A DNA stretch of 64,000 nucleotides, taken from assembly GCF_032027425.1 (NCBI RefSeq), contig NZ_JAVSJA010000001.1, forward strand, positions 3,856,001 through 3,920,000, read 5' to 3'. The notes under the pieces are model-generated. The model had not been told where the DNA came from and did no database searches. It was given only the letters and a program-made list of their open reading frames with translations. The stretch's first letter is position 1. Each line of letters opens with the position of its first letter. This document shows, one piece after another, positions 1-64,000 of this stretch. The translations under genes and the position numbers were made by a program. The DNA is from Microcystis wesenbergii NRERC-220 (GTDB taxonomy: Bacteria > Cyanobacteriota > Cyanobacteriia > Cyanobacteriales > Microcystaceae).

Positions 1-994
1 GCATAGAGAGGTTATAAACTTAATTAAAGCACAACTTAGCCAAAGTATTCTTGGTCATCCCATTAATCCCTATAATTGCTATCTTATTGATGCCAAGGAA
101 AAAGAATATATAATTGCCCTGCTGCAACGCTTGGATCAAGACTTAGCCACTGATTCTGCTTGGCAACTTTTAGCGGCAAAAATCACCGAGCATAATTATC
201 TCCTCTGGACATCCGTAGATCGAGATCGAGAAGAATTTACCCTAAAAATCAGTCCTTTGGAGGTGGCTAGTTTTTTCAAACCGATTTGGCAGCAGCAACC
301 CTTTGTTTTAATCGGCAGTTTTTTAGATAGCGAAAAATCCGCTAATTTATACCGTCAAAATCAGGGTATCGGAGAAATTTTAACTCTAAAGTTTGCAGCC
401 GATCGCGAAAGTGAATATATTCATTTATATCTACCCGATCGCATCAGCGCCCCCAATACGCCCGAATTTCAACCGATGTTATTAAAGCAAGTGCGGGAAT
501 TAGTTAGTGCTAATCATACCAGTGAACAACCGATCGTGATCCTGATTGAAGATGTTCCCCTCAAGGCACAAATTGCCACCCAAATCGCAGCCGATTACGG
601 TTCGCGAGTGCAAGTGGAAAAAACTGAGATTAATAATAATACTATTCTGGTGTGTGGTTGGCAATTCTGGCAAACCCATCAAGAAAAATTTATCACTCCC
701 AGTTTATTAATTATCGCTACTTTACCCTTACCCTCCCCCGAAAATCCTCTCGTTGCTGGCAAAATTGCCTACTATAAACGACAACATCTCGACTGGTTTC
801 GTGCCTATCTTTTACCCACAGCAGTGAGGGAAATTCAGAAATCTGTTCAGTCTCTCCGGGAGTGTCAAGGTTGTGTGGCTGTTCTTGATAATCGTGTCAA
901 TGCTCGCAGTTATGGCCGACAAATTCTCTCCGCTTTAGAACCCTATGCTAAAGTTAATTATCTCGATCAACAATTTTTTCAAGATAAAGATTAA
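1..994 (+). CDS. DinG-family ATP-dependent DNA helicase, C-terminal part (partial)
   Basis: The reading frame is open from the first bases to the stop at 992-994, so the start lies outside the window; the TTG at 131 is not the true start. The visible part, about 330 residues, resembles the C-terminal helicase domain of XPD/DinG-type superfamily 2 helicases. It has a stretch of the type QQPFVLIGSFLD, where the family has its motif on strand-end recognition, and near the end DNRVNARSYGRQILSAL, matching the family pattern of Asp-x-Arg followed by YG-x-x-I. Such proteins unwind DNA during repair or replication. The Walker A motif and any iron-sulphur cysteines would lie upstream and cannot be seen, so the family call rests on the C-terminal half. 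The gene is followed by a heptamer array and a MITE. Confidence 0.65.
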   Translation, partial: HREVINLIKAQLSQSILGHPINPYNCYLIDAKEKEYIIALLQRLDQDLATDSAWQLLAAKITEHNYLLWTSVDRDREEFTLKISPLEVASFFKPIWQQQPFVLIGSFLDSEKSANLYRQNQGIGEILTLKFAADRESEYIHLYLPDRISAPNTPEFQPMLLKQVRELVSANHTSEQPIVILIEDVPLKAQIATQIAADYGSRVQVEKTEINNNTILVCGWQFWQTHQEKFITPSLLIIATLPLPSPENPLVAGKIAYYKRQHLDWFRAYLLPTAVREIQKSVQSLRECQGCVAVLDNRVNARSYGRQILSALEPYAKVNYLDQQFFQDKD

Positions 995-1027
995 ATCAGT
1001 TATCAGTTATCAGTTATCAGTTATCAG
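994..1027. repeat. heptameric tandem repeat (TCAGTTA)n
   Basis: Directly behind the helicase stop codon the 7-base unit TCAGTTA is repeated about four times. Related arrays (TCAGTTA, or TGATTAC/TGATCAC variants) recur near 1201-1250, 2790-2850, 30215-30260, 30655-30716, 45930-45985, 48910-48935 and 63045-63090. This is the short tandem heptamer repeat style known from cyanobacterial intergenic DNA. Confidence 0.8.
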
Positions 1028-1030
1028 ATG

Positions 1031-1200
1031 GGGTGCATCTCAATTTTGTAGAAATATCTATATTACATTTGGGCGCACGCAGTGCGCCCCTACCATTGAC
1101 GCGATAATATTATTGTAGGGGCGAATTGCATTCGCCCTCTTGGAATAACTTCTGCTGATCACCAATATGTGAGAGAATGTCACCAATAAGAGATGCACCC
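1031..1200. mobile_element. MITE-like element, GGGTGCATCT family, copy 1
   Basis: The segment begins with GGGTGCATCT (1031-1040) and ends with the exact reverse complement AGATGCACCC (1191-1200). It encodes nothing. Inside lies a smaller palindromic unit around 1070-1140 rich in GGGCGCA/TGCGCCC and GGGGCGAATTGC. Three further sequences with the same ends occur in this window (54150-54284, 57148-57395, 63117-63393). The interior of this copy differs from theirs, so family membership rests on the termini. Confidence 0.6.
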
Positions 1201-1235
1201 TATCAGTAATCAGTTCACTGTTTACTGATCACTGA

Positions 1236-2783
1236 TCACTGATTACTGATAAAATCTCCCCCAGAGCCATATTTCCAACTATCCAAATAACGATGATAAA
1301 GATATTTTTGCTTGTCGGGTAACTTTTCTAAAACAGGTTTTAAGCTGGTTGCTAAGGGATATAAACCACTATACAAAGCTAAATTAAAATAATGTCCCGT
1401 CCAATCGATAAAAGGACTGATACCCACTTGCGGAATCATCGGTAAAACTAATTGAGGATTAACCAAAGGCAAAGTTTTTGAAAGCGAAGAAAACTGCACC
1501 ACATCCTGTAAAAACGGTTTTAAGACCTCATCTCCCAACTTATCCATTACCCGAAAAACTCCACTCATTAAGTCATTAATTTGATTGGGATTAGGGTTAG
1601 CAGACATCGGGACACTCATGGTTTTTTGAAATAGCCACGTTACCGATATATTAGGTTGATAGGGTTGTAAAAGTGCTAAATCTTCTCGGTTTAAAGCATC
1701 GATTTGTAAAGCTTCCTCGATGGCGAAAGTTAGCCTTTTTAAATGTCTGACCATTGCCCCAAAACCACCAAAACTTACCGGAGATTGACTACCGCTACTA
1801 TCTCCCACTGCCAGAATTCTTGACCAAGGCATTTTTAAAGGACTTTGACGATAGGCAGGGAAAAAACCCGCTAGAAAACGCTGAAATTTTACCGCTTCTA
1901 AATCTACCTTTTGATACTCTGGCAGTAATCTTAAATACTCCTCCATCAAAAATTCTAAACTAAAGCGATCGGGATGGGTATCAAGATAGGTAAATAAATA
2001 AGTTGTCCGACCATCCCTAGCGGGAAATGCTTCCCAAAAGTATTGACATTGGTGCAAGATTGGGGTAAAAGAATAAATCAAATCACCAGTTTCATTACTG
2101 GGAAAACCCTGACCGCAACTACCCACCACTAAACAAACTCCATCGGGTTTTTCTCCTTTTCTTGCCTGTTTTGCAATTGGCGAAAAATGACCCATGGCAT
2201 CGATTAATAAACGGGTTTTTAAAGTTACTTCTCCCGTTTTAACCATTACTCCATCGGGATGAATAATTGCCCCGCTAAACCCCGAATTTTCTAATAACTT
2301 TCCTCCCGCTTGCAAAAACTTAGTTTTTAAAGTCTCTAGCAAATAAACCGGATCAACACCGATATTTAAAATATCTCTGACCCAAAGCTCATAACCTTGA
2401 TAAAATCCCACCCTAGCAGGATTATATTCCGTAGCTATCGCTTGATTTAATTCAGCTTCGGTCAATAAATCTAACTCTAAAAAACTGCTTAATTCTAAAC
2501 GGGAAATATTCCACTCCTGCTCACGACCGCGCAGAATACCTCTTTCTAATAATGCCACACGCCAGCCCCTAGTTTGCAAAGCAGCCCCGATGAAAATTCC
2601 CAAAGTTCCCCCGGCAATAACTAGATCAAAATCCGTCTCTCCTAAAGATTCTTGACTTTGATTAATTACCGCAGGAATAAGCGGATTTTCTAAACGCAAA
2701 GCTTGCCAAGCTCGATCGCTGGCTCGCAATTGTTGTAAACTCTGAGAAGATACTCGATCGAGTAAAGATGCAACTAAAGACAT
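1236..2783 (-). CDS. cruP: FAD-dependent oxidoreductase, CruP-like lycopene cyclase paralogue
   Basis: A 515-residue flavoprotein. Residues 51-80 form a Rossmann FAD-binding fold with an altered glycine motif (AGGTLG), and residues near 320-345 (ILAVGDSSGSQSPVSFGGFG) form the second FAD motif. The stretches EQEWNISR (89-95), DAMGHFSPIAKQ and KPDGVCLVVGSC are, to my recollection, characteristic of CruP, the paralogue of lycopene cyclase CruA found in oxygenic phototrophs. In plants and cyanobacteria CruP has been linked to protection from photo-oxidative stress rather than bulk lycopene cyclisation. The ATG start at 2781-2783 sits behind a heptamer repeat. A more distant flavoprotein of the geranylgeranyl-reductase type is the alternative. 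Confidence 0.7.
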   Translation of the reverse strand: MSLVASLLDRVSSQSLQQLRASDRAWQALRLENPLIPAVINQSQESLGETDFDLVIAGGTLGIFIGAALQTRGWRVALLERGILRGREQEWNISRLELSSFLELDLLTEAELNQAIATEYNPARVGFYQGYELWVRDILNIGVDPVYLLETLKTKFLQAGGKLLENSGFSGAIIHPDGVMVKTGEVTLKTRLLIDAMGHFSPIAKQARKGEKPDGVCLVVGSCGQGFPSNETGDLIYSFTPILHQCQYFWEAFPARDGRTTYLFTYLDTHPDRFSLEFLMEEYLRLLPEYQKVDLEAVKFQRFLAGFFPAYRQSPLKMPWSRILAVGDSSGSQSPVSFGGFGAMVRHLKRLTFAIEEALQIDALNREDLALLQPYQPNISVTWLFQKTMSVPMSANPNPNQINDLMSGVFRVMDKLGDEVLKPFLQDVVQFSSLSKTLPLVNPQLVLPMIPQVGISPFIDWTGHYFNLALYSGLYPLATSLKPVLEKLPDKQKYLYHRYLDSWKYGSGGDFISNQ

Positions 2784-2936
2784 AATCTTATATCAGTTAT
2801 CAGTTATCAGATGTGAGTTTTCAGTTATCAGTTCACTGTTTACTTATCACTGAAAAAAACTCCCTTCTAGCCGTTTCCTAACAGTAGAGACTGGCCACCG
2901 CACCATTAATATCACTGCTATACCCAGAGGAGAAAA

Positions 2937-3317
2937 CTATTTAGATTGGAAAAACTTTTTCCCTTCTTCAAAGAGTTTATTAATATCCTTGAGAGAAACT
3001 CCGAAAATCGCTAAAACTCCCGTAAAGACTAATAAAAAACCGATAAAACTATTCCGATCATAGAGAAATAAACCCACTAAAACGATAAAATAGGGAGAGA
3101 GAATTTTACTAATATTTTCAACTACAGTAACCACCTCTGGAGTAGGAGTCTCAACAAGATTAATATCGGTTTTATCCTGATCCGGTTCGAGATTTTGCTT
3201 AATTGAAAACATCACTTCCTGTAGGTCTTTTACCTCCGGTGGGTTCGGTTCCTTCCCTGGTTTGCCAAACATTGTTAAATCCCTCGCCAATTTATCTATA
3301 TTCTCTATGGTAGCCAA
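2937..3317 (-). CDS. small hypothetical membrane protein
   Basis: A 126-residue protein with no family that I recognise. The first 65 residues are charged and polar. Two adjacent hydrophobic stretches follow (about residues 73-88 and 90-106, separated by a short DRNSF turn) and should form a helical hairpin in a membrane. The end is lysine-rich (EEGKKFFQSK). It is transcribed divergently from leuA with about 130 bases between the starts. I can support it as a real gene from its length, composition and start context, but not assign a function. Confidence 0.55.
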   Translation of the reverse strand: MATIENIDKLARDLTMFGKPGKEPNPPEVKDLQEVMFSIKQNLEPDQDKTDINLVETPTPEVVTVVENISKILSPYFIVLVGLFLYDRNSFIGFLLVFTGVLAIFGVSLKDINKLFEEGKKFFQSK

Positions 3318-3400
3318 AAAGAGGGCAAGCGGGAAAAGCGCAAGCAGGTCGAGAAATTCTCAGGGCAATTTTCCCTAATAACCCCCTCGGCCTGGGCTGC

Positions 3401-3406
3401 TATAAT
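3401..3406 (+). promoter_or_regulatory. candidate -10 box of leuA
   Basis: A perfect TATAAT lies 43 bases upstream of the leuA ATG. No convincing -35 box is visible at the usual spacing, so this is only a candidate. Confidence 0.4.
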
Positions 3407-3448
3407 CAGAGGAACAACTCCCAAGTTCGTTAACGGTACAAAAAAACT

Positions 3449-5050
3449 ATGAATACCAGTCCAGACCGTGTGATTATCTTCGATACCACCCTTCGAGATG
3501 GGGAACAGTCCCCGGGTGCCGCTTTAAATGTGGATGAGAAGCTAACCATAGCCCGCGCACTGGCAAGACTGGGAGTTGATGTCATTGAAGCGGGTTTTCC
3601 CCACGCTAGTCCGGGGGACTTTGAAGCTGTACAGAAAATTGCCGCCAGCGTCGGCAGCGAAGCTGATAGCCCGATTATTTGCGGATTAGCCCGCACTACT
3701 CAAAAAGATATCAAATCAGCAGCCGATGCGCTCAGACCCGCCGCCAAGCCCAGAATTCACACCTTCCTAGCCACATCCGATATCCACCTCCAATACAAAC
3801 TTAAGAAGACCCGTCAGGAAGTTCTTGAGATTGTGCCGGAAATGGTGGCCTATGCCAAATCCTTCGTTGATGATGTGGAATTTTCCCCCGAAGATGCCGG
3901 CCGCAGCGATCCGGAATTCCTCTATCAAGTCCTCGAAAGAGCGATCGCCGCAGGAGCTACCACCGTTAATATTCCCGATACCGTCGGTTACACCACCCCC
4001 AGCGAATTTGGGGCTTTAATCCGGGGAATTAAGGAAAATGTCCCCAATATCGACCAAGCGATTATCTCCGTCCATGGTCACGACGATTTAGGGTTAGCGG
4101 TGGCTAATTTCCTCGAAGCGGTTAAAAATGGCGCTCGACAGTTGGAATGTACTATTAACGGTATCGGTGAGCGCGCCGGTAATGCTTCCCTAGAAGAATT
4201 GGTGATGGCCCTTCATGTCCGGCGCTCCTATTTTAATCCTTTCCTCGGTCGTCCAGCAGAGTCCACGGAACCTTTAACCAAGATCAACACCAAGGAAATC
4301 TATCGCACTTCTCGCCTAGTTTCTAATCTTACCGGCATGATCGTGCAACCGAATAAGGCGATCGTCGGTGCTAACGCTTTCGCACACGAGTCGGGAATCC
4401 ATCAGGACGGGGTGTTAAAACATAAACTCACCTATGAGATTATGGATGCAGAATCGATCGGTTTAACCCATAATCAGATCGTCCTCGGTAAACTCTCCGG
4501 CCGCAACGCTTTTCGCTCTCGTTTACAGGAATTGGGTTTTGAGCTTTCGGAAACGGAACTTAATAACGCTTTCATCCAGTTTAAGGAAATGGCTGATCGC
4601 AAAAAGGAAATCACCGATCGCGATCTGGAAGCGATTGTTAACGATGAAATCGATACGGTTCCCGATCACTTCCGCCTTGAGCTAGTACAAGTGTCCTGTG
4701 GTAATAGCGCCCGGCCCACGGCCACGGTAACGATTCGCACTCCCGACGGTAGCGAGTTATCCGATGCGGCCATTGGTACAGGCCCAGTGGATGCTCTCTG
4801 CAAAGCGATCGATCGAGTGGTGAAGATTCCGAACGAATTAATCTCTTTCTCGGTGCGGGAAGTTACCGAGGGAATCGATGCTTTGGGAGAAGTGACTATC
4901 CGTCTCCGTTACGAAGGACGCACCTATTCTGCTCGCGCGGCCGATACCGATATTATTGTCGCCTCCGCTCGCGCCTACGTCAGCGCCTTAAACCGTCTCC
5001 ATGTCGCACTGCAGCAGAAGGAAAAAACCCCAGAAATGCTACAAGTCTAG
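3449..5050 (+). CDS. leuA: 2-isopropylmalate synthase
   Basis: LeuA condenses acetyl-CoA with 2-oxoisovalerate, the first committed step of leucine synthesis. The 533-residue length fits the bacterial enzyme. The N-terminal HMGL-like TIM barrel carries [12 protein letters not shown] (residues 12-23), with the catalytic Arg and metal-binding Asp, then HGHDDLG (from residue 209), whose histidines bind the divalent metal, and [11 protein letters not shown]. The C-terminal third (about 370-520) is the allosteric leucine-sensing LeuA dimer domain. The ATG at 3449 places the catalytic motif where it belongs. It is a single-gene unit, followed by repeats rather than by another leu gene. Confidence 0.96.
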
Positions 5051-5098
5051 ATAGGGTTTGCTGAACAAGTTGGTCGGTGGGGTTAGAAGTCAGGATTC

Positions 5099-5308
5099 AG
5101 GAGTCAGGAGTCAGTAGCCGGTCGTCAGGAGTCAGGAGTCAGGAGACAGGAGACTATTTTTATTTATTCTCCCCACACCCCACACCCCACACCCCACACC
5201 CCACACCCCACTTCCCCATCTCCCCATCTCCCCATCTCCCCATCTCCCCATCTCCCCACACCCCACACCCCACACCCCACACCCCACACCCCACACCCCA
5301 CACCCCAC
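5099..5308. repeat. compound heptamer/octamer minisatellite (AGGAGTC, CCCCACA, CCCCATCT)
   Basis: From 5099 to about 5155 the unit (T)CAGGAGT/CAGGAGA is repeated. From 5171 to 5308 the plus strand consists of CCCCACA repeats, a central block of CCCCATCT repeats, and CCCCACA repeats again. The minus strand therefore carries many GGGG runs at 3-4 base spacing and could form G-quadruplexes. Open frames across it on both strands are artefacts of the repeat. Confidence 0.85.
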
Positions 5309-5377
5309 GTCGCTGTTGGAGAAAATCTTAAATTTGTCTCGCAAATTTCTAAAATGTTGCTAAGTTAATAGTATGAG

Positions 5378-5404
5378 CTTGCACCCTAATTATCATGGTG
5401 CAAG
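5378..5404 (+). other. hairpin CTTGCACC/GGTGCAAG in the leuA-sigA gap
   Basis: A perfect 8-bp stem with an 11-base loop. No T-run follows on the plus strand, so it is not a typical intrinsic terminator. The gap of more than 800 bases between leuA and sigA otherwise holds the minisatellite above and the larger hairpin at 5481-5581. Confidence 0.35.
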
Positions 5405-5475
5405 TGTACTAAAACAAGATTCCCCTAAAAGCAATGAGGGATAAAATTTATCCGCAAGAATCCGATCAAATTAAA

Positions 5476-5582
5476 TACAATAGCTAAGGACCAAAGGAAT
5501 TAGCAAGGGCCAATAGGGATGCTGTTCCCCTTGCCAATGGGAACAGTTGACCCGTTCAATAATTCCTTTGATTGTTAGCTAT
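5476..5582 (+). ncRNA. candidate structured RNA or MITE upstream of sigA
   Basis: Bases 5481-5501 and 5561-5581 pair over 21 positions, with 18 Watson-Crick pairs and one wobble. Inside, CTGTTCCC (5522-5529) pairs perfectly with GGGAACAG (5539-5546) around a 9-base loop, and GCAAGGG/CCCCTTGC offers an alternative pairing. TACAAT at 5476-5481 could act as a -10 box placing a start just inside the structure. It could be a small RNA, a leader element of sigA, or a palindromic MITE with TAGCTAA ends. I do not recognise it as a known cyanobacterial RNA. Confidence 0.4.
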
Positions 5583-5873
5583 CTGGTCAACACCGCAGAC
5601 AAACCGGTGATCGGATTTCAGTCCTCCAGCCATTTAGCCAATTTTTGCAGGAGCCAGATTATGAGTTGACCGAGCTAAAACAGCATTCCGTGTCGCTAAA
5701 ATCGCATCGACACAAGGAAATTTAAGCAAAAATCTTCTCCCATTTGTTGTAATTAAAGCTACAATCGGAAAAGTCTTTGCCCGTCTCGGATTTGAGACAC
5801 AAATTCGTTCAGTATCACCTAGATTGAGATTCGATCTTCTAGTTTTGCACAGAAGGAGCAAGAGGAAAACGGC

Positions 5874-7124
5874 ATGACGCAGGCCCACAATGTACTAACC
5901 CTTACCGAGCCGCCATTGAATTTAGATTTGATTGACCTAGACGAAGACTTCGATGATGAGGATATCGAGTTAGAGCTAGAAGAAGTCAGCGATAGCAACG
6001 ATGGCAAAAAAACCCGCCGCCTTGCCAGCGCTCGTCGTCGCGACGCCGCTAGAAAAAAACCCTATACAGAAGATTCGATTCGGATTTATCTGCAAGAGAT
6101 CGGCAGGATTCGGTTATTGAGAGCGGAAGAGGAGATCGAATTAGCGAGAAAAATCGCCGATCTACTGAAATTAGAACGCATTCGCGAGGACTTTCGCCTC
6201 TATAGCGATGCCGAATGGGGAAAACAGGTTTTCTTGTTCGAGCGCATCGAAAAAATTATCGCCGAAAAATCGGAAAAAGACCCGAAATTATCGGATATTA
6301 AGGCTTATTTAGCTAAGACGGAGCTAATGGCTCCCATGGTGGAAGAATGGCTGGCGAAATCAAAGGAATACTTATCGGCCTTTAAGCGTCGTTTGTACCA
6401 TGGTCGTCGCGCTAAGGAAAAAATGGTACAATCGAACCTGCGTTTAGTGGTTTCGATCGCCAAGAAATACATGAATCGCGGTCTTTCCTTCCAAGATTTA
6501 ATTCAAGAAGGTTCCCTCGGTTTGATCCGCGCCGCCGAAAAATTCGACCACGAAAAGGGTTATAAATTCTCCACCTATGCCACTTGGTGGATTCGTCAAG
6601 CCATCACCCGGGCGATCGCCGATCAATCCCGCACCATTCGACTCCCCGTCCACCTCTACGAAACCATCTCCCGGATCAAAAAAACCACCAAGATTCTTTC
6701 TCAGGAAATGCGTCGCAAACCCACCGAGGAAGAAATCGCCACCAAGATGGAGATGACCATCGAAAAACTGCGTTTTATTGCCAAATCTGCCCAATTACCG
6801 ATTTCTCTAGAGACTCCTATCGGTAAAGAAGAAGATTCCCGTTTAGGAGACTTTATCGAAGCGGATGGGGAAACCCCAGAAGATGAAGTTTCTAAAAATT
6901 TGTTACGCGAGGATTTAGAAAACGTCCTCGATACCCTTAGTCCTCGCGAACGCGATGTGCTGCGGCTGCGCTACGGTTTAGATGACGGCCGGATGAAAAC
7001 ACTCGAAGAAATCGGCCAGATTTTCAACGTCACTCGCGAGCGCATTCGTCAAATAGAAGCCAAGGCCCTGCGGAAACTGCGTCACCCTAACCGTAATAGT
7101 ATCCTCAAAGAGTACATTCGTTAA
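5874..7124 (+). CDS. sigA: primary RNA polymerase sigma factor (group 1)
   Basis: SigA/RpoD1 directs RNA polymerase to housekeeping promoters. The 416-residue protein has an acidic N-terminus (residues 15-40), region 1.2 ([17 protein letters not shown]), regions 2.1-2.4 with the canonical [15 protein letters not shown] for -10 melting and recognition, region 3, and region 4.2 with the helix-turn-helix ([19 protein letters not shown]) that reads the -35 box. The ATG at 5874 follows AAGGAG. The length and the full acidic start favour the essential group 1 factor over the shorter group 2 paralogues. A clear intrinsic terminator follows. Confidence 0.93.
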
Positions 7125-7147
7125 TTTCCCGTCCTTAAAAAACTAGA

Positions 7148-7176
7148 AACTGAGTCTCCTTGAGGCTCAGTTTTAT
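7148..7176 (+). terminator. intrinsic terminator of sigA
   Basis: AACTGAGTCTC pairs with GAGGCTCAGTT (11 bp, one G-U) around a 3-base loop, followed by a T-rich tail. It starts 23 bases after the sigA stop. Confidence 0.8.
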
Positions 7177-7245
7177 TGTTATCTACACTTTCCTCGATCG
7201 AATTTATTATGATATGAATTAACAATAGTTATATCTACTAAAAAA

Positions 7246-7575
7246 GTGTCAGAAACTCCAAAAATACAGATGAATTTTAACGCGCCGGTGACAGGAGTGG
7301 CGGGTAATGTGGAAGGCGATATGATCGTCAATCCCCAACCGAAAACCCCAGCCGAATCCGCCCGGGAAATTCAGGATTTATTAACCCAGCTTCAAGCCAC
7401 AAATCCGACAGCGAGCGAAGCGGAATTAGTGCGGCAGGTGATTAGAAATAATCCCACGCTTAAAGCCAGATTAATTAACGCGATTAAACAGGGTGGAACT
7501 GAAGCTTTAAAGGTCTTTTTTCCCGTGATTAGTATTCCGATAGAAACGATTCGGGGATTTCTAGAAGTCGAATAA
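7246..7575 (+). CDS. small NACHT-associated tagged helical protein (locus A)
   Basis: A 109-residue protein with a GTG start, giving MSETPK, the same first residues as its homologue at 17623-17979. Residues 10-27 hold the tag FNAPVTGVAGNVEGD. The same motif, FNAPVDTVAGNVQGN, stands at the C-terminus of the NACHT protein encoded convergently at 7741-10188. The rest (AESAREIQDLLTQLQ... GGTEALKVFFPVISIPIETIRGFLE) is predicted helical and ends in a hydrophobic segment around residues 84-104. It shares this layout with the locus B protein. No established domain is recognised. I infer a partner (adaptor or effector) of the NACHT NTPase. Confidence 0.7.
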   Translation: MSETPKIQMNFNAPVTGVAGNVEGDMIVNPQPKTPAESAREIQDLLTQLQATNPTASEAELVRQVIRNNPTLKARLINAIKQGGTEALKVFFPVISIPIETIRGFLEVE

Positions 7576-7583
7576 TTTAATCC

Positions 7584-7732
7584 AAGTTGCTAGTTATAAT
7601 CATCGCCGTTCCGATCCCCCTAAATCCCCCTTAAAAAGGGGGACTTTGAGTCTGGTTCTCCCCTTTTTTTTCAAGAGGGGGCAGGGGGGAGCAAACCTAG
7701 AAATCATAGACAAAATTTGTAACTAGCAACTT
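7584..7732. mobile_element. MITE-like element between the two genes of NACHT locus A
   Basis: Perfect 13-bp terminal inverted repeats, AAGTTGCTAGTTA at 7584-7596 and its reverse complement at 7720-7732. The interior contains a CCCCCTTAAAAAGGGGG palindrome and a T8 run with GAGGGGG, which could end transcription from both sides. A similar CCCCCTTAGAAAGAGGG unit lies in NACHT locus B near 18080-18105. Confidence 0.65.
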
Positions 7733-7740
7733 ACGTTAAT

Positions 7741-10188
7741 TTACTCTTTTCCTTCCTTGTGATTGATCAGGTTTCCTTGAACATTGCCAGCGACTGTGTC
7801 AACTGGTGCATTAAAGTTAAAGTTTTGAATTATTTGGGGAGAGGTGGAAGATTGAGGAGTTTCCGATAATGATGCTTTTTCTATAGAAGATTTTTTCTCG
7901 GAGTCGGTAGGCAGGGACATCGGTTCGAGAGAATATTGTTTGGTTTTGCCTTGAATTGAAGTTTTAATATCGATTAAATCATAAAGTGTATTAATTGATA
8001 TTGTTTCAAGTTTTTTTTGATAAAGTGAACCCAAGATTTTGGTAGTGGCATTATTTTTTAAAATATTGACAGCGTCGAAACGAACTGAATTATCTTGATC
8101 GTCGATAGCTTGCAATAGTAGAGATAATACATTTTCTATAGAAAAATTTTTTGATTGTAAAACCGCACTCTGTCTAATTTCTTCATCAGGGCTATTTATA
8201 GCATCATACAAATCTTCAATCGATTCGTATAGTGTAATATCCCTACCAAACAAAACTCTCGTAAACGGTCCGTAAAATTTAACTCTTTCAAAAGAAGGTA
8301 TCTTATTGTATAAAGGATGGTGTCCGTCGAGATAGGGTTTATAGTGAATAGGAAAGTTTAGACCTTGCTCGTCACAATAATCTTTCAGTTTGTACAATGT
8401 ATCAATGTTAGTAATGTTTTTTATTACATATCCTATTCTCTGGATCAAAAAGCCATCTTTTTCTCCATCTATTAAATCGAGTAAAGCTGATATTAATTTA
8501 GGATCATTTAAAATTTCAAATATATCAATAATTTTAAATTTTATCGCTAACGAAGCAATTTTAAAAATATTTATTAAAGATGGGATATCTTGGGAATGCG
8601 AAATTTGCTCTAGGATGGCTGCCGATTCAAGACAAACTCTAGTTTCTTGATCTTTTAGTAGGTCAATCAGTGTTTCTCTTGATTTTTCCGAAGAAATATT
8701 TCCTAAAGCCCTCACGATGGCGATCTTTTCATCTAACGATACAGATTCTAAATTTTTACATAAAATATTGTGTGCTTTCTCTGAACCCGTTTTTCCCAAC
8801 AAGTACAATCTATATAAAGGAGAAACCGGTAACTCCGCTACCCATTGAACCGTTTCCTCCTGCCATAACGGATTAACCTCCCCCGCTAACCTTGCTCCTA
8901 AACCTAAATCTACCGCTAACGCCAACCTAACGACCCGTAACGCCTGTTCTTTATCCTTTAGTAACCCCAACATCAGCGCGATGGGTTCTGTCCACTTGAG
9001 ATAGTTGAGATAGCGCCACTGTAAATCCCTGTCGTTCAACTTCTGCAACTGTTGTAATAAATACTCGGCGGCATAGTATTCCTGTATTAGTTGGTGATGA
9101 AACTCGATACTGTCTTCGTCTAGCTTTTGGATGAGATGATGATTTTCTAAATCACTCAACCAGAGACACTGACGAGTAGTAGAATAGTCATTTTCGTTAT
9201 TTTCTTGTAAAAATTCTCCGATAATACTTTTAGCCTCTCTGATTCCAATCGCTGGCTTATCTTTACGCTTAGTCATTTCAAAGGCCAGATATTCCAGAGA
9301 TTCCGACCATAATAGCTTAGAATCAGCTAGAGTTGTAACGTCCGCTTTGCTCTGCTTGTAATGCTGGCGAGTAAACCGCCTAAAAGTCTCTCCTAAATTA
9401 TCGGGAATTTTCTCGTTCTCATCGTAGACGAAACATAGCATCAACAAAAATAAGGGCGTTTCCCCTAACTTTTTTAATCGTTCATTATTCAACTGATTTA
9501 ATAGTTTTTCTCCTTTGTCTTCTAGATATCCTCGGACAAACGATCTCATCCTTCCTTCGGTTAGTGGTTGCATCGTTAACTGTTTCTCGATTCCTAAATT
9601 TCCCCATATCCCTAAGTCTCGTGTGGTAAAAACCATCGGCACTTTTGGATGAGCGTCTCTAAACACTTTTACCTCTTTAGTCGCCTCCTCGGAAGGTAAT
9701 TCATTAACTCCATCGAGCATTACAAACAATCGATTATCGAATAACAGTCTATCGATCTCTGAAGCTTTCAAATAAATCTTATGGCTTTTCAAAAAGTTAT
9801 TAATCAGGGCAATTGTTGAAGTTTTGTGCGATCGCAATTTGATCAAAACCGGAATTCGGGTTTCATCTCTTTTTCCTGCTTCCTCGAACAATAACCGCAC
9901 CAAAGCCGTCGATTTCCCTGATCCCGGTTTCCCCTGTAGCAACACATGATCGTCCGAATCGTCCGAATCAAGGCTATATTTCCGTAATCCCGCTAAAATC
10001 TCTAACCTTTGGGGTTGTTTATCCTTTTTCCCCAGAAATGTCTCATCTGGAACCGTCTCCACTTGTAAATCCTCTAGTGGAGAGGAATTACTAAACCAAT
10101 CATTTTTAACACGAATAATCGTGTCAACTTGCCACCATTTTTGATAGCTCTTTTGAATCGAATCGAAATAGAGTTGCCAGTTTACCAT
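7741..10188 (-). CDS. NACHT-domain STAND NTPase with HEAT-like repeats and C-terminal tag (locus A)
   Basis: An 815-residue STAND-type ATPase. Walker A is GKPGSGKST (residues 86-94), Walker B is LFVMLDGVNEL (154-164), and MVFTTRDL (185-192) is the sensor strand. A winged-helix-like part with FHHQLIQEYYAAE follows. From about residue 450 onward come degenerate HEAT-type helical repeats. The last 30 residues hold the tag FNAPVDTVAGNVQGN (about 792-806). NACHT proteins of this architecture act as signalling switches in bacterial anti-phage immunity. It is a paralogue of the protein at 18730-21498, sharing LNYLKWTEP and LGARLAGEVN. Its conserved partner is the small protein at 7246. Function is inferred from family and context. 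Confidence 0.85.
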   Translation of the reverse strand: MVNWQLYFDSIQKSYQKWWQVDTIIRVKNDWFSNSSPLEDLQVETVPDETFLGKKDKQPQRLEILAGLRKYSLDSDDSDDHVLLQGKPGSGKSTALVRLLFEEAGKRDETRIPVLIKLRSHKTSTIALINNFLKSHKIYLKASEIDRLLFDNRLFVMLDGVNELPSEEATKEVKVFRDAHPKVPMVFTTRDLGIWGNLGIEKQLTMQPLTEGRMRSFVRGYLEDKGEKLLNQLNNERLKKLGETPLFLLMLCFVYDENEKIPDNLGETFRRFTRQHYKQSKADVTTLADSKLLWSESLEYLAFEMTKRKDKPAIGIREAKSIIGEFLQENNENDYSTTRQCLWLSDLENHHLIQKLDEDSIEFHHQLIQEYYAAEYLLQQLQKLNDRDLQWRYLNYLKWTEPIALMLGLLKDKEQALRVVRLALAVDLGLGARLAGEVNPLWQEETVQWVAELPVSPLYRLYLLGKTGSEKAHNILCKNLESVSLDEKIAIVRALGNISSEKSRETLIDLLKDQETRVCLESAAILEQISHSQDIPSLINIFKIASLAIKFKIIDIFEILNDPKLISALLDLIDGEKDGFLIQRIGYVIKNITNIDTLYKLKDYCDEQGLNFPIHYKPYLDGHHPLYNKIPSFERVKFYGPFTRVLFGRDITLYESIEDLYDAINSPDEEIRQSAVLQSKNFSIENVLSLLLQAIDDQDNSVRFDAVNILKNNATTKILGSLYQKKLETISINTLYDLIDIKTSIQGKTKQYSLEPMSLPTDSEKKSSIEKASLSETPQSSTSPQIIQNFNFNAPVDTVAGNVQGNLINHKEGKE

Positions 10189-10540
10189 AAAGACTGGTGT
10201 GGGAAGATATTTCTAGAATAGCTCAACTTTTTCCCCTATGGGTGTATCGATGAGAATATTCCTGTGCAATCGTTCGAGAAAATTCGCCAGTTTTTACCCT
10301 GTTAAATGCCATCAGAAAAAAAACAAAATTATTTATAGCAGTTTTCATCAGAATGAGGCATGGGCAAGGGGCTTAAACCCTTTGTTGACAAAACTTGTCG
10401 ATACCTCAGTAACGCGAAAAGCGCTATATTAACATAAAAGGCTTTAATATTGACAGGAAATATTTCATTGATTAGAATAAATAAATATATGATAACATCT
10501 GTAAGTTTCTCCACCAAAATTATAGTCGTGACTTCGCCCA
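10189..10540. other. intergenic stretch without recognisable gene
   Basis: About 350 bases between the divergent NACHT gene and the nuclease-family remnant. I see short AT-rich sequence and no coding frame, RNA gene or clear repeat that I can support. Confidence 0.5.
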
Positions 10541-10897
10541 ATGGTTATTGGTAGAACCCCTCTCCCTCACCCAATCGCTACAGCAATTCTGGCGGGTTTA
10601 GTATTAAGTAAAGAAATAATCAGAAGCTTATTAAGGGAAGAAATTATGCGCGAATCAGTCATTTATCAGGATATCCGGGAAAGTGGAAAAGCACAAGGAA
10701 GAGAGGAAGGAAGACGAGAAGAAGCGGTTTCTTTGATTCTACGGCTACTTAACCGTCGTTTAGGTGAAATATCCTCGACTTTAAGCCAACAAATCCAAGA
10801 ACTATCTCTAGAACAATTAGAAACTTTAGGAGAAGCGCTGCTCGATTTTACCAGCTTGACAGATCTGACCACTTGGTTATCGGAGATAGAAACTTAA
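10541..10897 (+). pseudogene. C-terminal remnant of a DUF2887/Rpn-type putative nuclease
   Basis: The 118-residue frame contains LREEIMRESVIYQDI, a run of charged residues (KAQGREEGRREEAVSLILRLL), and a leucine-rich end (LSLEQLETLGEALLDF). This is the typical C-terminus of cyanobacterial DUF2887/DUF4351 proteins in the Rpn/PD-(D/E)XK transposase-like group. The catalytic N-terminal two thirds, which should carry the PD-(D/E)XK residues, are absent, and upstream sequence shows no remains. The first 20 residues (MVIGRTPLPHP...) do not look native. I therefore read it as a truncated relic, though a short expressed protein cannot be excluded. Confidence 0.55.
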
Positions 10898-10969
10898 ATC
10901 CCCAGAAGATGTCTGCTCGTCCTGCGTTAAATTTTTAAATACTGGCTTTTTTCCCGTATTGATTTAACC

Positions 10970-12442
10970 ATGGCTACCAGCGATATCTCCAATTCTACTC
11001 ACTCATCCCCAAAACCCCGGCCAAAACTGGGACTTTTCACCATGTTTCGCTTAGGACTCTTTCAGATGGGACTAGGTATTATGTCCCTGCTGACTTTGGG
11101 GGTTCTCAATCGGATTATGATCGATGAGTTAAAAGTTTTACCCTTTCTCGCCGCAGCTGCGATCGCTATGCACCAGTTTGTTAGTCCAGCACGCATCTGG
11201 TTTGGGCAAAGATCCGACGGTAAAACTATTTTTGGTCATCATCGCAGCGGTTATGTCTGGATTGGGGCGGCAGTTTTTACCGCTTTAGCTTTTATTGCTT
11301 TGCAGGTAGTCTGGCAATTGGGACTTAGTATTCAAACTTCGGGATGGAATACCGTTTCCTACGCTTGGATTGCCCTCTTAGCCTTAATTTTCGCCCTCTA
11401 CGGACTCGCTTTAAGTGCCAGTTCCACCCCTTTTTCCGCCCTCTTGGTGGATGTGTCCGATGAAGATAATCGATCGCAATTAGTTGGTATAGTTTGGTCA
11501 ATGCTGATGGTGGGAATCGTCGTCGGGGCGATCGTTAGTTCTCGTTTGCTGGATACTCCCAATATCTGCGGTACAGATATTTTGACCTATGATCCGACTC
11601 AATCAGCCCCTATAGCCAATATTCCGCAACTACAGGCGACAATTAACCCCGTGTTCACGATTATGCCCGCTATCGTTTTCGGTCTCTGTATTTTAGCGAC
11701 TTTTGGCGTAGAAAAAAAATATTCTCGTTTTAGTAGTCGGTCCACTCTTGTGCAAAGAGAGGATCAAATTACCTTTAAAGATGCCCTACAAGTTCTCACC
11801 GCTAGTCGGCAAACCGGTTTATTTTTCACCTTCCTGCTGATGATGACTTTGAGTTTATTTATGCAGGATGCAATTATGGAACCGTTTGGTGGCGAGGTTT
11901 TTGGGATGTGTATCGCCCAAACCACCCAATTAAACGCTTTTTGGGGAACTGGAACCCTTTTTGGTATTGCCGCCACGGGATTTATGCTCATTCCCCGCAT
12001 CGGTAAACAAAAAACCACTAAATATGGCTGTATTTTTGCAACAATTTGTTTTATTCTCTTGATTTTTGCTGGCTTTTCTGCTAATCAAAGTTTATTAAAA
12101 TCAAGCTTGCTCTTTTTCGGTTTAGCTTCGGGAATGATTACCGCCGGCGCTACCAGTTTAATGTTAGATTTAACCGCCGCCGAAACCGCGGGAACTTTTA
12201 TCGGCGCTTGGGGATTATCACAAGCGATCGCACGGGGATTAGCCACGGTTTTGGGCGGTACGATTTTAAATATCGGTAAAGTTATCTTTTCTAGTCCAGT
12301 TTTAGCCTATAGCTTAGTTTTCCTCCTGCAAGCATTAGGAATGATCCTGGCAGTTTGGTTATTAAGTCGCGTTGATGTCAAGGAATTTAAGGAAAATGCC
12401 CGAGCAGCGATCGCAACTGTCATCAAAGGAGAGATCGACTAG
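10970..12442 (+). CDS. BCD-family (PucC-like) MFS transporter
   Basis: A 490-residue membrane protein with about twelve hydrophobic segments. It contains the signature N-terminus of the bacteriochlorophyll delivery family (FRLGLFQMGLGIMSLLTLGVLNRIMIDEL) and the loop FGQRSDGKTIFGHHRSGYVWIG. Family members such as PucC and LhaA assist assembly of pigment-binding photosynthetic complexes in purple bacteria. In cyanobacteria the homologues are thought to handle chlorophyll or its delivery in the thylakoid. The ATG at 10970 gives a short polar N-terminus before the first helix. No linked photosynthesis gene is adjacent. Confidence 0.88.
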   Translation: MATSDISNSTHSSPKPRPKLGLFTMFRLGLFQMGLGIMSLLTLGVLNRIMIDELKVLPFLAAAAIAMHQFVSPARIWFGQRSDGKTIFGHHRSGYVWIGAAVFTALAFIALQVVWQLGLSIQTSGWNTVSYAWIALLALIFALYGLALSASSTPFSALLVDVSDEDNRSQLVGIVWSMLMVGIVVGAIVSSRLLDTPNICGTDILTYDPTQSAPIANIPQLQATINPVFTIMPAIVFGLCILATFGVEKKYSRFSSRSTLVQREDQITFKDALQVLTASRQTGLFFTFLLMMTLSLFMQDAIMEPFGGEVFGMCIAQTTQLNAFWGTGTLFGIAATGFMLIPRIGKQKTTKYGCIFATICFILLIFAGFSANQSLLKSSLLFFGLASGMITAGATSLMLDLTAAETAGTFIGAWGLSQAIARGLATVLGGTILNIGKVIFSSPVLAYSLVFLLQALGMILAVWLLSRVDVKEFKENARAAIATVIKGEID

Positions 12443-12556
12443 CAAAAGCAAGCAAAAGTGAGAGAACAGGAGAATTAGCCCGATTGGGGGAAGTTGGTTA
12501 GCCGCTTTTTTCCTATCCTAAAAGTAGAGAGGAAAACGAAAGAGGAGGCTAAAACG

Positions 12557-12994
12557 ATGAAAAGGACTTTAATGATTGCCCTAGGTTCCCTAGCTTCCTT
12601 ACTGCTGATTAACCCCGTCGGTGCGGAAAATCCCCGACAGGTGCAACAATTATTGAATACGCGGGAATGTCCGGGGTGTGATCTCCAGGGTGCAGATTTA
12701 AGAGGGGCGCATCTAATCGGTGCAGATTTGAGAAAAGCGAATTTACAGGGAGCTAATCTGGAGGAAGCCAACTTAGAGGGCGCAGATTTGACCGATGCCA
12801 ACCTAGAAGGCGCAAATTTAACCGCAGCTTTTCTGACTAATGCCAGTTTGAATCAAGCTAATCTCAATGGAGTTAATTTCACCAGTGCCATGATCTATGA
12901 TGCTGATGTGACGGGTGCATCAATGGAGAGAATTAACTTGACAAATGCTCAGATTTATGGTACAGGCATCGCTGTCGGTGGTGAAAATCCTTAG
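12557..12994 (+). CDS. secreted pentapeptide-repeat protein
   Basis: The ATG at 12557 follows AGAGGAGG and yields MKRTLMIALGSLASLLLINPVGAE, a convincing signal peptide; starts further upstream lack it. The mature part carries a CPGCDL motif and then about fifteen pentapeptides of the A(D/N)LXX type (for example ADLRGAHLIGADLRKANLQ), which fold as a right-handed quadrilateral beta helix. The length is about 145 residues. Such lumenal or periplasmic repeat proteins are abundant in cyanobacteria and mostly of unknown function. It is monocistronic with its own terminator. Confidence 0.85.
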   Translation: MKRTLMIALGSLASLLLINPVGAENPRQVQQLLNTRECPGCDLQGADLRGAHLIGADLRKANLQGANLEEANLEGADLTDANLEGANLTAAFLTNASLNQANLNGVNFTSAMIYDADVTGASMERINLTNAQIYGTGIAVGGENP

Positions 12995-13027
12995 ATGTTC
13001 TTGTCCTCAAAATATAGTTAATTTTGT

Positions 13028-13057
13028 AACAGATGCAAGTGTTGCGTCTGTTTTTTT
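13028..13057 (+). terminator. intrinsic terminator behind the pentapeptide gene
   Basis: AACAGATGCAA pairs with TTGCGTCTGTT (one G-U) around a GTG loop, followed by seven T. Confidence 0.8.
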
Positions 13058-13067
13058 ATACACTTTT

Positions 13068-13170
13068 AAGTAGGTAGGTGTTAAAAATTGTCAGATACCC
13101 CCCTTATCAAGGGGGGCAGGGGGGATCGAACCCAAAATCTATCTTCAATTTAATTATAACCAGCTACTTA
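13068..13170. mobile_element. MITE-like repeat, AAGTAGGTAGGTG family, copy 1
   Basis: It begins AAGTAGGTAGGTGTTAAAAA and ends with TTCAATTTAATTATAACCAG followed by CTACTTA; the two ends are imperfect inverted repeats. The centre is CCCCCCTTATCAAGGGGGG plus AGGGGGGATC. A near copy in the same orientation lies at 14318-14433, so the sensor gene between them is flanked by direct repeats. Confidence 0.7.
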
Positions 13171-13200
13171 CTAAATAGTTTGAGTTATAAAATAACCGGC

Positions 13201-14307
13201 ATGACTCAACTCACACCGCGCCCTAGTGTCTTAATTGTCGATGATTTGCCCAATAATGTGCGGCTATTGTCGATTATGCTCACCGAGAAGGGATATCAGG
13301 TACGCAAAGCGATTAATGGACAGATGGCCCTGAATACAGTGCGATCGCTAATTCCCGATCTGATCCTTCTCGATATTAATATGCCCGATCTCAATGGTTA
13401 TCAAGTTTGTGAACAGTTAAAAGCTGATGAAAAAACCAGAGAAATTCCCGTGATTTTTATCAGCGCTCTTGATGATGTCTTAGATAAAGTCAAAGCTTTT
13501 CAAGTGGGAGGTGTCGATTATATTTCTAAACCTTTTCAAGGGGAAGAAGTGATGGCACGCATTGAAAATCAATTAACTATTTGCCGTCAAAAAAAACAAC
13601 TACAAAACGAAATTAAAGAACGTCAAAAAACTGAAGAAACTTTAGAAATTTATCTTCATGCTGTCTCTCACGATCTCCGCAATCCCGTGATCGGGATGTC
13701 AATGATCTTAAATAATTTAATTAAAAATTCTCAGGGAGAAACTAAAGAAGTATCCCTGAAGATTTTACAACAGATGGCCAACAGTTGCGATCGACAATTA
13801 ACTTTAATTGATTCTCTCGTCGAAACCCAACAAAATGATCTTTGGGGAGTTTCCCTAGAACTAAAGCCTTTATCTCTCTACGAAATCGGTCAACAGATCG
13901 GTCAGGAATGGGAGTTAAGATTAAGGGAAAATCAAGCAACTTTAATTAATAATTTTTCTCCCGATTTACCCTTAGTTAATGCCGATGCTCACCATCTCTG
14001 GCGAGTTTTTGAGAATTTATTAGCCAATGCCCTTAAACATAATCCTCAAGGGATAATTATCACTTTGTCAGCTAGACTAGAGGGCAATTATCTCCGGTGT
14101 ACTATTGCCGATAATGGGGTGGGAATTAGCGAAACCCAGAGAAAACGATTATTCGATCGCTATCAACGAGGCAACAATAATAATCAGATTAGTTTAGGAC
14201 TAGGTTTATATCTATGTCGTCAAATTATCCAAGCTCACGGAGGTGAAATTGGCATTATGAATAATGACGAAAAAGGTTCACAATTTTGGTTTACTTTGCC
14301 CTACTAA
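13201..14307 (+). CDS. response regulator/histidine kinase hybrid
   Basis: The ATG at 13201 gives MTQLTPRPSVLIVDD, placing the receiver domain at the start; upstream in-frame codons lie in the MITE. The 368-residue protein has a receiver domain (acidic DD near residue 15, phospho-acceptor in LILLDINMPDLNG, Lys in YISKPF), a coiled linker, a HisKA domain with HAVSHDLRNPVIG (phospho-His), and an ATPase domain with the N box (ENLLANALKHN), DNGVGI and GLGLYLCRQI. It is probably a soluble cytoplasmic kinase. No cognate regulator is adjacent and the signal is unknown. Confidence 0.9.
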   Translation: MTQLTPRPSVLIVDDLPNNVRLLSIMLTEKGYQVRKAINGQMALNTVRSLIPDLILLDINMPDLNGYQVCEQLKADEKTREIPVIFISALDDVLDKVKAFQVGGVDYISKPFQGEEVMARIENQLTICRQKKQLQNEIKERQKTEETLEIYLHAVSHDLRNPVIGMSMILNNLIKNSQGETKEVSLKILQQMANSCDRQLTLIDSLVETQQNDLWGVSLELKPLSLYEIGQQIGQEWELRLRENQATLINNFSPDLPLVNADAHHLWRVFENLLANALKHNPQGIIITLSARLEGNYLRCTIADNGVGISETQRKRLFDRYQRGNNNNQISLGLGLYLCRQIIQAHGGEIGIMNNDEKGSQFWFTLPY

Positions 14308-14317
14308 GCTGTTGACT

Positions 14318-14433
14318 AAGTAGGTAGATGTTAAAAACTTTCAGACACCCCCCTTATCAAGGGGGGATCAAGGGGGGATCAAGGGGGGATTAAGGGGGGA
14401 TATATCTTCAATTTAATTATAACCAGCTACTTA
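14318..14433. mobile_element. MITE-like repeat, AAGTAGGTAGGTG family, copy 2
   Basis: Same ends and core as the copy at 13068-13170, but the core unit AAGGGGGGATC is repeated three to four times, making this copy longer. It begins 10 bases behind the kinase stop codon. Confidence 0.7.
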
Positions 14434-14552
14434 TCTACATTACTCGTTAAGACTGTCTATGAGCAGGAAGAGCCAGTTTAAACATTTGTTTTTTCCTGTT
14501 ACCGGGGAAAGAAAGGGCTAAGATCTATTTAGATCAACTATCTTCACTTGCC

Positions 14553-17339
14553 ATGGCCGCTAATGCTGACTATTCTGCCCATTCTAGGCTTAACTTGCAA
14601 CAACCTTGGCATACCTATCCGGTGGAAACCACCCTATCTATCCTCGGTAGTTCGGCTGTTAATGGCCTCAATAGGGAGCAAATCGCCGAAAGAATTAAAT
14701 ATTATGGCAAAAATGAACTACAAGAACGTCCAGGGCGCAGTAATTGGCAAATTCTCCTAGATCAGTTTACCAATATCATGCTCCTCCTCTTAATTGCCGT
14801 GGCCATAATTTCCGGAGGACTGGATTTACTGGAATTGCAGCGCGGTCATCTGGCTAAAATTGGTGTTCCCTTCAAAGATACGATCGCTATCTTAACAATT
14901 GTCATCCTCAATGGTATCCTCGGATATCTGCAAGAAAGTCGCGCCGAAAAAGCTCTGGCCGCTTTAAAAAAACTCTCCTCTCCCCAAGTTAATGTTATCC
15001 GCGAGGGTCAACGCAGAGAAATAGACGCGGTTAATCTTGTCCCTGGGGACATCATGCTGATTGAAGCGGGAACCCAAATCAGCGCCGACGGCCAAATTAT
15101 CGAAGCTTTTAACCTGCAAATTCGCGAATCGGCCTTGACAGGAGAGGCAAATAGTGTTAATAAATCCGCCTCCATTGACCCCTTAGACAGAGATACTCCC
15201 CTTGGCGATCGCTTAAATTTTGTCTTTACTGGAACAGAGGTACTGCAAGGCCGGGCCAAGGTCATCGTTACCAATACGGGGATGACAACGGAATTAGGCA
15301 AAATCGCTCAAATGTTAGCAACAGTCGGCAATGAACCCACTCCTCTCCAAAAAAGAATGACTCACTTGGGTAATGTCCTTGTTGCTGGTTCTCTCATTCT
15401 AGTGGCCCTGACTATTACCATCGGCCTGATCAATGCAGGTTGGTCGGCCCTAGAGGAATTGGTCGAAGTTTCCCTTAGTATGGCAGTAGCCGTCGTTCCC
15501 GAAGGATTACCCGCAGTTATCACCCTAACTCTCGCCCTAGGTACCCAACGCATGGTCAAACGTCAGGCCTTGATTCGTAAACTGCCGGCAGTAGAAACCC
15601 TGGGTTCCGTTAATGTGATCTGTTCCGACAAAACCGGGACGCTAACCGAAAATAAAATGATTGTACGCGAGATAGAGACGGTTAATCGCAGTTTTTTAGT
15701 TACTGGGGAAGGATATAGCCCAAAAGGACAATTTTTAGACACCGAGCAACGGGCGATCGATCCCAAAACCGATCTAGAATTACATCATCTCTTAATTGCC
15801 AGTGTCCTCTGCAACGATGCCAGTTTAGACCTCGATAACGGTCACGATAGCATTTTAGGCGATCCCACGGAAGGAGCCTTATTAGTTTTAGGGGCGAAAG
15901 CGGGCTTAAATTTATCCCTAACCAAGCAAGAGTTCCCTAGAATCGCTGAAATCCCCTTTTCTTCCCAAAGAAAGCGAATGTCGGTCATTTGTCAAGGAGT
16001 CAATCGCGTACTATTTACCAAAGGTTCCCCGGAATTAATCCTTGAACAGTGTCTCTCCTACCAATCGGGATTAGAAAGTCTTCCTTTTGGGGATAGGGAA
16101 AAAGAAAAAGTCTTAGTCGCTAACAATGCTATGGCTAACAGGGGTTTACGAGTCTTAGGATTAGCGTATAAAAACCTGATTTATCCACCAGAATCAACTG
16201 AAATCAGCGAAGATGCCCTAATTTGGTTAGGAATGGTCGGTATGATCGACGCAGCGCGACCGGAGGCACAAATCGCCGTGGCTAGGTGTCGAGAAGCGGG
16301 AATCCGTCCAATCATGATCACCGGCGATCATCAATTAACCGCTCTAGCGGTGGCTAAGAGTCTTGGTATTGCCCAAGCGGGAGCTTTAGTGATCTCAGGG
16401 CGAGAATTAGATAAATTATCACCAATTCAGCTAGAAAACATCATTGACAAAACTAACATCTATGCCCGTGTCTCCCCCGAACATAAATTAACTATTGTCC
16501 GCGCCTTGCAAAAAAAGGGTAAATTTGTTGCTATGACCGGAGATGGGGTGAATGATGCTCCGGCCCTGAAACAAGCAGATATCGGCATTGCCATGGGAAT
16601 CGCCGGCACCGATGTCACCAAAGAGGCTAGTGATATGATTCTCCTTGATGATAATTTTGCCACCATCGTCGCTGCCACGGAAGAAGGGCGAGTGGTTTAT
16701 AACAATATTCGCAGTTTTATTAAATATATTCTCGGCAGTAATATCGGGGAAGTGATTACTATCGCTGCTTCGCCTCTTTTGGGTTTAGTTACTCCCCTAA
16801 CTCCCCTACAAATTCTCTGGATGAATTTAGTTACTGATGGTTTACCTGCTTTAGCTTTGGCAGTGGAACCCGCTTCTCCTAATATTATGCGTCGCCCTCC
16901 TTTTAGTCCCCAAGAAAGTATTTTTGCTCGCGGTTTGGGTAGTTATATTGTGAGAATTGGGATTATTTTTTCGATTATTAATATCACTCAAATGTTAATC
17001 GCTGTGCGCTTGGATCCGCTTTTTGGTAATACTGGTTCATGGAAAACTATGGTTTTTACTACTCTCTGTTTAGCTCAAATGGGTCATGCCATTTCCGTGC
17101 GATCGAGCGATCATCTTACCATAGAAATGAATCCTTTGACTAATCCCTATCTCTGGGTAGCAGTAACCCTGACGACAATTTTTCAACTGATGTTAATCTA
17201 TGTTCCTGCTCTGCGGGATTTTTTCGGTACTCAATTTTTAACTAAAGAAGAATTATTAATCTGTTTGGGATTTAGTACCTTGTTATTCGTTTGGGTGGAG
17301 TTAGAAAAATTATTTACCCGTTGGTATCATCGGCGATAA
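14553..17339 (+). CDS. P-type cation-transporting ATPase (P2 class, calcium-type)
   Basis: A 928-residue integral membrane ion pump. Asp359 in [12 protein letters not shown] is the phosphorylated residue. [10 protein letters not shown] marks transmembrane helix 4 and is the P2-class motif. LTGEA is the actuator loop, [12 protein letters not shown] the hinge, and [12 protein letters not shown] helix 6, with the Asn/Asp pair that in SERCA-type pumps binds Ca2+. The N-terminal cation-ATPase domain and four C-terminal helices are complete. Family homologues in cyanobacteria (PacL/PMA1) export calcium or other cations. The exact ion cannot be settled from sequence alone. The ATG at 14553 is well placed. 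Confidence 0.9.
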
Positions 17340-17386
17340 TCAGGGAGCTTTTTTCATTGTTCAGTAAACAGTAAACAGTAAACTGA

Positions 17387-17470
17387 TACTAAATCCCTTG
17401 AGCATAGGTGACTTACGAGGACAGGCAAAAGGGAGAATAAATAATCAGTTTTTAATAACCAGATTTAGTA
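17387..17470. mobile_element. MITE-like repeat with TACTAAATC/GATTTAGTA ends
   Basis: Nine-base inverted ends enclose GGCAAAAGGGAGAATAAATA and TCAGTTTTTAATAACCAG. Related sequence occurs at about 25715-25786, 27041-27080 and 56968-57007, so this is a dispersed family. It lies in the 280-base gap behind the ATPase gene. Confidence 0.55.
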
Positions 17471-17622
17471 TTATTATCGATACCTTCTAGAGAAAATCAA
17501 GGTTTGCAGAGATGATAAAGATAATCAGTATTTAGGATCAGAGATCGATAGTCAAGCGACTTGTATTGTAAGCGGCGATTCCGATCTAATCGTTTCTAAC
17601 TAACAGGATTGATATTCTAGGT

Positions 17623-17979
17623 TCACTCACTTAAATTAGCAGTTTCTAGCCATTTTTTACCCATTTCAATGGGAATACCGAGGAGAGGACAGAGGACTTT
17701 AATTAATTCAATTCCTCCCGTGATTAAAATGCTTCTTAGACGAGAATTTTTCTTGATTTCTGCGTCAACTTGTGCGACAAAAGTTTGTTTTTCAATTTCG
17801 GTATTAGTGGGATAAGTTTGGGCAAGTTGGCTGATAAGTTGTTGGATTTCTTGAGCGGCTTCGGCTAAATTTTGGGGTGTGGCGTAATTATGTTGAACAG
17901 CTTTTTGATCTCCTTGCACCGTATCGGCAAAGTTAGCAATATTTGCTCCACGAAGGTCATATTTAGGAGTTTCTGACAT
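17623..17979 (-). CDS. small NACHT-associated tagged helical protein (locus B)
   Basis: I choose the internal ATG at 17977-17979, which gives MSETPK as in the locus A homologue and a 118-residue protein. Residues 7-25 hold the tag YDLRGANIANFADTVQGDQ. The NACHT-HEAT protein of this locus ends with the matching YDFRGATIGNLAHNVQGSQ. The body (LAEAAQEIQQLISQLAQTYPT ... GGIELIKVLCPLLGIPIEMG) aligns with the locus A protein and ends in a hydrophobic segment. It lies downstream of and in the same direction as the NACHT-HEAT genes, 127 bases behind the last HEAT ORF. No known domain is recognised. I infer a partner of the NACHT protein. Confidence 0.7.
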   Translation of the reverse strand: MSETPKYDLRGANIANFADTVQGDQKAVQHNYATPQNLAEAAQEIQQLISQLAQTYPTNTEIEKQTFVAQVDAEIKKNSRLRSILITGGIELIKVLCPLLGIPIEMGKKWLETANLSE

Positions 17980-18106
17980 AGGATTAAAAGATTGAAGATT
18001 ACTGATGATAATTATAGCATCCATAATGGCAAAACTGACACCATTTCTCTGAATGAAAGCGATACGTCGAATTCAAGTCCCCCTTAGAAAGAGGGATTTA
18101 GGGGGA

Positions 18107-18217
18107 TCAAAATAAGGATTGAGCGGCTTTAATCCGAATACTTGGATTCTTGTCTGTGAATAGTCTTTTGGCAAGAGTTCTGATAATTAAATCGAGGGAT
18201 TCTGTACTCAATTTCAT
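18107..18217 (-). CDS. 36-codon HEAT-like mini-ORF or repeat remnant
   Basis: One base behind the stop of the 169-residue HEAT gene an ATG (18215-18217) opens a frame of 36 codons ending at 18107. It contains LDLIIRTLAKRLFTDKNPSI and then RIKAAQSL, a single HEAT-type helix pair with the DKNPSIRIKAA loop. Its end runs up to a CCCCCTTAGAAAGAGGG palindrome. It may be a translationally coupled mini-protein or the truncated remainder of a longer repeat gene. Confidence 0.4.
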   Translation of the reverse strand: MKLSTESLDLIIRTLAKRLFTDKNPSIRIKAAQSLF

Positions 18218-18218
18218 A

Positions 18219-18728
18219 TCAGTTTACTGCATAACGAGAGCCAATTTTACCGAGGGCATCAACAGCACTGAAACGAACGCTATCATCTTCATCGTAACAA
18301 ACATTTACTAGATCAGGAATAACATCTTCTAGTCCAATTTCACCTAAAGCAATTGTGGCTGTGACACGAACTTTTACTTCCGTATCTTGTAGGGATTGAA
18401 TGAGATAGGATATTGCTTTTTCACTACCAATTTTTCCGAGAGATTCCGCCGTGATTATCCGAATATCGGGATTAGTATCAGATAAGTAGGAAGCTAGATA
18501 AGGAATTGCGGATTCATTGCCAATTTCTCCTAAAGCTCGAATCAGATTTAGGCGAACATTAAGATCATTTTCTCCTATTAAATGGGATACTAAGGTGTCG
18601 GCAAGGCTGCTATTGCCAATTTTGCCCAAGGCTTCGGCAGCTTTAGCGCGGATCTGGGGGAGAGAATCGTTGAGTTTATTCAATAAAGTATTGATGGCGA
18701 TTTGGGTGTTATTAAGTTGCTGAACCAT
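18219..18728 (-). CDS. HEAT-repeat protein coupled to NACHT gene
   Basis: The frame extends up to 18794, but the ATG at 18726-18728 (MVQQLNN) lies one base behind the stop of the NACHT-HEAT gene and fits translational coupling better; a start at 18794 would overlap the upstream gene by 65 bases. The 169-residue product consists of about five HEAT/PBS-lyase-type repeats with the pattern (P)xIRxxAAEALGKIGxxxA. It is a helical scaffold for protein contacts. It probably continues the repeat function of the NACHT protein as a separate chain, possibly after fission of a once longer gene. Confidence 0.75.
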   Translation of the reverse strand: MVQQLNNTQIAINTLLNKLNDSLPQIRAKAAEALGKIGNSSLADTLVSHLIGENDLNVRLNLIRALGEIGNESAIPYLASYLSDTNPDIRIITAESLGKIGSEKAISYLIQSLQDTEVKVRVTATIALGEIGLEDVIPDLVNVCYDEDDSVRFSAVDALGKIGSRYAVN

Positions 18729-18729
18729 G

Positions 18730-21498
18730 TTATTTTTTCTCTGGGTTATTGTTATTAGTTTGCTGGGGATAATTCTGTTGGCTTCCTTGCACATTATGAG
18801 CTAAATTGCCAATAGTAGCTCCTCTGAAATCATAGGTAATAGATGAGGTTTCAGAGGTTGGGGATTGAGTGGAGTAAGAAATAGATTCAGGGAGGGGGTG
18901 ATAGTATTTAAGTTTGTTTTGAATTTTGTCTAGTGCTTCTCTAGCTTGAGAGAGAGTATTGCCATTATTTAATGTGACAAAATCAGGATTTTTCAGGCAT
19001 TTGATAAGTTCAGTCATCGCTGTTTCTGTGCCAATATTACCCAAAGCCTCAGCTGCCTGCGAACGAACATACTTATTAGAGTCTTCTAAAGCCTTGAGTA
19101 ACCCCGCAATCGCTGTTTCTGAGCCAATTTTACCCAAAGCGAAGGCTGCCTTCCAACGAACATCTTTATTAGAGTCTTCTAAAGCCTTGAGTAACCCCGT
19201 AATGGCTGTTTCTGAGCCAATTTTACCCAAAGCCTCGGCTGCGTTGCTACGAACATACTCATTAGAGTCTTTTAAAGCCTTGAGTAACCCCGCAATGGCT
19301 GTTTCTGAGCCAATATTACCCAAAGCCTCGGCTGCCTTCCCACGAACATCTTTGTTAGAGTGTTCTAAAGTCTTGAGTAATCCCGCAATGGCTGTTTCCG
19401 AGCCAATATTACCCAAAACCCAGACTGCGTTCCCACGAACATCCTCATCAGAGTCTTCTAAAGCCTTGAGTAACCCCGGAATGGCTGTTTCTGAGCTAAT
19501 CTTAGCCAAAGCCGCGGCTGCCTTCCAACGAACATACCCATCAGAGTCTTTTAAAGCCTTGAGTAACACCGGAATTGCTTCTTCTGAGCCAATCTTACCC
19601 AAAGCGAAGGCTGCACTCCTACGAGCATTCCTATCAGAGTTTTCTAAAGCCTTGAGTGACCGAGGAATTGCTGTTTCTGAGCCAATATTACCCAAAGCGA
19701 AGGCTGCATTCCCACGAACATCTTTATCAGAGTGTTCTAAAACCTTGAATAACCCCGCAATGGCTGTTTCTGAGCCAATTTTACACAAAGCCACGACTGC
19801 GTTGCTACGAACATCTTTATCAGAATCTTTTAAAGCCTTGAGTAATCCCGGAATGGCTGTTTCTGAGCCAATTTTACCCAAAGCGAAGGCTGCCTTCCAA
19901 CGAACATCTTTATTAGATTCTTCCAAAGCCTTGAGTAATCCCGCAATGGCTGTTTCTGTGCCAATCTTACCCAAAGCCTCGACTGCGTTCCCACGAACAT
20001 CCTCATCAGAGTCTTTTAAAGCCTTGAGTAACTCATTAACAACTTGATTAGACTTTGTTAATCCCAATAACTCCACCTTAAACCGTTTCGGCACATCCAA
20101 CCCAAGCACTAACCCCACTGTCTGCTTTTGAAACTTAAAGTTGACTTCTCCTGCTAACCTCGCTCCTAATTTTAAATCAATCTCTAACCCTAATTTAACC
20201 ACCCGTTTTGCTTGGGTTTCATTATCCAATAACCCCAACAGCAACGCCATAGGTTCTGTCCATTTGAGATAATTCAAATAGTCCCACTTTAACTGCTCAT
20301 CCCTGAGATGGGGTAACTTTTTCTTTAATTCCTCAGCCGTGTAATATTCTTGAATCAGTTGATGGCGAAAAGCAATTTTATCATTACCTTCTAGGTGAAT
20401 TAGATGATATTTCAATAAATCTTCTAGCCACTTCAATGCAGTATTATCAGGATAAGAAATTTTGCCCTGTAAAAACTTTATTAATATCTCCTCTGCTTGA
20501 TTCTTAGAAATAGATAACTTTATCTCCGTTGGGTTTTCACCAGTTGTCATCGTCCACGCCAAATGTTGCAGTAGTCGATTTTGCCAGAGATGCAAATCCT
20601 CTGAAATTTTAACTCCTTTGCGTATGTCAATTTTTTTTGTAAAACCTCGGAAAATTAAGCCTAAATTAGCAGGAATTTTGTTCTGATTATCATCAAAAAC
20701 TGAACAAAGCATCCACAAAAGTAGAGGAGTTTCTCCCAATTCCTTGAGACGATTTCCCAACTGTTTAAGCATTTCTTCGCCTTTTTCAGGCAAATAGGCC
20801 TTGACAAAATCCCGCATCTGTGGTTCAGTCAGGGGAAGCATTTCCAGCTTTTTTTCAATGTTTAAGTCGTCGCTGCCTAAATCCCTTGTTGTGAAAATCA
20901 TCGAAATTTCTGCATACTGCTGGCGAAAGTTTTTTAAATTCTGTCGTGCAGTATCTGAGGGCAACTCATTGATACCATCAAATAATAATAATGGTCTAAA
21001 ATTCTGATTTTCTAACAGCCAACTTTCTAGGGTATTACTATCAATAATTAATTTATGGCGTTTCAGGAATTGTAAAATTAAATCAAGAATTGAGGTTTCA
21101 TACAAGCGTAATTCGATGAGAATGGGAATTTGAATGATTTTAGCCTGATTTTGTTGATTTGGGCGCAACCTTTGCGCCCCTACAGATTCTTCTAATAATA
21201 ATCTGGCTAAAGCGGTCGATTTTCCTGAACCGGGACGACCTTTTAAAAGAACGTGATTAGTCGCATACTTGCGTAAACCATCTAAAACTGTGAATCTTTC
21301 GGTTTTTTCTGGTCTTTCTGCTCTTTCTTGTGGGTTTTGTGGTTCTTTTTCAATCGTCTGCACCTGCAAATCCATTAAAGGTGCAGTTTTCGACGGGCGT
21401 GTTTTTCCCTCTACGTCCGTGAGGGTGTAAAATGTCTCCCACTGGGCGTACTTTTCCGAGTCCGAGATTGATTTGAGATAGGGAGTCCAGTCAATCAT
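18730..21498 (-). CDS. NACHT-HEAT repeat STAND NTPase with C-terminal tag (locus B)
   Basis: A 922-residue paralogue of the locus A protein. Walker A is GRPGSGKST (residues 87-95), Walker B is PLLLFDGINEL (169-179), the sensor strand is IFTTRDLG, and the winged-helix-like end has FRHQLIQEYYTAEEL. From about residue 485 there are eleven full 31-residue HEAT repeats and a partial twelfth, nearly identical in sequence (IAGLLKALEDSNKDVR... ALGKIGSETA). Variation concentrates at the residue after DVR (G, W, S or R) and in the adjacent helix. The tag YDFRGATIGNLAHNVQGSQ lies near the C-terminus. Residues 105-114 are an in-frame insertion made by a palindromic repeat. I infer that the HEAT array senses a ligand and the NTPase switches signalling. 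Confidence 0.85.
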   Translation of the reverse strand: MIDWTPYLKSISDSEKYAQWETFYTLTDVEGKTRPSKTAPLMDLQVQTIEKEPQNPQERAERPEKTERFTVLDGLRKYATNHVLLKGRPGSGKSTALARLLLEESVGAQRLRPNQQNQAKIIQIPILIELRLYETSILDLILQFLKRHKLIIDSNTLESWLLENQNFRPLLLFDGINELPSDTARQNLKNFRQQYAEISMIFTTRDLGSDDLNIEKKLEMLPLTEPQMRDFVKAYLPEKGEEMLKQLGNRLKELGETPLLLWMLCSVFDDNQNKIPANLGLIFRGFTKKIDIRKGVKISEDLHLWQNRLLQHLAWTMTTGENPTEIKLSISKNQAEEILIKFLQGKISYPDNTALKWLEDLLKYHLIHLEGNDKIAFRHQLIQEYYTAEELKKKLPHLRDEQLKWDYLNYLKWTEPMALLLGLLDNETQAKRVVKLGLEIDLKLGARLAGEVNFKFQKQTVGLVLGLDVPKRFKVELLGLTKSNQVVNELLKALKDSDEDVRGNAVEALGKIGTETAIAGLLKALEESNKDVRWKAAFALGKIGSETAIPGLLKALKDSDKDVRSNAVVALCKIGSETAIAGLFKVLEHSDKDVRGNAAFALGNIGSETAIPRSLKALENSDRNARRSAAFALGKIGSEEAIPVLLKALKDSDGYVRWKAAAALAKISSETAIPGLLKALEDSDEDVRGNAVWVLGNIGSETAIAGLLKTLEHSNKDVRGKAAEALGNIGSETAIAGLLKALKDSNEYVRSNAAEALGKIGSETAITGLLKALEDSNKDVRWKAAFALGKIGSETAIAGLLKALEDSNKYVRSQAAEALGNIGTETAMTELIKCLKNPDFVTLNNGNTLSQAREALDKIQNKLKYYHPLPESISYSTQSPTSETSSITYDFRGATIGNLAHNVQGSQQNYPQQTNNNNPEKK
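18970..20050 (-). repeat. tandem 93-bp repeats encoding the HEAT array
   Basis: Eleven full copies of a 93-base unit, each encoding 31 residues, lie head to tail within the NACHT-HEAT gene. Long runs are identical between copies at DNA level, for example TTACCCAAAGC and GCCTTGAGTAA. This points to recent unit duplication or gene conversion. The antisense frame across the array stays open only because of this periodicity. Confidence 0.9.
21161..21184. repeat. GGGCGCAA palindrome inserted in-frame in the NACHT gene
   Basis: GGGCGCAA-CC-TTTGCGCCCC followed by TAC matches palindromic units found between genes (1070-1095, 33874-33890). Here it lies within coding sequence and adds about ten residues (VGAQRLRPN) between the Walker A helix and the next strand. 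The locus A paralogue lacks them. Confidence 0.7.
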
Positions 21499-21747
21499 TG
21501 ATGCTGTCTGTTAGTTCGAGAAGGAATCCCGATTAAACTTTCTAATATTTTAATTGTAAGCTAAGTTAGTTCGGACTAAGAAGATTTGGTCACAACTTCC
21601 AAGATAGAATAGAGCTAACCAGCTACGGTAAAATTAGGGTTTCGGCTTATCCTCAACTCAGGTTAACTAGGAATAGGCCGATTTATTTTGCTAAGGTTAT
21701 ATTTTGAGCAACTTTTGTCAATTTAGCCACAAACAGAAGCATAAATC

Positions 21748-21862
21748 GTAGGTGCGTTAGCCAAAGCGTAACGCAGCAATTTAATAATTAAGTTGCTGCG
21801 TGGGGTGCAGATTATTAATTTGTTTTTTTGTCAGAGATTATCGCCGCAAACACGCACCCTAC
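21748..21862. mobile_element. MITE-like element with GTAGGTGCGT ends
   Basis: GTAGGTGCGT at 21748-21757 and ACGCACCCTAC at 21852-21862 form imperfect inverted ends. An internal palindrome (GCGTAACGCAGCAA / TTGCTGCGT) lies between them. It sits in the gap upstream of the NACHT-HEAT gene and borders the deleted toxin-antitoxin copy. Confidence 0.6.
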
Positions 21863-21875
21863 AAGAATTTATAAA

Positions 21876-22035
21876 ACTAAAATCAACACAGATAAATGTA
21901 TTAGTCATGATTTTCTCTATCACAATTTCTTCCATCAATTGCCGATCTCTTTCTTCTCTCAACCGCTTGGATAACCGAGAAATAACCCGTTTAAAGTCAT
22001 ATCCCCCCGTAAGCAAAACTAGCTCGACTTTTGTG
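21876..22035 (-). pseudogene. internally deleted second copy of the PIN toxin-antitoxin locus
   Basis: Bases about 21876-21957 repeat the junction of the intact module (about 22491-22590): the last antitoxin codons (REERDRQLMEEIV) and the first toxin codons (MTNTFICVD-SFI). Bases about 21957-22020 repeat sequence found upstream of the antitoxin (22919-22988). About 330 bases corresponding to 22590-22918, most of the antitoxin, are missing, and the toxin is cut after its first 13 codons. It is non-functional as a module. Confidence 0.75.
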
Positions 22036-22100
22036 CTTTTCTAAGCATACTGCCTAGTCAGGTTAAATAAAACTAAAGCTATTGAGAGAGAAATAAAAAT

Positions 22101-22532
22101 CTACACTTCAACCAAATGAACCCAACTTAGAGAAGATTTAACGCTGTTAAATAAGCGTTTATCGCTAGTGTATAAATTTGCTTGAAATCGTTGAGCTAAT
22201 ACTAGATAATGGGCATCATAAGTAGCAGGAAGATTCAAGGTTTGCGAAATTTCTATTGCTTGGTAATGGAGGTAATGATCTCCATGAAACTGAATAGGTA
22301 AATCTAAGACTTCTGTAAGGAGGGTTTGCGCTTCCGTCTCCAAAATTTGACCAGCTTTTTTCAGACGATAAAATACGTTAGTGACTTCGTAACATAATAA
22401 AGTTGGTGCAATCACTAAATTTTCCTCGGTCATCCATTTTTGCCAGAGTTGACTGTACATTGTTACAGAAGGTTCAACCGTTGTTAAACGAACTATAAAA
22501 CTAGAATCAACACAGATAAATGTATTAGTCAT
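22101..22532 (-). CDS. PIN-domain (VapC-like) toxin
   Basis: A 143-residue PIN-fold ribonuclease candidate. It begins MTNTFICVDSSF with the first acidic residue (D9). The conserved Glu is in LLCYEVTNVF, the third acidic residue in TYDAHYLVLAQ, and the fourth in TSDKRLFN, which completes the metal-binding set of PIN nucleases. VapC-type toxins cut tRNA or other RNA when their antitoxin is lost. It lies 8 bases behind the antitoxin gene in the same direction. A deleted duplicate of the pair lies just downstream. Confidence 0.85.
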   Translation of the reverse strand: MTNTFICVDSSFIVRLTTVEPSVTMYSQLWQKWMTEENLVIAPTLLCYEVTNVFYRLKKAGQILETEAQTLLTEVLDLPIQFHGDHYLHYQAIEISQTLNLPATYDAHYLVLAQRFQANLYTSDKRLFNSVKSSLSWVHLVEV

Positions 22533-22540
22533 TATTTTCT

Positions 22541-22792
22541 CTATTCACTCACAATTTCTTCCATCAATTGCCGATCTCTTTCTTCTCTCATTTGATGAAT
22601 AATTTCAGTAACATCGGTTTTAAATGGTTTTCCCTGACGACGTTCATAAATGGCTTTTCGAGTTGCGTCAATTCGTTCTAATGCAATTTCCCAAGAGGGG
22701 TGATCTTTGAGTTTTTTTCCTAACAATTCTTGTTCTTCTAGGGACAAGGATTTAATTGCATTAACTAGAGATTCCACGAGTTGAATATTCAT
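22541..22792 (-). CDS. antitoxin of the PIN-type module
   Basis: An 83-residue protein preceding the PIN toxin by 8 bases. Its N-terminal half (LVESLVNAIKSLSLEEQELLGKKL) is a leucine-rich helical part common in cyanobacterial PIN-associated antitoxins. The C-terminal half is charged (REERDRQLMEEIVSE) and probably binds the toxin. No clear DNA-binding fold is visible. The assignment rests mainly on gene order and size. Confidence 0.7.
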   Translation of the reverse strand: MNIQLVESLVNAIKSLSLEEQELLGKKLKDHPSWEIALERIDATRKAIYERRQGKPFKTDVTEIIHQMREERDRQLMEEIVSE

Positions 22793-23061
22793 TTTTTTAC
22801 ATCTTTGACTAAAATTATCGGTGTTTATGAAGAGTTATTATAGCCTAGCCTTTGAATTATAACAAAGAGACGCAAACTCCGTCGCTTACGTCCCCAATTT
22901 ATCATCAATCAAAGTTTACCGCTTGGATAACCGAGAAATAACCCGTTTAAAGTCATATCCCCCCGTAAAAAAAATTAGCCCGACTTTTTTAACAATTGTC
23001 GGCAAAATTTTGCTTGCTTTTTTCACGGCTTTTTGCAATAATATTTTTATAAGACTTTATA

Positions 23062-23165
23062 TATAATGGAGTGGTGGAGTCTAGAGAAAAATGCACGGAT
23101 TCCCATTATAAGAAAAGTATAACCGAAGCCGCCGCCCAAGTCAAGGGGTCACTCCTCTTTTTTTT
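23062..23165 (+). ncRNA. candidate short transcript upstream of the pseudouridine synthase
   Basis: TATAAT at 23062-23067 is followed by about 75 bases and then a hairpin (AAGGGG 23143-23148 with CCTCTT 23154-23159) running into eight T (23158-23165). The 5' part (GGAGTG) could also pair with CACTCC near the end. No frame is encoded. A small RNA or attenuated leader is possible. The -35 region is poor, and it is not a known cyanobacterial RNA that I recognise. The rest of the 500-base gap (22793-23294) holds the 22919-22988 repeat and nothing else I can support. Confidence 0.35.
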
Positions 23166-23294
23166 GAGAAGTTTTCAAAGAAAAAAAATCAAAGAGGCAG
23201 CCGGAGATATTCTGTTTTTCTTCACTATTTGGGCGAAAAAACCCTTTTAGGATGCCTATAATAGGAGAGAGAAAGGGTTAAAAACTAAAAAAAA

Positions 23295-24041
23295 ATGGCG
23301 GAGAGAGTCCAGAAAATCCTTGCCCAGTGGGGAATTGCCTCCCGAAGAAGGGCGGAGGAGATGATCATAGCCGGCCGGGTGAGACGGAATGGCAAAATCG
23401 TGCAGTTAGGAGAAAAAGCCGACCCCGAAAAAGATCACCTAGAAATAGACGGAAAAAAAATTGAACCGGCCAATCGTCCCAAAAGATTGTATATACTGGT
23501 CAACAAACCCATTGGTGTGGTTTCTACCTGTAGGGATCCACAAAACCGGCCGACGGTAATTGACCTTTTGCCCGACTCCCTCGCCAGCGAGACGGGGTTA
23601 CATCCCGTAGGCAGGTTGGACATCAACACCACTGGGGCTTTACTCCTCACCAACGACGGTCAACTCACCCTCACCCTCACCCATCCCCGTTATCATTTGC
23701 CCAAAACCTATCGGGTTTGGCTAGATGGTGCCATTGATAGACTTGCTCTCCAGCGTTGGCGAGAAGGTATCCTCTTAGAGGGAAAAAAAACCTTACCCGC
23801 ACAGGTTGAGATACTCAAGCAAACCGACCAAAAAACCCTACTAGAAGTTATTTTAGTGGAGGGAAGAAATCGGCAGATTCGCTCTGTAGCGGAAGAATTG
23901 GGCCATCGCGTCCTGAAACTTCATCGCAGTGCCATCGGTCGTATTCAACTAAACTCTGGTAATAATTCCCCCTTACCCTTGGGTGATTACCGTTTTTTAA
24001 CCCTTGATGAACTGAAATATTTAAAGAACCAGATTAACTAA
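23295..24041 (+). CDS. pseudouridine synthase, RsuA/RluB/E/F family
   Basis: A 248-residue enzyme that isomerises a specific uridine in ribosomal RNA. The S4 RNA-binding domain occupies residues 1-55 ([21 protein letters not shown]). The catalytic domain has [17 protein letters not shown], whose Asp is the nucleophile, and the family end motifs KTYRV and [16 protein letters not shown]. In cyanobacteria the single family member is usually annotated RluB-like (23S rRNA), but an RsuA-like 16S target cannot be excluded. The ATG start follows an A-rich leader. Two genes in the same direction follow closely. Confidence 0.92.
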
Positions 24042-24067
24042 GCTGAAAGTCAGCCCCTAATAGCGAT

Positions 24068-24829
24068 ATGTTTCGCCTTCTCCAATCACAACTTGATCCC
24101 CAGCATAAACAGCGAACCAAATTACTGGAAATCGGCGTTTATTTGCAAAAAAATCGCCTAGAACAGTCCCTTTCTCTCGAGGAAATTGCCCAGAAAACCT
24201 TAATCCCGCGCCATCGCCTAGAAGCACTGGAAGCGGGGGATTTGGAGGCATTGCCCGAACCGATTTATATTCGTTGGTTAATCAAACAATTTGCCGATAG
24301 TCTGGCCCTGGATGGTGAGACGATTAGCCGACGTTTTCCCACCAAGGTCAATAACTTTTTTAGGGGAACAAAACCGTCTTTATCGCTGCCGAGTCTTCAA
24401 ATTCGCCCGATTCATCTCTATTTTCTCTATTTAATCCTAGTTATTGGTTCCGTACAAACCCTATCCCACGTCCTGCAAAAATCGGTACTGCAATCGAATC
24501 GCCTACCGCCGCCTTCCTTGCCACAACAGCAAATTGTCCAACCGAAAAGCAATCCCCTTCAACCGGTGGCCAACAAAACCAGCAATAATCAGCAGCTGGT
24601 GGTGGAGGTAAAACTGGAGGATGACTGCTGGCTGCGGGTGGTGGTGGATGGCAAGACAGAATTTGAGGGTGTGCTGCCCCAAGGAAGCCATCGCACTTGG
24701 CAAGCAAACCGAGAATTAACCGTGAGGGCGGGTAATGCCGGCGGGGTTTACGTTGCCGTTAATAATGCCAATGCTAAACAACTGGGGCAACCGGGCAAAG
24801 TCGAGGAAGTCACCTACCGGGCAAATTGA
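24068..24829 (+). CDS. RodZ-like helix-turn-helix membrane protein
   Basis: A 253-residue protein with an N-terminal xre-type helix-turn-helix (SLSLEEIAQKTLIPRHRLEALEAGDLEALPEP, about residues 33-66), one transmembrane helix (about 118-138), a Pro/Gln-rich linker, and a C-terminal periplasmic beta domain (DUF4115 type: LEDDCWLRVVVDGKTEFEG). This is the layout of RodZ, which links MreB to the cell envelope in rod-shaped bacteria; in coccoid cyanobacteria the role is open. It begins 26 bases behind the pseudouridine synthase. Confidence 0.75.
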   Translation: MFRLLQSQLDPQHKQRTKLLEIGVYLQKNRLEQSLSLEEIAQKTLIPRHRLEALEAGDLEALPEPIYIRWLIKQFADSLALDGETISRRFPTKVNNFFRGTKPSLSLPSLQIRPIHLYFLYLILVIGSVQTLSHVLQKSVLQSNRLPPPSLPQQQIVQPKSNPLQPVANKTSNNQQLVVEVKLEDDCWLRVVVDGKTEFEGVLPQGSHRTWQANRELTVRAGNAGGVYVAVNNANAKQLGQPGKVEEVTYRAN

Positions 24830-24837
24830 GCTAATTT

Positions 24838-25686
24838 ATGCAAAAGGTTTTTTCACCCCTCGATCGCCTTCAGGGAGGGTTAATCGGGGCATATATTGGG
24901 GAATCCTTGCATAATCAACCCCTAATACCAGCCTTTAACTATGAGGCTACACCGAGGACGACCCTGCTTTTGCAAGCACTGCAATCTAAGGAGGATTTTT
25001 CCCTTGCGATCGCAGCCAAGCAGCAGTCGGAATCGGCGTTATTATTTGTACTGTTGCCGGAGATTTTAACCTGGCCCGACCATGGGGAACGTTGGCAAGC
25101 TAGATTAAATTTTTGGCTAAAAAAGGGCTTAATTTCCGAGTTAACCCGACAAGAAGCGATAATTTGGGGAGAGGCTGTAGGTCTGTTATTACAGGGAAAA
25201 AAGCCTTTAAATCAGTTAATGGCGCAATTACTAACTATTAACCCCAAGAATAAGCTATTAGAGCAGATTCAGTCAGCTTTAAGGCAAAATCATCCCTTAG
25301 AGTCCATTTTATCGGCTTGGGCGAAAGATAGCTCACCTTTAGGAATTGCGATCGCAGCTTCTCTCTATACCTTTCTGCAAACGACCGAGGATTTCGCCGT
25401 TAGCGTGCGTCGCGCTAATTCTAGTCCCTATCAACGGCAATTAACCACCACTTTAGCGGGGATTTGGGCGGGATTGTACAACGGTATCGAGGGGATTCCC
25501 CTAGCTTGGCGGCAAAATTTGCCGAAAGAGCCAGTTAAACAGCAATTAATGGATAAAGCTGGGGAAATCTATCGAATTTCCCTGGGTATATCTCCTCATC
25601 TTGTCCTATCTCCTCATACTGCCGTCGCTTACGGGGGAACAATCCAACCCCGTCCTAGCTTAAAATTGGTCTCTCAAGACAAGTAG
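24838..25686 (+). CDS. ADP-ribosylglycohydrolase-fold-like protein, probably without the metal site
   Basis: The 282-residue protein begins with RLQGGLIGAYIGESL and near the end has SVRRANSS and TTTLAGIWAGLYNGIEGIP, which resemble the start and the GD-x-D-x-x-G region of DraG-type ADP-ribosylglycohydrolases. The TDDT-type and DDAD-type acidic metal ligands of active enzymes are not visible, so hydrolase activity is unlikely. The gene starts 8 bases behind the RodZ-like gene and is probably cotranscribed. The fold call is moderate; otherwise it is a conserved protein of unknown function. Confidence 0.45.
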   Translation: MQKVFSPLDRLQGGLIGAYIGESLHNQPLIPAFNYEATPRTTLLLQALQSKEDFSLAIAAKQQSESALLFVLLPEILTWPDHGERWQARLNFWLKKGLISELTRQEAIIWGEAVGLLLQGKKPLNQLMAQLLTINPKNKLLEQIQSALRQNHPLESILSAWAKDSSPLGIAIAASLYTFLQTTEDFAVSVRRANSSPYQRQLTTTLAGIWAGLYNGIEGIPLAWRQNLPKEPVKQQLMDKAGEIYRISLGISPHLVLSPHTAVAYGGTIQPRPSLKLVSQDK

Positions 25687-25789
25687 TCGTGCAAAATTAA
25701 CTTCTTGGTTAGGATAGGCAAAAGGCAATAGGCAAAAGGCAATAGGGAGAGTAAATAATCAGTTCTGAATAACCAGATTTAGTATTACT

Positions 25790-26002
25790 TAGGGTTTGCT
25801 GAATAAATCTAAAAACCTTGTTGGATAATATCTTTAGGCTTTTTTGACCTCAAAAATTGCCGGTTCTTCGAGTAATCGGGGGGAAATTGGCTCTCTTATT
25901 CTTTGTCTGATCAGTTTAACTTATAAGCGATCAATCTTTGTGTCCTTTGTGTCTTTGTGGTTCTTTCCACACCCCACCAACAAGCTTTTTCAGCAAACCC
26001 TA
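25790..26002. mobile_element. MITE with TAGGGTTTGCTGAA ends
   Basis: Perfect 14-bp terminal inverted repeats at 25790-25803 and 25989-26002 enclose about 185 non-coding bases. A similar end sequence (TAGGGTTTGCTGAA) occurs at 5053-5066 behind leuA. The right end supplies the stop codon of the aldo/keto reductase. Confidence 0.75.
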
Positions 26003-26992
26003 CTTAGTCTGAAAGATATTTTGTACCATTTTTTTATCCAAACCCGCGGCAATTTTATCTAATTCTGCTATTTCCCCACTGTCTAAACTCCATCCTAAAG
26101 CCCCTAAATTATCCTCAGCTTGCCGAACATTTTTAGCTCCGGGGATAGGAATTGTTCCCTTACAGATACACCAATTTAAAGCAACTTGGCTAATAGTTTT
26201 ATCTTTAGCTTGGGCGATAACTTCTAGACAACTTATCAGAGGCGAAATAGCGGGAATTAATTGACCAAAAAGGAAGCGACGTAATCCAGGGGGTAAGTTT
26301 TTATTATCTCGATATTTCCCGGTTAATAACCCCAAAGCTAAGGGACTATAGGCAATAATTTTAATACCCAATTGATCACATAGTTCCTTTAATCCTAAGT
26401 CAGTGAGAGGATAGGTAGAAAGGAGAGAATACTGTACCTGTAAACTGGTAATAGGAATGCCGCGACTGGCAAACTTTTGATAGGCAGACTTCAATCTTTT
26501 CGGTCCAAAATTGGATAAACCGACTCCTTTAACTAACCCCTTTTCTAGACAATCCCCCAATCCGTCTAATAATCCTCCCTCCTGCCATGGCGCATAATTG
26601 CCCGTTGACCAGTGCATTTGCACTAAATCCACCCGGCGGCCTAGTCTGGTTGCCGAAGCTTGACAAGCTTTCACCATGGCATGACGGGTTAAACGCCAAG
26701 GATAAGGGGCGAGTTTGGTAGCAATACGAATATGATCAGCGTTATAACCGCTATATTCCCCTGTAAAGCGTCCTAATAGCTTCTCACTCTGTCCGTTGAG
26801 TTTGCCTGTGCCGTAGGAGTCTCCCGTATCAAATAGGGTGACACCCCGCTGGACGCAGAGATTAAAAACCGCTTGTAACTGGCTATCCATGCTCTCATCG
26901 TAACCCCAGAGAAGACGATTTCCCCAGGCCCAAGTACCGCAGCCCATGGGGGGAAGGGATAGAGTTTGATGTGTGACTGTCAAGGGATTCAT
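26000..26992 (-). CDS. aldo/keto reductase
   Basis: A 330-residue NADPH-dependent TIM-barrel oxidoreductase. The catalytic tetrad is visible: Asp and Tyr in FDTGDSYG, Lys in RIATKLAPYPW, His in LVQMHWS. The C-terminal half has the cofactor-binding parts GVGLSNFG, QVQYSLLS, YSPLALGLLTGKY and IPIPGAKNVRQAEDN. The substrate is unknown; the close match to plant and cyanobacterial pyridoxal-reductase-like members is only an impression. The stop codon lies in the terminal repeat of the neighbouring MITE, so the last residues may have changed on insertion. Confidence 0.9.
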   Translation of the reverse strand: MNPLTVTHQTLSLPPMGCGTWAWGNRLLWGYDESMDSQLQAVFNLCVQRGVTLFDTGDSYGTGKLNGQSEKLLGRFTGEYSGYNADHIRIATKLAPYPWRLTRHAMVKACQASATRLGRRVDLVQMHWSTGNYAPWQEGGLLDGLGDCLEKGLVKGVGLSNFGPKRLKSAYQKFASRGIPITSLQVQYSLLSTYPLTDLGLKELCDQLGIKIIAYSPLALGLLTGKYRDNKNLPPGLRRFLFGQLIPAISPLISCLEVIAQAKDKTISQVALNWCICKGTIPIPGAKNVRQAEDNLGALGWSLDSGEIAELDKIAAGLDKKMVQNIFQTK

Positions 26993-27100
26993 GGGTCAGT
27001 TTCTCTGGGTTTTTTCTCAAGCTTTCAGCAAGATATTTTATACTAAATCTGGTTATTAAAGACTGATTATTTATTCCCATTTTTGCATGAGTGCATGAGT

Positions 27101-27133
27101 AGAAAACGGGTTTCTCAGAGAAACCCGTTTTCT
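27101..27133. terminator. 13-bp perfect hairpin behind the RND permease gene
   Basis: AGAAAACGGGTTT and its exact reverse complement enclose a 7-base loop, 12 bases behind the permease stop. The flanks are only moderately T-rich, so it may act as terminator or mRNA 3' end protector. Confidence 0.5.
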
Positions 27134-27144
27134 GTGCGTTATTA

Positions 27145-30100
27145 CTACCAAATCGACTTGGGTTTTTGTTTAACAAATAATCCCCGGAACCAATAGTAAA
27201 AACTATCGATATAAGTAAAGATTACCGGCACAACCACCAAAGTTAATAGGGTGGAAGTGGTAAAACCACCAATAACGGCAATCGCCATCGGTGCGCGAAT
27301 TTCACCATCTGCACCTAAAGCTAAAGCAATCGGTAACATCCCGGCAACTGTGGAAACGGAGGTCATAATAATTGGTCGTAAACGAGAGACTCCCGAATCA
27401 ATCATCGCCTTAAATTGCGGTTTCCCTGACTCAATGCCACTCAGGGCAAAATCTACTAACAGAATCGCATTTTTAGTGACTAATCCCATCAGTAAAACTA
27501 TGCCAATTAAAGCGTATAAACCTAACTCTTTTTGGGTAATTAAAAGAGCGATTAAAGTACCACCAATCGATAAAGGAAGGGAACTTAAAATCGCTAGGGG
27601 ATAGAGGAAATTGTTATACAACAACACCAGAATCCCATAGATCGAAATAATTGCTAAACTTAACGCCCCCAAAAAACGAGCAAAGATATCGCGCATAATG
27701 CGAGCATCACCAAAGGGTTCTTCTGTCACCTCTGGGGGTAAGTTTTTCATGATTGGTAAAGCGCGAATTTGTGTCACCGCACTTCCCAAAGAAACTCCCT
27801 CTAAATTAGCTCCAATATTAACCTGACGTTGACGGTTAAAGCGTTGAATTTCCGCAGGTCCACTACCTAAGCTAATTGTCGCCACCGAGTTAAGCGGTAC
27901 TAACGTCCCATTACTGCTAGGAACGCGCAAATTTTGCAGAGTTTCTATCTCACTGCGTCCATCGTTGGCAATTTTTACCCGGATGGGAATTTGTCGGTCA
28001 GCAAGGTTAAATTTAGCTAAATTAAACTCATTATCGCCGATTAAAGCTAAAGATGCAGTACGGGCGATCGCTCTGACCGAGACTCCCTGATCGGCAGCCC
28101 GGACAGGATCCGGTTGAATAATGATCTCCGGTTTAACTAAACTTACCCCGGAACTTACCTCGACAAAACCGGGTAAAGCACGCATTTCTCGCTCTAATTT
28201 TTGGGCAGTTTGGGTTAAAATATCGCCATTTTCACTTTTTAAAATAATAGCGACATCCTTAGTGCTTCCTGCTCCCCCCTGCGCTCGAAAAGTCACTCTA
28301 GCCCCCGGTATCTTCTGGAAATCCCGACGGGTTTGTTCCTCAAATTGCCGTTGAGTTAGCGATCGCTGTTCCTTAGGAACTAAATTAACATATATTAACC
28401 CCGTATTTACCCGTCCCGAATCTCCCGGAATAGCCAAAACATTAGCGACGGCGGGATTTTTTTGCAGTAAACTATTCACCTGATTGGCCACGGCAACAGT
28501 ATCATTCAAAGTCGCACCGGGAGGCAATTCTAGGCTGATGGTACTTAATCCAGTATCCCCAGAACTAAATAATCCTTTTGGAATCAAAGGAACTAACTGT
28601 AAACTACCGATAAAAAAGGCCAAAGCCGCCAATAAAGTCAGGATTCGATGACGTAAAGCCCAAGTTAACAAACTTTTGTAGGGACGAAAACGGGGGCGCG
28701 AGGAGGGATTATTATCACCGGTTTTGAGCTTTTTCGGCTGTAGAATATAGGCACTTAACATCGGGGTGACGGTGACAGCGATCAAACTAGAAAATAGGGT
28801 AGAAACCGCCACCGTAACGCCGAAAGGTTGAAAGAATTGGCCCGGCACACCGCCCATAAAAGCAACCGGCAGGAATACCGCCATAATTGCCGCCGCACTG
28901 GCTAAAACGGCTAATCCAATCTCTTTTGAGGCATCAAAAGCCGCTTGCAGGGGTTTTTTACCCATAGCTAAATGTTGATCGATGTCCTCCACCATACACA
29001 CCGCATCATCGACCAGATTACCCAAAGCTAAAGCTAAGGCCAGTAGGGTCATGCCGTTAAGGGTATAATTTAGGGACTGCATCACCCAAAAAGTCGGGAA
29101 AATCGACAAAGGCAGGGCCAAACCCGTGATAATCGTGGCGCGCCAATTGCGTAAAAATAGACCCACCGTGATCACCGTCATCATACAACCAATCAGGAGA
29201 TCGCTAAGAAGGCTTTCGTAACTAGCACGAATTGAGTCGGCACGGGTAAAAATTAATTGAAATTTAATATCTTCGGGCAGTTTTTTCTTTAAATTCTCGA
29301 TTTCTTGGCGCACTGCTGTTTCTACCGTCACCAAGGTGCTGCCAGTCCCCCTTAGAATCGAAAAACCCACCACTGGCTGCCCATCTAAGAGGGCCATTTG
29401 TCGGGGATCGCTGTTACTATCACTAACTGTCCCTAAATTGCTCAAGGGGACTGTATCACCGTTAGGTAAAGAGATTTGATAATTTCTTAAATCTTCGATG
29501 GTTTCAGCGCTGCCGAGGGTGCGGACAGTTTGTTCACTGCCACCGATTTCCGAGCGCCCTCCGGGTAAATTAATATTAAAACTACGAATTTGGTCATTAA
29601 CCGCCGTGGCCGTGATACCGTAGGCGATCAGACGACCGGGATCTAAATCTACACGCACTTCTCGATCGACTCCCCCAACGCGATCGACTCGTGCTACTCC
29701 CGGCACTCCCGTTAAAGCGCGGCCGATTTGACGATCAACTAGATCACTTAATTCGGCGATCGATCTTTTCGGGGAGGAGATGGTATAGTTCATCACCGCA
29801 CCCCCGGCAAATTCTAAACGTTGGACAATTGGATCATTAGTATCTTGGGGCAAATCCTGCCGAATTTGCGCTATGGCATTACGCACATCATTGGTAGCGC
29901 GATCGCTGTTAGTGCCAAGGATAAAGTTAACGGTGGTGGTGCTGCTGCCTTCGTTGATGGTAGAAGTAATTTGATCGATATTACCCAAAGCAGCCACCGC
30001 ATCCTCGACTTTTTTGGTGACTTGGGTTTCCAATTCCTCAGGACCTGCGCCGGGTTGATTAACGGTGATAATCACGGCCGGAATGTCAATATTAGGAGAG

Positions 30101-30213
30101 CGATCGATCCCTAATCCGAGAAAGGCAATGTATCCCATTAGGGCCATAACCAGGGAGATCAGGATCGTCGGAATGGGGTTTTTGATAGACCAATTAGAAA
30201 TATTAAAAGCCAT
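27145..30213 (-). CDS. RND efflux permease (AcrB/HAE1 family)
   Basis: A 1022-residue inner-membrane proton-driven exporter. Features are the first helix (PIPTILISLVMALMGYIAFL), two large periplasmic porter regions, and twelve transmembrane helices in two blocks. LALALGNLVDDAVCMVED lies in helix 4, where the proton-relay aspartates occur; this copy keeps the acidic pair. The second half has LMGLVTKNAILLVDFA. It works with a periplasmic adaptor (encoded at 30700-32160) and an outer-membrane channel not seen here. The substrate is unknown. A four-helix-bundle gene has been placed between the two pump genes. Confidence 0.93.
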   Translation of the reverse strand: MAFNISNWSIKNPIPTILISLVMALMGYIAFLGLGIDRSPNIDIPAVIITVNQPGAGPEELETQVTKKVEDAVAALGNIDQITSTINEGSSTTTVNFILGTNSDRATNDVRNAIAQIRQDLPQDTNDPIVQRLEFAGGAVMNYTISSPKRSIAELSDLVDRQIGRALTGVPGVARVDRVGGVDREVRVDLDPGRLIAYGITATAVNDQIRSFNINLPGGRSEIGGSEQTVRTLGSAETIEDLRNYQISLPNGDTVPLSNLGTVSDSNSDPRQMALLDGQPVVGFSILRGTGSTLVTVETAVRQEIENLKKKLPEDIKFQLIFTRADSIRASYESLLSDLLIGCMMTVITVGLFLRNWRATIITGLALPLSIFPTFWVMQSLNYTLNGMTLLALALALGNLVDDAVCMVEDIDQHLAMGKKPLQAAFDASKEIGLAVLASAAAIMAVFLPVAFMGGVPGQFFQPFGVTVAVSTLFSSLIAVTVTPMLSAYILQPKKLKTGDNNPSSRPRFRPYKSLLTWALRHRILTLLAALAFFIGSLQLVPLIPKGLFSSGDTGLSTISLELPPGATLNDTVAVANQVNSLLQKNPAVANVLAIPGDSGRVNTGLIYVNLVPKEQRSLTQRQFEEQTRRDFQKIPGARVTFRAQGGAGSTKDVAIILKSENGDILTQTAQKLEREMRALPGFVEVSSGVSLVKPEIIIQPDPVRAADQGVSVRAIARTASLALIGDNEFNLAKFNLADRQIPIRVKIANDGRSEIETLQNLRVPSSNGTLVPLNSVATISLGSGPAEIQRFNRQRQVNIGANLEGVSLGSAVTQIRALPIMKNLPPEVTEEPFGDARIMRDIFARFLGALSLAIISIYGILVLLYNNFLYPLAILSSLPLSIGGTLIALLITQKELGLYALIGIVLLMGLVTKNAILLVDFALSGIESGKPQFKAMIDSGVSRLRPIIMTSVSTVAGMLPIALALGADGEIRAPMAIAVIGGFTTSTLLTLVVVPVIFTYIDSFYYWFRGLFVKQKPKSIW

Positions 30214-30214
30214 A

Positions 30215-30262
30215 ATTTCAGTTATCAGTTATCAGTTATCAGTTATCAGTGGGTAAGTTATC
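30215..30262. repeat. heptamer array (TCAGTTA)n upstream of the permease gene
   Basis: About six units of TCAGTTA with one interruption. A second array at 30655-30716 (TGATCAC/TGATTAC) lies on the other side of the four-helix-bundle gene. Confidence 0.75.
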
Positions 30263-30638
30263 AGTTATCAGTTTTTGGTTTTTGGTTTTTGGTATTTTCT
30301 TGGCAGGTTTTTAGAATAGCCCAAAGCATTTTACCAATTTCCTCCGCATCATCATTGATACTTTGAAAGGCTCTTTCCTCTATGTAATTCGTGTCTTTCA
30401 ATAGAGACAGCCAATACTTTGTTTCTAGACATTCCTTATAAGCTATTGACATTTTAGCTCGAAAATCAGCTTGAGAAATAGCTCCATTAGCCTCGGCAAT
30501 GTTAGCCCCGATTGAAGTGCCACTCCTTAATAGCTGTTTTGACAAAACATATTCTTGTTTATTCTCACACAAATATTTATAGCCTTTAACAATCCTAATG
30601 GCAAATTTATAAGCTTTATCATAAACTTTACTCTCCAT
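30261..30638 (-). CDS. four-helix bundle protein (S23/IVP family)
   Basis: A 125-residue member of the family first found in intervening sequences of 23S rRNA. The core motif GTSIGANIAEANGA is visible at residues 40-53, followed by a typical YKECLETKYWLSLL. Such proteins form pentameric bundles of unclear function and travel with mobile or variable DNA. Here the gene splits a RND efflux operon and is framed by heptamer arrays. Its last codons (QENTKNQKPKTDN) run into TTGGTTTT repeats, suggesting the native C-terminus was replaced. Confidence 0.85.
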   Translation of the reverse strand: MESKVYDKAYKFAIRIVKGYKYLCENKQEYVLSKQLLRSGTSIGANIAEANGAISQADFRAKMSIAYKECLETKYWLSLLKDTNYIEERAFQSINDDAEEIGKMLWAILKTCQENTKNQKPKTDN

Positions 30639-30699
30639 CCGTTTGCCCCGCTACCGATCACTGATTACTGATTACTGTTTACTGATCACTGATTACTGA

Positions 30700-32160
30700 T
30701 CACTGATCACTGATTGCTGTAATTTTGTCGCCATCACCGAGATAGGCTGCCCCTTTGACCACAATGCGATCGCCAGCTTGTAAACCGGTGAGAATTTCCA
30801 CGCGATTATTCGGCATAATTTGACCTAATTGCACAGTTTTGGCGGTAACGGTGTTATCAGGTCCGACTAAATAAACTAGAGCTTGATTATCTTTTTGGGG
30901 TAAAACTGCGGTCATGGGGACGGTTAAACTATTGCTAGTATTCGTCACGATCGCACCTCGTAAAAACATCCCCGGTTTTAATCCTGTATTGTCGGTTAAA
31001 TCGACTTTAACCGTTGCCTGACGGGATGCCTCATCGACGATGGGATTAATTTCGCGTACCTGTCCCGATAATTTTAAACTGCTATTAGCATCGGAAGTGA
31101 TAGTAACGGGCGCTCCGACGCGGATTAAGGGCAATTGATTCTCAGGAACCCGCAATCTTAGCTCTAAACGCCCATTTTCGATGATTTTAAAGAGAGCATT
31201 TTGACCGTTGGTGGTATCCCCGATGCGAGCATTTCTTTCGGCAATTTTGCCACTAACCGGAGAAATCAGGCGCGTCTCGTTTAATTGGGCTTTAACAATG
31301 GCTAAACGGCTTTGAGCTTCCGCTAATTGGGCTGTAGCTTGGGCGATCACTTCGGGACGATTGCCCGCTTGCAATTGTGCCAGTTGCTGCTCTGCTTCTC
31401 CTAAACGAGATTGGGTCTGTTGTACGATCGCCGCTTGCTTTCTTTCTTCATTGAGGACTTCATCGAGACGATCCCGGGCGATCGCTCCTTCCGCTTCTAA
31501 ACTTTGGTTTCTCTGGACGCGTTTTTTAGCCAAATCCCAATCCGATTGAGCTTGACTAATTTCAGCCTTTATGCGTTGAATAGTTTGTTTAGCTCTAGCG
31601 ATCTCCTCTTTACGGCTACCCGCTTGCAATTCTGCCAAACGCGCTCGCGATTGGGCGACATTGGCCTGTGCTTGGGTTAATTGCGCTTGTAGGACGGTAT
31701 CATCGAGACGAGCCAAAATTTGACCTTGACTAACGATATCACCCTCATCGACAAAGATTTCTTTGATTTGTAGTCCCGTCGCTTGGGAAAGAATCGGGAT
31801 TAATTCATCGGCTGCCACGCTTCCAGTCGCTTTCAGGGTGCGGGCCACGGCAGTGGATTCCACCCTAGTGGTGGTTACTGTTTGTGCTGGTGCTTCATTT
31901 TTTGCCGCTACGGGCTGAGTATTGGGGTTTTGGGCTGTTTGGGGTCGATCAGCGAAACGAGTCGCCCCTAGGGTCAATAAAACCCCCAATCCCACACCGA
32001 TAAATAGACCCTTTCCTCCCGATAGCCAAGAGTTGGTTTTTGTCGGTTTTGGCGAGTATTCGGTTTCCTCTGGCTCAATTTCGGGTTTAAATGCGATTTC
32101 TTCGGGAACTAGCGAATTATCGGCTGAATGCTGGTTATTTTCTAGGGTATCTGGCCGCAC
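30700..32160 (-). CDS. RND efflux periplasmic adaptor (membrane fusion protein)
   Basis: A 486-residue AcrA/HlyD-type adaptor. A polar N-terminus (residues 1-47) precedes one membrane helix (about 48-68, GLFIGVGLGVLLTLGA). It is followed by the lipoyl half motif (ILARLDDTVLQAQLTQA), a long coiled-coil hairpin containing two internal copies of LAELQAG/LAQLQAGxRxE, the second lipoyl half (RLISPVSGKI), a beta barrel, and a membrane-proximal domain with the usual VYLVGPDNTVTAKTVQLG. It bridges the permease to an outer-membrane channel. Its stop codon lies in a heptamer array. Confidence 0.92.
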   Translation of the reverse strand: MRPDTLENNQHSADNSLVPEEIAFKPEIEPEETEYSPKPTKTNSWLSGGKGLFIGVGLGVLLTLGATRFADRPQTAQNPNTQPVAAKNEAPAQTVTTTRVESTAVARTLKATGSVAADELIPILSQATGLQIKEIFVDEGDIVSQGQILARLDDTVLQAQLTQAQANVAQSRARLAELQAGSRKEEIARAKQTIQRIKAEISQAQSDWDLAKKRVQRNQSLEAEGAIARDRLDEVLNEERKQAAIVQQTQSRLGEAEQQLAQLQAGNRPEVIAQATAQLAEAQSRLAIVKAQLNETRLISPVSGKIAERNARIGDTTNGQNALFKIIENGRLELRLRVPENQLPLIRVGAPVTITSDANSSLKLSGQVREINPIVDEASRQATVKVDLTDNTGLKPGMFLRGAIVTNTSNSLTVPMTAVLPQKDNQALVYLVGPDNTVTAKTVQLGQIMPNNRVEILTGLQAGDRIVVKGAAYLGDGDKITAISDQ

Positions 32161-32763
32161 GGTCTGCCCTCTCGGTAGATTCTGGATAAAATGTTAAGTT
32201 TTGTATCCATTTATAATCTAACGGAAAAAGGTCACGGGTGGGGAAAGTGAGAAAGTGGACCTGCTGTAAAAATCCCAAATTATCGTGGTTGGTGAGGAGA
32301 TAGGAGACAGGCTTCGGCCGTGAGCTTTTGCGTTCGACAAAAGCTCACGCCGAGGTCCGAACGGAGATAGGAGAATCCGAGACAGGAGATAGGAGAATTA
32401 AGAATGAGTAATAATCAATTAAATGGTTTATTTAGAGATTTTATGCCAGTTAGTCCTCCTTTTTGACGTTTTTGAATCCTCAAAAATTAATTGTGCGAGA
32501 GGTTTATTGTTACCAATTAAAAAAGCGGGGAATCCCAACCGTTAAGTTAACACCAATGAAGCCTTGAGCCCAAAATCTGACAGAGTGAACATTTTTTAGC
32601 CAATATCCAAGAGAGCTAAACTGTAACCTTTGTCGTGTACTACTTCTAGCGAGATGCTACTCGAAAGCAGTTCGCTGTTCGGTCGTTCGTTAAGAAAAAT
32701 GACTGGAAGGGTAATATTTGGCTATGCGTTTAGTAGCATGGCGGCAGAAGAAATGTAATTGTT
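32161..32763. other. 600-base gap with repeats, no gene recognised
   Basis: It contains the heptamer array with embedded 65-bp palindromic repeat (32296-32400) and otherwise AT-rich sequence with no supportable coding frame. Around 32640-32760 there are short CTACTCGAAAGCAGTTCG-type inverted pieces without clear meaning. Confidence 0.5.
32303..32367. repeat. 65-bp palindromic repeat within heptamer array, copy 1
   Basis: Identical over 65 bases to 37286-37350. The core GTGAGCTTTTG (32320-32330) pairs perfectly with CAAAAGCTCAC (32338-32348) around CGTTCGA. Both copies are embedded in GGAGACA/GGAGATA heptamers. Confidence 0.85.
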
Positions 32764-32904
32764 ATGGGCAAACCACAAATCGCCGTCCGAATTCCCCCAC
32801 CCCTCCTCGCCGAACTCAACCAGTACGTCGAGGGTGTTGGTAGAGGGATAGCGGAGGTCGAGAGAAAGATAGTAGAGTTAGAAAGTTTGGTTAAAGGCAA
32901 ATGA
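32764..32904 (+). CDS. 46-residue putative ribbon-helix-helix-like protein
   Basis: The ATG at 32764 opens a short frame (VRIPPPLLAELNQYVEGVG, then a coiled-coil-like IAEVERKIVELESLVKGK). The N-terminal part looks like a strand and helix of a ribbon-helix-helix DNA-binding protein. The middle, where related longer proteins carry the second helix, appears missing, so this may be a deletion form. It ends 26 bases before the ATG of the FGE gene and may be cotranscribed. Confidence 0.5.
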   Translation: MGKPQIAVRIPPPLLAELNQYVEGVGRGIAEVERKIVELESLVKGK

Positions 32905-32930
32905 GATAATATTTGGGGGAAATCAACACA

Positions 32931-33788
32931 ATGACATTTGATCTGGTAAAAGTAAATGCCAAAGGTCAGGAATTCGAACGAGAAAAGGCTGAAGCCTCAT
33001 ATTTCACCCAAGATTTGGGCAACGGCATCACTCTAGAGATGGTCGCCATCCCCGGTGGGACTTTCCTGATGGGTTCGTCAACAAATGAGAAAGATAGTTA
33101 TGAGGATGAACGCCCTCAACATGAGGTTACTGTCCCCCCCTTTGCCATGGGTAAATATCCCATCACCCAGTCCCAGTGGAGAGCGATCGCCGAACGCACG
33201 GATTTAAAAGTAGAAAAAGACCTTGACCTCAACCCAGCCCACTTCAAAGACCGTCCCGACAGCGATCGCCGTCCCGTCGAACAAGTCAACTGGTACGATG
33301 CCGTCGAGTTCTGCGTGAGATTATCGAAGTTGACGGTTCGGGAATACCGACTCCCTAGTGAGGCGGAATGGGAGTACGCTTGTCGTGCCAGGACGACCAC
33401 CCCGTTCTACTTTGGGGAAACCATTACCGGGGAATTGGCTAACTACATTGCCAGTAATACCTACGCCGGGGAAGCGAAGGGAAAATATCGAAAAGAAACA
33501 ACTCCCGTGGGACAGTTCCCTCCCAATGCCTTCGGACTGTACGATATGCACGGCAATGTCTGGGAGTGGTGCGCCGATACCTGGCACGATAATTATGATG
33601 GTGCGCCGACGGACGGAAGTGTCTGGAGAGAAAATGGTAATGATAATCGTTCTCCATTGCGGGGCGGTTCTTGGTTCTACTTTCCATTTCTCTGCCGTTC
33701 CGCTTGCCGCAACTTCTACTTCCGCCGCGACTACATCAGCTTCAGCTGCGGTTTTCGGGTGGTGTGTGGTGCTGGGAGGACTCTGTAA
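32931..33788 (+). CDS. FGE/SUMF1-domain protein with DGR-type variable C-terminus
   Basis: I start at ATG 32931, behind TGGGGGA; a TTG at 32913 is possible. The 285-residue product is a formylglycine-generating-enzyme fold: MVAIPGGTFLMGS, HEVTVPPFAMGKYPITQSQW, PVEQVNWYDAVEFC, YRLPSEAEWEYACRA, FGLYDMHGNVWEWCADTW, RGGSW, CGFRVVC. Family members often serve as C-type-lectin-like display folds. Residues 249-273, between RGGSW and GFRVV, consist almost only of codons ending in C or T (24 of 25), with F, Y, C, S, L where relatives have long runs of Asn. This is what adenine-specific mutagenesis of AAC/AAT template codons produces, so I infer a diversity-generating-retroelement target. No reverse transcriptase lies in this window. 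Confidence 0.85.
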   Translation: MTFDLVKVNAKGQEFEREKAEASYFTQDLGNGITLEMVAIPGGTFLMGSSTNEKDSYEDERPQHEVTVPPFAMGKYPITQSQWRAIAERTDLKVEKDLDLNPAHFKDRPDSDRRPVEQVNWYDAVEFCVRLSKLTVREYRLPSEAEWEYACRARTTTPFYFGETITGELANYIASNTYAGEAKGKYRKETTPVGQFPPNAFGLYDMHGNVWEWCADTWHDNYDGAPTDGSVWRENGNDNRSPLRGGSWFYFPFLCRSACRNFYFRRDYISFSCGFRVVCGAGRTL

Positions 33789-33982
33789 CCCTTTTCCCCT
33801 TTTTTCCCTTTTTTCCCTCATTCCCTATTTTTTCTCTTTCCCTTTCTTTCCCGCCCAAAGGCGGGTCGATTTTGTAGGGGCGCAATGCTTGCCATTGGTG
33901 TCAACTTAAGCAAGAAGCTTAATAGACTTGTTGCGTAATAGTGGCATAATGGGGAAGAAACAATGATTGGATATCCCCTTGA

Positions 33983-34103
33983 ATGCTGAACATTGGCCGA
34001 ATATTGCATCAAGATAGACTCTTGAGAGCGACCACAGGACTCAATAGAAGAGCGTTTGAGACCTTGTTAGAGAAATTTGAACAGGTGTATTTGGCGGCTG
34101 AGA
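33983..34103 (+). pseudogene. N-terminal remnant of an IS5-type transposase
   Basis: ATG at 33983 opens MLNIGRILHQDRLLRATTGL followed by NRRAFETLLEKFEQVY, resembling the start of IS5-group DDE transposases of cyanobacteria. The frame is cut at 34104 by the terminal repeat of the IS4-type element and its tail stops within that element. The remaining transposase was not recognised on the other side. Confidence 0.55.
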
Positions 34104-34631
34104 GGGGGACAAGCGAGCTAGAAGGTAGATAGGGCAAGCGCTATCGCTCTTTGTCCTTTGATGTAATCCTTCAACCGATAGCGGCTAATTTGCATTAGCT
34201 CTTCTATATTTTTTGGGAACATTTGATGTAGCTGGAGCCAATGATAGAGATGTTGACCCACATAAAAACTGCTGTGTCTGCGTTGACCTTTATATCTTTT
34301 TTCAGGTCTTGTAACATATTTTTGGATTCCCATATCCTTAATTTTTTTACCTTGTAGTGTGGCACTTGTATAGGCGATAGCTATAACAATTATCAGCTTT
34401 GATAGGTATTTCGGTGCTAATTGAGAACCTTCTAAGCTATAGCCTCCCGACTTAAAATCTCGGAACATCTCCTCAATATCAAATCTTTTTTGATAGGCCA
34501 TTATTGCCGTCTCTAAATCTCCAAAGTTAGTCAGAATATACCAAGGCTCTTTTGTTGGAAAACCCCGATAAGTTTTTTTCCACTTACCCGCTAAGTTAAA
34601 CTCGCCAAATCCCTTCTCTTTTGTAAGATTA

Positions 34632-35948
34632 CTCAAGGGGTGACAAAGGGGTTCAAAGGTAATCAAGATAAAGACTCTAGCCAAATGAACCCAAAAGAAA
34701 TAGAGTGGTTGAGACAACCACCCAAAATTTCAATATGTTACCATCATTCTATCAGGCCTGTTTACAAGCCAGCTTGACACAAGCACAATATCTGACTCTA
34801 CAAATTCTTATACTGCTCCTACAAAGCCATAGAACAGTACAATTGGAGAGATTGGCCGCCTTATTTCCCCAACCAATTACCTTTGAAAGCAGAAGAAGAA
34901 ATTTACAAAGGTTTCTCAAGTTACCGCAATTAAGTGTAAAATTGTTATGGTTTCCGCTAATTAAACACATTATTAAGCAAGAGTTTAGCGAAAAAAATAA
35001 AAATCGACATCAAAGAAGAAAACTGAAAAAACTTAAGCATCTGGGACATCTATTATTGGTAATTGACCGAACAGATTGGAAAGGAAGAAATTTGTTTGTA
35101 GCTAGTGTTATTTGTGGAAAAAGGGCGTTACCTGTGTACTGGATATTGTTAGATAAACAAGGAAGCAGTAATTTAGGGAACCAAAAAAACTTTCTCAAGC
35201 CGGTATTAAAATTTTTGAAATCCTACCCAGTTGTCGTGATAGGCGACCGAGAATTTCACAGTGTTCAACTAGGAAAGTGGCTAGACGAAAAGGGGATAGC
35301 CTTTATTCTGAGACAAAAGAAGGGAACATCTTTGCTATTATCAGGTGAAGAAAACTATCAACCTCTAAAAGCTCTAGATATTCAACCGGGGACTCAGCAT
35401 TTTTTTTCGGATATTTATCATACATCTGCTCATAAACTTGGCCCTTTTAATTTGGCCACTCGCTGGAAAAGACGCTACCGTAGTAAACAAGCCGAAGCTC
35501 CTTGGTATCTTCTTACTAATCTTGACTCTTTGGATGAGACTTTAAATTTATATGAATCTCGTTTTGGCATTGAAGCAATGTTCAAAGATTGTAAAACGGG
35601 AGGTTATAATATCGAGAAAACTAAAGTTAGCGAACCGCGTTTTTTAGCTCTTGTTTTATTAATTGCTATCGCCTATTCTTTAAATACAATACGGGGTCAA
35701 CAACTCAATATTTTACCCCACCGTGTTTATATTTGTCGCCTCAAAGAATCTAATCGTTCTGCTGAAAGACATAGTGATTTTTGGATAGGGACTTATGGTA
35801 CTTTTTGGGTTGAGTCGATGGATATTTTTTCGGAACTTGCCCTTTCTTTGATACGCCTCAAACCCCAGAAAAACCCTTATTTCTCCAAAGGGTTAACGGC
35901 TATGAGCCTTATCAAGCAAGCTCTTTAACCTTTCTGTCACCCCTTGAG
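34632..35948 (+). mobile_element. inner IS4-type insertion sequence, complete
   Basis: CTCAAGGGGTGACA at the left end and its reverse complement TGTCACCCCTTGAG at the right end delimit 1317 bases. The 9-base sequence GTAAGATTA occurs directly outside both ends (34623-34631 and 35949-35957), a clear target-site duplication. It is inserted in the transposase gene of the outer element. Confidence 0.9.
34735..35928 (+). CDS. IS4-family transposase of the inner element, apparently intact
   Basis: ATG 34735 is chosen because MLPSFYQACLQ aligns with the start of the outer transposase (MISELYQKVLE); a GTG at 34705 is also open. The 397-residue DDE enzyme has LVIDRTDWKG (first Asp), VVVIGDREFHS (second Asp) and YESRFGIEAMFKDCK, a perfect Y-2-R-3-E-6-K signature of the IS4 group holding the catalytic Glu. 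All catalytic residues are present and the frame is unbroken, so the element may be active. It is related to, but clearly distinct from, the outer enzyme. Confidence 0.9.
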   Translation: MLPSFYQACLQASLTQAQYLTLQILILLLQSHRTVQLERLAALFPQPITFESRRRNLQRFLKLPQLSVKLLWFPLIKHIIKQEFSEKNKNRHQRRKLKKLKHLGHLLLVIDRTDWKGRNLFVASVICGKRALPVYWILLDKQGSSNLGNQKNFLKPVLKFLKSYPVVVIGDREFHSVQLGKWLDEKGIAFILRQKKGTSLLLSGEENYQPLKALDIQPGTQHFFSDIYHTSAHKLGPFNLATRWKRRYRSKQAEAPWYLLTNLDSLDETLNLYESRFGIEAMFKDCKTGGYNIEKTKVSEPRFLALVLLIAIAYSLNTIRGQQLNILPHRVYICRLKESNRSAERHSDFWIGTYGTFWVESMDIFSELALSLIRLKPQKNPYFSKGLTAMSLIKQAL

Positions 35949-36692
35949 GTAAGATTAACATCATTTAAAAATAGTTGAGTTCCTGGACTTAAACCTAAGG
36001 CTCTCATTTCTTGATAAATTCCTTCTTTTGTCTTGACATTTGTACTTTTTTTTTGTCTTAAGCAAAAGTATAAACTCTGCTTCTGAAGCCACTTTCCAAG
36101 ACTGACCGAGCAAAATTCTCTATCTCCTAACACCACGATTTTATGACCTGATAGCACCGTCAATATTTTCCCCAATACTCGCTGCTGTTATTCGAGATTA
36201 CTACTTCCTTTTTTATCCAATATCTCCCCATAGATTGGGATGGCTCTCTTGTCATAAATTAGACTCACCATCAAGATATTTATTGCTCCCCAACTTGTCC
36301 GGTCTATAGCAATATACGCTAATCCTTTTGTTGTGAATCTCTGCTGCTGTTTTAACATCTCTTTTAGGCAGAGAAACCAGATTTTTTCAATATTCAGAAT
36401 TTCCAGCTTTAAAAATCTTTTTAGTTTTTTTCTCCGACTCTCAAACAGGATCGGTATTGGTAAGGCTTCAGCTAATATCTCTAACTTAGCTTGCTTTAGT
36501 ATTTGCCAGGTTCCAACTATCATTAACAACAGTAGATATCTGGCTCGTCCCAGTTCATTTTCTAACACTTTCTGGTATAGTTCACTTATCATTTTCGTTA
36601 TTTAGGTCATATATGGTAAATATGACTGATCTTTTTTGGGAGTCTGTGTCTGTATTTTATGCTACATAAGCTTTTCAGCTGGCTTGTCCCCC

Positions 36693-36967
36693 TGTCAGGT
36701 GAGTCAGGGAAAACGCACTCTAAGCAACGACCGAAAAAAGAGAGGAATCTGGACTTACGCTCTCAATGTCAGTCCCCCGCCTTGGCAATTCCTCAAATGG
36801 TAGAAGAATTAACTCAATACTTAACACCCACTTTATTTGCTTCCTTAAAATATCTCCAGGGAAATCATGAGAAATTAATGAGAAATAGGCTTTTAAATCT
36901 ACCAGTAATGGTCGCTTTAGTATTAAAACAATTCCGAATTTGGGTCAAGCAAACCCTTAATCCCTGA
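36693..36967 (+). pseudogene. remnant of another transposase-like gene
   Basis: The frame from the IS end to 36967 contains IPQMVEELTQYLTPTLFASL and HEKLMRNRLLNLPVMVALVL, a sequence type found near the N-terminus of some cyanobacterial IS4-type transposases. Nothing of the catalytic part follows. The first 11 codons of the open frame belong to the neighbouring IS end. Confidence 0.45.
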
Positions 36968-37090
36968 CTTTAAATGGACAACGAAGTCAGGGAACTTTTG
37001 CAGATGATAATTTAGGGGTTACAGTTTTCAGTTTAAGGCTGCACCTATTCCTAATACTTCTAAACTCAGTAACCCTAAAACCGTTTCTAG

Positions 37091-37175
37091 GTTGTGCTTG
37101 TTAAAGGTATCTTTCTTATACTACACTTGTAACACCAATCCGTTTAGTATTGGGGAGAAAAAAATTACCCGGACA
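37091..37175 (+). repeat. direct repeat flanking the methyltransferase locus, left copy
   Basis: The first 48 bases (37091-37138) are identical to 39776-39823, and similarity continues to about 37175. The right copy is the upstream region and first codons of the gene at 39852. Here the corresponding start codon is altered (TTACCC instead of TTATGC), so this copy is a promoter-like relic. A gap without genes extends from here to 37523. Confidence 0.8.
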
Positions 37176-37285
37176 GGGAAGACCACTTCCCTGGTGTTGC
37201 GGGGGGAGATGGCCAGAAAGATTCGAGCATTTATACTAAAATCTAAGATAAGTAGTCGTGCAAAATTAATTTCCCAGTCGAGACA

Positions 37286-37385
<100 letters not shown>

Positions 37386-37523
37386 CGGGATCAGATTTGA
37401 GTTTTTAGTTCACTGTTTCCTCACACCAGAAGTCTGACGGAGTAGTGGCTTAGATGTGTAATTAATTTTGCTTAGGTACTTATCGTCTCAGGGCTCAAAA
37501 CGGAAGCTTAGAATAGAGAAAAT

Positions 37524-38564
37524 ATGTGGACTTTTATTGATTTATTTGCCGGTATAGGAGGATTTAGAATCGCCCTAGAAAATCTCGGTTGTCAATGCGT
37601 TTTTTCTTCGGAAATCGATCCTCACTCCCAAAAGGTTTACTTGGCTAACTATGGTCATTTACCCGATAATCAAGACATCAGAAAATTAGAGGTAAAAACT
37701 GTCCCCGATCATGATATACTATGCGGCGGGTTTCCCTGTCAAGCGTTTAGTATCGCCGGCAGAAAACACGGTTTTGAAGATGCACGCGGAACCTTATTTT
37801 TTGAAGTTGCCCGGATCTTACACGAAAAGAAACCGAAAGCTTTTATCTTAGAAAATGTCCAGGGTTTAGTTCACCACGATCGAGGGAAAACTTTAAAAAC
37901 TATTTTAGATATACTAGAAAAGGATTTCCATTATTTTGTCCCTAGTCCCCAGATTTTAAATGCCAGATATTTTGGGGTTCCTCAAAACCGTCCCCGAATT
38001 TTTATCGTCGGTTTTCGAGAAGATTTAAATATTTACCATTTTTCCTATCCCCAACCAACCCATCAAGAAACTTGTCTCAAAGATATCCTAGAAGAAAAGG
38101 AAGTCAGCGTTAAATATTATCTCTCTAATCAGTATTTAGAAACTTTGTTTAAACACAGGGCCAGACACGAAAATAAAGGTAATGGGTTCGGTTATGAGAT
38201 TATTTCTCCCGATGGTATCGCTAATGCTATTGTAGTGGGAGGTATGGGAAAAGAAAGAAATTTAGTTATCGATCAAAGACTGACTAATTTTACTCCGGTT
38301 ACTCGCATTAAGGGAGAGGTAAATAAATTATTCGTCCGCAGAATGACCCCCAGAGAATGGGCAAGATTACAGGGATTTCCCGATAGTTTTCGGATTGTTG
38401 TTAGCGATGTCCAAGCTTATAAACAGTTCGGTAATTCTGTGGCTATTCCCGTGGTAAAAGCAGTGGCAAAAGAGGTGATTAAAGCTTTAGATTTATCGAA
38501 GGAATCAAATGTAAATGTTAAATTTACAGACTGGCAAGGAAAAAAATTAGAGTTATTCACATAA
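37524..38564 (+). CDS. DNA (cytosine-5) methyltransferase
   Basis: A 346-residue type II modification enzyme that transfers a methyl group from SAM to cytosine C5. Motif I is DLFAGIGGFRIALE, motif IV is GGFPCQAFS with the catalytic Cys of PCQ, motif VI is ENVQGL, motif VIII is QNRPRIFIVGF, and the end motifs RRMTPREWARLQGF and YKQFGNSVAIPVV are complete. A variable target-recognition region lies about residues 195-270. It is followed after 13 bases by a damaged restriction gene. If that is HpaII-like, the target could be CCGG, but this cannot be read from the methyltransferase alone. Confidence 0.93.
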   Translation: MWTFIDLFAGIGGFRIALENLGCQCVFSSEIDPHSQKVYLANYGHLPDNQDIRKLEVKTVPDHDILCGGFPCQAFSIAGRKHGFEDARGTLFFEVARILHEKKPKAFILENVQGLVHHDRGKTLKTILDILEKDFHYFVPSPQILNARYFGVPQNRPRIFIVGFREDLNIYHFSYPQPTHQETCLKDILEEKEVSVKYYLSNQYLETLFKHRARHENKGNGFGYEIISPDGIANAIVVGGMGKERNLVIDQRLTNFTPVTRIKGEVNKLFVRRMTPREWARLQGFPDSFRIVVSDVQAYKQFGNSVAIPVVKAVAKEVIKALDLSKESNVNVKFTDWQGKKLELFT

Positions 38565-38577
38565 TTGAAAAAACACC

Positions 38578-39659
38578 ATGAATTATCGCAGCTATAATAA
38601 GAGAGAATGGACTGAAGTTTATGTATTATTTTACTTGTTGGGGCAAAAAAACTTTATAAAGGTGATGCGGGTTTTCAAAAACTTTCAGATTTCTTTTATA
38701 TAAGCAGAATTTTTCACTATGAGAACCTAGAAAAAGTAGAATTTCAATTAGAAAAAAATCTCTCTGAAATCGTCATTAAAAGAAGTAATTGCATCGATCA
38801 AAGAATTTCTGTTCAGGATTTCATTGATAAAGCAAATGACATATTTAAAGCTATTATAAATAGTCAAGGAAGGAGTTTTTCTATTCCAGCCATCGAAGAT
38901 TTCCTCAAAAGTATCAATTGTCAAACTATTAAACAAGATTCAAGAAATGTTAAAGATATATAAATTGGAATTATTGATACAAAAAGAGATCAGCATGACA
39001 ATTTCAGTTTCTCAATCAAATCTAAATTAGGTCAACCACCAACAATTTTTAATGCTGGTAGAAGAACGGTTTTCATTTATAGGATTGAAAGCAATAATAA
39101 TCTTGATATTCTAAAGTTGAAAGAGTTGAAATCAGCAACAAAAATTTTAATAACAATTAGAGGCCAGTGTCAAATAGTATTTGACGAGTTAAAAACCAGA
39201 GAGTTTACTAACACTTTTTATAGAAATCTCATCCTGATAGATGATAGTATGCCAATTATTGTGGCGAACTTACTGCTAAATGCTTATAGTGGTGAAAATA
39301 ATAAAAGTATAATAAAATTGCACGAAAAAATGACAATGGATAATCCCTGTGGCTATGAACTGCAAAATGTCGGAGAAATTTATGAGAGAAAGATAAAAAA
39401 CTTTTTAACTGATATAACCTTAGGATTAAAAGCTTCGGAAGATTGGAAAAAAGATAATACACCTAATGGATTTTTAGTGGTCACAAAAAATGGTGAAGTT
39501 CTTTCCTATTATTTGTTAGATAGGAAAACTTTTGAAGATTGTCTTTTTACTCAAACTAAGCTGGATGTACCTAGTAGAACAAGACATGATTATGGAACTA
39601 TATATCAGGAAGAAGGAAATTATTATATTAAGTTATGCCTTCAGGTAAGATTCAGATAG
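38578..39659 (+). pseudogene. restriction endonuclease, probably HpaII-like, with frameshift and nonsense codon
   Basis: The frame opens with ATG 38578 (MNYRSYNKREWTEVYVLFYL). At the tract of seven A (38645-38651) it loses phase; one more A would restore GQKKLYKGDAGFQKLSDFFY. The restored frame continues to a TAA at 38961-38963, reads on in phase as IGIIDTKRDQHDNFSFSIKS, and runs to 39659, ending PSRTRHDYGTIYQEEG and YYIKLCLQVRF. Together about 360 residues. Opening (NKxEWxEVYVLxYLL), the D-x-K region and the end resemble HpaII-family nucleases. The base composition is much richer in A+T than neighbours, suggesting transfer. At least two lesions make it inactive as it stands. Confidence 0.7.
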
Positions 39660-39775
39660 CAATCACGTTTCAGAGTTAAGCAATGTTTTTTCTAGCAGCA
39701 AAATAGGATTCTGACTAGATGCGGTTTCTCCTTAGAGGTAACAATAAAAGAGCAGCAGAGGTCACGGTTTCGCCG

Positions 39776-39860
39776 GTTGTGCTTGTTAAAGGTATCTTTC
39801 TTATACTACACTTGTAACACCAATAGGTTTAGTATTCGGGAGAGAAAAATTATGCGGACA
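39776..39860 (+). repeat. direct repeat flanking the methyltransferase locus, right copy
   Basis: Matches 37091-37175, with the first 48 bases identical. It includes TATACT, a possible -10 box, and the ribosome-binding region of the gene starting at 39852. Confidence 0.8.
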
Positions 39861-40193
39861 ATCACACGCACCACCACCACCGATATGGAAGTCACCAGCA
39901 TTCGTCTGGAAAGAGTCCTCAAGGACAAGCTGAAAGAGATTTCCGGCAATCAAGGTTATCAAGCACTCATTCGCGATGTCTTATGGAATTTCGTTCAGCA
40001 AAAATCAGGAGATTATCGACCTCAGTTTTGTGCTGGTGATATAAGGGCAGTATTTAACGCTACAGCTAGAAAAAATGAGATTTGCGCTCTTACAGGTAAT
40101 TTAATCCCCGCTAATGAAACAATGTTGTTAGGTTTGACTATCCATGGCGATTTAGTCCCGTTGAGTATGGATAGTTATGCCAATTTAAAATAA
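39852..40193 (+). CDS. conserved hypothetical protein with ribbon-helix-helix-like N-terminus
   Basis: A 113-residue protein; ATG 39852 follows GGGAGAG. Residues 12-48 (MEVTSIRLERVLKDKLKEIS, then GYQALIRDVLWNFV) look like a ribbon-helix-helix DNA-binding unit. The second half has CALTGNLIPANETMLLGLTI and is of unknown fold. Its 5' region is duplicated on the other side of the restriction-modification locus. I recognise it as a type common in cyanobacteria but know no function. Confidence 0.6.
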   Translation: MRTITRTTTTDMEVTSIRLERVLKDKLKEISGNQGYQALIRDVLWNFVQQKSGDYRPQFCAGDIRAVFNATARKNEICALTGNLIPANETMLLGLTIHGDLVPLSMDSYANLK

Positions 40194-40330
40194 GTTTGAC
40201 TGGGGTGGGGCAGAATCCAGTATAGTTAGTCCTCACCCAAGGGAGATGGGAAGTGGGAATTATAAATTATAAATTATGAATTATAAATTGAGAGGTGGGG
40301 AGTTTTTTGCTGTAAACAGTGGACTGATCA

Positions 40331-40466
40331 CTCGACCGAATCTAAGACCTAATTGGTTAAGCTAAAAGCTTTGATGTGCTTAGTTTCTAACCTTCTTTTT
40401 AGGTAGGAGAATTGTCAGATTCTGTCTTTTGCCTCTTGCCTGTTGCCTCTTGCCTTCAGAAGCTGA
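40331..40466 (+). repeat. dispersed repeat CTCGACCGAATCTAA..., copy 1
   Basis: About 135 bases nearly identical to 61478-61626, including TTGGTTAAGCTAAAAGCTTT and TTCTTTTTAGGTAGGAGAAT, followed in both cases by TTGCCTG/TTGCCTC heptamers and CTTCAGAAGCTGAT. Each copy lies shortly upstream of a gene (trmL here, a histidine phosphatase there). Confidence 0.8.
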
Positions 40467-40490
40467 TAACTGATGACTGATGACTGATAA

Positions 40491-40967
40491 ATGATGACTG
40501 AACCGATTTTACGAGTGGTTTTAATCAATCCGCAAATTCCGCCAAATACGGGGAATATTGCCCGTACTTGCGCCGCAACGAGGACAGAATTGCATTTAGT
40601 TGGTCCCTTGGGTTTTGAAATTAGCGATCGCTATCTGAAGCGCGCCGGCTTAGATTATTGGCCTTATGTAAAACTCATGTACCACTTGACAATTGATAAT
40701 TTCTGTGCATATCAACAAAAGAGCGGGGGACGGACGATCGGGTTTACTGTGCGCGGCAGCAGCAGTTATGTGGAATACAGCTATCAAAGCGGAGATTGGC
40801 TACTTTTTGGCAGTGAAACCGACGGTATTCCGGCAGATTTATTAAATAAGTGCGATGACACGGTTTATATTCCCATGGCAGAACCGGGGGTGAGAAGTTT
40901 AAATCTTTCCGTTAGTGTGGCGATCGGATTATTTGAGGCCAGACGACAATTGGGATTTATTCATTAG
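40491..40967 (+). CDS. trmL: tRNA (cytidine(34)-2'-O)-methyltransferase
   Basis: A 158-residue SPOUT-class enzyme that methylates the wobble nucleotide ribose of certain leucine tRNAs. Signatures are INPQIPPNTGNIARTCAAT at the start, HLVGPLGFEI, WLLFGSETDGIP, and the knotted C-terminal YIPMAEPGVRSLNLSVSVAI. Length is typical. Two adjacent ATG codons (40491 and 40494) are possible starts; both arise from a heptamer-like TGATGAC repeat. The 220 bases after it hold nothing I can support. Confidence 0.92.
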   Translation: MMTEPILRVVLINPQIPPNTGNIARTCAATRTELHLVGPLGFEISDRYLKRAGLDYWPYVKLMYHLTIDNFCAYQQKSGGRTIGFTVRGSSSYVEYSYQSGDWLLFGSETDGIPADLLNKCDDTVYIPMAEPGVRSLNLSVSVAIGLFEARRQLGFIH

Positions 40968-41185
40968 CGGGACATTTTGCTATATAAACAGAGCAAATAA
41001 ACTGAATTGACCCAAAAAATTAGCAAATTGCTTGTATTTAGCTCATTTTTGCCAGTATCAGAAAAAAATAGCGATCACCGTCAATTTTGTCCGTAATAAC
41101 AGCAAGAAATTATGTGGATTATCCTAGAGCAAATTAATTGTTGCTCCTTGTTAATTACATAATTTATTGAAAATAAAAAGGCAAG

Positions 41186-41782
41186 ATGAGGCTCATGAAT
41201 GTCTTCGACCTTTCTTCCAATACTTTTCGCAATTTACAGCTTTTTGATCGGCAAAAATCCACCTCTGGCTTAACTCAAGTAGAGATGTTAGTTACCATAA
41301 TTTTATTAGGAATTCTCTTAACCATTGCCCTTTCTGTTTATCAGCGTTTAATGGCTTGGATTCGCTTAAATATCGCCACATTTGAAATATCACAACAGTG
41401 GAAAAATACCCGTTATCAAGCCATGGGAGAAGGTTCTTATCCCCTATCTTTGTGCATGGCAGAAAGTGAAACCGAACAGATTAAAGTGGCAAAAGTGCAG
41501 GGGGACGAGTGTGAAAATGTCACCGATTGGACTCCCATCACTCGCGGCGTTAGCATCGATACTAATAATTCTACCCTACGCCGAGTTAGTGGACCGGCGG
41601 GTAATCAAGGTACAATTTATCGCGCTAGTTGGGCCGATACAAGGGGGGGTTTAGGCGGTTCTTGGGGACAGTTAGGCAGAATTACTTTAGTTGCTCCCGG
41701 TACACCCGACAAACGCTGTTTATTTTTATTCCGTGTTGATGGTAGTTGGGATATTCGCCAAGATAATAGATGTGTGCGTTAA
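41186..41782 (+). CDS. type IV prepilin-like protein
   Basis: A 198-residue protein with a prepilin cleavage region: a 28-residue leader, then SGLTQVEMLVTIILLGILLT with Gly before the cut and Glu at mature position 5, continuing as a hydrophobic helix. The mature body resembles minor pseudopilin (GspH-like) proteins, with cysteine pairs (CMAESE...DEC; KRCLF...NRCV). It could be a minor pilin for assembly, motility or DNA uptake. The start could also be the Met at codon 4. It is a lone gene without linked pil genes. Confidence 0.75.
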   Translation: MRLMNVFDLSSNTFRNLQLFDRQKSTSGLTQVEMLVTIILLGILLTIALSVYQRLMAWIRLNIATFEISQQWKNTRYQAMGEGSYPLSLCMAESETEQIKVAKVQGDECENVTDWTPITRGVSIDTNNSTLRRVSGPAGNQGTIYRASWADTRGGLGGSWGQLGRITLVAPGTPDKRCLFLFRVDGSWDIRQDNRCVR

Positions 41783-41795
41783 AGCTGATTTAAAA

Positions 41796-42152
41796 CTAGG
41801 GAATCAGGCGATCGATTTGTTGAGCTAAATCAAAATCTAAGTTACTTAAACCTCCCAGGTCATGGGTAGTTAGGGAAAGGGTGACGCGATTGTAATTGAT
41901 GGTAATATCAGGATGATGGCCTAGGGATTCAGCCGGAGTAACTAAACGATTAACAAAAGCGATCGCTTCGATAAAATTGTTAAATTTAAAAGTTTTTTCA
42001 ATCCGTTGATCTCGTAACTGCCAGCCCGGGATAGTCTGTAATTGTTGGGAGATTTCTCGATCGGATAAACGAGTAGCGGGTAAAGAGAGGACTAATTCCC
42101 CAGTTAACCCAATCATGAAAGCGATCGCTATTGCTAAGAATTGGTTCAACAT
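41796..42152 (-). CDS. pterin-4a-carbinolamine dehydratase-like protein with signal sequence
   Basis: ATG 42150-42152 gives MLNQFLAIAIAFMIGLTGEL, a hydrophobic leader, then a PCD domain of about 95 residues. The active-site region is visible: GWQL, TFKFNNFIEAIAFVNRL, AESLGHHPDI with the catalytic histidines, TLSLTTHDLGGLS. PCD enzymes dehydrate 4a-hydroxytetrahydrobiopterin in the cytoplasm and are usually leaderless. The leader suggests export or membrane anchoring, which is odd for this family. Frames starting further upstream would bury the leader. It converges with the prepilin gene, 13 bases apart. Confidence 0.85.
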   Translation of the reverse strand: MLNQFLAIAIAFMIGLTGELVLSLPATRLSDREISQQLQTIPGWQLRDQRIEKTFKFNNFIEAIAFVNRLVTPAESLGHHPDITINYNRVTLSLTTHDLGGLSNLDFDLAQQIDRLIP

Positions 42153-42373
42153 TGAAGACTCTCCCGTACTTTTGGTGAGCGGAAAAAGTGATCGCTCGGG
42201 AGGGCATCGGCCCAAAATCTAACATTAAGAAACACTTTACACCATAATTTCGAGAGAGCCACGCTCAAAAATCAAGAATCCCGACAGATAGCCTTTCTGG
42301 GGGGAAACTTAGACGGTTTTCAGTCCGTCTGGGAGTACACTAGAAAATACTCACTTATTCGATCGAGCCGTTC

Positions 42374-42970
42374 ATGATTATTTCCGTCGTAGCACTGAAG
42401 GGAGGGGTCGGGAAAACCACCACATCGATTCATCTGGCCGCCTATTTTCAAGAAAAAGCGCCCACCTTATTGATCGATGCGGATAAAAATCGTTCGGCTC
42501 TCCATTGGTCCCGGGAAGATACCCTTCCTTTTATGGTAGCGTCCCAAGCTGGAGCGACGGGACTGGTGAAACAATACACTCATATTATCGTCGATACCCA
42601 GGCCCGGCCAGAGCCAGACGAGTTAAAAGATTTAGCTCAGGGCAGCGATTTATTAATCCTACCCACCACTCCCAATCATCTCGATATCGATGTCGCGATT
42701 AAAGCGGTAGAATTGCTGTCCACGATGACCGATAATTATCGAGTTCTTTTAACCCAAGTGGATTCACGGACAAAAACAGGACGAGAAGCGCGGAAAGCTC
42801 TAGAAGAAGCAAAATTACCCGTATTTAAGCGAGAAATTCCCCGTTTAGTTGCTTTTGAACGAGCGGCCGAAAAAGGAGTCATCGTCAAAGATTATCCCGA
42901 CTCCCGGGCCAATTTCGGTTGGCTTTGTTACCAAGCGGTCGGTAAAGAAATTTTGTCCCTAATGACATAA
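42374..42970 (+). CDS. ParA-family ATPase
   Basis: A 198-residue deviant Walker ATPase. The P-loop is KGGVGKTTTS (residues 9-18) with the signature lysine, Walker A' is LLIDADKN, and the second acidic motif is HIIVDTQARP. It is a short ParA/MinD-type protein like those that position plasmids, carboxysomes or chemosensory arrays. No ParB-like partner lies next to it, so the cargo is unknown. The presence of the signature lysine argues against the McdA carboxysome subgroup, which lacks it. Confidence 0.88.
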   Translation: MIISVVALKGGVGKTTTSIHLAAYFQEKAPTLLIDADKNRSALHWSREDTLPFMVASQAGATGLVKQYTHIIVDTQARPEPDELKDLAQGSDLLILPTTPNHLDIDVAIKAVELLSTMTDNYRVLLTQVDSRTKTGREARKALEEAKLPVFKREIPRLVAFERAAEKGVIVKDYPDSRANFGWLCYQAVGKEILSLMT

Positions 42971-43125
42971 ATTGTTAAAAAAGTTAATATTAATATTTGT
43001 GTCATTTTTCCCCAAAAAGATACTTAATCTGCATGGGGACTTTTTGTAATCTTCCGTTAAGTGTTCACTCCTAAATCGGTAAAGTCTGAGACAATCAAAA
43101 AAGTCTGACTGTAGGAGAACCCTCT

Positions 43126-44652
43126 ATGAAATTGGCCTATTGGATGTATGCGGGTCCCGCTCATATTGGCACTTTAAGGATCGCCAGTTCCTTTAAAAAT
43201 GTTCATGCTATCATGCACGCTCCTCTGGGAGACGATTATTTTAACGTCATGCGCTCGATGTTGGAAAGGGAGCGTAATTTTACCCCCGTCACTGCTAGTA
43301 TTGTCGATCGTAATGTTTTAGCCCGGGGTTCCCAAGAAAAAGTCGTCGATAATATTGTTCGCAAAGATCGCGAAGAAAGTCCCGATTTAATCGTTTTAAC
43401 CCCCACCTGTACCTCCAGCATTCTCCAAGAGGATTTACAAAACTTTGTCGAAAGAGCGCGACAGGATGCCGAGGGGGATGTGCTGCTGGCCGATGTCAAC
43501 CACTATCGCTATAATGAACTACAAGCGGCCGATAAAACCCTCTATCAAATTATCAAGTATTATCTCGATAAGGCCCAGAGAAAAAGGGAAATTATCTCGG
43601 AAAAAACCCCTAAACCTTCGGTTAATATTATTGGTATTACCACCCTCGGTTTCCATAACCAACATGATCGCACAGAATTAAAGCGGTTAATGGCAGATTT
43701 GGACATTGAAGTTAATGAAATTCTCCCCGAAGCTGCTTCGGTGGACAACTTAAAAAATCTGCCCCGCGCTTGGTTTAATCTGGTTCCCTATCGAGAAGTG
43801 GGATTAATGACAGCCAAATATCTCGAAAGTGAATTCGCCATGCCCTACGTTGATATTACCCCCATGGGAGTAGTGGAAACAGCCCGCTGTATTCGCAAAA
43901 TTCAAGAGGTAATTAATGCTCAAGGTGCGGCAGTAGATTACGAAGATTTTATCAATGAACAAACTCTGCATATCTCCCAAGCTGCTTGGTTTTCTCGTTC
44001 CATCGACTGTCAGAATTTAACCGGGAAAAAAGCGGTGGTTTTTGGTGATAATACCCACGCAGCCGCTATGACAAAAATTCTCGCCAGGGAGATGGGAATT
44101 CATGTGGTTTTAGCGGGGACTTATTGCAAGTATGATGCCGATTGGTTCCGGGAACAAGTGAGTGAATATTGCGATGAAGTGTTAATTAGTGATGATAATG
44201 GGGCGATAGGAGATGCTATTGCTCGCTTGGAACCGGCGGCGATATTTGGTACTCAAATGGAACGTCATGTGGGCAAACGTTTAGATATTCCCTGTGGAGT
44301 AATTGCCGCACCTATTCATATCCAAAATTTCCCCCTCGGTTATAAACCTTTCTTAGGTTACGAAGGCACTAATCAGATCGCCGATTTGGTCTATAATTCC
44401 TTTACTTTGGGTATGGAAGATCACCTATTGGAGATATTCGGTGGTCATGATACCAAAGAGGTAATTACTAAAGGTATCTCGGCAGATTCTGACCTAAATT
44501 GGAATAAGGAAGCTACGACAGAATTACAGAAAATACCCGGTTTTGTGCGGGGTAAAGTCAAACGAAATACCGAAAAATTTGCCCGGGAGCGAGGTATTGG
44601 TGAAATAACTTTAGAGGTAATGTATGCGGCTAAAGAATCCGTAGGAGCTTAA
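43126..44652 (+). CDS. chlB: light-independent protochlorophyllide reductase subunit B
   Basis: ChlB with ChlN forms the nitrogenase-like catalytic component that reduces protochlorophyllide in the dark with electrons from ChlL. The 508-residue protein starts [20 protein letters not shown] and contains the conserved Cys in [13 protein letters not shown] (cluster ligand), the family stretch [28 protein letters not shown] and a C-terminal PCP-reductase domain ([21 protein letters not shown]). ChlN and ChlL are not in the window. An intrinsic terminator follows. Confidence 0.96.
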
Positions 44653-44662
44653 TTATTTCTTG

Positions 44663-44699
44663 GGGCTGAAAGTTAACAGCATTCAGCCCTATTTTTTTT
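44663..44699 (+). terminator. intrinsic terminator of chlB
   Basis: GGGCTGAA pairs with TTCAGCCC over 8 bp, followed by ATTTTTTTT. Confidence 0.8.
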
Positions 44700-44701
44700 A
44701 G

Positions 44702-45829
44702 TTATTTGCTTAATCCCTGAAGTATTCTTTCCTCTACTCCTTTCCCCTGAATTAACACTCCAAATCCTCCTAAACCGGTGGGATTGATTAATTGATGTAA
44801 GGCATCTCGACGCTGAAATATAGTTAATATATCGATTTTTCCTTGAGAAAGTTGATTTAATCTATCTCCTAATCCCAAAGCCATTAAAAATAATCCTTGC
44901 TGAGTAAAACCGAGATTTTTTAAGCCTAATTTCTCCCCTTGACGTTGTAAAGCAGTAAAATCCACATGAGTAGTAATATCTTGTTCCCCCACCCACAAAT
45001 AAGGATGATCATGACGCTGATGTTGTCGATAACATTGTAGGGTTCCTTGACTTCTTTGGGGATGATAATATTTTTCAGCAGTGTAACCGTAATCTATGGT
45101 TAAGATATAACCTCGATCGAGTTTCCGATTAACCGTTTCTAACCAGTCTAAAGCTAATAAGTTTACCTCGGTTTGATAACCCTCCGGATAAAGTGGGGAA
45201 GGAATATGTATCCCCACTAAATCAAAATAATCTTTGATTCTGTCGGTGGATAAATCTGCGGTAATCTCCTGAAAAGATTCCCCCAATCCCAGATAAATTT
45301 CTCGCAATTCCCCCGACTCGATCACAACTCGATGGACAGGAAAAGCATCGATTAACTCATTACTAAACACACAACCCACAAGGGAATTATCGGCTAAATC
45401 CGGCCAACTTCGCCAAGATACCGGGGAATATCCCGCTAAAGTTGCCCGTTGTCTTTCCCTGAGTTTCTGAGATTGTTCGATAATTATATAACTGAGATTT
45501 TGATAAAAATCAGCATAGCTATCACTTAAATAATCAAGGATATCTTTCGCTAAAATTCCCGAACCTGCTCCCACTTCCACTAAAGTAAATCCTCGGGAAT
45601 TGCCCAAAAATTCCGCCATCTCGACAAATTGCTCTGCCAACAATTGGCCAAAATCTGCCCCTAGGGACGAGGAAGTAAAAAAATCTCCTTTTGAGCCAAT
45701 TTCTACTTTTCCAGAGGTGTAATAGCCATAATCGGGGTGATAGAGAGCTAAATCCATCCAGCGCTCGAAGCTAATTCGACCTGCTACTGATTGTTTAATT
45801 TCCTCTAGGATGATTGCTTCTAAATTCAT
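44702..45829 (-). CDS. SAM-dependent methyltransferase, MidA/NDUFAF7 family
   Basis: A 375-residue class I methyltransferase of the DUF185 group. The N-terminus has ISFERWMDLALYHPDYGYYT and GDFFTSSSLGADFGQLLA; the SAM-binding loop is LVEVGAGSGILAKDIL; later FSNELIDAFPVHRV and GYILTIDYGYTAEKYY are family hallmarks. The mitochondrial relative methylates an arginine of complex I subunit NDUFS2, so a role in NDH-1 maturation is conceivable here but is inference. The gene ends 50 bases from chlB in convergent orientation. Confidence 0.9.
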   Translation of the reverse strand: MNLEAIILEEIKQSVAGRISFERWMDLALYHPDYGYYTSGKVEIGSKGDFFTSSSLGADFGQLLAEQFVEMAEFLGNSRGFTLVEVGAGSGILAKDILDYLSDSYADFYQNLSYIIIEQSQKLRERQRATLAGYSPVSWRSWPDLADNSLVGCVFSNELIDAFPVHRVVIESGELREIYLGLGESFQEITADLSTDRIKDYFDLVGIHIPSPLYPEGYQTEVNLLALDWLETVNRKLDRGYILTIDYGYTAEKYYHPQRSQGTLQCYRQHQRHDHPYLWVGEQDITTHVDFTALQRQGEKLGLKNLGFTQQGLFLMALGLGDRLNQLSQGKIDILTIFQRRDALHQLINPTGLGGFGVLIQGKGVEERILQGLSK

Positions 45830-45985
45830 CTTGATCAGGGAAGTGGGTAAGATTTTTCAGTGATCAGTAAACAGTAATCGGTAAACAGGTATAAAGATAA
45901 AGATAATGATAACTAACTAATTAACTTAAAACTTACATCTGATAACTGATAACTGATAACTGATAACTGATCACTGATAACTGAT

Positions 45986-46870
45986 TTACTCTCCCGCATG
46001 ATAGGAACTGCGGACTAGGGGTCCGGATCTAACCTGAGAAAAACCCATTTTTTGGGCAATTTCTCCCAACTCGCTAAATTCTGAGGGAGTCCAATATTTC
46101 TGTACGAGCAAATGTTCCAGAGAAGGACGCATATATTGACCAATAGTAACTCGATCGCAGTTGATTGCGCGTAAATCTGCCAAAGTCTCGATAATTTCCT
46201 CTTTTGTCTCACCGTGACCGACCATTAAGCCAGATTTCGTCGGAATTGAGCGATCGATTTCCTTAACATAACGCAAAACCGCCAAAGAGCGATCGTATTT
46301 AGCCCCGCGTCTAACCGGTCCTTGCAAACGGCGCACCGTCTCGATATTGTGATTGTAACAGGCAGGTTTTGCCCCTACCACCGTCGCCACCCGTTCCTGT
46401 TGACTTCCCTTGCCTCCGGCAAAATCCGGGGTTAACACTTCAATTAAAGTGTGGGGATTGAGTTCGCGAATGGCTGTCATCGTCCGCACGAACCAACTGG
46501 CTCCGCCGTCTTCCAGATCATCTCTGGCTACAGAAGTCAAGACAACGTAACTTAAATTTAACAATTGCACCGCTTCTGCCACTTTTTGCGGTTCCTCCAC
46601 ATCGAGAGGCATGGGTGCATGACCCTTATCCACTTGACAAAAACCACAGGACCGGGTACAGGTGGGACCCATCAACAAAAAAGTCGCCGTACCTTGGGCA
46701 TAACATTCGCCGCGATTGGGACAGCGACCCTCCTCGCAGATAGTATGAATGTTCCTTTGTTTGATAATGCGCTGAACCGTGGAAATTTCGCTAGATTTGC
46801 CGAGCGAACGCCGTAACCAAGGAGGTAAAGAGGTTATTTCCTCGCGCCACTGTGGGGGTATATTGGACAT
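45986..46870 (-). CDS. lipA: lipoyl synthase
   Basis: A 294-residue radical-SAM enzyme that inserts two sulphur atoms into octanoyl groups on carrier proteins. The auxiliary cluster motif is [12 protein letters not shown] and the radical-SAM cluster motif is CTRSCGFC; the end has [12 protein letters not shown]. Further family stretches are LPPWLRR near the start and [11 protein letters not shown]. Many cyanobacteria carry two lipA paralogues, so this may be one of two. The stop lies next to a heptamer array, and the gene appears to be monocistronic. Confidence 0.95.
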
Positions 46871-47045
46871 GAGAAGTTAACTAATGTTGGGGATTGGGGA
46901 CTTCAATTATCAGTAATCAGTGGGGAGAGGGGAGAAGGACGACCGACTCCCCAAAACGAAAACTTCTGATCTCACCCTTAAGATAACTGTCATAAGCTGA
47001 GAAAGCGAGTCAAGATCATTGTTAATCAAAAAGGAAACTTGGGCA

Positions 47046-48785
47046 ATGGGACGACGGCAACGGAGAAAAGTTTTCAATCTGGTCATTCAAGGATTGGCGG
47101 GTTGCCTCTTGGTTAGTATATTTGTTCTTAATTCCCTGCCATCCCTAGGCCAAAATTTTCTGGTTCCATTTGTATCTCCCACGGGGACAAGGATTTTTGT
47201 AGCCGGGGATATAGAATATGCTTCCGTGCATCTAGATGGATTTGCCTTATTTCAGATTGCCTCCCAAGATTTTACCGCTTCTGAGGCCCGGGAACTCTCC
47301 CCGGTAGAAAGACGGGCTAGGCGCATTGAAAGAGGTTTAAATAATATTATCAATCGGGGTTTCGATCCGACAACCCTGCAAGTAAGTACGGCGACTCTCA
47401 ATAATTTAACCGTGATTGTGGCCAAGGATAACCAGAAGTTACCGCAACAGGTAATTCTGACAGTGACAGAAGTTGATGCCCTGATCGATTCTTCTTCGGT
47501 TGGCGATTTAGCGGACAGATGGGTTAAAATCATCCAAACAGCTTTGATCCAAGCTTGGCAAGAACGTCAGCCCGCCCCTCGTCGGCAACAGGTAATGACT
47601 GCCACTATAATTATTTTGGGGCTAATTTTCTTAAGCTGGGCATCAATTTGGTGGCAGAAACGTTTAAGAAATCGCTTCAATCTCCTCAAAAAACAGGCTA
47701 AAAGTCAATCCGATCGAAATTTACCTATAAATTCCCCCCCCAGAAAAGATCGCTCCCAAGAACCGATTTTAGCCTCTCTAGAAGATTCCTCTAAATTCCG
47801 TCAACAGGCCGATATTCAGCGACAACTAACGCTAAATATTCTCTGGAAAAGACTGGCTCTTATTGGACTGATACTGCTTTGGTTTGCCGGAATAGCGGCG
47901 ATTTTGTATGTATTTCCCGAAACTAGGCTAGAAGGACGCGGAATAATCCGTATTCCTTTACAGATTTTTATCATCTGGTTGCTGCTGACATCAGTGAGCA
48001 ATATGGTTAATCTCTACGTTAATTCCAGACTACGGGAGTGGGTAGAGGAAGGAGCGGTTTTTTCGGAAAATTTGGAAAGGAGGATTCTGCGCGCTCCAAC
48101 TTTATTAGAAGTTTGGCGAGAAATTATCACATTTATCGCTATTTTTCTAGGAATTTTGATTTTTTTAGCTTGGATGGGTCTTTCTTTCGCCTTTTTACTC
48201 ACGGGAGCCGGTTTAGTGGGAGCATTGCTCACCTTTGCCTTTCAGGATCTTTTAAAAGATTGGATGAACGGTTTTCTGATTGTCTTTGAAGATCAGTACA
48301 CTGTCGGTGATATAATCCAGTTTCAGGAGTTTATCGGTTTGGTGGAAAATATGAGTTTGCGAGCGACTCAATTGCGGGCCGACGATGGACGTTTAATCAC
48401 TATTGCCCATAACCAAATTATTATCGCACACAACCTCAGTAAAGATTGGGCGCGGGTCGATTTTACCATCGAAGTCGCCTATCAGACCGAGCCAGATGTG
48501 GCGATCGCTTTAATGGCAGCCATCGCTGAAAATATGGCTGTGGATCCACAATGGCAAGAAGATATCATCAATCCCGTGGAGGTTGCTGGTGTTAGTCGGG
48601 TTTCTCACACGGGGATGGAAATTATGCTCAGAATTGTCGTCAAAAGATTACGACAATGGGATATAGAAAGAGAGTATCGTCGTCGTCTAAAAATTGCTTT
48701 TGAGGAGAAGGGAATTCACATCGGTATCCCCCAACAAAGTGTCCTCGTAGCAAAAGATAGAGAACAATTCAAGGGACAGTTTTAA
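47046..48785 (+). CDS. MscS-family mechanosensitive ion channel
   Basis: ATG 47046 follows AAAAAGGAAAC; a TTG at 47019 is also in frame. The 579-residue protein starts with a signal-like hydrophobic segment (about 12-32) and a periplasmic region (about 35-185). Membrane helices follow near 186-205, 270-292, 305-328 and 360-385, then the pore-lining helix with GAGLVGALLTFAFQDLLKDWMN and the cytoplasmic beta domain with YTVGDIIQ. It releases solutes on hypo-osmotic shock. The large N-terminal extension is typical of cyanobacterial members. Confidence 0.9.
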   Translation: MGRRQRRKVFNLVIQGLAGCLLVSIFVLNSLPSLGQNFLVPFVSPTGTRIFVAGDIEYASVHLDGFALFQIASQDFTASEARELSPVERRARRIERGLNNIINRGFDPTTLQVSTATLNNLTVIVAKDNQKLPQQVILTVTEVDALIDSSSVGDLADRWVKIIQTALIQAWQERQPAPRRQQVMTATIIILGLIFLSWASIWWQKRLRNRFNLLKKQAKSQSDRNLPINSPPRKDRSQEPILASLEDSSKFRQQADIQRQLTLNILWKRLALIGLILLWFAGIAAILYVFPETRLEGRGIIRIPLQIFIIWLLLTSVSNMVNLYVNSRLREWVEEGAVFSENLERRILRAPTLLEVWREIITFIAIFLGILIFLAWMGLSFAFLLTGAGLVGALLTFAFQDLLKDWMNGFLIVFEDQYTVGDIIQFQEFIGLVENMSLRATQLRADDGRLITIAHNQIIIAHNLSKDWARVDFTIEVAYQTEPDVAIALMAAIAENMAVDPQWQEDIINPVEVAGVSRVSHTGMEIMLRIVVKRLRQWDIEREYRRRLKIAFEEKGIHIGIPQQSVLVAKDREQFKGQF

Positions 48786-48947
48786 AGGGGAGTGATACTA
48801 AATCCTGTTTAAAAGGTATAGGAGAGTGGGGTGTAGGGTGTAGGGTGTGGGGAGAAGGGAGAAACAATTCATAACTTGAGAGTTAATCACACTATTAAAA
48901 ACGGATTTGTTATCAGTTATCAGTTATCAGTTATCACTCCGCATCCT

Positions 48948-49020
48948 GTAGGGGCGAAGCATTCGGATAGAAAATCTACGGTTTCACCGATAGGTTATTG
49001 CCCGAATGCTTCGCCCGTAC
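48948..49020. repeat. palindromic GTAGGGGCGAAGCATTCGG element
   Basis: GTAGGGGCGAAGCATTCGG at 48948-48966 is followed at 49002-49020 by its near-exact reverse complement. The gap 48786-49142 otherwise holds heptamers and GGGTGTA repeats and no gene. Confidence 0.75.
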
Positions 49021-49142
49021 TTTTTGCCGCAAACCCTAAGTAGAAAATTGCCGTCTTTTCACTGATTACTGATTACTGATCACTGATTACTGTTTGGTAG
49101 GTTTAAACTAGGTTAGGATAGCTAACCTAACCTAGAAAATTT

Positions 49143-49466
49143 TTAGGAAGCTAAGGCTACCTCGACTATTTGTTGTAGTTCCCCATTTTGATAGAGTTCG
49201 ATCATAATGTCGGATCCGCCAATAAATTCACCGTTGATATAGACTTGGGGAATAGTCGGCCAATTGGAATACTCCTTAACTCCTTGTCTTAACTCCTGAT
49301 CTTGCAGAATATCGACAGTTTCGTAGGAAACCCCCAGAATATTGAGAATTTGTATGACGTTATTCGAGAAACCACACTGAGGCATTAATTTATTGCCCTT
49401 CATGAACACAAGAACTTTGTTATTCTGGACTAATTGATCGATTCTGGCCTTAGTTTCGGGTGTCAT
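49143..49466 (-). CDS. grxD: monothiol glutaredoxin (CGFS type)
   Basis: ATG 49464-49466 gives [13 protein letters not shown] and the usual 107 residues; a longer frame to 49502 is less likely. The active-site motif is QCGFSNNV with a single Cys. [25 protein letters not shown] and the SD-I motif near the end complete the glutathione-binding site. CGFS glutaredoxins carry [2Fe-2S] clusters with glutathione and transfer them to apoproteins. It lies about 90 bases upstream of nothing else in the operon; dnaX precedes it in the reverse direction. Confidence 0.93.
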
Positions 49467-49553
49467 AGGTCTAGTAGCTAGAATTTGAGCAAGAATAGCC
49501 AATCCTGAGACGTGGCATATCCTATCAGTTTAGCACAAGCCGTTGAGATAGCT

Positions 49554-51518
49554 TTAAAAAGGCAGGTCTTCGTCCTCCTCCAAACTGTCTAAAATTTCGT
49601 TAACATCAGGTCTCCCGCGCACGATAGTCATATTTTCCACAGACTTATTAACTTTAGTTTCTGCGGCCGAATTTTCCGGCAGTGAATAACCCATATTGAC
49701 CACTTCACCATCAAAAGATTTCGCTAACTTTTGAGCGGCCGCCAAAATTTCGCTAACATCTACATCTTGATCTAATGTCTCTAAAGATGAATCAAAATTT
49801 AAGATTTTTTGTGGCAGTTCTGTGCTAGGAGTTTTTGGGTTTCTGGCTTCGGTGATCTTTGCTTCTTTTTTCTCGATAATTGCTTCTTTGACCGGGGGAA
49901 TATCCACCACGGTCATAACTTTATTTTCGGGAGTTATTGGTGGGGTTGGTGCGGTTTCTGGTGGTGGTTGTATCCTGGCCGCCGGGGATTGGGAAACTTC
50001 CGCAGCCATGGCAGCAGTGGCGGAACCTACCTGTAAATGAACTTTAATCCGGCGCTGAAAAACTGCCTCGAAAGCTGACTCAATATTAGTCAAGCGTAGC
50101 CGGGCCATTTTTAATAATTGTTCCGAAGATATGCTTAAATAAGCGCTCGATTCTTCCATATTAAAAAGACTGCCGTGCTGACGCAAGAGAGTGCGAGTAG
50201 TGGGGGGTTCCATTACTTCTAAAACCTGCTGCCAAATTTGTTCATGATTGTCATCACTGGTAACAGTTTTAACCTCAGTTTTCGGCACTGCGACGTTAGT
50301 TGTCGGGGTGATAACCGCCGGTTTGATCGGTTCATTCACCGGTGCCGGCGCTGTGATCACTTCCGGGGGCCTCTCGACGCTGGTTTGGGGACGGGAAGGC
50401 GCTACCGTGGCAACTAGAGGAATCACCTGTGATTGCGGTAACAGTCCCAAGAGAGTGACTTCTAACCAGAGACGGGGTTGAGTGGTGTTTTTTAGTTGCG
50501 TTTCGCTGTCTTTAAGCAGTTGTTGACCGCGGAGAATTTCCTCTAAAGACCAAGTACGCGCTTCCGTACACAATTCCTGCCAAGTGGGAGCAGTGACAGC
50601 GACCATTTCTGGACGATTAGGGGCGGTTTTAGCTAAAAGTAGGTTTAAATAGAACCCCGCTAGATTTTGCAAGACGATTAAAGGTTCCTTACCGCGATTC
50701 ATCAGATGGCGACATTGTTCGATAACTTGATCGGGAATATTGCCATGAATGACTTTAAGTAGGGTTAAGAGGTCTCTTTCGGGTACTGCACCGACTAAAT
50801 CCCAGACTCGCTCGGCCGTAATCGTTCCTGCGAGTAAACTTAATTGATCAAGAAGACTTTCGGCATCGCGTAAACCACCGTTAGCGATCTGAGCCACAAG
50901 GGTTAATGCTTCTAGGTTAATATCGATCGCTTCTATTTGGGCGATTTTTTGCAGGTGTGCCACCATCGCATCGAGAGCAATACGGCGATAATCAAAGCGT
51001 TGACAACGGGAGATGATGGTAGGCAAGACACGCTGAGGATCGGTGGTAGCAAGCACAAAAATCACTCGATCCGGCGGTTCTTCCAGAGTTTTCAGCAAAG
51101 CATTAAAGGCCGCCGTACTGAGCATATGGCATTCATCGATGACATAGACTTTATAACGACATTGGACGGGGGCAAATTGCGATCGCTCGATAATTTCCCG
51201 AATGTTATCCACACCGGTATTACTAGCGGCATCAATTTCGATCACGTCTAAAGCGGAACCATTGGCGATCGCTTGACAGACGGAACACTTACCGCAGGGA
51301 ATCGGTGTCGGATGGTCACTAGACAGACAGTTAAGGGATTTGGCTAAAATTCGCGCCGAGGAGGTTTTCCCCGTGCCTCTGGGTCCAGTAAATAGGTATG
51401 CAGGAGCGATTCGCTCACTGATTAAGGCATTACTCAGGGTCGTGGCGATCGCTGATTGTCCCACCAAATCGGCAAAGGTTTGGGGACGATACTTATGATG
51501 TAGAGGTTCGTAGGTCAT
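49554..51518 (-). CDS. dnaX: DNA polymerase III subunit gamma/tau
   Basis: A 654-residue clamp-loader ATPase. The start is MTYEPLHHKYRPQTFADLVGQ. Walker A is GPRGTGKTSS, the zinc module is CGKCSVCQAI with an earlier Cys, Walker B is VYVIDECHML, and sensor 1 is LATTDPQRVLPTI. Domain III follows, and then a Pro/Thr-rich linker (about 375-430) and a C-terminal tau-like part ending EEDEDLPF. No intein interrupts the ATPase domain, although inteins occur in some cyanobacterial dnaX genes. Confidence 0.95.
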   Translation of the reverse strand: MTYEPLHHKYRPQTFADLVGQSAIATTLSNALISERIAPAYLFTGPRGTGKTSSARILAKSLNCLSSDHPTPIPCGKCSVCQAIANGSALDVIEIDAASNTGVDNIREIIERSQFAPVQCRYKVYVIDECHMLSTAAFNALLKTLEEPPDRVIFVLATTDPQRVLPTIISRCQRFDYRRIALDAMVAHLQKIAQIEAIDINLEALTLVAQIANGGLRDAESLLDQLSLLAGTITAERVWDLVGAVPERDLLTLLKVIHGNIPDQVIEQCRHLMNRGKEPLIVLQNLAGFYLNLLLAKTAPNRPEMVAVTAPTWQELCTEARTWSLEEILRGQQLLKDSETQLKNTTQPRLWLEVTLLGLLPQSQVIPLVATVAPSRPQTSVERPPEVITAPAPVNEPIKPAVITPTTNVAVPKTEVKTVTSDDNHEQIWQQVLEVMEPPTTRTLLRQHGSLFNMEESSAYLSISSEQLLKMARLRLTNIESAFEAVFQRRIKVHLQVGSATAAMAAEVSQSPAARIQPPPETAPTPPITPENKVMTVVDIPPVKEAIIEKKEAKITEARNPKTPSTELPQKILNFDSSLETLDQDVDVSEILAAAQKLAKSFDGEVVNMGYSLPENSAAETKVNKSVENMTIVRGRPDVNEILDSLEEDEDLPF

Positions 51519-51639
51519 GACTGGCTGAAAACTTTTTCCGCACCCTAGAGACTACTATTATCCTATCCCGATTCTTTTTCAACACGAGAACAAGTGTATG
51601 CTTTTTAAGCTGTTAAGTATTGAAATTGCTTGTTGAGAT

Positions 51640-51697
51640 CAGGCAAGAGGCAAAAGGCAACAGGCAACAGGCAACAGGCAACAGGCAACAGGCAACA
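51640..51697. repeat. heptamer array (CAGGCAA)n
   Basis: About seven units of CAGGCAA with two initial variants, followed by CCCTACA/CCCCACA repeats to about 51735. The same heptamer in the other orientation (TTGCCTG) occurs near 40430-40455 and 61570-61615. Confidence 0.85.
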
Positions 51698-51817
51698 GTA
51701 TAAAACCCTACACCCTACACCCCACACCCTGCACCCATCAGCAAATTTTATCTAGCCAGTTTTAATGCGCGATTTGCATCACAAGAATGGCAATTTAGCT
51801 AAGGCTTCTAATAAATT

Positions 51818-51831
51818 GTATTAATAACTAC
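51818..51831 (+). promoter_or_regulatory. NtcA-type site upstream of narB
   Basis: GTA-TTAATAAC-TAC fits the NtcA consensus GTAN8TAC exactly and lies 73 bases before the narB start. A possible -10 box (TATCTT, 51857-51862) follows after 25 bases, slightly longer than the usual 22-23. NtcA activates nitrate assimilation genes under nitrogen limitation, so the placement makes sense. Confidence 0.65.
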
Positions 51832-51903
51832 AATTTGGCCGAGAAAATCTGCCGACTATCTTAGTATGCCTAAAGACAGCGCCACTAATCAGACCAACCG
51901 CTT

Positions 51904-54129
51904 ATGACTGAATCTACAAAAACCCAATGTCCTTACTGTGGAGTAGGTTGTGGTTTGACAGTCACCCCCCCCGCGTCGGCCGGACAAGCATGGAAAGTCT
52001 TCGGGGACAAGTCCCACCCCTCCAGTCAAGGTATGGTCTGTGTTAAAGGGGCCACCGTAGCGGAATCAATCGATAAAAATCGCCTCAAAACCCCGATGAT
52101 CCGCGATTCTCTCCAAGAGCAATTCCGTCTTTGTACTTGGGAAGAAGCCCTCGATCGCATCGTTAACCGCATCCAAACTCTAATCGCTCAGGGGGAAAAG
52201 GAAAGTATCTGTTTATACGGTTCGGGACAATTTCACACCGAAGATTACTACATCGCCCAAAAACTGGTCAAAGGCTGTCTGGGAGTCAATAACTTTGATG
52301 CTAATTCCCGTCTCTGTATGTCTTCGGCCGTGGCCGCTTATCTGGACAGTTTCGGGTCTGACGGTCCCCCCTGCTGTTACGATGACCTAGAATTAACCGA
52401 TTGTGCCTTTTTGGTGGGGACAAATACGGCCGAATGTCACCCCATCATCTTTAACCGTCTGCACAAGTATCTCAAACGCAACCAACAAGCGAAATTAATC
52501 GTCGTTGATCCCCGCAGCACCAAAACTGCCGAGGCCGCTAATCTCCACCTAGCCATTAACCCCGGGACCGATATTGACCTATTTAACGGTATTGCTCACC
52601 TGTTACTGAATTGGGGTGCGATCGATACCTATTTTATCGATAAATGTACCCGAGATTTCCACAAATACGCCGAAATTATCCGCCATTATCCCCCGGAAAT
52701 AGTCGCCACTAAATGCGGTATCCCCATCGAGGATTTAGAACAGGCTGCCCGCTACTGGGCCGAATCGAAAAGAGTGCTTTCCCTCTGGTCGATGGGTATT
52801 AATCAATCTAGCGAAGGCACGGCTAAAGCCCGCACTTTAATCAATTTACACCTAATGACGGCTAATATCGGTAGGCCGGGGGCCGGTCCTTTTTCCCTAA
52901 CGGGACAACCCAACGCCATGGGGGGACGGGAAGCCGGCGGCCTCTGCCATCTTCTCCCCGGTTATCGTTCCGTCAAAAATCCCCAACACCGGGCCGAAGT
53001 GGAACAAGCTTGGGGTTTACCCGCCGGTCGGATTTCTCCCGTCCCCGGTCGCGATGCTTGGAGTATGATTACTGGTTTGGAGACGGGAGAGGTGAAATTG
53101 CTTTGGATTGCCGCTACTAATCCGGCTGTTAGTATGCCTGATCTAAAACGCACCCAGGCGGCCCTGTTAAAATCACCTTTTACTGTTTATCAGGATGCCT
53201 ACTATCCCACGGAAACCAGCGCCTACGCCCATTTATTACTGCCGGCGGCCCAATGGGGTGAAAAAACGGGAACAATGACCAATTCTGAGCGCGTGGTGAC
53301 GTTAAATAAGGCTTTTCGCCCTCCCGTCGGTCAAGCTAGGGCCGACTGGCAAATTTTTGCCGAAGTTGGTCGCCGTTTGGGGTTTCAGGCACAATTTAAT
53401 TTTCAGGATTCGGCCGAGGTACATTCTGAGTTTATTGGCTTGACATATAAACGTCCTTGTGATATGACGGCGATTAATTATGAGCGCCTGGCCGAGACTC
53501 CCCGACCGTGGCCCGATTCCATCGATGAAATTTCCGCCCCTAAAACCGCTAATTCTGGGGAATTACTGGGTAATTTAGTTAAAGATGACCATAAAAGCCA
53601 AAAAACAGCCGCAAAACGCCTTTATACCGATGGTAAATTTAATACTGCCGATGGTCGTGCTGTTTTCGCCGCCTACCACAGTAAAGGTCTAGCGGAACCC
53701 CCCGACGATGATTATCCCCTAGTGTTGACCGTGGGGCGTTTGTACGGTCACTGGCACACCCAAACTCGCACCGGCCGCATCGAGAAAATTGTCAAAATGC
53801 ACCCCGCACCTTTTCTGGAAATTCATCCCCAAGATGCGGCAAAATTGGGCATAGAAGCTGGGGAATGGGTGGAGGTGCGTTCTCGTCGCGGTTTTGCCCG
53901 TTTTCCCGCTTTAATTACCAAAGCAATTGCTCCTAATTGTGTCTTTGTGCCGATGCACTGGGGGGCTTTATGGGCAGAAAATGCTGAGGCTAATAGTCTC
54001 ACCCATCCGGCCGCTTGTCCGATTTCCCTGCAACCAGAATTAAAAGCTTGTGCTGTCAAATTAATCCCGATCAAGTCTTTAGTTAATGCCGAATTATCTC
54101 CCGGTCAATTTCTGGCAATTCCCCGATAA
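51904..54129 (+). CDS. narB: ferredoxin-nitrate reductase
   Basis: NarB reduces nitrate to nitrite with electrons from reduced ferredoxin. The 741-residue molybdopterin oxidoreductase has an N-terminal [4Fe-4S] motif ([10 protein letters not shown] with a later Cys in GMVCVKG), the Mo-site region with [10 protein letters not shown] where the Cys ligand is expected, molybdopterin-binding stretches ([20 protein letters not shown]), and the C-terminal MoCo domain ([16 protein letters not shown]). Length matches cyanobacterial NarB. It stands alone; nitrite reductase and transporter genes are not adjacent. An NtcA-type site lies upstream. Confidence 0.95.
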
Positions 54130-54149
54130 AATTTGACTTTTTTTCTATC

Positions 54150-54284
54150 TATAAGTGGCCTTTGGGGGTTCTACTCCCCGAAAGCTGGGATTGAGTGATA
54201 AAATTGGCAGTAACACCCAATTTTAGCCGATATTTTCCCTTGAAAAATACCAACTTAGTAGATTTACGCCAGTGAGATGCACCC
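54150..54284 (-). mobile_element. MITE-like element, GGGTGCATCT family, partial inverted copy
   Basis: Ends with AGATGCACCC (54275-54284). Read on the minus strand it gives CTACTAAGTTGG, TATCGGCTAAAATTGGG and TTTTATCACTCAATCC, as in the copies at 57148-57395 and 63117-63393. The other end is missing beyond the GGGGGTTCTA region. Confidence 0.65.
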
Positions 54285-54353
54285 TATTTAATTCTCAGGA
54301 AAAAGCCTGTATAATGATAGCTATAGTTCGATTCTTACCGCAGGATTATACCT

Positions 54354-54929
54354 ATGGCTAAGTCCAAAAAACACAATCTGCAATGGATCAAAGAAACCCT
54401 CGATTTAAATCCAGATCATAACTGGAAATCTAGTCCGGGTAACAGTATTTTTGTAGCTGGTCGCGGTGCAGTTCGCTTTGAAGTTCCTCAAGATTGGCAT
54501 TTTGAACCCGATGATAATTCCTTTCGTTTTTTAGATAGAAAACCCCCCGATGATGATTGTCGTTTAGAGGTTTCCTATAATTTACTTCCCCCCGGAGATT
54601 GGAAAGAATTACCCCTAAAAGGAATGGTCAAAAAATTAGCTCGTGAAGATAGCCGTAATCCTCACGAAATCGGCGAAGTTATCCAAGAAAAACGCCAAAC
54701 TGCGCGCATTGTTTGGGTGCAAATTCAATTCATCGACCCTCAAGAAAATCGGCCAGCTTATTCGCGTATTGCCGTGGGTATTGGTTCCGGTGTTCAATGT
54801 TTAATTACTATGGATTATTGGGTCGATGATGCGGAAAAATTCACCCCCGTCTGGGATACGGTTATCTCCTCGCTGGTGTTAGGTTTATACATTCGCGATC
54901 CCCGCAGCGGTTTAGCTTTCCCCGACTAA
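54354..54929 (+). CDS. conserved hypothetical protein
   Basis: A 191-residue, probably cytoplasmic protein without signal or membrane segment. It starts MAKSKKHNLQWIKETLDLNP. It contains RGAVRFEVPQDWHFEP, DNSFRFLDRKPPDDDCRLEV and a C-terminal WDTVISSLVLGLYI. This layout, a PsbP/Mog1-like beta sandwich with the phrase VPxxW, is only an impression. I recognise no family with certainty. The stop overlaps the convergent hydrolase gene by 18 bases. Confidence 0.65.
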   Translation: MAKSKKHNLQWIKETLDLNPDHNWKSSPGNSIFVAGRGAVRFEVPQDWHFEPDDNSFRFLDRKPPDDDCRLEVSYNLLPPGDWKELPLKGMVKKLAREDSRNPHEIGEVIQEKRQTARIVWVQIQFIDPQENRPAYSRIAVGIGSGVQCLITMDYWVDDAEKFTPVWDTVISSLVLGLYIRDPRSGLAFPD

Positions 54930-56555
54930 AGGTAATAGCAATTTTGCAGGAAAATTTCCTTGACAAAAAACCTTAATTGTGATAATGGAAAAATCGATCG
55001 CTCGACTCTGGTGGGGATAGCTGCCCGTCCCCGCATTGACGGGATGTGCAGGAAAGCAAGAGGCACTCAGACTTAAACGCAAGCTATGACCTTGAGGAAT
55101 AGTGATAAAAGTGGCCTGTAGGGCAATATTTAGGGGCGATTCGGGATTATTTACCCGTTTATAACCCTGAGTGATATTAAAAACTCGACCATCGGGGGTA
55201 ACTTGAGAAACCACCGCGCAGATATCGAAACTAACCGCATCTGCTTGACAATAACAATCCAGACGGGGACTACCCAAAATCGTTAAATCCTTCTCTAGGG
55301 GGAGAGAAGTGTAGGTAATCACATCACTGCGACAGTCTAGCATGGTGCGGTCGAATATTCCCCCCGGTAGGGCGCTATGACCTCCTAAAGATGGGACCGG
55401 TCGCCAAGGATCGTGAACGATGGTATCCTCGATCGCAGGTTCTAACAAAATCGCGCTTAATTTCCCCTCATCCTCGCGCAGATTGGCTAAACCTTGACTA
55501 GCAAGATAATAAATTTGCTGATTTTCTCCTGGAAACTTCTCCAGATATCGCCATTGATTAGACCCCATTTGAAATAGATACACGGGAGGATTTTTTAATA
55601 ACTCCGTTTCCTGACCTTTTAAGAAATAATCAAACCATTGCAGCTGCATTTTATCCACAGGACTAATTGCCTGTTGACCATAATCTATCTCTCCTACTTT
55701 TCTCCCCCAGGGTAGATGAGTCCAAGCACCAATAATTAGCCGTTGGGGATAGATAGAACGCGCTTGCATTTCTTGGTATAAACTCAAAGTTCCCCGGAGA
55801 TGAGGGTCGAACCACCCCCCGATATGTAACATCGGTAAATCGATATTTTTTAAAAGGTGTTGCGGTGATAAATTTTGCCAATAGTCATCGGGAAGATAAC
55901 GAGTAATCCAATCGTGATAAAAAGAATCGGCGGCTAAATCTTGCAGAATCTGAGGAGAGGCAGCAATAGGATCAAAAAGGGGTAAATTTCGAGAAGCTAC
56001 CCAGAGTTTTTGATAGGCAGTTTCCTCCCCTTTTAATCTAGCTGTTTCCGCTGCTAATTGTATTGCCCAAGCGAGATTATATTGTAAATTAAAGGCTTCA
56101 TTTTCATAGCCCCAATCTCGATACAAATCGTGAGCAATCATCGCCGGGCAAATAGTTTTTAAAGCACCATGACCATTAGCCGATGCGTATAATTGGGTCA
56201 TTCCCTGATAGGAAAAACCATACATTCCCACCACACCCGTATTATTAGGAATAGTTAAAACCCATTCAATAGTTTCTAATCCGTCGCTAATTTCATCGGC
56301 AAATAAATTAAAATTTCCCGTCGAGTTTCCCCGGCCACGGACATCCTGAATTACCACAATATAACCCTGACGTGCATACCAGCTAGGATGGGCATAAACC
56401 ACCGTAGAAGCGATCGCTTTTCCGTAGGGTTGTCGCATTAGTAAAATGGGAAAAGATTCCCGACTATCGGGACGATAAATATCGGCAGCTAAACTAATTC
56501 CATCTCTGGTGATTAAACTAGCCGTTTCTTTTTTTATGGGATAGGGATTAAGCAT
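54912..56555 (-). CDS. CocE/NonD-family alpha/beta hydrolase
   Basis: A 547-residue serine hydrolase of the X-Pro dipeptidyl-peptidase S15/CocE group. The N-terminal hydrolase domain has LLMRQPYGK, VVIQDVRGRGNSTG and the nucleophile elbow GMYGFSYQGMTQ. The acid is probably in GGWFDPH and the His in GAWTHLPWG. The C-terminal jelly-roll domain (from about residue 330) includes PRLDCYCQADAVSFD and HSLRLSLSASCFP. Family members hydrolyse esters or amides of acyl compounds. The substrate here is unknown. Confidence 0.9.
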   Translation of the reverse strand: MLNPYPIKKETASLITRDGISLAADIYRPDSRESFPILLMRQPYGKAIASTVVYAHPSWYARQGYIVVIQDVRGRGNSTGNFNLFADEISDGLETIEWVLTIPNNTGVVGMYGFSYQGMTQLYASANGHGALKTICPAMIAHDLYRDWGYENEAFNLQYNLAWAIQLAAETARLKGEETAYQKLWVASRNLPLFDPIAASPQILQDLAADSFYHDWITRYLPDDYWQNLSPQHLLKNIDLPMLHIGGWFDPHLRGTLSLYQEMQARSIYPQRLIIGAWTHLPWGRKVGEIDYGQQAISPVDKMQLQWFDYFLKGQETELLKNPPVYLFQMGSNQWRYLEKFPGENQQIYYLASQGLANLREDEGKLSAILLEPAIEDTIVHDPWRPVPSLGGHSALPGGIFDRTMLDCRSDVITYTSLPLEKDLTILGSPRLDCYCQADAVSFDICAVVSQVTPDGRVFNITQGYKRVNNPESPLNIALQATFITIPQGHSLRLSLSASCFPAHPVNAGTGSYPHQSRAIDFSIITIKVFCQGNFPAKLLLPLVGES

Positions 56556-57010
56556 TATTGTCTCTTTTAGATAAAAAATAGGGCTAGGTCACTCAATTTA
56601 AGATTACTTTCAGTCTAGTATATAGCGTTTGTTGCAATCATGAGCTACATTCACATCCTCACCGCAGATAAGGATGGGGATTATTCAGTTCAATAAAATT
56701 AACCGTAACTGCCGAGAGTGAACTCTTATCGGATGTCTTTCGCTGTTAGATGAGTAATAAAACCATAGCCAACATCAATTAGGATCTAGCCCATCAAAGT
56801 ATGGACTCTGAATATTTTTATAACCACTACAATCAGGAAATATTGTCAGAGGATGCTAGTGATTCCTATTTCGATTTCTCAACGTTTGTTTCTTGCACTT
56901 TTTTTGCCCCAAAAGTCCCCAAAACCTTTTCTAGAAAGGCTGACACTGATATTCAGCCAACCCTATTTATATCAAATCCGGTTATTAAAAACTGATTATT
57001 TATTCTCCCT

Positions 57011-57058
57011 ACCCCCCCTTGCCCCCCGACCCCCCCGATGTCGGGGGGTCGGGGGGGG
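57011..57058. repeat. C/G-run palindrome
   Basis: Runs of six to eight C are followed after a CGATGTCG centre by matching runs of G (57022-57058). The hairpin is about 15 bp with one bulge, and either strand could form G-quadruplexes. It lies within a MITE-rich gap (56556-57440) in which I recognise no gene. Sequence related to the TACTAAATC family lies at 56968-57007. Confidence 0.75.
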
Positions 57059-57147
57059 TTGCCTTTTGCCTGTCCTGATATGTAGCCCATACTCAACGGA
57101 TTTGGTATGAGTACGCCGTTAAGTCATTCGTCGTTTTACTTACCGAA

Positions 57148-57395
57148 GGCTGCATCTAATTTTTGTCAATCTACTAAGTTGGGATTTTTAAGAGGAAACT
57201 CTCGGCTAAAATTGGGCATTACTTGCGATTTTATCACTCAATCCATGCTTTTGGCGGGTTCTACCCCCCCAAACCCCAGCGCGCATTAGATTAACTGTCA
57301 GATGCTTACACGCGATTGTGCAGATTTTTTGTACCAATTTAAGAGTCACTGATAATTGCTGATTGTCGGTATTTCTGCAAATGGGGGATGCAGCC
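57148..57395 (+). mobile_element. MITE-like element, GGGTGCATCT family, copy 2
   Basis: Ends GGCTGCATC and GATGCAGCC are inverted. The interior is closely similar to 63117-63393 (TAAGTTGGGATTTTTAAG, GATTTTATCACTCAATCC, TTAAGAGTCACT, GATTGTCGGTATTTCTGC). It covers the upstream open frame of the following gene, so that frame's first codons are repeat sequence. Confidence 0.75.
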
Positions 57396-57440
57396 CTTAC
57401 AATAGAAAATTCCCTGGATTATTTTTGCGGGAGGCAATCG

Positions 57441-57920
57441 GTGATTCTCAATTTTTCCTTAAGGATTGTAGCGGCAAAAGGCAGACTATTCTGTAAGTTT
57501 TCACTCTACAAAACCTATCGGGTGGTCAGTAGCGCCCCCGTCGATGTCCTCTGGCAAAAATTAATCAATGTGGCCGATGTCTCTTGGCATCCTTTGATTG
57601 CCAAGGCTGATGTTCCCTTGGGTTTAATCGCTAAACCGGGGTTAATCTATCAAGCTGTCACCCGTCTGACTCCCATTCCTATCCGGGTTTTCGTGGAAAA
57701 TGTCCGTCCCGGGGAACTCCTCAGCCTCAGAGTTCTCGCTATCCCCGGCATGGAACAGAAAATGACCTACCAAGTGGAATCAACCCTCTGTGGTACTTAT
57801 ATTTCCTATTCTGTCACCCTGCGGGGTTGGCTGTCCCCCTTTATCTGGTGGTTAAGTCGTCCCTATTTAGCCAAAGTCGCCGCCCAACTAGCCCACGCCG
57901 CCGAAGAATTAACGGCCTAA
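57441..57920 (+). CDS. SRPBCC-type lipid/polyketide-binding-fold protein
   Basis: I choose GTG 57441, 7 bases behind GGGAGG, because the earlier open codons (from 57363) belong to a MITE. The product has 159 residues. It contains YKTYRVVSSAPVDVLWQKLI, then DVSWHPLI, MTYQVESTLCGTYISYSV and a long C-terminal helix ending LAHAAEELTA. This is the START/SRPBCC helix-grip pattern of polyketide-cyclase-like proteins. The ligand is unknown. It is upstream of, and in the same direction as, the acetolactate-synthase-like gene, 219 bases away. Confidence 0.7.
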   Translation: MILNFSLRIVAAKGRLFCKFSLYKTYRVVSSAPVDVLWQKLINVADVSWHPLIAKADVPLGLIAKPGLIYQAVTRLTPIPIRVFVENVRPGELLSLRVLAIPGMEQKMTYQVESTLCGTYISYSVTLRGWLSPFIWWLSRPYLAKVAAQLAHAAEELTA

Positions 57921-58045
57921 AAAAAATTCCCCCCAATTGTGCTAATAAATAATCTGCCAAAGGTCAAGATCTAAGTCACAATGATATATGGATAGACTTA
58001 AACAAAATTTTATTCAGCTGCATTGGTACATATAGTCTACTGATA

Positions 58046-58090
58046 TCATCCCGACGAGTTGAGCGCAACAACCTCAATCCGCCGGGATGA
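58046..58090 (+). promoter_or_regulatory. two-step hairpin in the leader of the acetolactate-synthase-like gene
   Basis: TCATCCCG (58046-58053) pairs with CGGGATGA (58083-58090), and inside TTGAG pairs with CTCAA, leaving a 9-base loop. It ends 49 bases before the start codon. It could control translation or be a repeat. I do not recognise a known riboswitch. Confidence 0.4.
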
Positions 58091-58139
58091 ACTATCTCTA
58101 GAGACTTGACTGATGAAGTAAGCTCTACAGGAGGGAATT

Positions 58140-59792
58140 ATGGGGGAATTAAACACAGCCGAACTTCTAGTTAAATGTCTAGAGAATGAAGGGGTCGAGT
58201 ATATTTTTGGGCTACCCGGGGAAGAAAACCTCGATGTTTTGGAAGCCCTAAAAAACTCCTCGATCAAATTTATCACCACCCGTCACGAACAGGGCGCGGC
58301 TTTTATGGCCGATGTCTATGGACGCTTGACGGGAAAAGCGGGGGTTTGTCTCTCCACCCTAGGACCGGGGGCGACTAACCTGATGACAGGGGTAGCCGAT
58401 GCTAACCTCGATGGGGCGCCCTTGGTGGCCATCACCGGCCAGGTGGGAACCGATCGGATGCACATTGAATCTCATCAATACCTGGATCTGGTGGCCATGT
58501 TCGCCCCGGTGACGAAATGGAATAAACAGATCGTCCGGCCGGGTATCACCCCAGAAGTGGTACGGAGAGCCTTTAAAACCGCCCAAAGTGAGAAACCGGG
58601 GGCAGTTCATATCGATCTTCCCGAAAATATCGCCGCTATGGCTGCCGATGGTCATCCCTTGCCCCTCGATAGTCAGGAAAAAGTTTACGCTTCCTATCGG
58701 ACTTTGAATATGGCGGCGGCGGTGATTTCTAAAGCCAAAAATCCCTTGATTTTGGCGGGAAATGGGGCAATTCGCGCTAATGCTAGTGAGGCTTTAACGG
58801 AATTCGCCACGGCCTTGAATATCCCTGTGGCTAACACTTTTATGGGTAAGGGGGTGATTCCCTATACCCATCCTCTGGCTCTTTGGGCGGTAGGATTACA
58901 GCAACGGGATTTGATTAGTTGTGCCTTCGATCGCAGTGATTTAATTATCGCTGTCGGTTACGATTTAATCGAGTATTCCCCGAAAAAATGGAATCCAGAC
59001 GGTAAATTACCGATTATTCACATCGGCATGACTCCGGCGGAAATTGACAGCAGTTATGCCCCGGTGGTGGAAGTGGTGGGTGATATCACCGATTCTCTCA
59101 TCGATATCCTCAAACGGGCTGATCGCCAGAATAAACCAACTCCTGTCACCGCGGGATTAAAGACGGAAATTCGGGCCGATTACGAAACCTATGCCAATGA
59201 TACGGGTTTTCCGATCAAGCCACAAAAATTGATCTACGATCTGCGTCAGGTGATGGGACCGGAAGATATCGCTATTTGTGACGTGGGCGCTCATAAAATG
59301 TGGATGGCGCGCCAGTATCACTCCGATTGTCCCAATACTTGCATTATTTCTAACGGTTTCGCCGCTATGGGTATTGCTATCCCTGGTGCGATCGCCGCTA
59401 AGTTAGTTCATCCCGATAAGCGCATTGTGGCGGTGACGGGGGACGGCGGTTTTATGATGAATTGTCAGGAATTGGAGACAGCTTTGCGGGTGGGAACTCC
59501 CTTCGTCACTCTCATCTTTAATGATGGCGGTTACGGTTTAATCGAATGGAAGCAGTTAAACTATTTTGGGACATCTTCTTTTATTAAGTTTGGTAATCCC
59601 GATTTTGTTAAATTTGCTGAAAGTATGGGATTAAAAGGCTATCGGGTGGAATCTGCCCAGGATTTGATCCCGATCCTAGAGGAGGCTTTCCGGCAAGATG
59701 TCCCTACGGTGATCGATGTTCCCGTCGATTACGGTGAAAATCTGCGTCTTTCCCAAAAATCGGGCGATTTAAGCTGTCAGATTTGGGAATAG
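58140..59792 (+). CDS. acetolactate synthase-like thiamine diphosphate enzyme
   Basis: A 550-residue ThDP enzyme. The start ATG follows AGGAGGG. The activating Glu is in RHEQGAAFMADVYGR, the family loop in LGPGATNLMTGVADAN, and the ThDP/Mg motif is GDGGFMMNCQELETALRVG followed by NDGGYG. It joins two pyruvate units to acetolactate in the valine/isoleucine route or a catabolic (AlsS-like) one. The overall look is closer to AlsS-type proteins without a regulatory subunit, and no ilvN is adjacent. It could also act on another keto acid. Confidence 0.87.
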   Translation: MGELNTAELLVKCLENEGVEYIFGLPGEENLDVLEALKNSSIKFITTRHEQGAAFMADVYGRLTGKAGVCLSTLGPGATNLMTGVADANLDGAPLVAITGQVGTDRMHIESHQYLDLVAMFAPVTKWNKQIVRPGITPEVVRRAFKTAQSEKPGAVHIDLPENIAAMAADGHPLPLDSQEKVYASYRTLNMAAAVISKAKNPLILAGNGAIRANASEALTEFATALNIPVANTFMGKGVIPYTHPLALWAVGLQQRDLISCAFDRSDLIIAVGYDLIEYSPKKWNPDGKLPIIHIGMTPAEIDSSYAPVVEVVGDITDSLIDILKRADRQNKPTPVTAGLKTEIRADYETYANDTGFPIKPQKLIYDLRQVMGPEDIAICDVGAHKMWMARQYHSDCPNTCIISNGFAAMGIAIPGAIAAKLVHPDKRIVAVTGDGGFMMNCQELETALRVGTPFVTLIFNDGGYGLIEWKQLNYFGTSSFIKFGNPDFVKFAESMGLKGYRVESAQDLIPILEEAFRQDVPTVIDVPVDYGENLRLSQKSGDLSCQIWE

Positions 59793-59809
59793 AAGTTGAT
59801 AGCGTTGAC

Positions 59810-59851
59810 AATCCCCAAAAAATCCCCTAACTGAGATTTAGTTAGGGGGAA
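59810..59851 (-). terminator. intrinsic terminator for the DUF4912 gene
   Basis: CCCCTAACT and AGTTAGGGG form a 9-bp stem (59824-59850). On the minus strand the stem is followed by ATTTTTT. It lies 40 bases behind the minus-strand gene and between two convergent genes. Confidence 0.7.
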
Positions 59852-59889
59852 GTAATTGGTTTGGCTTTGGTAACGTTAGAAAACCCGAT

Positions 59890-61137
59890 CTAGAATAACC
59901 ATTCTAGAACCGCCTCATCTTTAGTGTTGGTATTGCGAGAGGGGGTTTCCCGGGTGAATTTCATGTGGATAGAACGATTTTGTTCACCATCGGCGGCCAC
60001 GGCCATAATCGGATAATCGATTAAACCATCTTGGAAGGACATCTGATAGCGGAAAGTGCCATCGGGATTGAGTTTAATCGGACGACCACCGATAGTTACG
60101 GTGGCATCGGGTTCGGTAGCACCATAGACGATTAATTCTGCATCGGCTACTAACCAGAATTTGCGCGGACGTTGTAGGGTTTCCGAAGCACCCATACCGA
60201 TACCGGAAGCAGTCATCCCGATACCGGAAGCGGTTAGTCCCGATACCGTGGGAACTGCCCACATACCAACCCCAGAGGGGAATACATAAGAACTGATCAC
60301 TTCCGACATCGGTACGGAACCAGCGACGTGCTGCATGGAACCAAACAAGGAACCGGCCACCCGTAGGGCCTCGATGTCGCCGACACTCTCGAAAATTTGG
60401 TCGTAGATGGGGCTAGTTCCCGTGCTTCCGGCGCTGCTGCCGTAGCGTTTGCTGGGGGGAACGAGTTCGTAAACAGTTTTGCCCACCAGTTCTTCTTCCC
60501 AGTTAACGGTGACAAAAATATCTTCAATCCAGTCGGAAGGATAGACGGGAGGAATCCGCACTAAAGGAGAACGGGCCAAAACTAACCAACGACCATCAGC
60601 ACAACGATAACCGATATCGATAACATAATCTCGATCGCTGACCGGAATCGGTAAATACCATTCCCGGGCCAATTCATCACAGAGATATTCTTGGACGCCA
60701 TGCGCGCCTTGGCTATTGATATCGATATCGGTGACATCATAAAGACGCAGGGCTAACTGTTGTCCCCCTTGACGACGTAGATCTTCTTTTGATTCGTTGG
60801 GGATATCCCAGTAAGCATAAGCCCACTGAGGATCGCGAGGTAGGAGGGTAATGCGATTTTCACCGTAGCCACCGGGCAGATCTCCTAAACCATCATCCAC
60901 CGAACCTAGGATATCTTCGATCGGGTTAGCTTGACCTAATTCAAATTTTGCTGCTTCCACTGGTTTTTCCTCTTTAATAATAGATTTAAAATTGCCGCTG
61001 ACTCCCATAGCTTGGGTAATTGCCTCGATTAATTGCATTTTCCGCATCCGGCTGTAACGAGAGACGCTGTATTGACTGGCAACTCGTCGCAGCTGCCGCA
61101 AGGTCATCTCATCTAAGGGTGGGTATTCTGGAACCAT
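59890..61137 (-). CDS. DUF4912 domain protein with N-terminal Rho-N/SAP-like helix unit
   Basis: A 415-residue protein. Residues 11-45 (MTLRQLRRVASQYSVSRYSR) form the Rho-N/SAP-like nucleic-acid-associated unit. The centre, about 95-205, is a DUF4912 domain with ITLLPRDPQWAYAYWDIP, LALRLYDVTDID and YVIDIGYRCADGRWLVLARS. A Gly/Ser-rich segment has an imperfect repeat (TASGIGMTASGIGMGAS). The end is another beta-rich part (ELIVYGATEPDATVTIGG). Function is unknown. The architecture is conserved in cyanobacteria as far as I recall. Confidence 0.8.
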   Translation of the reverse strand: MVPEYPPLDEMTLRQLRRVASQYSVSRYSRMRKMQLIEAITQAMGVSGNFKSIIKEEKPVEAAKFELGQANPIEDILGSVDDGLGDLPGGYGENRITLLPRDPQWAYAYWDIPNESKEDLRRQGGQQLALRLYDVTDIDINSQGAHGVQEYLCDELAREWYLPIPVSDRDYVIDIGYRCADGRWLVLARSPLVRIPPVYPSDWIEDIFVTVNWEEELVGKTVYELVPPSKRYGSSAGSTGTSPIYDQIFESVGDIEALRVAGSLFGSMQHVAGSVPMSEVISSYVFPSGVGMWAVPTVSGLTASGIGMTASGIGMGASETLQRPRKFWLVADAELIVYGATEPDATVTIGGRPIKLNPDGTFRYQMSFQDGLIDYPIMAVAADGEQNRSIHMKFTRETPSRNTNTKDEAVLEWLF

Positions 61138-61477
61138 GAGTTGACACTCTCCGATTAGTTACGACGGCAAATGTTTTTGAGCATTTGCAAAAGTAGTGAT
61201 CTGGTTAACCCTTCTAACTACTCATCGATTGCTTTGTGAACGAGAGATCCACTCGATGGGGATCAAGGGGATCGCTTGTTATAAATACCTATTAAACAGT
61301 AAGATTCCGATTTTGGCCAAGTACATTGTCATGATTTCTTGATAAAACCGCCAAACCCTTGATCCCAAAAAGATTGTAATATCAGGAAGTTTTGATACGC
61401 TGTGCTGCATTGAAACTGCATCAGGAAATTTTAGTACAAATGCTCGCCGCTCCCCACTGTTTACTTAACACTCTCCA

Positions 61478-61626
61478 CTCGACCGAATCTAAAACCTAAT
61501 TGGTTAAGCTAAAAGCTTTGATGTACTTAGTTTCTAACCTTCTTTTTAGGTAGGAGAATTGCTAGATTCTTTCTTTTGCCTGTTGCCCCTTGCCTGTTGC
61601 CTGTTGCCTTTTGCCTTCAGAAGCTG
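61478..61626 (+). repeat. dispersed repeat CTCGACCGAATCTAA..., copy 2
   Basis: Nearly identical to 40331-40466, with a longer stretch of TTGCCTG heptamers. The remaining part of the 570-base gap (61138-61477) holds no gene that I can support. Confidence 0.8.
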
Positions 61627-61707
61627 ATTACCGATCACTGATTTGTACTCCGATCCCGATCGCCTGTAATCTGATATTGAGACTTTTAGTTAAGGAGACT
61701 GAACCGC

Positions 61708-63045
61708 TTGGCTACCCGTGTGATTATTGTTCGTCATGGACAAAGCAGTTATAACGCACAGCAGAAAATACAAGGTCGCAGTGATGGCTCGGTTTTGACG
61801 GAAAAAGGGCATCTGGACGCGGAAAAAGTGGGAAATGCCCTCAGTCAAATCGATATCGCCGCTTTTTACTGTAGTCCTCTCCAAAGAGCTAAATCTACTG
61901 CTGAGGTGATTCAGTCTCGTTTAAATAACTCTCCCGTCATTCAACCCACTTCGCAGTTACTAGAAATCGATCTGCCTATCTGGGAAAATATGGTCAAAGA
62001 GGAGGTAAAAGCTCAATACCCGCAAGAATATCGGGATTGGCACCAAAAACCTCACGAATTTAAGATGATACTGCCCGATGGTCAAGAACATTATCCCGTT
62101 CTCTCTCTCTATCAACAAGCCCAAGATTTTTGGCGAGAAATTATTCCCCAACACCAGGGACAAACTATCCTCATTGTTGCCCATAACGGCATTAATCGCT
62201 GTTTAATCCTCAGTGCCATCGGTATTCCAGTTTCCTTATACCATTCCCTACAACAATCTAACTGTTGCGTTAATGTTCTCAATTTTACGCGTAATTTTGG
62301 TGATCCTGTCCAGGTGGAATCCCTCAATCAAACGGCACACTTAGGGATAGCTTTACCCCCACCACGTCCTCCTTTCCAAGGTTCGAGGCTGCTGCTGGTG
62401 CGTCACGGAGAAACCCAATGGAATCGGGATAAACGTTTTCAAGGGGTGCGCGATATTCCTCTCAATGATAATGGCAAAGCTCAAGCTGAGAAAGCCGCCG
62501 AATTTCTGCGAGAAACGGCGATCGATCACGCTGTCACCAGTCCTTTATCCCGTCCCAAGGAAACTGCCCAAATTATCCTGCAATATCACCCCAATGTCAC
62601 CTTAGACACCCAAGTGGATCTGACAGAAATCTGTCACGGACTTTGGGAAGGTAAATTAGAGGAGGAAATTGAAGCGAGTTTCCCCGGGATGTTAGAAGAC
62701 TGGAAAAATGCCCCAGAAACCGTGCAAATGCCGGAAGGGGAGAATTTACAGGAAGTTTGGGATCGAGCGATCGCTTGTTGGCAGCAAATCGTTAAAACCT
62801 ATAGTAATAGTGATAGTCCTAAGACAATTATGGTAGTAGCTCACGATGCCATTAATAAGGTGATTCTTTGTTATTTATTGGGTTTAAAACCCGCTAATTT
62901 CTGGAATATTAAACAGGGAAATGGCGCGGTTAGTGTTATCGATTATCCCAAAGGAGTTGAATCTCAACCGGTCCTGCAAGCAATTAATATTACCTCTCAT
63001 CTAGGAGCGGGCATACTCGATCGCACGGCAGCCGGTGCTTTATAA
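61708..63045 (+). CDS. two-domain histidine phosphatase (phosphoglycerate-mutase family)
   Basis: A 445-residue protein with a TTG start behind TAAGGAGA; no better start brings the first RHG motif close to the N-terminus. Domain 1 (about 1-195) has IVRHGQSSYN and a late VAHNGIN. Domain 2 (about 220-440) has LVRHGETQWNRD, a Glu in DLTEICHGLWEG and VAHDAIN. Both domains retain the catalytic His of RHG and the second His. Such fused proteins are common in cyanobacteria; the substrate may be phosphoglycerate, phosphoserine or another phosphoester and cannot be fixed from sequence. Confidence 0.87.
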   Translation: MATRVIIVRHGQSSYNAQQKIQGRSDGSVLTEKGHLDAEKVGNALSQIDIAAFYCSPLQRAKSTAEVIQSRLNNSPVIQPTSQLLEIDLPIWENMVKEEVKAQYPQEYRDWHQKPHEFKMILPDGQEHYPVLSLYQQAQDFWREIIPQHQGQTILIVAHNGINRCLILSAIGIPVSLYHSLQQSNCCVNVLNFTRNFGDPVQVESLNQTAHLGIALPPPRPPFQGSRLLLVRHGETQWNRDKRFQGVRDIPLNDNGKAQAEKAAEFLRETAIDHAVTSPLSRPKETAQIILQYHPNVTLDTQVDLTEICHGLWEGKLEEEIEASFPGMLEDWKNAPETVQMPEGENLQEVWDRAIACWQQIVKTYSNSDSPKTIMVVAHDAINKVILCYLLGLKPANFWNIKQGNGAVSVIDYPKGVESQPVLQAINITSHLGAGILDRTAAGAL

Positions 63046-63116
63046 CAGTTATCAGTTATCAGTTATCAGTGGGTAAGTTAACAGTTATCAGATTTGAGTT
63101 TTAAGTGAGCAGTATG

Positions 63117-63393
63117 GGGCGCATCTCATTTTTGCAAATCTAGCAAGTTGGGATTTTTAAGGGGAAACTCTCTTTTAAAATCGGACATTACTTCTGATTT
63201 TATCACTCAATCCAAGCCTTTGGGGGGTTCTACCCCCCAAACCCCCCGTTGGGGTCGTGGCGCCGCCCCCAAACCCCCCGCGCATTAGCTTTTCGGTGGG
63301 ATGCTTACAGGCAGCTGCTGATACATTTGTCATCATTTAAGAGTCACTAATAATTGCTGATTGTCGGTATTTCTGCTAATGTCAGATGCACCC
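63117..63393 (+). mobile_element. MITE-like element, GGGTGCATCT family, copy 3
   Basis: Starts GGGCGCATCT and ends AGATGCACCC. The interior matches 57148-57395 with an extra GGGGTTCTACCCCCC/CCCCCGTTGGGG block. Heptamers lie on both sides (63045-63090, 63440-63480). Confidence 0.75.
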
Positions 63394-63504
63394 ACAGTAT
63401 GTGTTAAGTGAGTAGTATTAAATAGCACTTGCCTACTGTCTTTTCACTGTTTACTGATTACTGATTACTGATCACTTCTCACTTTCAATCTGCTTGTCAG
63501 CCGG

Positions 63505-64000
63505 TCAGCTGCCCTTGGCTTTCTTAATTAACAACAGACTGCCCCCAAGTATGGCGAAAGCAACAACCGCATTGGGTTCAGGAACTTTGGTGGCAAAGGA
63601 AGCATTGTCAATACTAAAACTATCGACAGCTGTTGTATTATTGGCAAAGATAACAGAACTAAATTCTGCTGTCCCGATAATACCGAGAAACCCATTCTCT
63701 CCACCAATTGTAGGATTGATAGAAATAGTTTGGTCTCCTGTGCCATCGAAATTGCCAGTAAGAGTTAACTCATCAATGCGGGAAAAGTCAGCACCAAAAG
63801 CCAACACGGTAGCAGGAAACTGCCAGGTTATGGTATCAGAAGCACCCGTAAGTGTACCGGAAGCATTATCGTAAACACCAGAATTGACGATGCTGACACT
63901 GTTGTTATTAAACGGAGGATTAGGCAGTGTGGGAGGAGCGGAATTAGTGGAAACAATCCCTGAATCTAGGGTAATTGACTGTGCCGAAGAAATGGGATTG
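63505..64000 (-). CDS. PEP-CTERM protein (partial)
   Basis: The minus-strand frame is open from the stop at 63505 to the end of the window, so the N-terminus with its expected signal peptide is missing. The visible 164 residues are Thr/Ser/Asn/Gly-rich and end VPEPNAVVAFAILGGSLLLI followed by KKAKGS. This is the tripartite PEP-CTERM signal: a Pro-Glu-Pro motif, one membrane helix and a basic tail. It directs export and processing by an exosortase. The body is a beta-rich surface or matrix protein of unknown role. Confidence 0.85.
   Translation of the reverse strand, partial: NPISSAQSITLDSGIVSTNSAPPTLPNPPFNNNSVSIVNSGVYDNASGTLTGASDTITWQFPATVLAFGADFSRIDELTLTGNFDGTGDQTISINPTIGGENGFLGIIGTAEFSSVIFANNTTAVDSFSIDNASFATKVPEPNAVVAFAILGGSLLLIKKAKGS

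Follow-up and report, generated by a model that had tools for sequence, protein, structure and literature searches.

Family-level matching of terminal tags between NACHT-HEAT proteins and small neighbouring proteins in Microcystis and other cyanobacteria

Two loci in a 64-kb stretch of DNA from Microcystis wesenbergii NRERC-220, a bloom-forming cyanobacterium, each place a NACHT protein near a small protein that carries a similar short tag, and the question they raise is whether such tags wire a sensor to its own effector. Within this stretch (the window), both NLRs combine a NACHT/STAND NTPase with superstructure repeats, as judged from NACHT and HEAT_2 profile matches, the NACHT domain of protein B scoring 26.3 bits against a Pfam cut-off of 26.7; P-loop residues are invariant in A1. 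Gene order is unlike between the loci (Table 1): locus A is convergent, tail to tail, and in locus B the NACHT and small-protein genes run in the same direction with a HEAT-repeat ORF in between. Small protein B probably begins at an internal methionine, Met16 (MSETPK, about 17979), given the recurrence of MSETPK, and the HEAT-only ORF probably begins at about 18728. The C-terminal ~77 residues of the two small proteins belong to one family. For the locus A tags the basis is a degenerate FNAPV DNA pattern with exactly two matches in the window, where 0.05 would be expected. The initial annotation held that the four tags match better within than between loci, and local alignment bears this out, with scores of 75 (A) and 71 (B) for the own pairs and of 35 and 40 for the crossed pairs.

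Table 1. Features of loci A and B, in window coordinates
Feature	Position	Strand	Remarks
Small tagged protein A	7246..7575	+	109 aa, GTG start; N-terminal tag, then helical effector-like domain
Effector tag A, FNAPVTGVAGNVEGD	7276..7320	+	translated ORF of small protein A
C-terminal domain, small protein A	7360..7572	+	
NACHT-HEAT protein A	7741..10188	-	815 aa; NACHT 5e-7, HEAT_2 5e-14
NLR C-terminal tag A, FNAPVDTVAGNVQGN	7771..7815	-	translated NACHT A
Small tagged protein B ORF	17623..18024	-	133 aa
Effector tag B, YDLRGANIANFADTVQGDQ	17905..17961	-	translated small protein B
Four-helix domain, small protein B	17626..17859	-	AlphaFold helices 50-70, 76-92, 94-115, 119-131
Intervening ORF of locus B, HEAT repeats only	18219..18794	-	overlaps NACHT B end
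NACHT-HEAT protein B	18730..21498	-	922 aa; HEAT_2 8e-96
NLR C-terminal tag B, YDFRGATIGNLAHNVQGSQ	18778..18834	-	translated NACHT B

The linkage of NACHT-HEAT and small-protein genes recurs elsewhere. When 78 distinct unfused NACHT-HEAT tails were compared with all other non-NACHT ORFs of at least 60 aa in the locus, 15 matched the N-terminal tag of a neighbouring protein at scores of 59-95, the partner being a small-domain protein in 14 cases and a variant small protein in one (L053); the next best score, after four HEAT-to-HEAT matches were set aside, was 43. Searches that began from the small proteins and extended about 6-7 kb found a neighbour with a matching tag for 20 of 76 and, at 30 further loci, for 14 of 27, as against 12 of 783 other-locus comparisons; among regions from newly sampled genomes the figure was 7 of 17. 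Many small proteins are thus without a visible partner, and for three of the 20 matched ones, as for three of the 14 at the further loci, the best other locus scored at least as well. In the search of 76 and in one further neighbour search, small-domain ORFs were left out of the other-locus but not the own-locus comparison, and no listed own-locus match was a small-domain ORF. The effector is interrupted in both of two mismatched loci, too few to conclude from. A search of 50,697 phage records gave no match, and 27 plasmid records match, from cyanobacterial genera.

Covariation of the tags within loci, a check proposed at the outset, is likewise found in other genomes. Across 13 non-redundant NACHT-HEAT pairs (after removal of L145 and L194, which nearly duplicate L128 and L196), the own-pair scores sum to 984, against a permuted mean of 485 (sd 69, maximum 861 in 200,000 permutations), and NLR and effector tags covary with NACHT identity controlled (partial Mantel r 0.755, p 5e-5, n=13); the Mantel correlations of tags with NACHT are 0.13 and 0.10. 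Chance matching is ruled out by the 78-tail search, the 13-pair permutation and the further loci, and NACHT relatedness as the cause of the match is ruled out by the partial Mantel test. For 8 of the 13 NLRs the highest-scoring effector is the NLR's own; that of L227 ranks fifth in the set, that of NACHT A scores level with another locus and that of NACHT B comes third. Tag specificity, as read from these alignments, is a property of the tag family and not of the single pair. Tags of paralogues within a genome reach a score of at least 50 in 7 of 92 pairs, against 407 of 5473 between genomes, and at least 80 in 5 of 92 against 126 of 5473, which lends no support to selection for within-genome orthogonality. 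The initial annotation had proposed that the tags both pair a sensor with its own small effector or adaptor and block cross-talk between the loci: the first part is supported by covariation, linkage, the fused forms described below and the further loci, but the second is not supported by this indirect test, paralogue tags being no more different within a genome.

We consider it fairly probable that each locus encodes a two-component immune-type signalling pair in which the effector is recruited through homotypic tags, most likely by way of an amyloid-like stack. The NACHT-HEAT protein would be the sensor or switch, and the small protein a free effector or adaptor in which some 25-30 disordered residues, the N-terminal tag, precede a four-helix domain. 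The tags at the NLR terminus and on its own effector, being of the same tag family, would pair homotypically; NACHT oligomerisation would cluster the NLR tags and nucleate the free effector tags, with a beta-arch (amyloid-like) stack as the most likely form, and the stacked tags would cluster the helical domains, which would then act, possibly at the membrane. Physical binding between like tags, the amyloid-like state, a toxic or growth-arresting action and a role in phage defence are all inferred.

The amyloid-like step has a rival of its own, namely that the tags pair through a conventional globular or coiled contact, or through a common third partner, without such stacking. In its favour, the AlphaFold monomer of small protein B (P0005) shows the tag at low confidence (below 50 over nearly all of it) and without strands, and the tags resemble known amyloid motifs weakly: scores of at least 30 to two published amyloid NLR motifs are reached by 7 and 11 of 121 tags, against 0.6% of shuffles. 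Yet locus-specific tags would be needless for a common third partner, and the tags are rich in N, Q and G and poor in L, C, W and P, an N/Q/G-rich, leucine-depleted composition that suits beta-arch motifs better than coiled coils. We regard pairing without stacking as unlikely, if a serious contender.

A different objection is that the tags are relics without a pairing function, left as similar ends when partial duplication split an ancestral NACHT-HEAT-tag-domain fusion. Fused single chains are indeed common (16 distinct NACHT ORFs by profile, plus 3 with a variant domain), and in many a start-like codon inside the gene still precedes the tag. The arrangement of the genes also lends this view some support. 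In a table of 43 pairs, comprising the 13 NACHT-HEAT pairs, 16 picked by hand from the 76-protein search (scores 54 and up, without L095, a copy of L074, and without L034, L076 and L084, already in the NACHT-HEAT set) and 14 from the further loci (L285 being dropped as a TPR-repeat match), the partner's tag usually lies at whichever end is closer to the effector gene; it is N-terminal on the NLR or other partner in 12 of the 43, 11 of these partners lying downstream of the effector gene. Three pairs are on opposite strands, as in convergent locus A, and the matched tags form 7 to 16 clusters, depending on the threshold. Further, a few pairs share most codons: identical tag residues have the same codon in 15 of 18 cases for L220 and in 14 of 19 for L128, both of which could be younger copies, against 5 of 17 for locus A. 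Pooled over pairs, however, synonymous sites are near saturation (32 of 87 fourfold third positions agree, with 26.4 expected, and 107 of 206 codons, with 89.6 expected), which rules out recent DNA copying as a general cause, though not for individual pairs like L220 and L128. At such divergence a relic should have drifted, yet aligned tag residues have a median identity of 57.5%; tag differences are concordant among loci whose NACHT domains are 60-83% identical; and the same tag family occurs on unrelated NLRs, the FNAPV family standing with the same effector family beside NB-ARC-TPR NLRs, where the tag is at the NLR N-terminus. The closest comparison is with M. aeruginosa locus L122, which is 83% identical to window B in the NACHT domain and 95% in the effector domain: the own tag scores are 71 and 59, the crossed scores 25 and 30, and DNA similarity falls at the tag/domain junction. 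This suggests that both tags were swapped together in a Microcystis relative, as in a plug-and-socket code for immune signalling, and a relic origin is accordingly improbable.

The name effector rests on position, because the helical domain has no PDB fold match at E 0.001 and no Pfam match above cut-off; for the small proteins as a whole, nothing above cut-off or trustworthy was found in Pfam, NCBIfam, PADLOC, PDB sequences or PDB folds. In four sister NACHT-HEAT proteins that were scanned, the HEAT repeats are followed on the C-terminal side by TIR, CHAT, caspase or EAD8-phosphoesterase domains (EAD8 in one, L140), and given that these occupy the position of the tag, or of the tag and small domain, effector recruitment is the natural reading. 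A general transmembrane segment is absent, 11% of 107 domains reaching a 19-residue hydropathy of 1.6 (window B 1.96, window A 1.38). That the small protein is instead an antitoxin-like inhibitor or chaperone whose tag holds the NLR off would suit free proteins that are short, often directly adjoin the partner gene and show no catalytic residues evident by eye, but it has little likelihood, as fused chains have the domain after the tag as well, past the HEAT repeats, in the place where sisters have TIR, CHAT or caspase, and the family pairs with AbiTii and DUF6232 proteins too.

In fact the same effector family is tag-paired with NB-ARC-TPR, membrane-NACHT, AbiTii, DUF4062 and DUF6232 proteins. 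A broader proposal, which we hold tentatively, is that cyanobacteria possess a modular wiring code in which one helical effector family would be joined by interchangeable homotypic tags to many unrelated sensors and partners (NACHT-HEAT, NB-ARC-TPR, membrane NACHT, AAA_35, pentapeptide/TRADD-N, AbiTii, DUF4062 and DUF6232). Facing tags could be exchanged as one recombination block, and an internal start in a fused gene would yield free effector with an identical tag, matching being guaranteed there because one gene would give two products.

If effector recruitment by tags is correct, partner choice in bacterial NLR signalling would be readable from sequence; homotypic-motif signalling would extend to reversed positions, an uncharacterised helical effector family and non-NLR partners; and tag matching would offer a simple rule for finding unannotated effectors, now listed as 'hypothetical' or 'pentapeptide repeat-containing'. 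Because Microcystis locus B already offers naturally matched and exchanged tags, tag specificity would be directly testable.

Known systems provide the context. Bacterial NACHT anti-phage proteins, EruA among them, share the NACHT module; in characterised ones the effector is usually in the same chain (PMC10907252), whereas here it is a separate tagged protein. NACHT A (P0002) aligns weakly with EruA (NCBIfam NF058535, 34 bits, cut-off 1000). EADs, bDLD and TRADD-N are proposed (PMC7159879, PMC8195603) as homotypic adaptors that connect effectors to STAND NTPases in multicellular prokaryotes. The organisms overlap and the neighbouring domain types are alike, but EADs are domains with Pfam models and the present tags are short and variable; none of the Pfam matches listed for P0001-P0005 (for P0003, the best 25 of 39) is an EAD family. 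The fungal amyloid signalosomes HET-S/NWD2 and HELLP/PNT1, in which a matched motif (N-terminal in PNT1) lets an NLR seed a membrane-acting effector that is a separate protein (PMC7889193), resemble the present loci in matched motif and neighbouring genes. Nearest of all are the NLR/Bell pairs with BASS (bacterial amyloid signalling sequences): the two genes are adjacent, and a short motif is common to the N-terminus of the NLR and the C-terminus of the small helical Bell protein, numerous families of such motifs having been reported in Actinobacteria and Cyanobacteria (PMC7889193, PMC8086366, PMC9815663, PMC12261475). Here too a short motif is common to the NLR and a neighbouring small protein, and one YDQRGA-type tag (L046) resembles the Methanothrix BASS3-like peptide, with a score of 46. 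Unlike in BASS, the window tags lie at the NLR C-terminus and the effector N-terminus, the tag precedes the helical domain in the effectors examined, the sensors are NACHT-HEAT proteins, many fused forms have an internal start-like codon, and non-NLR partners (AbiTii, DUF6232) occur. The best reading is one of probable NLR-effector recruitment by homotypic tags, like BASS but with the tag positions reversed.

Across cyanobacterial genomes the tags of NLR and small protein covary within loci, which bears out in part what the initial annotation had proposed from the two window loci, A and B, where the tags themselves are present as it stated (on the C-terminus of each NACHT-HEAT protein and on the N-terminal part of its small neighbour). 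NACHT-HEAT proteins taken from 31 of 386 genomes of the phylum, from named records (best 80 of 265) and from the earlier loci gave 108 distinct C-termini, 78 of them distinct tails that were complete and, as judged by profile, unfused to the small domain. When each 50-aa tail was compared by alignment with all other non-NACHT ORFs of at least 60 aa in the same locus, 15 of the 78 had a tag match to a neighbour, with scores of 59-95; matches in L202, L191, L186 and L155 were put aside as HEAT-to-HEAT rather than tags, and all remaining scores were at most 43. The partner carries the small domain in 14 of the 15 and a variant helical domain in L053. For 13 non-redundant pairs the summed own-pair score is 984, whereas 200,000 permutations average 485 (sd 69) and reach at most 861. 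The own effector ranks first in 8 of 13 rows, and 9 of 13 columns have the own NLR at the top. Because NACHT A has its own effector tied with L189 and NACHT B has its own in third place, the specificity lies at the level of the tag family. Tag similarity correlates little with NACHT identity (0.13 and 0.10), and with that identity removed NLR-tag and effector-tag similarity remain correlated (partial Mantel r 0.755, p 5e-5).

Features of the two tagged NACHT loci in the window
Feature	Position	Strand	Evidence
Small protein A, 109 aa	7246-7575	+	translated ORF
NACHT-HEAT gene A, convergent with small A	7741-10188	-	translated ORF, Pfam
NACHT-HEAT gene B	18730-21498	-	translated ORF, Pfam
HEAT-only ORF, locus B	18219-18794	-	translated ORF, Pfam
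Small protein B ORF, 133 aa	17623-18024	-	translated ORF

The NACHT match of P0003, the NACHT-HEAT protein of locus B, falls narrowly under the Pfam cut-off (26.3 versus 26.7 bits); its NTPase region is alignable with that of P0002, the protein of locus A (47% identity), and with six other members, and the P-loop is invariant. Small proteins A (P0001) and B (P0005) have in common a C-terminal domain of about 77 aa. No third copy turned up when this genome was searched with P0005, with P0001 or with the profile of the domain; one of these searches also gave a weak hit at E 0.46. A pentapeptide-repeat protein lies between the two NACHT loci (12494-12994), and a PIN-domain protein and small ORF, possibly a toxin-antitoxin pair, adjoin NACHT B (22101-22792). 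Beyond the window, P0005 at E <=0.001 has matches in 66 of 148 genomes of the order, and a 20-row domain profile at 1e-6 in 58 of 386 genomes of the phylum. Eighty loci with flanks, taken from among the listed P0005 matches in the order, yielded with an iterated profile 78 ORFs, one per locus in 78 loci, plus the two window ORFs; L048 and L053 held no domain ORF at that threshold. In most members a variable Asn/Gln/Gly-rich stretch lies ahead of the C-terminal domain; a clear tag was not seen in the small proteins of, for example, L109, L111 and L086. The AlphaFold model of P0005 (85 sequences) has four helices with block means of 64-88 pLDDT, most of the tag below 50, an overall mean of 68 and a pTM of 0.49, and it matched no PDB fold at E 0.001. 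Plasmid records annotate the family as hypothetical or pentapeptide repeat-containing.

The comparison of window B with M. aeruginosa L122 points to a natural tag exchange. The NACHT regions are 83% and the effector domains 95% identical, and the tags of L122 (NLR KYTIHAKNVQIIEKGDGQIQ, effector KYNIVQPQNVQIIEQGDGIIHN) are both unlike those of window B, with own scores of 71 and 59 and crossed scores of 25 and 30. The NLR tails score 28 with each other; the effector-tag windows still score 84 because the conserved start and the HNYATPQNLAE joint lie inside them. Per 30 bases of effector gene DNA, 25-30 are identical in the domain and 13-16 in the tag, and upstream of the tag the figure is mostly 13-21; L122 also has a TIR domain (TIR_2, 4e-14) between HEAT and tag. 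Further concordant tag differences separate L034 from L128 (NACHT 69%), L053 from L076 (68%) and L034 from L188 (NACHT 61%, effector domain 60%). Among 12 Microcystis genomes compared, two loci, L246 and L247, are mismatched, the tag being VQII on the NLR tail, YDxxGAT on an orphan piece of tail and YD(L/F)RGA on the effector. An in-frame stop interrupts the effector in both, and the NACHT ORF is interrupted too in L246. Interrupted effectors at these mismatched loci are consistent with a need for matching (n=2); the Microcystis loci L033, L249 and L250, which have no scorable mismatch, likewise show NACHT ORFs that are interrupted or cut. The arrangement at L246:10263-12601 and L247:7001-9117, where the NLR tail has the new tag, a copy of the old tail lies orphaned downstream and the interrupted effector has the old tag, is possibly a snapshot of tag replacement.

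Recent copying is not the general cause of the matches, the pooled agreement over 13 pairs exceeding random only slightly, both in codons (the same at 107 of 206 identical tag residues, 89.6 expected from codon use) and in fourfold third positions (32 of 87, 26.4 expected). Window A agrees at 0 of 9 fourfold sites and 5 of 17 codons. Codon agreement reaches 15/18 in L220 and 14/19 in L128, and single pairs may therefore be younger.

The small proteins also match partners of other kinds. A neighbour of any type scores at least 54 in 20 of 76 small-domain proteins, and 17 of these scores exceed the best of 40 other loci. Partners include NACHT proteins (L038 by Pfam; L040 and L108 by eye) with membrane segments recognised by eye, AbiTii, DUF4062, DUF6232 and pentapeptide proteins (L071 also TRADD-like_N). 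In L252, L253 and L096 of Microcystis, the gene after that of an FNAPV/FNAAV-tagged small protein encodes a product whose N-terminus bears a tag of that family; this product is NB-ARC-TPR by Pfam in L252 and similar by eye in L253 and the 334-aa piece of L096. Thirty new regions, mostly with unfused small ORFs, gave 28 further proteins, or 27 once L285, whose match is TPR, was left out. A neighbour scores at least 55 in 14 of the 27, versus 12 of 783 other-locus comparisons, and 11 of the 14 matches top every other locus; the other 13 proteins had no matched neighbour. Thirteen of the 30 regions came from already sampled genomes, and 7 of the 17 others matched; partners here include NB-ARC-TPR (L277), AAA_35 (L260) and DUF6232 (L278). 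Over 43 pairs the tags have a median identity of 57.5% and a median aligned length of 29 aa, and they form 16, 12 or 7 clusters at thresholds of 55, 50 and 45. Partners upstream of the effector gene carry a C-terminal tag in 23 of 24 cases and those downstream an N-terminal tag in 11 of 16, while three of the 43 pairs, window A included, lie on opposite strands. Separately, a small DUF6232 or similar protein with a C-terminal tag stands directly upstream of the tagged small protein in L074, L089, L098, L275, L278 and L264 (Pfam match in L074, L089, L098 and L278). The DUF4062 protein at L069:5708-6874 has several consecutive tag-like segments, of which one matches the small protein of that locus and another resembles by eye the L071 tag family; it is a possible hub. 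Short ORFs resembling by eye a toxin-antitoxin pair lie between NACHT and tagged small protein at L053:6291-6881.

NACHT-HEAT continues into tag and small domain in 16 distinct ORFs, and into the variant domain in three more. A start-like Met recurs directly ahead of the tag inside long ORFs, as in L133 and L204; the position is GTG in L152 and ATA in L070. In a set of 56 distinct fused ORFs that takes in every kind, the stretch 41-50 residues ahead of the domain is enriched in Met, which occurs there 36 times, or at 6.4% per residue versus a background of 1.2%; seven of the ORFs, L152 included, lack Met at -75 to -25. After Met at -61 to -36, Ser or Ala follows in 34/52 versus 30/314 in the control, and a Shine-Dalgarno-like match of at least 4 bases is found in 21/52 versus 37/314 (p 2.6e-6). 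From these sequence features we favour putative internal initiation, by which fused ORFs would yield a free tagged effector, over the reading that they are repeated fusions retaining old starts.

C-terminal to HEAT, four scanned sister NACHT-HEAT proteins carry TIR (L122), CHAT (L149), caspase (L157) and EAD8 plus phosphoesterase (L140), at the position where other NACHT-HEAT proteins have the tag, either alone or with the small domain. Because of these sisters the small protein is read as a putative output module that would act in trans for the NACHT-HEAT protein. The L140 protein (7001-11533; EAD8 and calcineurin-like phosphoesterase) ends, by eye, like several other loci. The 19-residue hydropathy maximum (mean) is 1.96 in the helical region of window B, 1.38 in window A and 0.86 at the family median; since the B region is hydrophobic and most members are not, membrane action of the window-B subtype is a guess. 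Tags are enriched in N (2.9x), Q (1.9x) and G (1.5x) and poor in L (0.23x), a composition that, together with the low confidence of the tag in the monomer model, would suit a beta-arch motif; similarity to two published amyloid-forming NLR motif peptides (PMC8086366) is only modest.

Searches of an open-licence library brought up no account of these tags, and some tag families may figure in the primary BASS paper or its supplement. The nearest known kind is the BASS pair (PMC7889193, PMC8086366 and PMC9815663); the present pairs differ from the accounts given there in where the tags lie, in having NACHT-HEAT as sensor, in the helical domain and in the breadth of partners.
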